Shown: positions 1-24,130 of the stretch, in pieces
How positions within the stretch are numbered: position 1 is the stretch's first letter
How the letters are laid out: each line of letters opens with the position of its first letter
IMG/VR virus record: IMGVR_UViG_3300046512_000053
Coordinates: 1 to 24,130 of that record
Origin: a virus
Strand: one strand, 5' to 3'
Length of the DNA stretch: 24,130 nt
The notes under the pieces: model-generated
The model's database searches: none
The model's input: only the letters and a program-made list of their open reading frames with translations
What the model was told of the DNA's origin: nothing
Program-made: the position numbers and the translations under genes

Positions 1-1629
1 GTTCTCAGGCGTGAAGATCGTGACCGGCGTGTCGTCGCGGTCGATCCGGATGACGCCTTCACCATTGCCGTCGTCGAAGAAGCGAGCGGCCATGATGCCG
101 CACATAAAGTTGATGGCGTCACGACCGCCGCGGGCCTCAGTGATCAGGCCGTTGAAGGTGAAGCGCGGCTTGCCTGAAGCGGTCGGCGTGTCGCACCAGA
201 CACCAGCAGCGTAGACGTCCCACTTGTTCAGCGTGATCGGGTAGTAGGCATTCATGCCGTACCGATCGTTGAGCACCAGGTCGTTGACGATGTAGGCCAG
301 GTTGTTGGTGTAGGCGAGCTTCCAGGCGCCGTCCCAGAAACCAGTGTGGACACGAGTGGCTGGGTTGTAGTTCGAGGGAACGCGGACGATGCGGCCCAGG
401 TATACGCCCGAGAAATCCGGGACCGACGAGAACTGTTCGCTGGCACGGGCCACGAGCTGCGTGACAGCCAGGCCTGGGAACTTGTAGCCCTTCGCGGTGA
501 CTTCCTGGAACGACTCCCAGGTGATGCTGAAGAAGAGCTCGGTCGTGTCAATGGGCGACGTCTTGGTGACGCGCCACATGTAGGGCTCGTCCACCCGGTC
601 GACCGGGATGCGGAATTCCTTGGGGAAAGCAGAGGTGGTCTTGGCAGTGATCGCCACCTCGCCGTTCGTCAACGTGACGCTGCCGCCAGTGCCGTTCTCA
701 CCGAAGGTACCAGGACGCAGCGAGGAGCCGGCGATGATCCAGGCCGAGCCGTTGAAGAAGAACGCCCTGCCCTGCCCAGTATGCAGCCAGTAGTCGCCCT
801 GCTCGGGAACGAAGCCCACGATCTTAGGGCCGACGAAACCCTTCGTCTGCCTATCCGCACCCTTGGAGGATGCCTCGGCCCAGGTCCAGACGTTGTTGGC
901 GAACACCAGGCCGGCGGGGAAATACCAGCTGGAACCGTCGAAGATCTTTGGCTTGTAGTTGTTCGAGGTGTCGAACCAGATGCCGGCCTTGGCGGTCGAG
1001 ACCGGCTGGCTTGCCGCCCAGTAGGTTGGCCGGTCGCCAGGCGAGGCGTTGATCTTGGCCGTCTGCGTCTCGTCGCCATAGAAGACGTCGAAGCTGTCGC
1101 CAGAGATCTGCGGCGGAAGCGGATTGACCTCCGGAGTCCTGACGGGCCTCCAGCTGCTGTCGCTGACCTTCTTGTACTCGATGCGCCAGCGACCAGTGTG
1201 GTTGAACGTGCCTTTGTCGTTCTGCTGCGCCAGCTGGTTGATGGTGAAGCGAAGATCGACGTAGTCGACGTTGGTGTGCGTGCCCTGGCGGACGATCGCG
1301 ACACCCGAGGCCATCTCGGTGTTGACGGTGGTCGAGGAGCCGAACCCGCCCATGCGGGAGTAGATGTCCTCGCCCTGCTCGCTGCCCTTGTAGTCAATGA
1401 GCTCGAAATTATCGAAGTTGTTGGAGCCGCTATCGTCCTGGAGGTTTGTGGTTCCGATGCGGTAGGATTTGGCGCCGTTCTCCAGGCCGAAGATGGGGCC
1501 TTCTGAGACGCCGATGAGAGCTTCGACCACGTCGGTCGCGAAGAGACTGTCTCGAGTCTGGGTCGGTGACTTTGCAGAACCTCCCTTCGAACCGCTGAGT
1601 TTTCGAAGGGAGATATCATGTACTGTCAT
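1..1629 (-). CDS. J: Central tail tip / host-specificity protein J homolog (3' end beyond window)
   Basis: The frame is open from ATG at 1629 to the window edge, giving 543 codons with no stop; the C-terminal part lies outside. The start (MTVHDISLRKLSGSKGG) and the segment with VPSNYNP, FWDGAWKL, NDRYGM and VWCDTP (about residues 425-510) match the lambda J family, the tail-tip hub that contacts the receptor and channels DNA. It is the last gene of an M-L-K-I-J order, as in lambda. An in-frame TGA lies a few codons upstream, so 1629 is the first possible ATG; the ribosome site is weak. Roughly residues 165-300 look inserted relative to lambda J and hold two related aromatic motifs (GIWFDT...FDGSSWYF and GDYWLHT...FFNGSAWIIA). 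The receptor-binding C-terminus cannot be judged here. Confidence 0.93.
   Translation of the reverse strand, partial: MTVHDISLRKLSGSKGGSAKSPTQTRDSLFATDVVEALIGVSEGPIFGLENGAKSYRIGTTNLQDDSGSNNFDNFELIDYKGSEQGEDIYSRMGGFGSSTTVNTEMASGVAIVRQGTHTNVDYVDLRFTINQLAQQNDKGTFNHTGRWRIEYKKVSDSSWRPVRTPEVNPLPPQISGDSFDVFYGDETQTAKINASPGDRPTYWAASQPVSTAKAGIWFDTSNNYKPKIFDGSSWYFPAGLVFANNVWTWAEASSKGADRQTKGFVGPKIVGFVPEQGDYWLHTGQGRAFFFNGSAWIIAGSSLRPGTFGENGTGGSVTLTNGEVAITAKTTSAFPKEFRIPVDRVDEPYMWRVTKTSPIDTTELFFSITWESFQEVTAKGYKFPGLAVTQLVARASEQFSSVPDFSGVYLGRIVRVPSNYNPATRVHTGFWDGAWKLAYTNNLAYIVNDLVLNDRYGMNAYYPITLNKWDVYAAGVWCDTPTASGKPRFTFNGLITEARGGRDAINFMCGIMAARFFDDGNGEGVIRIDRDDTPVTIFTPEN
1581..1612 (-). repeat. Perfect 11-bp inverted repeat just inside the J gene
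   Basis: CTCCCTTCGAA (1581-1591) and TTCGAAGGGAG (1602-1612) are exact inverted copies around a 10-nt loop. In the J mRNA the hairpin begins about 17 nt after the start codon and covers codons of the N-terminal SLRKLSGSKGG stretch. It contains a Shine-Dalgarno-like GGGAG. A role in damping J translation is an inference. Confidence 0.6.
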
Positions 1630-1670
1630 ATACTTATCCGGCGTTCTTCATGTGCCGAATTAAGTGGGGA

Positions 1671-2729
1671 TTAGTGAGCGGTTTTTCCAGAGCGCCAGCG
1701 AGCCCGCATCCACTTCAGACGCTCGGCAGCTTCGAACGGATCGAACTCCAGGCGGATGAAATTGATCGGGGACGAAGCGTAAGGATCGATGAGTGCGACG
1801 GGCATGTTGTACATGTCCTTGGCGTCGAGGTTCAGCTCCTCCGCGTAGCGGTCGATCTTCTTGTAGCTGGCGACCTGGACGGCGTGCCAGATCTTCCCCG
1901 ATGAGGGACGCATGCCGTGTGCATAGCCAGAGGTATGGATGTGTCCGCCGACATAGATGTCGTGGTGTTCGCCATCCAGCTGAGCCTTCTTGGCAGCGCC
2001 ATAGCTTTCCGACCACATTGACTTGCCCTGGAAACCATGGACAGCGTAGATCTTCACCTCGCGCTGGCTGGGCAGGGTCAGCCGCAGGCGGGCCTTCGTC
2101 GATTTGTGGACCGCAGCACTGCCGGCGAGGATGCCCTTCAGGATGTCGCCGCCCTGCCCCCAGACATCGTGGTTGCCGTTCAGATAGAACAGCCAGTTAA
2201 CACGGGTCAGGATGTCCTCGACAAGAGCGATGGACTCAGCCGAGCTGGTGGATTGCTCAGCGTAAAGGCGGGCGAGACGGCCAGCCCAGTTGTTAAAGAC
2301 GTCACCGACGTTGCCAGCGAACATGCCCTCGACGCTTCCGTCGATCAGGCTGACGTGATCCAGAACCTGCTTAAGATCCGTGCCGTCGTCGTCCAGGTGC
2401 CAGTCGCCGGCCAGTGCCAGGCCGATCGGGCCATCGACCTTGCAGCGAACATTGATCAGCTTCTCGCGCTCGTAGATCTCGGACTTCCGAGCGAACTGCT
2501 CGATGCGCCGCTCGATGAGCTTCGCGACGTCGATGCTCTCAGCCAGCTTGCCGCCAGGGAGATCGACTTCGAACTGAGATTCAGCATCCGGATCGCTCCA
2601 GCGCTTGTTCATGCCGCGGATGCCCGACTCGGAAATGTCGTAGCCGCGTTCGCGAAGGTAGCGAGCGGCTGGCCTGAAGCCCCCCATCTCGTTGATCGCG
2701 TTCTTGATGAGGTCTTCAGATGGACGCAT
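1671..2729 (-). CDS. Calcineurin-like metallophosphoesterase with N-terminal helix-turn-helix
   Basis: The 352-residue protein has the full two-metal phosphoesterase motif set: GDWH (108-111), GD (142-143), GNHD (185-188), His231 in AVHGF, and GHIH (262-265). This family hydrolyses phosphoesters in nucleic acids, nucleotides or proteins; the substrate cannot be read from sequence. The first 50 residues (AINEMGGFRPAARYLRERGY...SGIRGMNKRW) look like a DNA-binding helix-turn-helix. ATG at 2729 has AGGA upstream with good spacing, 8 nt after the stop of the I homolog. It sits between I and J, adjacent genes in lambda, so it appears to be an accessory gene co-transcribed with the tail-tip operon. 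Enzyme class is confident; its role in the phage is unknown. Confidence 0.88.
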   Translation of the reverse strand: MRPSEDLIKNAINEMGGFRPAARYLRERGYDISESGIRGMNKRWSDPDAESQFEVDLPGGKLAESIDVAKLIERRIEQFARKSEIYEREKLINVRCKVDGPIGLALAGDWHLDDDGTDLKQVLDHVSLIDGSVEGMFAGNVGDVFNNWAGRLARLYAEQSTSSAESIALVEDILTRVNWLFYLNGNHDVWGQGGDILKGILAGSAAVHKSTKARLRLTLPSQREVKIYAVHGFQGKSMWSESYGAAKKAQLDGEHHDIYVGGHIHTSGYAHGMRPSSGKIWHAVQVASYKKIDRYAEELNLDAKDMYNMPVALIDPYASSPINFIRLEFDPFEAAERLKWMRARWRSGKTAH

Positions 2730-2737
2730 GGATAATC

Positions 2738-3298
2738 CTATTTGGGGTTATATTCGATTGCGTTGATGTCGAACGACAGGAAGTGCCCGAAGCACAGGTG
2801 GCGTCCGTAGAGGATGGGGATGCGGGTACCGATGGTGACGGTGTTCTTCGGGGCGCCAAGGTAGCTGCTGCGCTGCTGCTGATCTCCGACGTCCGTCTGG
2901 GGCTTCGGAGCGAGCATCGCGCTCAGGCCCCCCAGGATCGCCAGGGCGCCAACCTTCATCAGGATGGAGCCGAGAGCCGTGCCACCGAACATGAAGAAGC
3001 CCACGGCCACGAGCGCAACGCCGAGCAGGATCTGAAGCAGACCGCCAGACTTGCCGCCGGCCAGCTGTGGCACGATGTGGATGAACTCAAGCTCCTGGTC
3101 GAGCTGCTTGTAGAGCGACTCCTCCGTTTCGAAGCCGACAACCTTCGCCCGATGACGCCCGCGGATCGGGCACGGTGCAAAGCCGAGCAGCTGGCGCGTG
3201 ACGCCCTCGACGGCCTCGGCTGCGGTATTGCAGTGGATCAGGATCGGGCCGTCGTGAAAGGCGGCGAAGTACCCGTGGAGGACGACCTTAATCAGCAA
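2738..3298 (-). CDS. I: Tail assembly protein I homolog
   Basis: At 186 residues it resembles lambda tail assembly protein I: an N-terminal beta-rich part (about 1-85), a glycine-rich hydrophobic stretch (about 95-145, with two membrane-like helices), and the C-terminal IPILYGRHLCFG motif typical of the family. I is needed for tail-tip assembly with J, K and L. The reading frame opens with TTG at 3298, preceded by AAGGGGG about 10 nt upstream; no ATG or GTG is available near the N-terminus, so TTG is the best start. It overlaps the end of the JAB gene by 11 nt, suggesting coupled translation. Confidence 0.85.
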   Translation of the reverse strand: MLIKVVLHGYFAAFHDGPILIHCNTAAEAVEGVTRQLLGFAPCPIRGRHRAKVVGFETEESLYKQLDQELEFIHIVPQLAGGKSGGLLQILLGVALVAVGFFMFGGTALGSILMKVGALAILGGLSAMLAPKPQTDVGDQQQRSSYLGAPKNTVTIGTRIPILYGRHLCFGHFLSFDINAIEYNPK

Positions 3299-3611
3299 TG
3301 AGAACGTCCCCCTTCTCGACGTAGTATTTGGTCACGCCGTCGTTTCCGACGATGTAGTGCTCGAGGTCGGGCCAGCTGCGGAACGCATGATAGTCGTCGG
3401 CCGACAGGACGGAGTCTGCGCCAGGGTGGGTGTGCCAGGAGGCAGCAGCCTGCGGCGTCCACAGAACGAGATCCTCGCCTTTGAAGTCGAAGCCCTGCGT
3501 CGGTTCCGGGTGGACGTTGTCGCACTCGATCAGCTCGCCAGACTTCAGCAGGAAGCCGCAGCGCTCAGTCTCGCCCTCATACAGGGAGTTCATTTTCTCG
3601 GAGATATTCAT
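3288..3611 (-). CDS. JAB/MPN metalloprotease-like protein (stand-alone N-terminal half of lambda K)
   Basis: The 107-residue protein carries a JAMM-type zinc motif: Glu16 in GETERCGFL, His60 and His62 in SWHTHPG, then Ser70 and Asp73. JAB domains are isopeptidases; in lambda K this domain is fused in front of an NlpC/P60 domain. Here it is a separate gene that follows the NlpC/P60 gene and overlaps it by 35 nt. Met7 (3593) is an alternative start that would still overlap. Its presumed role is processing a tail-tip component, by analogy with K; the target is not known. Confidence 0.85.
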   Translation of the reverse strand: MNISEKMNSLYEGETERCGFLLKSGELIECDNVHPEPTQGFDFKGEDLVLWTPQAAASWHTHPGADSVLSADDYHAFRSWPDLEHYIVGNDGVTKYYVEKGDVLIAD

Positions 3612-4068
3612 CGAGCTTCCTTCGGACGCGAGGGGGAACGAGGTCGAGCAATTCGGCGGTACCGGTCTCGCCTGTCAGCTTCACGTCCTTGTGTCGGATG
3701 ACAGCCAGGGTGGTGTTGCGGCTTAGGCCAGCGTACGGTTCCGCGACCGAGAAGCGGCCCCAGAGATGGTGGAGGATCTTGCCGCTGTCGACGAGGACAC
3801 CAACGTGGTTGGCGGTCTGCGAGTCGATGGCGCACAGCACAACGTCGCCGGCCTGGTACTCAGATGGATGGCACTCGAGCAGCTCGAAACCGATCTTGCT
3901 GTAGCCGTCCATGTACAGGTTCAGGCCATGCTTCCAGAAGAACTTCGGGCGGGCGAAGTTGGGCAGCGTGATGCCGAAGTTGTCGATATAGAAATTGCGG
4001 AGCAGCGTGTAGCAGTCCTGCTTTCCATAGACGAACGGCTTCATGGTGAGGTGTTCGTACTTGATCAT
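3577..4068 (-). CDS. NlpC/P60 tail-tip peptidase (stand-alone C-terminal half of lambda K)
   Basis: The 163-residue protein has the NlpC/P60 cysteine peptidase signature: Cys19 in YGKQDCYTLLR, His88 in ANHVGVLVDSG, and a following KILHHLWGRFS strand, all as in the C-terminal domain of lambda K. These enzymes cleave peptidoglycan stem peptides, and in K-type proteins the activity is thought to help tail assembly or cell-wall penetration. The ATG shares one base with the stop of the L homolog (TGATG), indicating coupled translation. It ends inside the JAB gene. The final 25 residues are charged (PPRVRRKLDEYLREN) and may be an added helix. Confidence 0.9.
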   Translation of the reverse strand: MIKYEHLTMKPFVYGKQDCYTLLRNFYIDNFGITLPNFARPKFFWKHGLNLYMDGYSKIGFELLECHPSEYQAGDVVLCAIDSQTANHVGVLVDSGKILHHLWGRFSVAEPYAGLSRNTTLAVIRHKDVKLTGETGTAELLDLVPPRVRRKLDEYLRENELPV

Positions 4069-4559
4069 CAGAAGCTCACCATAGGAAACGCCGGTGGAAT
4101 GAACATTCTACAGGGGATTTGGAAGTTGGCGCCTTCGGTCATGTTCCGGAGCTCGAGCGAGATGCTCTGGCCAGAGATGAGTTCTCGGATGCGGCCGACG
4201 TACCACATGCGACGAGTGGCGATGTTGATGTCGGCGTCCAGATTTCCACGCAGGACGCGGTATCGGATGACGGTCGCCAGATCGAGCTGACCCTTCTTCG
4301 CGGCCGAGTTGAAGATGCCGAAAGGGTTCATGACCTGGAGGAGTGGGCGGCTTTCTTCACCGTCTGCGGACTGGCTGTCGCCGGTCAGCTTGCAGGCCAT
4401 TCCCTCGTATTTCTTGCCCTGCCATGTGATTGTGTCCTCGCCCTTGAAGCGGAACTCGACCGGCAGGTTCTTGAGCTTGACGTAGAACAGGTCGACCTCT
4501 GCATCAGCTTGAAGTTTTTGGGCCTCTTGCAGATGCTCGATCGGCGCATTCGTCGTCAT
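4068..4559 (-). CDS. L: Minor tail protein L homolog lacking the cysteine-rich C-terminus
   Basis: The 163 residues match the N-terminal part of lambda L: VDLFYVKL, ITWQGKKYEG, SRPLLQVMNPFGIF, VIRYRVL, and the final FQIPCRMFIPPAF. L joins the tail tip between M and the K/I/J group. Lambda L continues about 70 residues further with a cysteine-rich domain that binds an iron-sulphur cluster; this protein stops where that domain would begin and has only two cysteines. The ATG overlaps the M stop as ATGA, so translation is probably coupled. The shortening looks natural because the next gene starts exactly at its stop. Confidence 0.85.
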   Translation of the reverse strand: MTTNAPIEHLQEAQKLQADAEVDLFYVKLKNLPVEFRFKGEDTITWQGKKYEGMACKLTGDSQSADGEESRPLLQVMNPFGIFNSAAKKGQLDLATVIRYRVLRGNLDADINIATRRMWYVGRIRELISGQSISLELRNMTEGANFQIPCRMFIPPAFPMVSF

Positions 4560-4936
4560 GGCTGGGTCAGGATCTCCAGCTGGAATGGTTCGACAGTACC
4601 CTGCCCTTCTTCGGCCAGTGCATAGTCGAGCGGCTTTGAGAAGCGCACAGTCAACGTGCTATGCCCTGGCAATGGAAGCTTGAACCTCTTCCAGAGTCGA
4701 TGGCGCTGATAGAACTTCTCAAGGCGATTGATGTTGATCTCAGGCATCACTGACGGGATAACCCGACCAGCTTCGTCCGTGAAGAACTTCATCGTTCTAA
4801 ATTTGAGGGTGTAAGTGACCTGATCAGGCCCTTTAGGTGCAGTGGTGAATTCCCAGCCCCTTCCAAACTTCACGCCCGCAGACGATTCTGGGTATTTAAC
4901 GGCCCAGGTGAAGTAGGGGAAATCAAACGTTTCCAT
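4556..4936 (-). CDS. M: Minor tail protein M homolog
   Basis: The 126 residues have the compact all-beta pattern of lambda M-type proteins: VKFGRGWEFTTAPKG near the N-terminus, a central FYQRHRLWKRFKLPLPG, and a C-terminal strand ending EPFQLEILTQ. Lambda M links the tail tube and tape measure to the tip. It is the first gene of the tip operon and overlaps L by 4 nt. Its 5' end lies 67 nt inside the upstream winged-helix gene, and there is no strong ribosome site before ATG 4936, so expression may depend on translation arriving from that gene. Confidence 0.8.
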   Translation of the reverse strand: METFDFPYFTWAVKYPESSAGVKFGRGWEFTTAPKGPDQVTYTLKFRTMKFFTDEAGRVIPSVMPEININRLEKFYQRHRLWKRFKLPLPGHSTLTVRFSKPLDYALAEEGQGTVEPFQLEILTQP

Positions 4937-5595
4937 CCCGGCTGATATGGGTTTGATTCCAGCACGTTACAAGGGTTTGCGGTCTGCTCCACTTCTAAGG
5001 ATAAATCTTGTTTATTCGTGGTCGTGACATTTTTCGACCCACCCCTGCCCCAGATCCAAGCGAGCCATTCTTTGCAGGTGATGCGGACGACGTTGAGCTT
5101 GTTTCGATCGTAGGCGAGGCGCTCGCGGTGGACCTTGATCAGGCCCAGATCCTCTGCCTTCTTGCACGTCTTCTGAACCATCGAGCGGCAGACACCGGCA
5201 ATGCTCGCGATCATGTCGACCGGTAGGTTCATCCGGCTCTTCTTCCGGACTTCATCCGCGATCACGCTCAGGACGGCCAGCTCACCAGTCGTGAAGTGGG
5301 CGGCGACAGAGGGGCTGATTGGCGCGAAGGCTGCACGGCGACGACGGCGGGCGATCGACGCTGCACGGTCTTGGGATTTGATCGCCTTCCGGCGACGGAA
5401 GAAGTCACGCTTTTTCCAGCTGGGTGCCCTCCTCGCTTGGTCGATCGCGTCGAACCACATGGTGGCCGTCTCGTCCGAGATCTTCCCACCCGCCCACTGC
5501 GTGGTGATCGTTCGGTATAGGTTGTCGAGCTGGCTAGGTTGTAGGCTTTTGAGATAAACGATTTCTGGTTGTATTAAATGTTGGAGTGCAACCAT
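4870..5595 (-). CDS. Winged-helix DNA-binding protein inserted between tape measure and M
   Basis: This 241-residue protein is very basic in the middle (RDFFRRRKAIKSQDRAASIARRRRR split around residues 63-87) and has a winged helix at about 100-175: FTTGELAVLSVIADEV, LPVDMIASIAGVCRSMVQ, AEDLGLIKVHRER. From memory, similar proteins with an RRRK...QDR linker are common on plasmids and mobile DNA of Rhizobiales, where they are annotated as helix-turn-helix proteins; this is a recollection, not a search. ATG at 5595 follows AGAGGGA. The last 20 or so residues overlap M and are low-complexity, as if the gene had run into tail DNA. It could control late transcription, but no target can be named. Confidence 0.75.
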   Translation of the reverse strand: MVALQHLIQPEIVYLKSLQPSQLDNLYRTITTQWAGGKISDETATMWFDAIDQARRAPSWKKRDFFRRRKAIKSQDRAASIARRRRRAAFAPISPSVAAHFTTGELAVLSVIADEVRKKSRMNLPVDMIASIAGVCRSMVQKTCKKAEDLGLIKVHRERLAYDRNKLNVVRITCKEWLAWIWGRGGSKNVTTTNKQDLSLEVEQTANPCNVLESNPYQPGWKRLISPTSPGPLNTQNRLRA

Positions 5596-5674
5596 TCAGG
5601 TCGGTCCCTCTAAGACGCAGCTTGCCATTTCGAAAATCGCCAAATTTCCGATTGACTTCTGATTCGTTTTATGA

Positions 5675-5755
5675 GAGCTTCAGACCTGTTGAAGGGCTTC
5701 TCTGAAGCTCGCTGGATATTCAAAAGCACTGAGGCGCCAACCTCGGTGCTTTTTC
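5675..5755 (+). ncRNA. Candidate structured small RNA with terminator
   Basis: Two hairpins follow each other on the plus strand: GAGCTTCAGA (5675-5684) pairs perfectly with TCTGAAGCTC (5701-5710), and an inner GAAG-GG-CTTC could nest in its loop. Then comes a 12- to 13-bp hairpin with a T5 run (5722-5754). No open reading frame precedes the terminator on this strand, so a short non-coding transcript is a reasonable reading. A TTGACT at 5652-5657 lies upstream, but no matching -10 is seen. The 5' end is unknown. Confidence 0.35.
5722..5754 (+). terminator. Intrinsic terminator, probably usable in both directions
   Basis: AAAGCACTGAGG (5723-5734) pairs with CCTCGGTGCTTT (5741-5752) across a 6-nt loop with one G-T wobble, followed by TTTTT on the plus strand. 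On the minus strand the same stem is followed by TTTT, so it may also stop late transcription arriving from the tape-measure gene and insulate the winged-helix and tip genes. Confidence 0.75.
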
Positions 5756-5842
5756 GTTTCTGCAGGAATTGTTAACGCAAGAGTGATTCCTTTCGGCCAA
5801 ATGATGTGGCATCTTGAACGAGTCGCTGAGTCGTGACAAGAA

Positions 5843-5863
5843 GGTACTCACCCCGTTAGTACC
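5843..5863. promoter_or_regulatory. Dyad symmetry upstream of ribbon-helix-helix gene (candidate operator)
   Basis: GGTACTCAC and GTTAGTACC flank a 3-bp centre and match as inverted copies at 8 of 9 positions. The dyad ends 13 nt before the ATG of the 59-residue ribbon-helix-helix gene, and the ribosome site GGAG (5866-5869) follows it directly. Autoregulation by the encoded protein is the simplest reading and is an inference. Confidence 0.5.
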
Positions 5864-5876
5864 GCGGAGTTAGTTA

Positions 5877-6056
5877 ATGAAAGCCAAAGACGCTGTTTTG
5901 ACGATCAAGATTGAGCAGGAGCTTCGCGAAGCTTTCGCAGCTGAAGCTGCAGCTCAGGATCGTCCAGTCTCAAGTGTTCTTCGGGAATTGATGCGCGACT
6001 ATCTGAGCCGTCGTCGGCCGATGGCTGAGATGCGTCACGATCAGCAAAGCGCCTGA
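5877..6056 (+). CDS. Small ribbon-helix-helix DNA-binding protein
   Basis: This 59-residue protein has the ribbon-helix-helix pattern: a short strand (AVLTIKIEQ), a first helix (ELREAFAAEAAAQD), a turn at RPVS, and a second helix (SVLRELMRDYLSRR), then a polar tail. Such proteins bind DNA as dimers, with the strand in the major groove. ATG at 5877 has GGAG seven nt upstream. It is on the strand opposite the tail genes, with a dyad just upstream and a second plus-strand gene 29 nt downstream. It may be a repressor or an antitoxin-like protein; the neighbour does not look like a known toxin, so a lone regulator is favoured. Confidence 0.78.
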   Translation: MKAKDAVLTIKIEQELREAFAAEAAAQDRPVSSVLRELMRDYLSRRRPMAEMRHDQQSA

Positions 6057-6085
6057 GCAACTTACCCCCGTATAAAGATTTCTCG

Positions 6086-6490
6086 ATGCCCAAAATCTTG
6101 AGTGGAGACTACAAGGGAACTGCGATCTGGCAGACCACTTTCCCTTGGTTCGGCAAACAGGCGAAATATTTCAAGGGCGTCATGATTGCTGACCCCGCCA
6201 AAGGCAAGATCTACACGAAGGACGAGATTGTCCGCGTGAAAGAACTTGGCGCCGCCACAGACTTCAACGCCAGTCAAGGTTTTGGCGCCGCTGTCGGCGG
6301 TGCGATGCTTGCTGGACCAGTTGGGGCCTTGGCTGCTCTGGGAGCTCGCAAGAAGTCGTTCACCTACGGGATCGAGTTCACAGATGGAATGAAGATCGTC
6401 GTTCGTGAAGAGAACCCGGATAGCTACAAGGACTTCGGGATTTTCAAGAATTATGTCGAGCAGAAAGGCCTGCTCGACATTCAGTTCTAG
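6086..6490 (+). CDS. Hypothetical protein with glycine-rich hydrophobic centre
   Basis: The 134-residue protein is not recognised. A beta-rich N-terminal half (AIWQTTFPWFG, KGVMIADPAKGKIYTKDEIVRVKEL) is followed by a glycine/alanine hydrophobic segment at about 66-88 (FGAAVGGAMLAGPVGALAAL), then ARKK and a second beta part (YGIEFTDGMKIVVRE). The central segment could insert in a membrane, which would fit a superinfection-exclusion type role, but nothing proves this. No clear ribosome site precedes ATG 6086, and no upstream start is available in frame. It follows the ribbon-helix-helix gene on the same strand and meets the tape-measure gene tail to tail, sharing a CTAG in which both stops lie. 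Confidence 0.7.
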   Translation: MPKILSGDYKGTAIWQTTFPWFGKQAKYFKGVMIADPAKGKIYTKDEIVRVKELGAATDFNASQGFGAAVGGAMLAGPVGALAALGARKKSFTYGIEFTDGMKIVVREENPDSYKDFGIFKNYVEQKGLLDIQF

Positions 6491-9400
6491 CCACCCATCT
6501 GAACTTGCTGGATCAGCTTCTTGAGCGTACCACGGCGCTGGATGTTGTCCGCGACGTGGGCAACGACATCGTTCGGCCCCATCTGCGGCTGCTGATCCGG
6601 CGACACGATCCAGACGTTCACGACGCCTGAGCCCTGCTGCTGGTTGTCATTGGCTACGCGGCCGGCCAGCTGTCCTTCCGAGATCTGACGATTGCCCAGG
6701 TTGTTCATCTGGGTCAGCTTGTCTTCACCGATCATGGACACGGCCGACTGACGCAGCACCATTTCGCCAGGCATCAGCTTGTAGTTCCCGCCATCCCGGA
6801 ATGGTGAAACCCTGGTGCCATTCGCGGCTCGGTTCATACCACCGTTGGCTTTGCCTCCGACGACACCAAGCAGCATCTTGCCGAAGTCACCGAAGATACC
6901 CGAGCTGCCGGTCTTGCTGTCACCGCCGCCAAACAGCGACATGATGATCTGGTTGGCGAGAGCCTTGGCAATGATCTGGATAAACATCTGCAGAATCGTC
7001 TGACCGAGCTGCTTGAAAGCCTCGCCGGCCGACATGGTGCCCGACGCGATGTTGGTGAAGAACTGCGAGAAGCCCGAGGACAGGCCGTCGAGCACTTCAC
7101 CCCAGGTCGTCTCGAACTGCTTCGCCAGCGGGATCATCTGGTTGTTGGCGTCGATGATGCCGTTCTGCTGCGCCCAGGCGTTGGTGGCCGACTGGATGGC
7201 GCTGCTGACGGACGGACCCTGATTGGCCTTCGCGGCGTCGAGGAGGTTGTTGGTCTCCTTCAGCTCATTGTTCTTTTTGAGGAGGTCGTTCTCCATTGTC
7301 TTGAGCTGGAGAATTTCCGTGTCACGGGAGCCGTCAGGGTTGTTCGCTTCAGCCTCTGCGGCCATCCGGCGAACTTCAGCGATCTCCTTTTCGATCAGCA
7401 GAACGCGGTTGGCTGCAGCCTCACGCTCGCGATCGACAACGTTCTGCTGCAGCTTTTGGATGTCGGCCTGCGTGTACTTGCTGGCCATGTCAGGTTGCTG
7501 AGCGATATCAAGAGCCGCCTTGGCGCGGTCGACTGGCTTGTTGAGTTCCTCGTCCGCTGCCTTGTAGTATTCCTCCATTACCTTCTGGAGGTCGGAGTTC
7601 AGATTCTCACGCAGGCCGGCCTTCAGCTCCTTGAGCTTGTTGGCGTAGTCACCCGGATTTTCATCCTTGAGGGTGGCGTTCTCGGCGTCGAACTTCTTGA
7701 TCTCCTGATCGAGCAGCTGGTCGTGGGCATCGTGAATCTGCTTCTGCAGATCGGTCAAGGACTTGGCGTCGTCCGTGAAGCGGACTTGGGTCTTCAGGTT
7801 GCCGATACGAGACTTGAGGTTGGTGATGGCAGCGTCGGCCTGTGCCTCGATACCCTTGTTGATGTTCTCCTTGACCTGTTTGTCGGTGTCGTCCGCGATC
7901 TTCTTGACCTCGACATCGCCCGCGGTGTCAGTGCCAGACAGGAATGCCTGAGCGCGGGACATACGCTTCCCGACATGGTTCACCGAGGGGTCTTTGTTCG
8001 GGCGCTCGAACTGATTCATGAACGCCTTGGACAGCTCAGCCGGATCCTCATTCCCCGCCTTCAAGCGAGCAAAGAGGTCCGGATAGTCCCGCATAAGCTC
8101 CTTCAGTACGAAGTCGTACTGAGTGCCGATATCGTTCGAAGCCGTCCCACGCTTGATAGCCTCTGACCGAAGCTCGTTCCAACGGGTGCCACGCCACTGA
8201 GCAACACCATGGGCAGAGCCGTGGTCACCAACAGCGTCGGGATTGAACTCAGATTCAACAGACAGGTTGGAAGCGATTGCCGCCGCGCCCGCCTTGGAAA
8301 GACCCCGTTCCATGAAGTGCTTGATGGCCGACTGGGCGCTTCCAGCCATAGCCTTGCTGACGGGCTCGTTCAGATCGATGCCCTCGAGCTGAACGTCGAT
8401 GTTGCCGATCTTATTGAGCTCGCCACCGAGCTGAGCAGTCAGCTCCTTGATCTTGGTGACGAGCGCGTTCATCGCGTCACTCGGCGGGGTCTTTTTCAGC
8501 TCGGCCGTCGCAGCTTCGATCTTCTCGCGAAGTGCCTTTGCCGAATCCTGAACCGCTTCCTTCTGGCGCTGGAGCGACTCCTTCTGCAGGTCGAGAGCCT
8601 TGGCATCGTTCGCACGCTGCTGCTCGGCGGTCTCGGCGGCTGCACGCTCGAGGAAGTCACTGCGTTCATCCTGCAGCTTCTCGACAGCGTCAGTGTCCTT
8701 GTTCAGGTTCGCCAAGCGGATCAGCTCGTCATAGAAATCCACGATCTGCTTCGTGGTCGCGGCGCGGAGATCCTCGTAGCCCTTCTTCGCGGCCTCGAAT
8801 GTTTCGTTGTTCCGAGCGCCTGAGATCTGGCGCTGCCAGCGGGCAAGCTCCTTATTCTGGTTCGTCTCGGCTTTTTTGACTTCCTTGGTGACGTACTTCG
8901 TCTGAGAGGTGATCGCCTTCTGGCTTGCCTCGTTCAACTTGAGCTGCAGTGCTGCGAGCGCCTGGTCGATTCCAGACGATACAGCACTTCCGTCCAGGCC
9001 AGCCAGGTTCGGGTCGGAGGCGGACTCCTTTGCGAACTCGTCCTTGAAGGCCTGGACCGACTTATCACGTACCGTCTCGAGCCATTTGCGGACGGAGGCG
9101 TAGGCGGCAATCTTCTGCTCGTCGTTCATGCCGCCAGAGCTGATGCCGGCGATCCGATCGTTGAAGCCAGTCTGGATGTTCTGTGCCCGCTCTGTCAGGG
9201 CCGCATAGGACTTCGATCCCTGTACACCAGCGTTCGCCTCGTTCCGCAGGATGACAGTGAGGTCGGCGGTAGCCGCCGCGGTCTTCGTCAGGTTGGCGAC
9301 GATCGGATCGAGAGTCTCCTTCAGCGTCGTCAGGAAGCCGAGGTTGCCATCTGGATCGCCCTTGCGCTGAGCTACCGTGATCTGCTCATTCACGTATTTG

Positions 9401-11880
9401 CTGATCGACAGCGCCTGGCGGGCATCATGCACCTGGCTCAGATCACCCAACGAGATCCGCAGGGCACTTCCGATGTTCGTGCCGAATTTCTTGGAGATGG
9501 CATCGATCAGGTAGTTGTTCGAGGACGCTTCGACGGCGCCACCTACACCACCATTGGCCAGGTCCGCCTGCTCACGAAGATAGTTCGCCTGCGGTCCCTG
9601 GCGGTTGGTCAGCCTGTCGCGCTGTTCTTTCAGCTTGTCGATTTCAGCGCGGCGGGTCTCGGCAGCTTCTGCCAGTTCGGCCGCTCGGACACGAGAAGAC
9701 GTCGAGCGGAGATCGTTCAACTCACGGATCAGGTCCGTGACCGACATGGTGTCGTCCTTGATCGACAGGCCGAGTTCGTTGAACTGAGCGCGGAGCTCGT
9801 CGATCTTTGCCTGACGGAGGAAGCCATCCTTGTTGAGCTCGTCGCGGCGATCGATCAGGCCTTGGATCGCAGTATCAAGGGAGCCGATCTTGCTTTCAGT
9901 CGCGTCCGCTGCGCCCTTGAGGTCGTTGACCTTGGACTCGAGGGCGTCGATGCTGGTCGTCAGCTCATCCGCCCTGCCCTTCCAGGCGAAGAACGCACCA
10001 GTGGCAAGCACAACGCCGGCTACCAGCAGGCCGATCCAGTTCGAGGCCAGGACAGCCATAAGGCCAGCCAGTGCCCTGCTGAAGAAACCAAGCTCGACCG
10101 TGGCTCCAGCGACAACGGTGGAGGTCAGGGCGAACGCAGCGCTGAAGGTCGAGACCAGTGGGATCATCAGGCCGAGGCTCTTGATCAGGTTGCCGAACAG
10201 CGAAACTCCGAGCACTGTAGCGAGGACGCCAGCGACGGAACCAATACCCTGCAGGAGACCTGGAAACTGGTTAAGCCAAGAGACGATCTGTGTGGCGCCG
10301 ACCATTACCTTCTGGAACACCGCCAGCAGAGGTTCAAAAGCCGTGAAGGTCGAAGCGCCCAAAGTGTTCTGAAGCGTCTGAGCCGTGTTGCTCAGCGAAG
10401 TCATCTGGATCGCGTTTGCTTCAACAGCAGCAGCCGAGAGCGTGAAGCTCCGCTGCATATCCTTGGCCAGTTCAGTGTTGTTCGCCAGAGCCAGGTAGGC
10501 TGCAGCCGAGCGGGTCTCGAGAGATTCGTAGGCTTCAGCCGCGCCGAAGCCCGCCTTCTTCAGGGTCTCGATGACAGGCAGGAAGCCCTTCGTCTTGACG
10601 TTGATATCGTCGACGGACAGGCCCGCCGCTCGCAGGGTTGCGGTCAGCTTCTTGGACGGGTCTTGCAGATCGGTGAGCAGGGCACGGAAGCCAGTGCCCA
10701 TCGTCGAGGCCTTCACACCCGACTGGGACAGAGCGCCCAGGATCGAGGTCGTCTCCTCGAGCGAGATACCCATCGCTTCAGCAGTCGGGCCGATGTAGTT
10801 CAGCGACGTCTGGAGCTTGTCCACGGACAGCTTCGACAGGTTGAGCGCTGCGGTGAAGATGTTGGCGACGTCGCCCGTGCGGCTCGTTTCGAGGTTGAAG
10901 GCAGTCAGGGTCGAGGTGACGACGTCAACCGCCTGGGTGAGGCTCGAGCCGGTCGCGGTTGCGAACTGAGCGATCGAGCCAAGCGACTCCGTCACCTGCT
11001 TGGTGGAGAGACCGGCCTGGGCCAGTTCAGTTGCTGCCTTGGCGATCTCGACCGTGCTGTAAGGAACGGCCTGGGCTACATTCAGCAGGTTCTGTTTGAA
11101 GGCCACCATCTCGGAGTTGGTCGCGGTCGAGATGGCCTGGAACTGATGCAGCTCCTTGTCCAGCTCGACGATGCCAGAGCCGGCGCTCTTGATGGAGCTG
11201 AAGAGCCCACCGACTGCGGCGTAGTTCAGCATCACGCGACCCTGGATACCCATCAGGTCGGAGCCACCGTTGTAGTTCAGCTGCTCGAGGCGCTTGCGGC
11301 TAGCCAGTGCGGCCGAGCCATTCTCCCCTGCGTAGATTGTGTCGGCGCGGCGCTGGTCAGCCAGTCGGGATTTGGCCGAGAGTAAACGATCGCTGGAGTT
11401 GGCCACCTGCTGGGTGGCCGCATATTCTGCAGAGCGAATGCGGGCGTTGATCGCCTCTTCGGTCGTCTTCAGCAGGCTGACAGTCTGCTTGACGATCGCA
11501 TCCTTGACGCTGGCCTTCACGGCCTCGGTCGAATTCCTGATGTCGCTGATCAGCGACTGGGCAACGGCGCGGTTGATATTGTTGGCGTCGGCCGAGCGAC
11601 CGTTTACGCCCGAGGACTGGCCGACGCGACCGTAGAAGCCCCGCTCGATGGTGTCGGCCCGCGACTGAGCGCGGGCCTGCTGCGCGAGCGTTCCATCCTT
11701 GTAGAGATCGGTGATCTCCTTCAGGGCGGACTTCAGCTTCTTGACACCAGCCTCATTGACTTTGAGGGCCTGGTTGAAGTCGGCTGAGATACCGTTCAGT
11801 TGTTTACGAAGCGCCTCCAGCTCCTGTCGAGCTTCCTGAGTGTTCAGTTCGTAATCAACTTCAAAGGTATTCTCAGCCAA
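6487..11880 (-). CDS. H: Tape measure protein with embedded tail lysozyme domain
   Basis: The 1797-residue protein sets tail length and is ejected with the DNA. A coiled N-terminus is followed by a TP901-type core (about 215-470; VPYSTVEIAKAATELAQAG, YIGPTAEAMGISLEE), hydrophobic membrane-like segments (about 540-635), and long charged coiled coils (640-1170). A phage tail-lysozyme domain spans about 1181-1312 (FMERGLSKAGAAAIASNL, VESEFNP with the likely catalytic Glu, GVAQW). The C-terminus resembles lambda H (WGEVLDGLSSGFSQFF, GGMNRAANG, LMPGEMVLR). It starts at TTG 11880; AGGAGG lies 5 nt upstream and no ATG is close, so this start is well supported. The start overlaps the end of the T frame by 8 nt, the expected G-T-H arrangement. 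The size implies a long tail. Confidence 0.93.
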   Translation of the reverse strand: MAENTFEVDYELNTQEARQELEALRKQLNGISADFNQALKVNEAGVKKLKSALKEITDLYKDGTLAQQARAQSRADTIERGFYGRVGQSSGVNGRSADANNINRAVAQSLISDIRNSTEAVKASVKDAIVKQTVSLLKTTEEAINARIRSAEYAATQQVANSSDRLLSAKSRLADQRRADTIYAGENGSAALASRKRLEQLNYNGGSDLMGIQGRVMLNYAAVGGLFSSIKSAGSGIVELDKELHQFQAISTATNSEMVAFKQNLLNVAQAVPYSTVEIAKAATELAQAGLSTKQVTESLGSIAQFATATGSSLTQAVDVVTSTLTAFNLETSRTGDVANIFTAALNLSKLSVDKLQTSLNYIGPTAEAMGISLEETTSILGALSQSGVKASTMGTGFRALLTDLQDPSKKLTATLRAAGLSVDDINVKTKGFLPVIETLKKAGFGAAEAYESLETRSAAAYLALANNTELAKDMQRSFTLSAAAVEANAIQMTSLSNTAQTLQNTLGASTFTAFEPLLAVFQKVMVGATQIVSWLNQFPGLLQGIGSVAGVLATVLGVSLFGNLIKSLGLMIPLVSTFSAAFALTSTVVAGATVELGFFSRALAGLMAVLASNWIGLLVAGVVLATGAFFAWKGRADELTTSIDALESKVNDLKGAADATESKIGSLDTAIQGLIDRRDELNKDGFLRQAKIDELRAQFNELGLSIKDDTMSVTDLIRELNDLRSTSSRVRAAELAEAAETRRAEIDKLKEQRDRLTNRQGPQANYLREQADLANGGVGGAVEASSNNYLIDAISKKFGTNIGSALRISLGDLSQVHDARQALSISKYVNEQITVAQRKGDPDGNLGFLTTLKETLDPIVANLTKTAAATADLTVILRNEANAGVQGSKSYAALTERAQNIQTGFNDRIAGISSGGMNDEQKIAAYASVRKWLETVRDKSVQAFKDEFAKESASDPNLAGLDGSAVSSGIDQALAALQLKLNEASQKAITSQTKYVTKEVKKAETNQNKELARWQRQISGARNNETFEAAKKGYEDLRAATTKQIVDFYDELIRLANLNKDTDAVEKLQDERSDFLERAAAETAEQQRANDAKALDLQKESLQRQKEAVQDSAKALREKIEAATAELKKTPPSDAMNALVTKIKELTAQLGGELNKIGNIDVQLEGIDLNEPVSKAMAGSAQSAIKHFMERGLSKAGAAAIASNLSVESEFNPDAVGDHGSAHGVAQWRGTRWNELRSEAIKRGTASNDIGTQYDFVLKELMRDYPDLFARLKAGNEDPAELSKAFMNQFERPNKDPSVNHVGKRMSRAQAFLSGTDTAGDVEVKKIADDTDKQVKENINKGIEAQADAAITNLKSRIGNLKTQVRFTDDAKSLTDLQKQIHDAHDQLLDQEIKKFDAENATLKDENPGDYANKLKELKAGLRENLNSDLQKVMEEYYKAADEELNKPVDRAKAALDIAQQPDMASKYTQADIQKLQQNVVDREREAAANRVLLIEKEIAEVRRMAAEAEANNPDGSRDTEILQLKTMENDLLKKNNELKETNNLLDAAKANQGPSVSSAIQSATNAWAQQNGIIDANNQMIPLAKQFETTWGEVLDGLSSGFSQFFTNIASGTMSAGEAFKQLGQTILQMFIQIIAKALANQIIMSLFGGGDSKTGSSGIFGDFGKMLLGVVGGKANGGMNRAANGTRVSPFRDGGNYKLMPGEMVLRQSAVSMIGEDKLTQMNNLGNRQISEGQLAGRVANDNQQQGSGVVNVWIVSPDQQPQMGPNDVVAHVADNIQRRGTLKKLIQQVQMGG

Positions 11881-12540
11881 GCGTGCCTCCTATTTCGGCA
11901 AATGCTTTGGCGAGCTCGTCGAAGGATTGAATCGCTTCGCTTTCGTTAGGTGCGGAGTTTCCTCCCCCTCCTCCAAGCGCTTCATCCACTACCAGGCGGA
12001 ACGTCTCATATTCCTGGTAGTATCCGGCCATTCGCTCCTGGGATTTTAAGCTCACCAGGGTGGTCAGATCCTCGAGGGAGTGTGACCAGTACACTTCCTC
12101 GAGTAGGCTGGGACGGACGCCCAGCGCCCAAATCAGGGAGTCGCGGAAGCTAAGTCCTTCAAGCCAGCCATGGAAGACTTGAGGCCCTCGAGCAGCTCCT
12201 TGTGGTTTTCGACGTGCTTGGCTGACTTTGCCAAGCGCCGCATGAAAAAACCCATCAGGTGAGCTCCCGCCCAATCAAGGATGCGCTCGATGTCGTCGAT
12301 CGAGATGTCGATATCGTCGATGTCTTCGACGGGCTTCAGTACCTTGCCGGTCACCTTCCGCTCAGCAAGTACAGCGGCGAGAATCTCGGCACGGAGGCCG
12401 TCGTCCAGCGACATGGCCGGCACAACTTCAGGCGAGCCGACGAGCAGAGAAAGTGCGTTCAGGAGTCCATAGGACATGAACAGTTCACGTTCATTTCCGT
12501 CCTGGGTAATCGAGAGTTTGTCGTTGGTTTTTTCGGTCAT
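11873..12540 (-). CDS. GT: Tail assembly chaperone G-T, made by -1 frameshift
   Basis: The T frame (stop at 11873) has no convincing start of its own and overlaps G. A -1 slip at GGGTTTTTTC (minus strand, 12253-12244) joins the first 98 residues of G to 124 residues of the T frame, giving about 222 residues. The junction reads HLMGFFHAALGK. The T part (WLEGLSFRDSLIWALGV, SLEDLTTLVSLKSQERM, a glycine run, SFDELAKAFAEIGG) is protein-like after the slip. In lambda, G-T binds the tape measure through the G part and recruits tail tube subunits through T; the same position and order are seen here. The fusion is inferred from the cassette and gene order and not demonstrated. Confidence 0.85.
11878..11891 (-). 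promoter_or_regulatory. Strong ribosome binding site fixing a TTG start of the tape measure gene
   Basis: On the minus strand AGGAGG (11886-11891) precedes TTG (11878-11880) by 5 nt. The unusual start codon with a consensus Shine-Dalgarno lies inside the last codons of the T frame, suggesting tuned or coupled translation of the tape measure. Confidence 0.75.
12133..12540 (-). CDS. G: Tail assembly chaperone G
   Basis: The zero-frame product from ATG 12540 is 135 residues (MTEKTNDKLS...LASATP). It is acidic, with a run of Asp/Ile (EDIDDIDISIDDIERIL), and is helical towards the C-terminus. The position between the major tail protein and the tape measure, and the overlap with a second frame, identify it as the G-type chaperone that coats the tape measure before tube assembly. 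An in-frame ATG 13 codons upstream (12579) lies in the loop of a strong hairpin and lacks a ribosome site. ATG 12540 has GTGGA at suitable spacing and is preferred. Confidence 0.85.
   Translation of the reverse strand: MTEKTNDKLSITQDGNERELFMSYGLLNALSLLVGSPEVVPAMSLDDGLRAEILAAVLAERKVTGKVLKPVEDIDDIDISIDDIERILDWAGAHLMGFFMRRLAKSAKHVENHKELLEGLKSSMAGLKDLASATP
12216..12268 (-). promoter_or_regulatory. Three-part -1 programmed ribosomal frameshift signal
   Basis: In mRNA order: a Shine-Dalgarno-like GGGAG (12268-12264); 10 nt; the slippery stretch GGGTTTTTTC (12253-12244), which contains both G GGT TTT and T TTT TTC in the G frame; a 7-nt spacer; and a perfect 7-bp stem GCTTGGC/GCCAAGC with a 7-nt loop (12236-12216). 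An internal Shine-Dalgarno, a slip site and a 3' hairpin are the same elements that drive -1 shifting in E. coli dnaX. Confidence 0.85.
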
Positions 12541-12567
12541 CAAAGATCCACTAAGTTCAAACAATTG

Positions 12568-12594
12568 CGCCCCAGTCATGTGGTGACTGGGGCG
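12568..12594 (-). terminator. Perfect 11-bp hairpin between major tail gene and G
   Basis: CGCCCCAGTCA (12568-12578) and TGACTGGGGCG (12584-12594) are exact inverted copies with a 5-nt loop. It lies 48 nt after the major tail stop and 27 nt before the G start. There is no clean T run on the minus strand (CAATTGTTTG follows), so it may be an attenuator or a 3' mRNA-stabilising stem, and not a full terminator. Either would help the tube protein be made in excess of G. Confidence 0.6.
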
Positions 12595-12642
12595 GATATT
12601 TGCAAGCCTTTGCGGGGCCTTAGAGGATTGTCTTAACCCGGT

Positions 12643-13443
12643 TTAGCGGGGGAAGAGAATTGCCGCAGCCGTGGCGTAGTCGGCGTAGAACGGATCGGAT
12701 TCGACACCCGAGTAAGGCGTGAATTCGAAAGGCAAGTTGCCGAAGTTGTCCGTCTGGAACGCGACACCCAGACCCTTCGTGACCTTGACCTTCGGGAGGT
12801 AGATCGTGAAGGGAGCGTTATCGGCCGGCAGGAGGCCGACGATCTTCGCAGCGAACTCAGGCTGAACGTCCGAGCCACCAACGTCGATACGCTTGACCTT
12901 GCCGATACGCGAGCCTACCGGGAAGACAGACTTCGTGGACGGCTCGTGGCCAGCGGCCAGGGTGATGGTGGACTTGCCAGTCGCGAAAACGGCCGTAGCG
13001 ATCTTGGCGATGTGGACCTTGTCGTCCAGGCCGTTCTGGATGAAGACGTAGTCGCCGGCGTTCAGCTTGGAACTGACGTCCGCGGTGACTTCGATCGACT
13101 TGGTGGCAGTTGCGTACGCGGCCGAGGCCAGCCAGATGTCAGTGACCGTGTCGAACTCAACGCCCGAGGCGTCCAGGCCAGCGGCGTAGCCCATGTTGCG
13201 GAGCGTGTATTCGTAGACCTCCATGGAAGCCTTCAGGCCATCGCCGTTCTTGACGGACATGACAACCGAGTTCTTCACGCCCTGAGTAAGTTCGACGAAG
13301 GTCGGGTCGGCGGTGAGCTGGAAGTTCTTCACCAGTCCGATGGAGTGCTCCTCCGGATTCAGCTTGTGAAGGTCGGCAGGTGCGCCGATCATGACGGTCG
13401 CCGTGCTGAGCAGGAATTTCTTGGTCTTAGCGTTACCCGCCAT
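12643..13443 (-). CDS. V: Major tail tube protein
   Basis: The 266-residue protein lies immediately before G/G-T and the tape measure, the position of lambda V. It is beta-rich with alternating strands and many Lys/Thr/Val residues (FQLTADPTFVELTQGVKNSVV, KASMEVYEYTLRNMGYAAG, FTIYLPKVKVTKGLGVAF). Stacked hexamers of this protein form the tail tube. ATG 13443 has GAGGA upstream, and a separate minus-strand promoter candidate precedes it, consistent with high expression. No Ig-like C-terminal domain is evident. Identification rests on position, size and fold pattern more than on any diagnostic motif. Confidence 0.85.
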   Translation of the reverse strand: MAGNAKTKKFLLSTATVMIGAPADLHKLNPEEHSIGLVKNFQLTADPTFVELTQGVKNSVVMSVKNGDGLKASMEVYEYTLRNMGYAAGLDASGVEFDTVTDIWLASAAYATATKSIEVTADVSSKLNAGDYVFIQNGLDDKVHIAKIATAVFATGKSTITLAAGHEPSTKSVFPVGSRIGKVKRIDVGGSDVQPEFAAKIVGLLPADNAPFTIYLPKVKVTKGLGVAFQTDNFGNLPFEFTPYSGVESDPFYADYATAAAILFPR

Positions 13444-13478
13444 GGGATTTCCTCACGTTTGGGACAATGGTTATTCCC

Positions 13479-13508
13479 TTGTTAAATGAGGAGAAAACCC
13501 CATATATG
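13479..13508 (+). promoter_or_regulatory. Candidate promoter for plus-strand ribbon-helix-helix gene
   Basis: TTGTTA (13479-13484) and TATATG (13503-13508) are separated by 18 bp, a sigma70-like arrangement. The implied start of transcription is about 25 nt upstream of ATG 13540. The -10 overlaps the -10 of the opposite promoter within the palindrome CATATATG (13501-13508). Confidence 0.4.
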
Positions 13509-13528
13509 CTACGTTCAAAAACATTCAA
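13501..13528 (-). promoter_or_regulatory. Candidate promoter for major tail protein gene
   Basis: On the minus strand TTGAAT (13528-13523) and TATATG (13506-13501) are separated by 16 bp, about 58 nt upstream of ATG 13443. This would give the most abundant tail protein its own transcript. Confidence 0.45.
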
Positions 13529-13530
13529 AA
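13514..13530. promoter_or_regulatory. Direct TTCAAAA repeats, candidate operator
   Basis: TTCAAAA occurs at 13514-13520 and again at 13524-13530, exactly one helical turn apart. Both copies lie inside the -35/spacer region of the minus-strand promoter and at the expected transcription start of the plus-strand promoter. Tandem half-sites suit Arc/CopG-type proteins, and the adjacent gene encodes one. Confidence 0.4.
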
Positions 13531-13539
13531 CGGTGGGAA

Positions 13540-13743
13540 ATGCGTCGCTTATCAACCAGTCTTCCAGACGAACTTTTCGAGCTTCTTTCGAGCCGAGCAG
13601 AATTCAATCGGCGTTCGATGAACGGCGAACTAATCTTCCTCTTGGAGGCTGCACTTGCGGCTGAACACGGGGACAACCTGGGCATCATTCGAACGATGAT
13701 GATTGCCCAGGGTGGCTTATCTCAGCTCAGCCCACAGCAGTAA
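13540..13743 (+). CDS. Arc-like ribbon-helix-helix DNA-binding protein
   Basis: From ATG 13540 the protein is 67 residues: a strand (RRLSTSLPDE), helix one (LFELLSSRAEFN), the RRSMNGEL turn, and helix two (IFLLEAALAAEHG). This is the Arc/Mnt family pattern, in which the strand pair reads the major groove. A longer frame starts at 13486, but its extra 18 residues are encoded by the promoter region and are unlike the family, so the shorter start is chosen. The gene runs opposite to the tail genes and overlaps the end of the tail terminator gene by 17 nt, tail to tail. It is likely to repress its own promoter and perhaps the overlapping promoter of the major tail gene. Confidence 0.75.
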   Translation: MRRLSTSLPDELFELLSSRAEFNRRSMNGELIFLLEAALAAEHGDNLGIIRTMMIAQGGLSQLSPQQ

Positions 13744-14179
13744 GTGGGTCGAGGATAAATTGGCATTGTACGAATTGAAGAGGGCGGGCATCCGCCCTCG
13801 TTACTGGCAAGATCGTCGTTCCATCGACAATGTTGAACCAGCCCTTCTGCTCGAGCGTCTCATGATCGTAGAAGGCAACCTTGCTCCCCGGCCGCAGCCG
13901 GTTGAAGATCTCCCCCACATAATTCCGCAGCCTGAATAGATTCTTGTCATCCGCGTAGGTGGACACGCCGATCGTGAACGAGCCGTGGAACATCTCAGGC
14001 GATTCCTCGGTGATCGTGATCGTCGTCGAGCCGATCAGGTCGGTATCCGGAAGCTCGTTGATGTTGGCGTGGGCTTCCCAATCAACATACCCGATCTCGA
14101 TGTTCGGGTATTTTGGCTGACGATCGTCGATGACGTTGTTCGCAAAAGCTACGACCGATCCCCAAACGTTCTCGTACAT
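13727..14179 (-). CDS. Tail terminator (U-like) protein
   Basis: The 150-residue protein has the size and position of lambda U, which caps the tail tube after it reaches length and joins it to the head. It has an alpha/beta pattern: an N-terminal helix (YENVWGSVVAFANNVID), strands (TTITITEES, GSFTIGVSTY), a helix (LFRLRNYVGEIFNRL), and a final strand (LQFVQCQFILDP). ATG 14179 is 11 nt from the upstream gene's stop. No diagnostic motif is seen, so the call rests on gene order between the Z-like gene and the major tail gene. Confidence 0.65.
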   Translation of the reverse strand: MYENVWGSVVAFANNVIDDRQPKYPNIEIGYVDWEAHANINELPDTDLIGSTTITITEESPEMFHGSFTIGVSTYADDKNLFRLRNYVGEIFNRLRPGSKVAFYDHETLEQKGWFNIVDGTTILPVTRADARPLQFVQCQFILDPLTAVG

Positions 14180-14190
14180 ATTAGTTCTCT

Positions 14191-15072
14191 CTACTTTAAA
14201 CTGTTTTGAATCGTTGAAGCTACAATCCTGGGGATGCGGTTGAGAGCCCAGAATGTGAACACGGGCTGGAGCAGTGGGCGGTGGTGGCCGTCGATGCCCC
14301 GAAGCTTCTTCAGAGACTCACGGGAGATGCCCAAGCTGCGCTCGAACAGCACGTTGGGATCGAAGATCGAGGCCTCGGCCGTCATGACGCCAGGGAGATT
14401 TTTCAGGTTGGCTTTTGGCAGGAACGCTAGCTGAATCTTGCCCGTCTTGATGACGGCCGGAAGGTTCTTGGCCGACCGGTAGGTCTTCGCGTTGCCCTTC
14501 ATGTAGCCGACCGTCACGGTGCCAGTCTTGGTTGTGATCGTCTTTGCGAGCCGGCGCAGCTCCATCTGCAGGGCGCCAGTGTGGATGTAGAACTGACGCG
14601 CTTGCTCCCGCGGGGTCTTGTCGCTGATCTTCTTCTTGAACGGTCCCAAGCGGTCGGGCTCGGTCTTCGACTTCTTCATGATGGTCTTGCGGCTAAGCGC
14701 ATTCCAGTAGAGTTGGTCGAAGGTGCCGTTTGACTGCAGGGTTTCGATCCTACCCTTCCCCGCGTTGATGTCGGGCAAGCTGTTGTCGGTCCAATCCATG
14801 TGGATGCTGGTCTGCCCAGCCTTGCCGGTGGCCGAGGTCTTCGACATTGTGCCCACCATGGTGGTGGCGGCGAAGTTCACAGCGGCCTCGAGCGATCGCG
14901 CTACGCGATAGTTCAGTTTCTGGCGCAGCTGCTCCACACGGACGCGGTCAACATTGGCGACCTGGTCGACGGTCTCAACGCCCGTGGCCGAGATGAACTG
15001 GTCGATGCCATCGCTCATCTCCGCGTTGCTGACCTTGCGGTTGCCCACTTTGAAGGAGACCTTGACGGCCAT
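14191..15072 (-). CDS. Putative tail completion / minor tail protein (Z position)
   Basis: The 293-residue protein occupies the slot of lambda Z or HK97 gp10-type proteins, which act at the head-proximal end of the tail. It is basic and helical in the N-terminal half (VRVEQLRQKLNYRVARSLEAAVNFAATT), with a conserved-looking IHTGALQMELRRLAK in the middle and an aromatic C-terminus. A GTG at 15075 could start one codon earlier, but ATG 15072 shares its A with the stop of the upstream gene (TGATG) and is preferred. It is about twice as long as typical gp10 proteins, so the family assignment is uncertain. Confidence 0.5.
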   Translation of the reverse strand: MAVKVSFKVGNRKVSNAEMSDGIDQFISATGVETVDQVANVDRVRVEQLRQKLNYRVARSLEAAVNFAATTMVGTMSKTSATGKAGQTSIHMDWTDNSLPDINAGKGRIETLQSNGTFDQLYWNALSRKTIMKKSKTEPDRLGPFKKKISDKTPREQARQFYIHTGALQMELRRLAKTITTKTGTVTVGYMKGNAKTYRSAKNLPAVIKTGKIQLAFLPKANLKNLPGVMTAEASIFDPNVLFERSLGISRESLKKLRGIDGHHRPLLQPVFTFWALNRIPRIVASTIQNSLK

Positions 15073-15617
15073 CACTGCACCTCGGCCAGGTAGACTCCCC
15101 GGAAGATGTTGACGCGCTTCACGACGAGACCGTCGAGAATGTCGTTGAGCTCGAGCTTGGCCGAGCTGAAGACGGTGAAGCCCTCTTCCTTCACACGCAT
15201 GGTGCCATCGGCCTGCTCGCGGTTGATCCGCTCTTCCAGGATCCAGATCTCTCCGATCAGGGTCTTGCCGGCCGACTTCGGAAGCCTGGTCAATGGATCA
15301 ATGACCGACACTTCGCGCTCCCATGTCACCTTCTTGGTGAGCGGGATCAGCATGTGCGAGCGGTACTCGACGATGTTGCGTGTGAAGGAGCCATCGTGGT
15401 CGGCCACCAGGAAGTAGCGGTCCATGTCATCAACGATGACATCGAGCGTTTTCACCAGGCAATCAGGCGAGACGCGAAGCAGCCGGCGGGGTGTGCTGAA
15501 ATCGTAGCCGATCAGCTTGCCCTCGAGATCCTGTTCGATGGTCCCTTTGAAGGGCAGACCATCTACACGATACATCAGGCTGTTGAAGCGAAGTCCAGCG
15601 GTCTTAAGGCTAACCAT
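15072..15617 (-). CDS. Putative head-tail connector / stopper protein
   Basis: The 181-residue, beta-rich protein lies in the position of lambda FII, which seals the portal vertex after packaging and provides the tail-binding surface. Strand-rich regions include LMYRVDGLPFKGTIEQD, CLVKTLDVIVDDMDRYFLVADHDG and LIPLTKKVTWEREVSV. It starts 3 nt after the adaptor-like gene's stop and its own stop overlaps the next start, so the connector genes form a tight translational chain. No specific motif was recognised; the call is positional. Confidence 0.5.
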   Translation of the reverse strand: MVSLKTAGLRFNSLMYRVDGLPFKGTIEQDLEGKLIGYDFSTPRRLLRVSPDCLVKTLDVIVDDMDRYFLVADHDGSFTRNIVEYRSHMLIPLTKKVTWEREVSVIDPLTRLPKSAGKTLIGEIWILEERINREQADGTMRVKEEGFTVFSSAKLELNDILDGLVVKRVNIFRGVYLAEVQ

Positions 15618-15620
15618 GCG

Positions 15621-16340
15621 TCACCCCGTGATGGCGTCAGTGTTCGTGGTGATGAGAAAGTACGTCGGCGTGACCTCGGTCTTGACGACCACTAGATCGA
15701 GCGCTTCCTGATATCGGCTCTCAGCTTCGGCCTTCAGCTTGTCGAGCTCCTTGAGATCGACGCGACTGAACTCCTTGACGCCATTCTTCTCGGACTGCGC
15801 CATCCGCTGCTTGGCGGACGGCAGCACATCGAGAACGGCTCGCATCGAAATCAGGGTGTTGGCTGCAATTTCCTCGGCCGTGCCAGAGGCCAGTGTGGAT
15901 GCGAGAAGATCGGCACCGACCTCCTTCTGCACGGTAAGGAATGCGGAGAAGAGATCGATGTCTGCGTCGGGCAGCTCGTGGTCTTCAATACCTATGAAGG
16001 CACGGACCTGTTGAGCTGAGACGGAGTGGATGGGTTCAGGCACCACGCGGTAGGCACGGTTGAGCTGCAGCTCCTGACCCTGGATGGTGAATTTCACGAT
16101 GACACTGCGGCGCTCAAAGACACGCGACGGATCAATCTGGTGTGCCGAGGACGGTACGAGGATGACCATCTGGTAGGTCGCCGCCGTCGTCACGTAGGCG
16201 ATGTCTTCCAGTCCAGGCATTGCTGCGCCAGCCTGGTTGCGGATTGTGTACGTCACAGAGCCAACATCGGGGACAACCGGCTGGTTGCCGACGAGAAACG
16301 GAATGGTCAATGCAGACGGCGTGCCCCCGATGATGTCCAT
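15621..16340 (-). CDS. Putative head-tail adaptor protein
   Basis: The 239-residue protein has two parts. Residues 1-105 form a beta domain (GSVTYTIRNQAG, ATYQMVILVPS, VIVKFTIQGQEL, AYRVVPEP). Residues about 110-225 are helical and resemble gp6/gp15-type adaptors that bind under the portal (VRAFIGIEDHELPDADIDLFSAFLTV, then long helices). The N-terminal domain is extra compared with a minimal adaptor of about 110 residues. It starts 2 nt after the 93-residue gene's stop. The function is inferred from the helical pattern and the position after the capsid gene. Confidence 0.55.
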   Translation of the reverse strand: MDIIGGTPSALTIPFLVGNQPVVPDVGSVTYTIRNQAGAAMPGLEDIAYVTTAATYQMVILVPSSAHQIDPSRVFERRSVIVKFTIQGQELQLNRAYRVVPEPIHSVSAQQVRAFIGIEDHELPDADIDLFSAFLTVQKEVGADLLASTLASGTAEEIAANTLISMRAVLDVLPSAKQRMAQSEKNGVKEFSRVDLKELDKLKAEAESRYQEALDLVVVKTEVTPTYFLITTNTDAITG

Positions 16341-16342
16341 GA

Positions 16343-16624
16343 TTACTTGCCCTTCTTGGCGACAGGTGCGGCCGGTGCGAACTTCGACACGAAGGAGTCG
16401 ATCGCGAGATCGCGTTTGCCGTCGCTATCCCTCCAGAAGGCTTCGAACTCGGCGTCCGTGGCTTCATCCGGAACGTCTTCGACCTTACGGATCTGGTTGA
16501 TCGCAATGCGGGATTCGATGAACGGCGACAGCTCGATGACGCCGGGGCGGCTCGAGTACAGGGCATCACCAGTGCTCAGATCGTTGATCATGAATTCACC
16601 AGTGGTCTCAGCGAGGATTTTCAT
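16343..16624 (-). CDS. Small hypothetical protein in the FI position
   Basis: The 93-residue protein is not recognised. It has short strands, a hydrophilic middle rich in Asp/Glu (EDVPDEATDAEFEAFWRDSD), and a C-terminal PAAPVAKKGK tail. It is the first gene after the major capsid protein, where lambda has FI, a factor that helps terminase dock on proheads; no similarity to FI is claimed. ATG 16624 has AGGAG upstream, directly next to the T run of the capsid terminator, so it is translated from read-through transcripts. Confidence 0.7.
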   Translation of the reverse strand: MKILAETTGEFMINDLSTGDALYSSRPGVIELSPFIESRIAINQIRKVEDVPDEATDAEFEAFWRDSDGKRDLAIDSFVSKFAPAAPVAKKGK

Positions 16625-16636
16625 TCCGGGATCTCC

Positions 16637-16675
16637 TAAAAAGAAGCCCGCCGTCCAGGGAGTTGAACGACGGGC
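16637..16675 (-). terminator. Intrinsic terminator downstream of major capsid gene
   Basis: On the minus strand GCCCGTCGTTC pairs with GGACGGCGGGC (11 bp including two G-T wobbles, hairpin 16675-16646), followed by TTCTTTTT. It starts about 22 nt after the capsid stop. Partial termination here would make capsid transcripts outnumber those of the connector and tail genes. Confidence 0.85.
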
Positions 16676-16697
16676 GTTGATGGTGGCTGACTAGGGC

Positions 16698-17885
16698 TTA
16701 GCGGCCGAAGTCGAAGATCGAGCGGGTGTCACCGAAGTTCATCTTGTAGCCAGCGTTCGTGGTCTTAACGACCGTGACCGACTGGTTGGCGATGGAGCGC
16801 TCGGACTCTTCGATGTCCGAACCGGCTTCGATCAGCTCTTCCATCGTGTCGCCCTTGGAGAGGCCGATGAGAGTGCCGGCCGCAGCCGTCGTGGAGATCG
16901 CGAAGTTGGCGATACCGCGGAGGATCGGAACGCCACCGAGCTGGAAGCCCTGTGCCGATGCGATCTCGGACTCGGTCTTGCCCTGGTTGCCAACGACAGG
17001 CAGAGCGAACAGTTCGAGCCACTCGAGGTAGGCGTCCCAGTTGCCGACGACGGTGTCGATCGGGGTGCCGGCCTTGGCGCGGGCGATCATCCACTTCACG
17101 AGAGCGCGGCGGTTGATCTTGCCAGCGGTTGCGCCGCTTTCCAGCGAGGACTGGAGGACGACGGGAGCCGCAGCGTTCACGCCGTCGCCGTTGACCAGAA
17201 GGGCCGTAGCGGCAGCAACCTTGGACATCTCAGCTTCGCGAAGCATGCGAACGAAGTACGGAGTCATCAGATCCAGGCGAGCGCGGCGACCGAACTCGTA
17301 GGAGTAACGCAGACCACCGCCGTGCTTGTAGATCGCGACCGAGGTCTGGCTCGTGCGGATCGTGCGAACCGGTACGCGACCGAGTTCAGCGACGGCGCGG
17401 ACGGTCTGGTAATCGTCGGCCTGGTCATTCACGACCGTCGAGATCATTTCCGTGCCCGAGATCGTGCGCGACTGCGACAGCATAGGCTGAACGCTTTCCA
17501 GCTGGTCCTGGCGGTACTTCCAGCGAACCATGTCGTCGACAACTTCCGGGAACATCGCACGGGTACCGGCGTAGGTCTGGAAGGTGTCGGAAGCGGCGTC
17601 GAGAACGATGCCATTTGCGAAGTCGTCACGAACCGGGAGGTTCAGGAACGACAGGGCAGCTTCGTAGCCGGTGAGGTAGCCATTGCCGTCCTGGTAGCGC
17701 TCGCGGTGCTCGGAAGCCGAGGCATCGATCGCGAGGGTCAGGAAGTCACGCAGGTTGACGCCGTAGTTCTTGGCTTCAGCGATCAGCGCGTGGGCTGCAG
17801 ACAAGCTTGCGGCCGGATTGACATCCAGCAGGCCGCTGAGCGTTTCAACTCCGCGGCGCTTGATCTTGGTGAGGGATTCGGTCAT
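16698..17885 (-). CDS. E: Major capsid protein
   Basis: The 395-residue protein follows protease/scaffold and decoration genes, and has features of HK97-fold capsid proteins: a helical N-terminal region (about 1-70), a long spine-like segment with MVRWKYRQDQLESVQPMLSQSRTISG (about 125-150), a GLRYSYEFGRRARLDL stretch (about 195-210), and a C-terminal IDTVVGNWDAYLEWLELF...GGVPILRGIANF region typical of the A-domain. ATG 17885 has GGAGA upstream. A strong intrinsic terminator follows. The long helical N-terminus might be a scaffold-like delta domain, but a separate scaffold also appears to be encoded. Confidence 0.88.
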   Translation of the reverse strand: MTESLTKIKRRGVETLSGLLDVNPAASLSAAHALIAEAKNYGVNLRDFLTLAIDASASEHRERYQDGNGYLTGYEAALSFLNLPVRDDFANGIVLDAASDTFQTYAGTRAMFPEVVDDMVRWKYRQDQLESVQPMLSQSRTISGTEMISTVVNDQADDYQTVRAVAELGRVPVRTIRTSQTSVAIYKHGGGLRYSYEFGRRARLDLMTPYFVRMLREAEMSKVAAATALLVNGDGVNAAAPVVLQSSLESGATAGKINRRALVKWMIARAKAGTPIDTVVGNWDAYLEWLELFALPVVGNQGKTESEIASAQGFQLGGVPILRGIANFAISTTAAAGTLIGLSKGDTMEELIEAGSDIEESERSIANQSVTVVKTTNAGYKMNFGDTRSIFDFGR

Positions 17886-17918
17886 TTCAGAATTCTCCGT
17901 TAATCTTGTGCGCGGGGC

Positions 17919-18317
17919 TTAGATCTGGACGACGACAGCGTCGGTCCCGATGATCTCAGCAACCCAATTCTTGGTGTGATCGGCTGCAGTCGCCTTCTTG
18001 ACCGTGCCGCCGCCGCCGCCAATGGCCGTGTCGCCAACAGCGAGGGCATCGCCGGCCTTGATCGGCACGAGGTTGGCAAACTTCAGCTCGACGGCGCCGA
18101 CCAGCTGGCCTTCGACCTTGCGGTCTTCGACGGTCTGGAGACGGCCGATGATGGTGTCGCCATCAGCGGCGAGCTTGGCCTTGTTCGGACCCGACGTGTC
18201 GACGGAAACGGCTTTGCCAGCGTCAGCAGCAGTGATGCCAGCTGCGAGCGTGAAGGTCAGGATGAAGTCTTCGAAGTGGAAACCACGAAGACTGACTTTG
18301 GTGTGGAAATTGGCCAT
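17919..18317 (-). CDS. D: Capsid decoration (cement) protein
   Basis: The 132-residue protein lies between protease/scaffold and capsid genes, as lambda D does. It is a compact, strand-rich, alanine/glycine/valine protein (KAVSVDTSGPNKAKLAADGDTIIGRL, KFANLVPIKAGDALAVGDTAIGGGGGTVKKA) resembling D or DUF2190-type cement proteins. These bind the outside of the expanded head and stabilise it against internal DNA pressure. It starts 27 nt after the protease stop and ends 33 nt before the capsid start, so the head genes form one transcription unit. Confidence 0.75.
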   Translation of the reverse strand: MANFHTKVSLRGFHFEDFILTFTLAAGITAADAGKAVSVDTSGPNKAKLAADGDTIIGRLQTVEDRKVEGQLVGAVELKFANLVPIKAGDALAVGDTAIGGGGGTVKKATAADHTKNWVAEIIGTDAVVVQI

Positions 18318-18344
18318 GGTTGGTTCTGTTCTCCGTGGGGTGGA

Positions 18345-18767
18345 TTAGCGGGCCGAGCGGAAGGCGCCGATGTGGCGAGCCGGCTGGGTTTCGAGATCGC
18401 CAGGGCGGTCGTCAGCATTGCCGCCGGCCTTGAGCACGAGCGTGTTGGAATGCTCAGCGATCAGAGCGGACAGCTCGGTGACCGTCTTAGGCAGTTCAAC
18501 GTTGAGCTTGCCGACCTTTGTGAGGACGCCCTGGGCAACGGCCGAGAGAGCGGCTACGGCGGTATCGCGCTCGGCAGTAACAGCGGCGACGTCGACGGCC
18601 TTAGCAGCGGTGAGCTGCGTGCTGAGATCAGCGATCGAGGCATCGCGTTCGACGATGGTGGCTTCCAGAGTGGCGACCTTGCCGGTTGCTTCCGTCACGT
18701 CGCGCTTGGCATTGGTGAGGTCGGCCGTCGTGGTCGTCAGGTTGGCGACGAGAGTTGCGAGATCCAT
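18345..18767 (-). CDS. Nested scaffold protein from an internal start
   Basis: Within the protease-scaffold gene an in-frame ATG at 18767 (Met232) is preceded by AAGGA seven nt upstream, a better ribosome site than that of the parent gene. It would yield a 140-residue coiled-coil protein consisting of the scaffold part alone. In lambda, Nu3 is made in this way from inside gene C, so that free scaffold outnumbers protease. The internal start is seen in sequence; its use is inferred. Confidence 0.65.
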   Translation of the reverse strand: MDLATLVANLTTTTADLTNAKRDVTEATGKVATLEATIVERDASIADLSTQLTAAKAVDVAAVTAERDTAVAALSAVAQGVLTKVGKLNVELPKTVTELSALIAEHSNTLVLKAGGNADDRPGDLETQPARHIGAFRSAR

Positions 18768-19460
18768 AAGATTTTCCTTGGGTGCAGTTGCTGTTGCGAG
18801 CAGGACGAGGGAGTTCGGGTCCATCCCGGAAGCTGCGAGGCTTTCGAGGGACTGGCCGAAGTGCGACCGGTCGCGGGAAACGATCCGAGCATTTTGGGCG
18901 CCACCCTGGCCGACGAGGGACAGCTCGAAAAACTTGTCGAGGCCGACCATGCGGGCGTAGACGCCGTCCTTGCCAACCTGGTTTCCGTCGTTGTCCGTGC
19001 CTGACCAGATGTTCTCGCCCGAGGAGTCGGGACCGAAGTAATCGAAGCCTGACTTGGAATTGAGCATCTGCTTCGCGAGCACCGACACAGAGACCTGGTC
19101 GACGCTGCCAGCTTCGATCTTCGTCGCCTCTGCATTGGCAGTCGGGTCGAGGAAGAACAGCACGCGGAGTTCGGATTCGACGCCCGTGTCCTTGACCTCG
19201 CCGTGGAAGACGCGGCCGATCGGAAGTGGGGAAGTGTTGTGCATGATCTGCACGGGGCGAGATTCACGCTTCAGTTCGCCCGCCATCTCGAGCAGGAAGG
19301 CACGATCGGCGCGAGCGCCCTTGTAGAGAGGGTGTTCTTTCCGGATCGGGAGGGTGTTAAAAGCAATCGCTTCGTAAACACGCAGGGCATCGACATCGAC
19401 ATCGCCCGCAGATGCGGCGAGAAGATCTCGGATAGCCTGTGTTTTTTCGATTTGCTTCAT
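18345..19460 (-). CDS. Prohead protease with C-terminal scaffold domain
   Basis: In this 371-residue protein residues 1-200 look like a U35/HK97-type serine protease: His74 in VQIMHNTSPLPIG, Ser124 or Ser126 in GSVDQVSVSVL, then FFELSLVGQGGAQNARIVS (about 177-195). It cleaves scaffold and capsid N-termini during head maturation. Residues 232-340 form a coiled coil (VANLTTTTADLTNAKRDVTE, LEATIVERDASIADL) typical of scaffold. The C-terminus (ARHIGAFRSAR) is basic and could bind capsid subunits. This C-Nu3-like layout precedes D and E as in lambda, although lambda C is a different (S49-type) protease. A 7-bp inverted repeat lies just before ATG 19460. Confidence 0.85.
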   Translation of the reverse strand: MKQIEKTQAIRDLLAASAGDVDVDALRVYEAIAFNTLPIRKEHPLYKGARADRAFLLEMAGELKRESRPVQIMHNTSPLPIGRVFHGEVKDTGVESELRVLFFLDPTANAEATKIEAGSVDQVSVSVLAKQMLNSKSGFDYFGPDSSGENIWSGTDNDGNQVGKDGVYARMVGLDKFFELSLVGQGGAQNARIVSRDRSHFGQSLESLAASGMDPNSLVLLATATAPKENLMDLATLVANLTTTTADLTNAKRDVTEATGKVATLEATIVERDASIADLSTQLTAAKAVDVAAVTAERDTAVAALSAVAQGVLTKVGKLNVELPKTVTELSALIAEHSNTLVLKAGGNADDRPGDLETQPARHIGAFRSAR

Positions 19461-19463
19461 CAG

Positions 19464-19490
19464 TTCAGTGGTCCCGGTTGGTTCACTGAA
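19464..19490. repeat. 7-bp inverted repeat before the protease start
   Basis: TTCAGTG (19464-19470) and CACTGAA (19484-19490) are exact inverted copies around a 13-nt loop, ending 3 nt from the ATG of the protease gene. In the mRNA the loop carries the only Shine-Dalgarno-like bases (GGGAC). It may be an operator or a translational control hairpin. Confidence 0.35.
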
Positions 19491-19513
19491 AGATGGAAAC
19501 TGATGCTCCTGAG

Positions 19514-19531
19514 TTCAATTAACCTATTGAA
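19514..19531. promoter_or_regulatory. Dyad TTCAAT-N6-ATTGAA upstream of plus-strand gene
   Basis: A perfect 6+6 inverted repeat lies 5 nt before ATG 19537, in the 76-bp region between the divergent protease and 97-residue genes. Placement suggests an operator or part of a promoter; the short arms leave room for chance. Confidence 0.3.
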
Positions 19532-19536
19532 TCACA

Positions 19537-19830
19537 ATGATTAATGATGAACCAAAAGAACGCTACGAGCCGCGGTATGACTGGCGAGAGACGGTCGATT
19601 GCGAAGGGATGCAAGACTACTGTTCCTGGGATGACGGCGTGCAGTTCGGCCGCATTCACAAGGACCGCGTAACCTATTCAAAACAGGGCCACTGGAAGTG
19701 GGCGATCAACTATATTCCTTGGTGCAGGCAAACCATCACGCCCCACCATGGGTGGGAGCCAAAGATGAGCGAGGCGATCCGCCAGGTGGAGGAACTCTAC
19801 GATCGCCTCAAGCAGCTACATGGCCGCTAG
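19537..19830 (+). CDS. Hypothetical plus-strand small protein, tryptophan-rich
   Basis: The 97-residue protein is not recognised. It is polar and aromatic-rich, with several tryptophans (YDWRETVDCEG, YCSWDDGVQF, GHWKWAINYIPWCRQ), three cysteines, and a C-terminal helix (SEAIRQVEELYDRLKQLHG). Amino-acid composition and the fit between flanking genes argue that it is real. It runs against the structural genes, diverges from the protease gene, and meets the esterase gene tail to tail at a CTAG shared by both stops. No clear ribosome site precedes ATG 19537. It is probably an accessory gene; function unknown. Confidence 0.65.
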   Translation: MINDEPKERYEPRYDWRETVDCEGMQDYCSWDDGVQFGRIHKDRVTYSKQGHWKWAINYIPWCRQTITPHHGWEPKMSEAIRQVEELYDRLKQLHGR

Positions 19831-21059
19831 GCGACAAGCTGCGCTGCCAGTGCCGCAGCCATAACGTTGGCCATGTAGCTGTTTGGGTGAGTTCCATCTG
19901 CAGTCGGGACTGGTGGGGCCGGCCAGATCAAACTATCACGAGCGCTCATTGCAACATCTGCCGCGTCAATCACCTTGCTGACCTTGGCTGGCTTTGCACG
20001 GATCGAAGTGTTCAACGCAACGAGTGCGGCCATGGTACCGTCTGTGCGTCCAGACTGATTTGCAGTCGTTGCGTATCCGTCCGTCGAAGCAGCACGAGGT
20101 GTCAGGGTTGTCTGGGCGATCGTCTTCCCTGGGAAGATATCATAGATTGTCTGATGATCGGCTAGGACCTGAGCTTGTGTGCGAGCAAGCCGCAGATCGT
20201 TGATACCGTGTTCGCTGATTACATCCGTGAAAGAGAGGAGCGCGACGAACGGGGTAACCAGGCTGAGTGCCGTTGCAAATTCGGTGGCCTGTTGCCCTGG
20301 TTTGGTGATTTTGACGTAGGGGTAGCCATAGACGTCGAGGGCTCGGGCAATCCAACCAGAAGCGCGCTTTGCTCCTACACCTGTGATGTCACCTTCTCCG
20401 AAGGCAATGCTATCTCCCACGATCACCCAGCTACGAGCATTGGCCGATGCGATGTCACCAATCATAGCGGTTGCGCCGAAGGTGGTGACTGCCGAGGTTG
20501 CAGAAATCGTTCCAGAGTTCCCGAGATCCGACGCAGAGTTGCCGTCTGGGATGCCGATGACCTGGGAGCTCGCAGGTGTCTGCTGGCACGGAAATGTCGA
20601 CACGACGCCGCCCACGTTAACAGTGCGCTCCCAGAACTCAGCCCCTTTAGGGATGGTGAGATTGATGGCGTCGGATACCACGTTGTCCGTCGAGATTGTG
20701 ACGGTTGGTTGCCCTGCCCAGGTCACCTGCGTGAAAATACCCGCTGGGTATTCGATGAATCGCTTGATGGTGCGGGTGGATGCAAGCTGTGGCTGAGTGC
20801 CGGCGATGACGAAGTTTGCGTCGATAGTCCTGAAATTCGAGATGTCGCCGTCGCTATGTGCAAAGTGCGAACGCCTCGACGTGTAGTTGACGGGCACAGA
20901 GGCCGTCATTGTGGGCACCTGGAATCGGTTTGCGACGATGCCCGTCGTCTTCTGAGGTGTTGGTGTTACGACAACAGGCGGTCGCTTGATTACGACCGAT
21001 GCCCCGAGCCGAAGCTTGAGGCCCCGGAGGCCCCCGATGGAGGTCCGGAGGCCCCGCAT
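19827..21059 (-). CDS. SGNH/GDSL-type esterase in the fibre cassette
   Basis: The 410-residue protein has the catalytic blocks of SGNH hydrolases: VIVGDSIAFGEGD (about 213-225, nucleophile Ser in GDS), SEHGINDL (about 281-288, the N of block III), and DGTHPN (about 386-391, the Asp-His pair). Residues 1-200 are strand-rich with a proline/threonine linker near the start (RPPVVVTPTP) and probably attach it to the virion. Such enzymes commonly remove acetyl groups from polysaccharides, so it may trim host capsule or O-antigen during adsorption. Its ATG overlaps the upstream stop (TAATG). The substrate is an inference from context. Confidence 0.85.
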   Translation of the reverse strand: MRGLRTSIGGLRGLKLRLGASVVIKRPPVVVTPTPQKTTGIVANRFQVPTMTASVPVNYTSRRSHFAHSDGDISNFRTIDANFVIAGTQPQLASTRTIKRFIEYPAGIFTQVTWAGQPTVTISTDNVVSDAINLTIPKGAEFWERTVNVGGVVSTFPCQQTPASSQVIGIPDGNSASDLGNSGTISATSAVTTFGATAMIGDIASANARSWVIVGDSIAFGEGDITGVGAKRASGWIARALDVYGYPYVKITKPGQQATEFATALSLVTPFVALLSFTDVISEHGINDLRLARTQAQVLADHQTIYDIFPGKTIAQTTLTPRAASTDGYATTANQSGRTDGTMAALVALNTSIRAKPAKVSKVIDAADVAMSARDSLIWPAPPVPTADGTHPNSYMANVMAAALAAQLVA

Positions 21060-21406
21060 TAGGCAGCACTCACGACGTTGGCCTTGTCGCCAGCTTCGCA
21101 GGGGATGTCGCGGCTCTCGCCCGCGGCGATGTGTACACGGGTGTTGTCACGGTTGGTGCTGACCGCCTTCGAAGCATCCGGAGCTTTGCCACGGGCGACG
21201 TAGATCGGGCCGGTGGAAGGTGCGCGAACGCGAAACACAAAGGTGGACTTGACCGCAAGGTCACCTGGCGTGCCTACACCAGAAGCGACCTGACCCGTTG
21301 AACCGTTGACAGCGAGCGTCTCAGACCAGAGTGGGGAGAAGATTTCGCCACTTCCGGCCTTCAGGGCGACACCCATTTCGACGTGGGCACCTGTAAATTC
21401 AGCCAT
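21059..21406 (-). CDS. Hypothetical beta-rich protein of the fibre cassette
   Basis: The 115-residue protein is not recognised. It is small, strand-rich and low in charge (GHVEMG-type N-terminus, STFVFRVRAPSTGPIYVARG, NTRVHIAAGESRDIPC), without a signal peptide or membrane segment, and looks like a virion surface component or adaptor. It is translationally coupled to the SGNH esterase gene (TAATG), which suggests the two products act together, for example as a mount for the enzyme. A terminator lies just upstream of its ribosome site. Confidence 0.65.
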   Translation of the reverse strand: MAEFTGAHVEMGVALKAGSGEIFSPLWSETLAVNGSTGQVASGVGTPGDLAVKSTFVFRVRAPSTGPIYVARGKAPDASKAVSTNRDNTRVHIAAGESRDIPCEAGDKANVVSAA

Positions 21407-21445
21407 AGTGGATCTCCGAGGGAAAAGCGTGGAACGTGTTTCCCT

Positions 21446-21472
21446 AAAAATGACCCCTGCTCGGGGTCATTT
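21446..21472 (-). terminator. Intrinsic terminator after the DUF4376 gene
   Basis: AAATGACCCC (21448-21457) and GGGGTCATTT (21463-21472) are exact inverted copies with a 5-nt loop. On the minus strand the stem runs into TTTTT. It separates the collagen/adhesin/DUF4376 group from the two genes that follow. Confidence 0.8.
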
Positions 21473-21500
21473 CAATAAAGCATTGATTCGTAACGATTAA

Positions 21501-22199
21501 TTATGAGCCGCTTTGAGGCCAGTACGCTGGATTGGTCGCGAAATCCTCCGGGGGAGGAGACGATTGCTTCAACAGGAAACCTGCAAAAATGTGAGCCTCC
21601 TTGTGGCTCAGAGCCGCGTACCCAAACCGCATTGCTGTCTGAGCATCCATAGGGACCGTCGAGTTGTCAGCAGCGATCCAACGGAACTCAGCCGGTCCAG
21701 TGGGGTCGAGCAGCCGGCGCCAGGCCAGATTACCCGGTTGGGCGCCAAAAACAGTGATGGCGTCAGATGCTGCAGACTTTGCTCCAGCGATGTTCTCGCG
21801 ATCCTCCGGCCGGCACTGGTAAAAAGTGCCTTCGAAATAGAAACCCGCGTCGATGCGACGATCACGCTCCGCGTCGATCTCGGCCGAGGTGGGAGCCGCC
21901 ACCTTGTGCTCAGTCGAGCTCTTCACGAGATATTGGAAGGAGAGTTGGTGCTCGTGGAAGGACAACAGGTCGTTCATCTGGTTGTCCATGAACTCGTCGA
22001 TCGCTTCCGAGATCTCAGCGTTCGAAGCCCCTCGAGAGAGCCTGGACGGCGAAATGTCGATTAATCCACCGTGGTCGGAAGTGACCCCTGGGCAGCTGTC
22101 CGCTGTAAACGACCAGGTGTACTGGACAAGATTTATGAGACTGGCGTCCGTTGTCGAAAACCACAGCTTCGCAATGCTCACTTCACGCGAGAGATTCAT
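21501..22199 (-). CDS. DUF4376-containing fibre-associated protein
   Basis: Residues about 107-212 of this 232-residue protein match the DUF4376 pattern found in phage tail-fibre and fibre-assembly proteins: IDAERDRRIDAGFYFEGTFY, DRENIAGAKSAA, FRWIAADNSTVPMDAQTAM, then a helix ending FLLKQSSPP. The first 100 residues are a different, strand-rich region. It follows the glycine-rich protein by one base, so the two are probably co-translated, and it may chaperone or cap a fibre. A chaperone role is inferred from the family's neighbourhood and not from a known activity. Confidence 0.75.
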   Translation of the reverse strand: MNLSREVSIAKLWFSTTDASLINLVQYTWSFTADSCPGVTSDHGGLIDISPSRLSRGASNAEISEAIDEFMDNQMNDLLSFHEHQLSFQYLVKSSTEHKVAAPTSAEIDAERDRRIDAGFYFEGTFYQCRPEDRENIAGAKSAASDAITVFGAQPGNLAWRRLLDPTGPAEFRWIAADNSTVPMDAQTAMRFGYAALSHKEAHIFAGFLLKQSSPPPEDFATNPAYWPQSGS

Positions 22200-22200
22200 G

Positions 22201-23277
22201 TCAGGTCGTTCCTTGAATTATGCCAGTGTTGTTCAGCGTGCGAGCTGAGCCTGTAATCGCAGCGCCTGGCGCACCACCGGCTGCGCCAGCTGCTCCCGCT
22301 CCACCACCACCGGCGTTTCCGGAAGCCCCAGTGTTGCCAGTTGCGCCTGTGTTCCCTTGAGCACCCCAAGTGCCACCCGTGCCCCCAGTGCCACCGGTGC
22401 CTCCCGCGCCCGAGTTGCCTCCATTGTTACCGCCGCCCGCGCCAGGGTTCCCCCCAGTGGCGTTCTGGCCATAGCCTTGGCCGAGACCGCCGGCTCCACC
22501 TGTGCCGCCACCTGCGCCGCCCATGCCAGCGGCATACTGCCGGGAGACGTAGTAAAAGCGAGTGCTACCCGCGCTCGACGCCTGTGATCCCCGGACATAT
22601 AGGATGCTGCCTACTTGAATTGATGTAGTGGTGTTACTTGCGGCAGAAGAGTTGTTGTATACTTGGGATGTTCCCCAGAAAACGTTGAAACCTGTGTTGC
22701 CACCAGTGGTGCTCGCGTTGGCTGACCAAACGTTATTCTTAGGAGAGGTGCTCTGCCCATAAAATGGGCCCTCTGTTGCGGTGTAGCTACCTGAACCGCC
22801 TATCCCGCCAGTTCCGCCCAGACCGCCGCCGCCGCCGCCGCCCCGGATCGCTCCGGTGTTGTTGATCGTGACCCCGGCTGTGCTGACATTGATGGCGGGT
22901 CCGCCGACACCACTGTTGTTCGCGCCGCCTTTACCTTGAACCTCACCCACCACGTCGACCTGGAGAGCGCCGCCGAGGCCCGCGCCTGTGGTCAAAGCCG
23001 CGGCGGATACGGTCGTGCTACCGATGATGATGCCTGCGGCGATCACCACACGTTTCTTGGTTGTGGACGCCCAGTCGGCGCTACTGAACAGAGTTGAGAG
23101 CGTAACGTTGGTCGTGGTGGCTGCGATCGTGGCTACGATTTCGGCCGCGTAGAATTGGATCCACGCATCTGCCTGTTTGACGAATGCCTTCTGAGCCTCA
23201 ACCCAGGACGATCCCGATCGAACGAAGACAGACTTGACCTTCCCTTGGACATCATTCTGCTTCGCCCAACCCGTCAC
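22201..23277 (-). CDS. Glycine-rich adhesin-like tail protein
   Basis: The 358-residue protein has an N-terminal attachment part ([23 protein letters not shown], about 1-45), a beta region, then glycine-rich blocks ([20 protein letters not shown], and a long block of GGTGG/GAGG repeats) and a C-terminal [19 protein letters not shown]. Such blocks resemble phage receptor-binding tips in which polyglycine helices pack side by side (gp38-type adhesins and C-termini of some J proteins). A longer frame begins at GTG 23298, but GTG 23277 overlaps the collagen gene stop as GTGA and has AGGTGG upstream, so it is preferred. It is probably a receptor-binding component carried by the collagen-like fibre. 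Confidence 0.78.
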
Positions 23278-24128
23278 GACGCAGCCACCTGCAGCCACAA
23301 GTCTCCGTTCACGCCGTCTGCGGCGGTCGGTGCAGCCGTCGAGACGAAGATGTCACGGAAGGCCGCGTTCTTCAGACCAGTTGGCATAGGTCCGGTATCA
23401 CCTTTGACACCCTGAGCGCCTGTGTCGCCCTTTACGCCTTGGATTCCCTGATCACCTTTGATGCCCTGGATACCCTGGTCACCCTTCGCGCCCGTGAGAC
23501 CGGTGTCGCCTTTGACGCCCTGGACACCTTGGATGCCCTGGTCGCCCTTGGCGCCTTGCGGCCCTGTGTCGCCTTTCGGACCCGTCTCTCCGATGTCACC
23601 CTTCGGGCCGGCCACACCTTGGATGCCCTGGTCGCCCTGCGGCCCAGCTGGACCGATTGGCCCGACGACGCCCTGGATGCCCTGGTCGCCCTTGATACCC
23701 TGTATACCCTGGTCACCCTGGGGGCCGGCGGGTCCGACTGGACCGACCTCGCCCCTGGGACCAGCTACGCCTTGAATACCCTGATCACCTTGTGGGCCAG
23801 CTGGGCCGACAGGTCCACCTGATGGTCCGATCGGGCCTGTGTCACCCTGGTCACCCTTAGGGCCGAGATCACCTTTGACGCCCTGAACACCCTGATCGCC
23901 TTTCAGGCCCTGGATGCCTTGGTCGCCCTTTGGACCCTGAATACCCTGGATGCCCTGTATGCCTTGCTCGCCACGATCGCCTTTGTCGCCCTTCGATCCC
24001 TGGGGTCCAACTGCGCCGCGTGGCCCCGGCACGCCTTCGGTGAATACCTCCACGATCTCGGGAGGCTGTTCGATCACCAGCTCGATCAGCTGCGTCGGAT
24101 CGACGACGATCTCAATGACTTCAGTCAT
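23274..24128 (-). CDS. Collagen-like fibre protein
   Basis: The 284-residue protein has a hydrophobic/acidic N-terminal arm (residues 1-31, [20 protein letters not shown]), 72 Gly-X-Y triplets (32-248) broken once by a single extra glycine after triplet 24, and a 36-residue tail with [10 protein letters not shown]. Gly-X-Y tracts form trimeric collagen helices and occur in phage fibres; 217 residues would span roughly 60 nm. The triplets are rich in GDQ, GIQ, GPK and GPQ, so charge and not hydroxyproline would stabilise them. ATG 24128 lies 2 nt from the window edge, so an upstream extension cannot be excluded. It overlaps the glycine-rich gene by 4 nt. Confidence 0.85.
23385..24035 (-). repeat. 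Imperfect tandem repeats encoding the collagen-like tract
   Basis: The DNA is built from 9-nt units with larger recurring blocks, such as those encoding [13 protein letters not shown] (three copies) and [17 protein letters not shown]-type segments. Such blocks can expand or contract by recombination or slippage, changing fibre length in 9-nt multiples without breaking the frame. Confidence 0.8.
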
Positions 24129-24130
24129 GG

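What the first reader, a model, noticed from the sequence alone, without database searches (positions are those of the whole stretch)
19827..24128. Receptor-binding cassette lies upstream of the head genes
Collagen-like fibre, polyglycine adhesin-like protein, DUF4376 protein and SGNH esterase are grouped before protease and capsid, far from J where lambda-type side-fibre genes normally sit. The set looks like one exchangeable unit for binding and trimming host polysaccharide.
Basis: inference. Interest (0 to 1): 0.5.

Follow-up and report, generated by a model that had tools for sequence, protein, structure and literature searches.

The report
Swappable phage adhesion genes among head genes
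In this family of bacterial viruses, a set of genes for a fibre and an enzyme that probably bind and trim the host's sugar coat sits among the head-building genes, is swapped between near-identical viruses, and may stand in for the binding part of the tail-tip protein.

Summary
The named genes lie at the stated coordinates on the minus strand, in transcription order collagen-like protein, polyglycine protein, DUF4376, an unmentioned 115-aa protein, SGNH esterase. In a near-identical phage (G001) they lie between portal and the 'protease'-position gene. It is not one unit: a fibre half and an esterase half reassort.

Among 74 relatives the portal-protease gap is 11-732 bp in 53, holds mainly reverse-strand genes in one, and an insertion in 20; 14 of the 20 have adaptor, fibre, esterase or cassette-homologue evidence, and the tree needs at least 6 separate gains or losses. 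J is 1800 aa or longer in 3 of 22 phages with a separate fibre gene (here or just after J) and in 12 of 13 with neither; the cutoff was chosen after seeing the data, and insertion alone is not significant.

Best reading: an exchangeable virion adhesion module that substitutes for the C-terminal part of J. Tail tip, neck and capsid cannot be told apart here. A new variant of a known kind.

The parts
23274..24128 (-). collagen-like fibre protein, 284 aa
   Evidence: Pfam Collagen 119.9 bits, PHROG tail and tail fibre hits; 96% aa identity to G001, dS 0.33
22201..23298 (-). polyglycine protein, 365 aa, probable fibre-tip adhesin
   Evidence: phrog_10745 5.6e-49; weak PHROG 'tail fiber protein; host specificity' 0.0036; aligns full length at 43% with Paso 'receptor recognition protein' encoded just after the tail fibre gene; 64% aa identity to G001, dS 1.52
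21501..22199 (-). DUF4376 protein, 232 aa, tail-fibre associated
   Evidence: Pfam DUF4376 6.6e-19; PHROG tail fiber protein 3e-6; 68% aa identity to G001, dS 1.49
21059..21406 (-). 115-aa protein paired with the esterase; probable base or adaptor
   Evidence: Directly precedes an SGNH-type gene in window, L002, L005 and L025, and a 549-aa gene of unknown family in L007; AlphaFold model mostly beta, pLDDT 71; dS 0.18 against G001
19827..21059 (-). SGNH-type esterase, 410 aa, with a short N-terminal stretch shared by otherwise different enzymes
   Evidence: Invariant GDS 215-217, G255, ND 287-288, DGTH 388-391 in 7 aligned sequences; N-terminal stretch shared with L002, L005, L025 but absent from Rhizobium homologue L166; phrog_8480 1.8e-45; dS 1.32 against G001
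19537..19830 (+). small opposite-strand ORF, 97 aa, that diverges together with the cassette
   Evidence: phrog_12188 3.2e-21, function unknown; 76% aa identity, dS 1.23 against G001
18345..19460 (-). downstream flank: gene in the protease position, 371 aa
   Evidence: phrog_37797 2e-58, function unknown; 100% aa identity to G001, dS 0.04; found after portal in relatives
1..1629 (-). N-terminal part of J (central tail fibre), truncated by the contig end
   Evidence: 97.6-99% DNA identity to the J region of G001; J ORF in G001 1269 aa

Best explanation
The 19.8-24.1 kb block is an exchangeable host-adhesion cassette of a phage related to Seuss and JWF, inserted between portal and the 'protease'-position gene. 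Proposed mechanism: a small adaptor gene (off the window's end, seen in G001) and the collagen-like fibre attach to the virion, most likely at the tail tip (I give tail tip about 0.4, neck 0.33, capsid 0.2, not in the virion 0.07); the polyglycine protein is the tip adhesin and DUF4376 a fibre-associated protein; the 115-aa protein is the base for the SGNH esterase, which removes ester groups, probably acetyl, from host polysaccharide. The cassette stands in for the long C-terminal extension that J carries in relatives lacking separate fibre genes. Shown: gene content, position, exchange, repeated insertion, statistical association of short J with separate fibre genes. Inferred: virion location, binding, substrate, each protein's job. 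The confidence is for the adhesion-module reading, whatever the location.
For: (1) Exchange limited to the block. (2) The same interval holds other fibre or esterase genes in relatives: L003 670-aa and 385-aa fibres (PHROG tail fibre 2.7e-21, 1.2e-22); L005 with Peptidase_S74; L060 collagen-like fibre; L079 and L083 SASA carbohydrate esterases; L066 BppU_N above Pfam cutoff and L131 Gp77 fibre-tail adaptor 2e-15. (3) Recurrent: 20 of 74 portal-tree rows have the insertion, 14 changes, at least 9 forced by starred branches; for the 14 with family or cassette-homologue evidence, 10 changes, at least 6 forced. (4) Complementarity with J: J >=1800 aa in 3 of 22 with a separate fibre gene, 12 of 13 without, Fisher 6e-6; phylogenetic regression with insertion and downstream fibre as predictors: J 0.74-0.79 times as long with insertion, p 0.0015-0.008. 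(5) Complete SGNH catalytic blocks, dN/dS 0.11-0.21 in the diverged genes. (6) J of a relative without fibre genes at the site (G007, 3238 aa) has a CBM_4_9 carbohydrate-binding domain at 2655-2793 and a GH85_C match at 1607-1672.
Against: Insertion alone does not significantly predict J length (Mann-Whitney p 0.095; regression p 0.059 at ML lambda, 0.02 near Brownian); the association appears when fibre-size ORFs after J are counted too, and the 1800-aa cutoff and size rules were chosen after seeing data. Independent pairs give 4.2 the same way, 0 opposite, sign test p 0.06-0.25. G024 has both an insertion and a 2943-aa J; G006 (J at least 1854) and KB12-38 (2004) are also exceptions, and Seuss has a 1577-aa J with neither. 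For some 'neither' phages little sequence follows J in the contig (G045 937 bases, G023 2.6 kb), so a fibre gene there could be missed. Six of 20 insertions had no family evidence (only some of their genes were searched). Three of 10 ORFs after J that I scanned had no tail hit. The 110-aa adaptor assignment in the window's own lineage is below every threshold. Nothing shows these proteins are in virions.
Confidence: 0.72

Rival explanations
1. Capsid decoration (location rival): the collagen-like protein and the 115-aa/SGNH pair decorate the head, like the capsid turrets of HFTV1, whose base protein carries a trimer with a polysaccharide deacetylase-like domain.
For: Genes lie among head genes; two-protein arrangement of small mostly-beta protein plus enzyme; HFTV1 precedent (PMC12494034 passages). 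An SGNH homologue lies between a protease-capsid fusion gene and portal in Rhizobium phage RHph_X2_26. L059 fibre hits a PHROG head decoration family at 1.8e-10 besides tail families.
Against: Association with short J points to a receptor-binding role; most PHROG hits with a named function are tail or tail fibre; BppU_N and Gp77 are baseplate or fibre adaptors by name; the 115-aa model had no convincing solved fold match.
Confidence: 0.2
2. Neck collar (location rival): the cassette builds a collar or whisker structure anchored at the portal-tail junction, like the lactococcal neck passage structure (NPS).
For: Genes directly follow portal; NPS proteins carry an N-terminal BppU beta-sandwich plus carbohydrate-binding modules and the TP901-1 NPS is reported as expressed with the capsid and proposed to attach to the portal (PMC6669499 passages); BppU_N in L066, related domain in L111 and in the window's lineage by profile comparison.
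Against: BppU domains also attach fibres at the tail tip (PMC7048315 passages), so the domain does not decide; the window's lineage scores below the BppU_N cutoff, and L059's first cassette gene showed no relation.
Confidence: 0.33
3. Ordinary cargo: a moron-type insertion that is not part of the virion (secreted or intracellular esterase and collagen-like protein).
For: The same gap can hold unrelated cargo: L008 has a reverse-strand bacterial sugar transferase (Pfam Bac_transf 3e-42) and other reverse-strand ORFs.
Against: Recurrent fibre-type content on the late strand, tail-fibre homologies and complementarity with J.
Confidence: 0.07

Closest known systems
Staphylococcus phage 80alpha upper fibre FibU (gp68)
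   Same: BppU-like N-terminal domain followed by a predicted collagen-like stretch in one adhesion protein (PMC7048315 passages); here a possibly BppU-like gene and a collagen-like gene are neighbours in G001.
   Different: FibU is a baseplate protein; here the genes follow portal, and the BppU-like assignment in this lineage is below threshold.
Lactococcal neck passage structure (936 group, TP901-1)
   Same: Optional carbohydrate-binding fibre device, proposed to attach at the portal, generally excluding other decorations (PMC6669499 passages).
   Different: NPS is one protein; here several genes with an SGNH esterase, and no CBM family was found in the window's five cassette proteins by Pfam.
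S16-type receptor recognition protein, via Rhizobium phage Paso gp47
   Same: The polyglycine protein aligns over its full length with Paso gp47 at 43%; Paso's annotation reports HHpred similarity to the S16 protein.
   Different: My own searches of solved structures found no such match.
Esterase tailspikes of Moo19, B2 and G7C; DEV gp53 fibre
   Same: Virion-borne proteins with esterase activity or esterase-like domains (PMC11654681 and PMC10925440 passages).
   Different: Podophages; sequence relationship to this SGNH protein was not tested.
Lambda side tail fibre (Stf) arrangement
   Same: Separate fibre gene(s) with an accessory protein (recalled).
   Different: Stf lies after J (recalled); this set lies before the head genes.

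Membership tests
SGNH/GDSL hydrolase | Four conserved blocks: GDS serine, oxyanion Gly, oxyanion Asn, DxxH | tested here: met
   GDS 215-217, G255, N287, D388/H391 invariant in 7 sequences; block assignment recalled
SGNH/GDSL hydrolase | Pfam curated score | tested here: not met
   Lipase_GDSL_2 23.4 bits against cutoff 32.9; but phrog_8480 1.8e-45 and esterase TesA 4jgg 2.7e-5 by profile. I therefore say 'SGNH-type', not member of that Pfam family
Collagen-like phage fibre | Collagen triple-helix repeats above curated score | tested here: met
   119.9 bits against 27.2
BppU-type adaptor / NPS | BppU_N beta-sandwich domain in the 110-aa gene of the window's lineage (L002, L003, L005) | tested here: inconclusive
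   BppU_N 0.018 (L005) and LtfC 0.057 (L002), both below cutoff; relation to L111 (1e-7) and L066 (1.2e-5) by hhalign; L066 itself above BppU_N cutoff; AlphaFold model pLDDT 38, unusable
BppU-type adaptor / NPS | Located at neck or tail tip in the virion | not testable with these tools
   Needs virion microscopy or proteomics
S16-type receptor recognition protein | Sequence or profile match to the solved S16 protein | tested here: inconclusive
   No match with the single sequence or 3-sequence profile; homology to Paso gp47 only
Lambda-type side tail fibre | Gene directly downstream of J | tested here: not met
   Cassette lies between portal and the protease-position gene
Exchangeable module | Divergence limited to the block in an otherwise near-identical relative | tested here: met
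   (one relative, G001)

The most novel reading that the evidence does not exclude
The portal-protease junction is a general docking site in this phage family, where adaptor-plus-fibre-plus-esterase devices are inserted repeatedly and independently and take over receptor binding from the C-terminal part of J, possibly as a portal-anchored collar. Receptor binding would then be able to move between three genomic sites, with J growing or shrinking in step.
Probability: 0.35. Interest if true: 0.65.

Novelty: new variant of a known kind. Interest (0 to 1): 0.52.

Why it matters
Host-range genes are usually looked for near the tail-tip genes. In this family a search there would miss the exchangeable part in a sizeable minority of phages. 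If the complementarity with J holds, it gives a simple way to ask how receptor binding moves from a fixed tail-tip domain to a separate swappable device, using existing near-identical phages that differ mainly in this block.

Tried and rejected
Considered and rejected: (a) rapid point mutation as the cause of divergence; synonymous divergence in most cassette genes is 1.2-1.5 while neighbours are at 0.00-0.14, so allele replacement fits better. (b) A simple 'insertion means short J' rule; not significant alone. (c) The 115-aa protein as a homologue of the small genes before SGNH in Rhizobium phages X2_26 and Y25; no similarity, and no match in the phage collection. (d) Fold of the 115-aa protein: no PDB match at E <= 0.001, no VIA-align Z of 5 or more, two unnamed viral predictions at 4.3e-4 and 5.0e-4; a family not listed is not excluded. 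(e) AlphaFold of the 110-aa adaptor: unusable. (g) The 669-1619 minus ORF: taken as a shadow frame, because that stretch aligns with the J region of G001. (h) Promoter and terminator scans found no more than shuffles; no Rfam match.

Literature: ten answered full-text searches brought up no title or abstract start describing this insertion site. Passages were read in PMC9959647, PMC10925440, PMC12494034, PMC12309495, PMC6669499, PMC13252515, PMC11654681 and PMC7048315; for other hits only the listing was seen. No paper was read whole.
Full report
What is there. The record is a 24,130-base IMG/VR phage record with its structural genes on the minus strand. Reading in transcription order from the high end: collagen-like protein, polyglycine protein, DUF4376 protein, a 115-aa protein, SGNH esterase, then the gene in the protease position, a small virion protein and the major head protein, and on to the tape measure protein and the start of J, which the contig end cuts.

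Which phage. The capsid protein matches Achromobacter phage JWF, Caulobacter phage Seuss, Xylophilus phage Lumi and Pseudoalteromonas phage KB12-38 at 43-52% identity; their records are 78-85 kb. In all four, terminase, portal, the protease-position gene, a small gene and capsid follow each other with 56 to 642 bp between portal and the protease-position gene and no annotated fibre gene there. In the near-identical record G001 (locus L002) that gap is 5.1 kb and holds the same cassette as the window, preceded by a 110-aa gene that falls outside the window.

Exchange. Aligned in 500-base steps, the window is 90-100% identical to G001 except at 19.5-24.0 kb, where the blocks read 78, 74, 75, 95, 75, 64, 35, 82 and 90%; the last 130 bases are 99% again. 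Against G003 the rest is mostly 67-86% identical, with a second poorly alignable stretch at 5.0-6.5 kb; 19.5-23.0 kb hardly aligns at all and 23.0-24.1 kb, the collagen region, only in part. Synonymous divergence from G001 is 0.00, 0.14 and 0.04 in capsid, small virion protein and protease-position genes; 1.32, 1.49 and 1.52 in SGNH, DUF4376 and polyglycine; 1.23 in the small opposite-strand ORF at 19537-19830; but 0.18 in the 115-aa gene and 0.33 in the collagen gene. dN/dS in the diverged genes is 0.11-0.21. This looks like replacement of alleles under purifying selection, not fast point mutation, and it largely spares the parts that would anchor to the virion (inference).

Two halves. L003 carries the 110-aa gene, a short collagen protein and larger fibres but neither 115-aa gene nor SGNH; L004, L006 and L012 gave the same tblastn values, their ORFs were not listed. 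L007 carries the 115-aa gene and a 549-aa protein without the fibre half. L025 carries a fibre set that by eye resembles that of L003 together with an L005-type 115-aa/SGNH pair. The SGNH proteins of window, L002, L005 and L025 share their first ~22 residues though window and L002 are only about 29% identical to the other two over the whole proteins; a Rhizobium phage homologue at 53% lacks that N-terminus. This looks like a common anchor with a changeable enzyme (inference).

A recurrent site. A portal profile brought in more relatives (the best 80 of 175 viral hits, and 10 genome contigs). In a tree of 74 portal proteins, 53 rows have a gap of 11-732 bp, one (G007/L008) has 1.7 kb of mainly opposite-strand ORFs, and 20 have an insertion of 1.7-6.0 kb. 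The insertion pattern needs 14 changes, at least 9 forced by well-supported branches; with only the 14 insertions that have adaptor, fibre, esterase or cassette-homologue evidence it needs 10, at least 6 forced; these may be gains or losses. Contents include tail fibres, Peptidase_S74, two SASA carbohydrate esterases in L079 and L083, a BppU_N protein above Pfam's cutoff in L066 and below it in L078, and the fibre-tail adaptor family Gp77 in L131 (solved relative 8jou at 1e-5). Six insertions (G024, G031, L098, L103, L107, L120) had no such evidence; family searches covered only some of their genes. The tree is a quick one without bootstrap and with open forks near the base.

J. In G001, G003 and G004 J is 1268-1270 aa; in G007, with no fibre genes at the insertion site, it is 3238 aa, and in G008, whose contig lacks portal, 3259 aa. 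In G007 the extension contains a CBM_4_9 carbohydrate-binding domain. Across 37 phages insertion alone is not a significant predictor of J length (12 against 25, p 0.095). Several short-J phages without insertion have a fibre-size ORF directly after J; of 10 ORFs after J that were scanned, 7 had PHROG tail hits. Counting either site as 'separate fibre', J is at least 1800 aa in 3 of 22 against 12 of 13 (Fisher 6e-6; 5e-5 to 1.7e-4 with stricter size rules), and independent pairs go 4.2 to 0 (p 0.06-0.25). Phylogenetic regression on 35 phages gives J 0.74-0.79 times as long with insertion (p 0.0015-0.008) and 0.60-0.61 with a fibre-size ORF after J. The cutoff and rules were set after looking; the exceptions (G024, G006, KB12-38, Seuss) are real; and for G045 and G023 the contig ends 0.9 and 2.6 kb after J, so 'no fibre after J' is weak there.

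What the proteins may do. The polyglycine protein aligns over its whole length at 43% with Paso gp47, annotated as receptor recognition protein on HHpred similarity to the S16 protein and encoded right after Paso's tail fibre gene; I could not reproduce the S16 match. The SGNH protein has all catalytic blocks. The 115-aa protein is predicted mostly beta at moderate confidence without a convincing solved fold. The 110-aa protein is related by profile to the L111 gene and the BppU_N protein of L066, not to the first cassette gene of L059, with sub-threshold hits to L-shaped tail fibre assembly proteins (E 0.26 and 0.79). Precedents exist for three virion locations: tail tip (80alpha FibU), neck (NPS) and capsid (HFTV1 turrets). 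I lean to the tail tip, then the neck, without evidence that separates them.

Verdict. A real, exchangeable, recurrently inserted cassette, most likely for adhesion, at an unusual genomic site. The kind (swappable receptor-binding module) is known; the site and its apparent complementarity with J did not come up in the ten literature searches listed under Tried and rejected.

Noticed in passing
window 1671-2729 (-): A 352-aa metallophosphatase-like gene (PHROG 'DNA repair exonuclease' 1.2e-34) is present in 7 of 8 relatives searched at 72-100% identity, directly before J where read; the annotations of Seuss and JWF show no gene there.
   Followed up: partly
window 5001-6500: A second stretch that hardly aligns with G003 although both flanks do: the region between tape measure and minor tail genes.
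   Followed up: no
L008 6720-8186: The portal-protease gap of this relative without fibre genes there holds opposite-strand ORFs including a bacterial sugar transferase (Pfam Bac_transf 3e-42), which might alter host surface sugars.
   Followed up: partly
window 11873-12579 (-): Two overlapping ORFs before the tape measure gene; the first is a tape measure chaperone (phrog_37198) and Seuss annotates a ribosomal slippage there, so a frameshifted chaperone is likely.
   Followed up: no
L047 9986-11769 (-): After the short J of G001 come three proteins of about 150 aa with similar starts, then a 186-aa one; similar sets follow J in G003 and G004.
   Followed up: no
L166 5606-7203: In Rhizobium phage RHph_X2_26 an SGNH homologue lies between a protease-capsid fusion gene (annotated major capsid protein) and portal.
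   Followed up: partly
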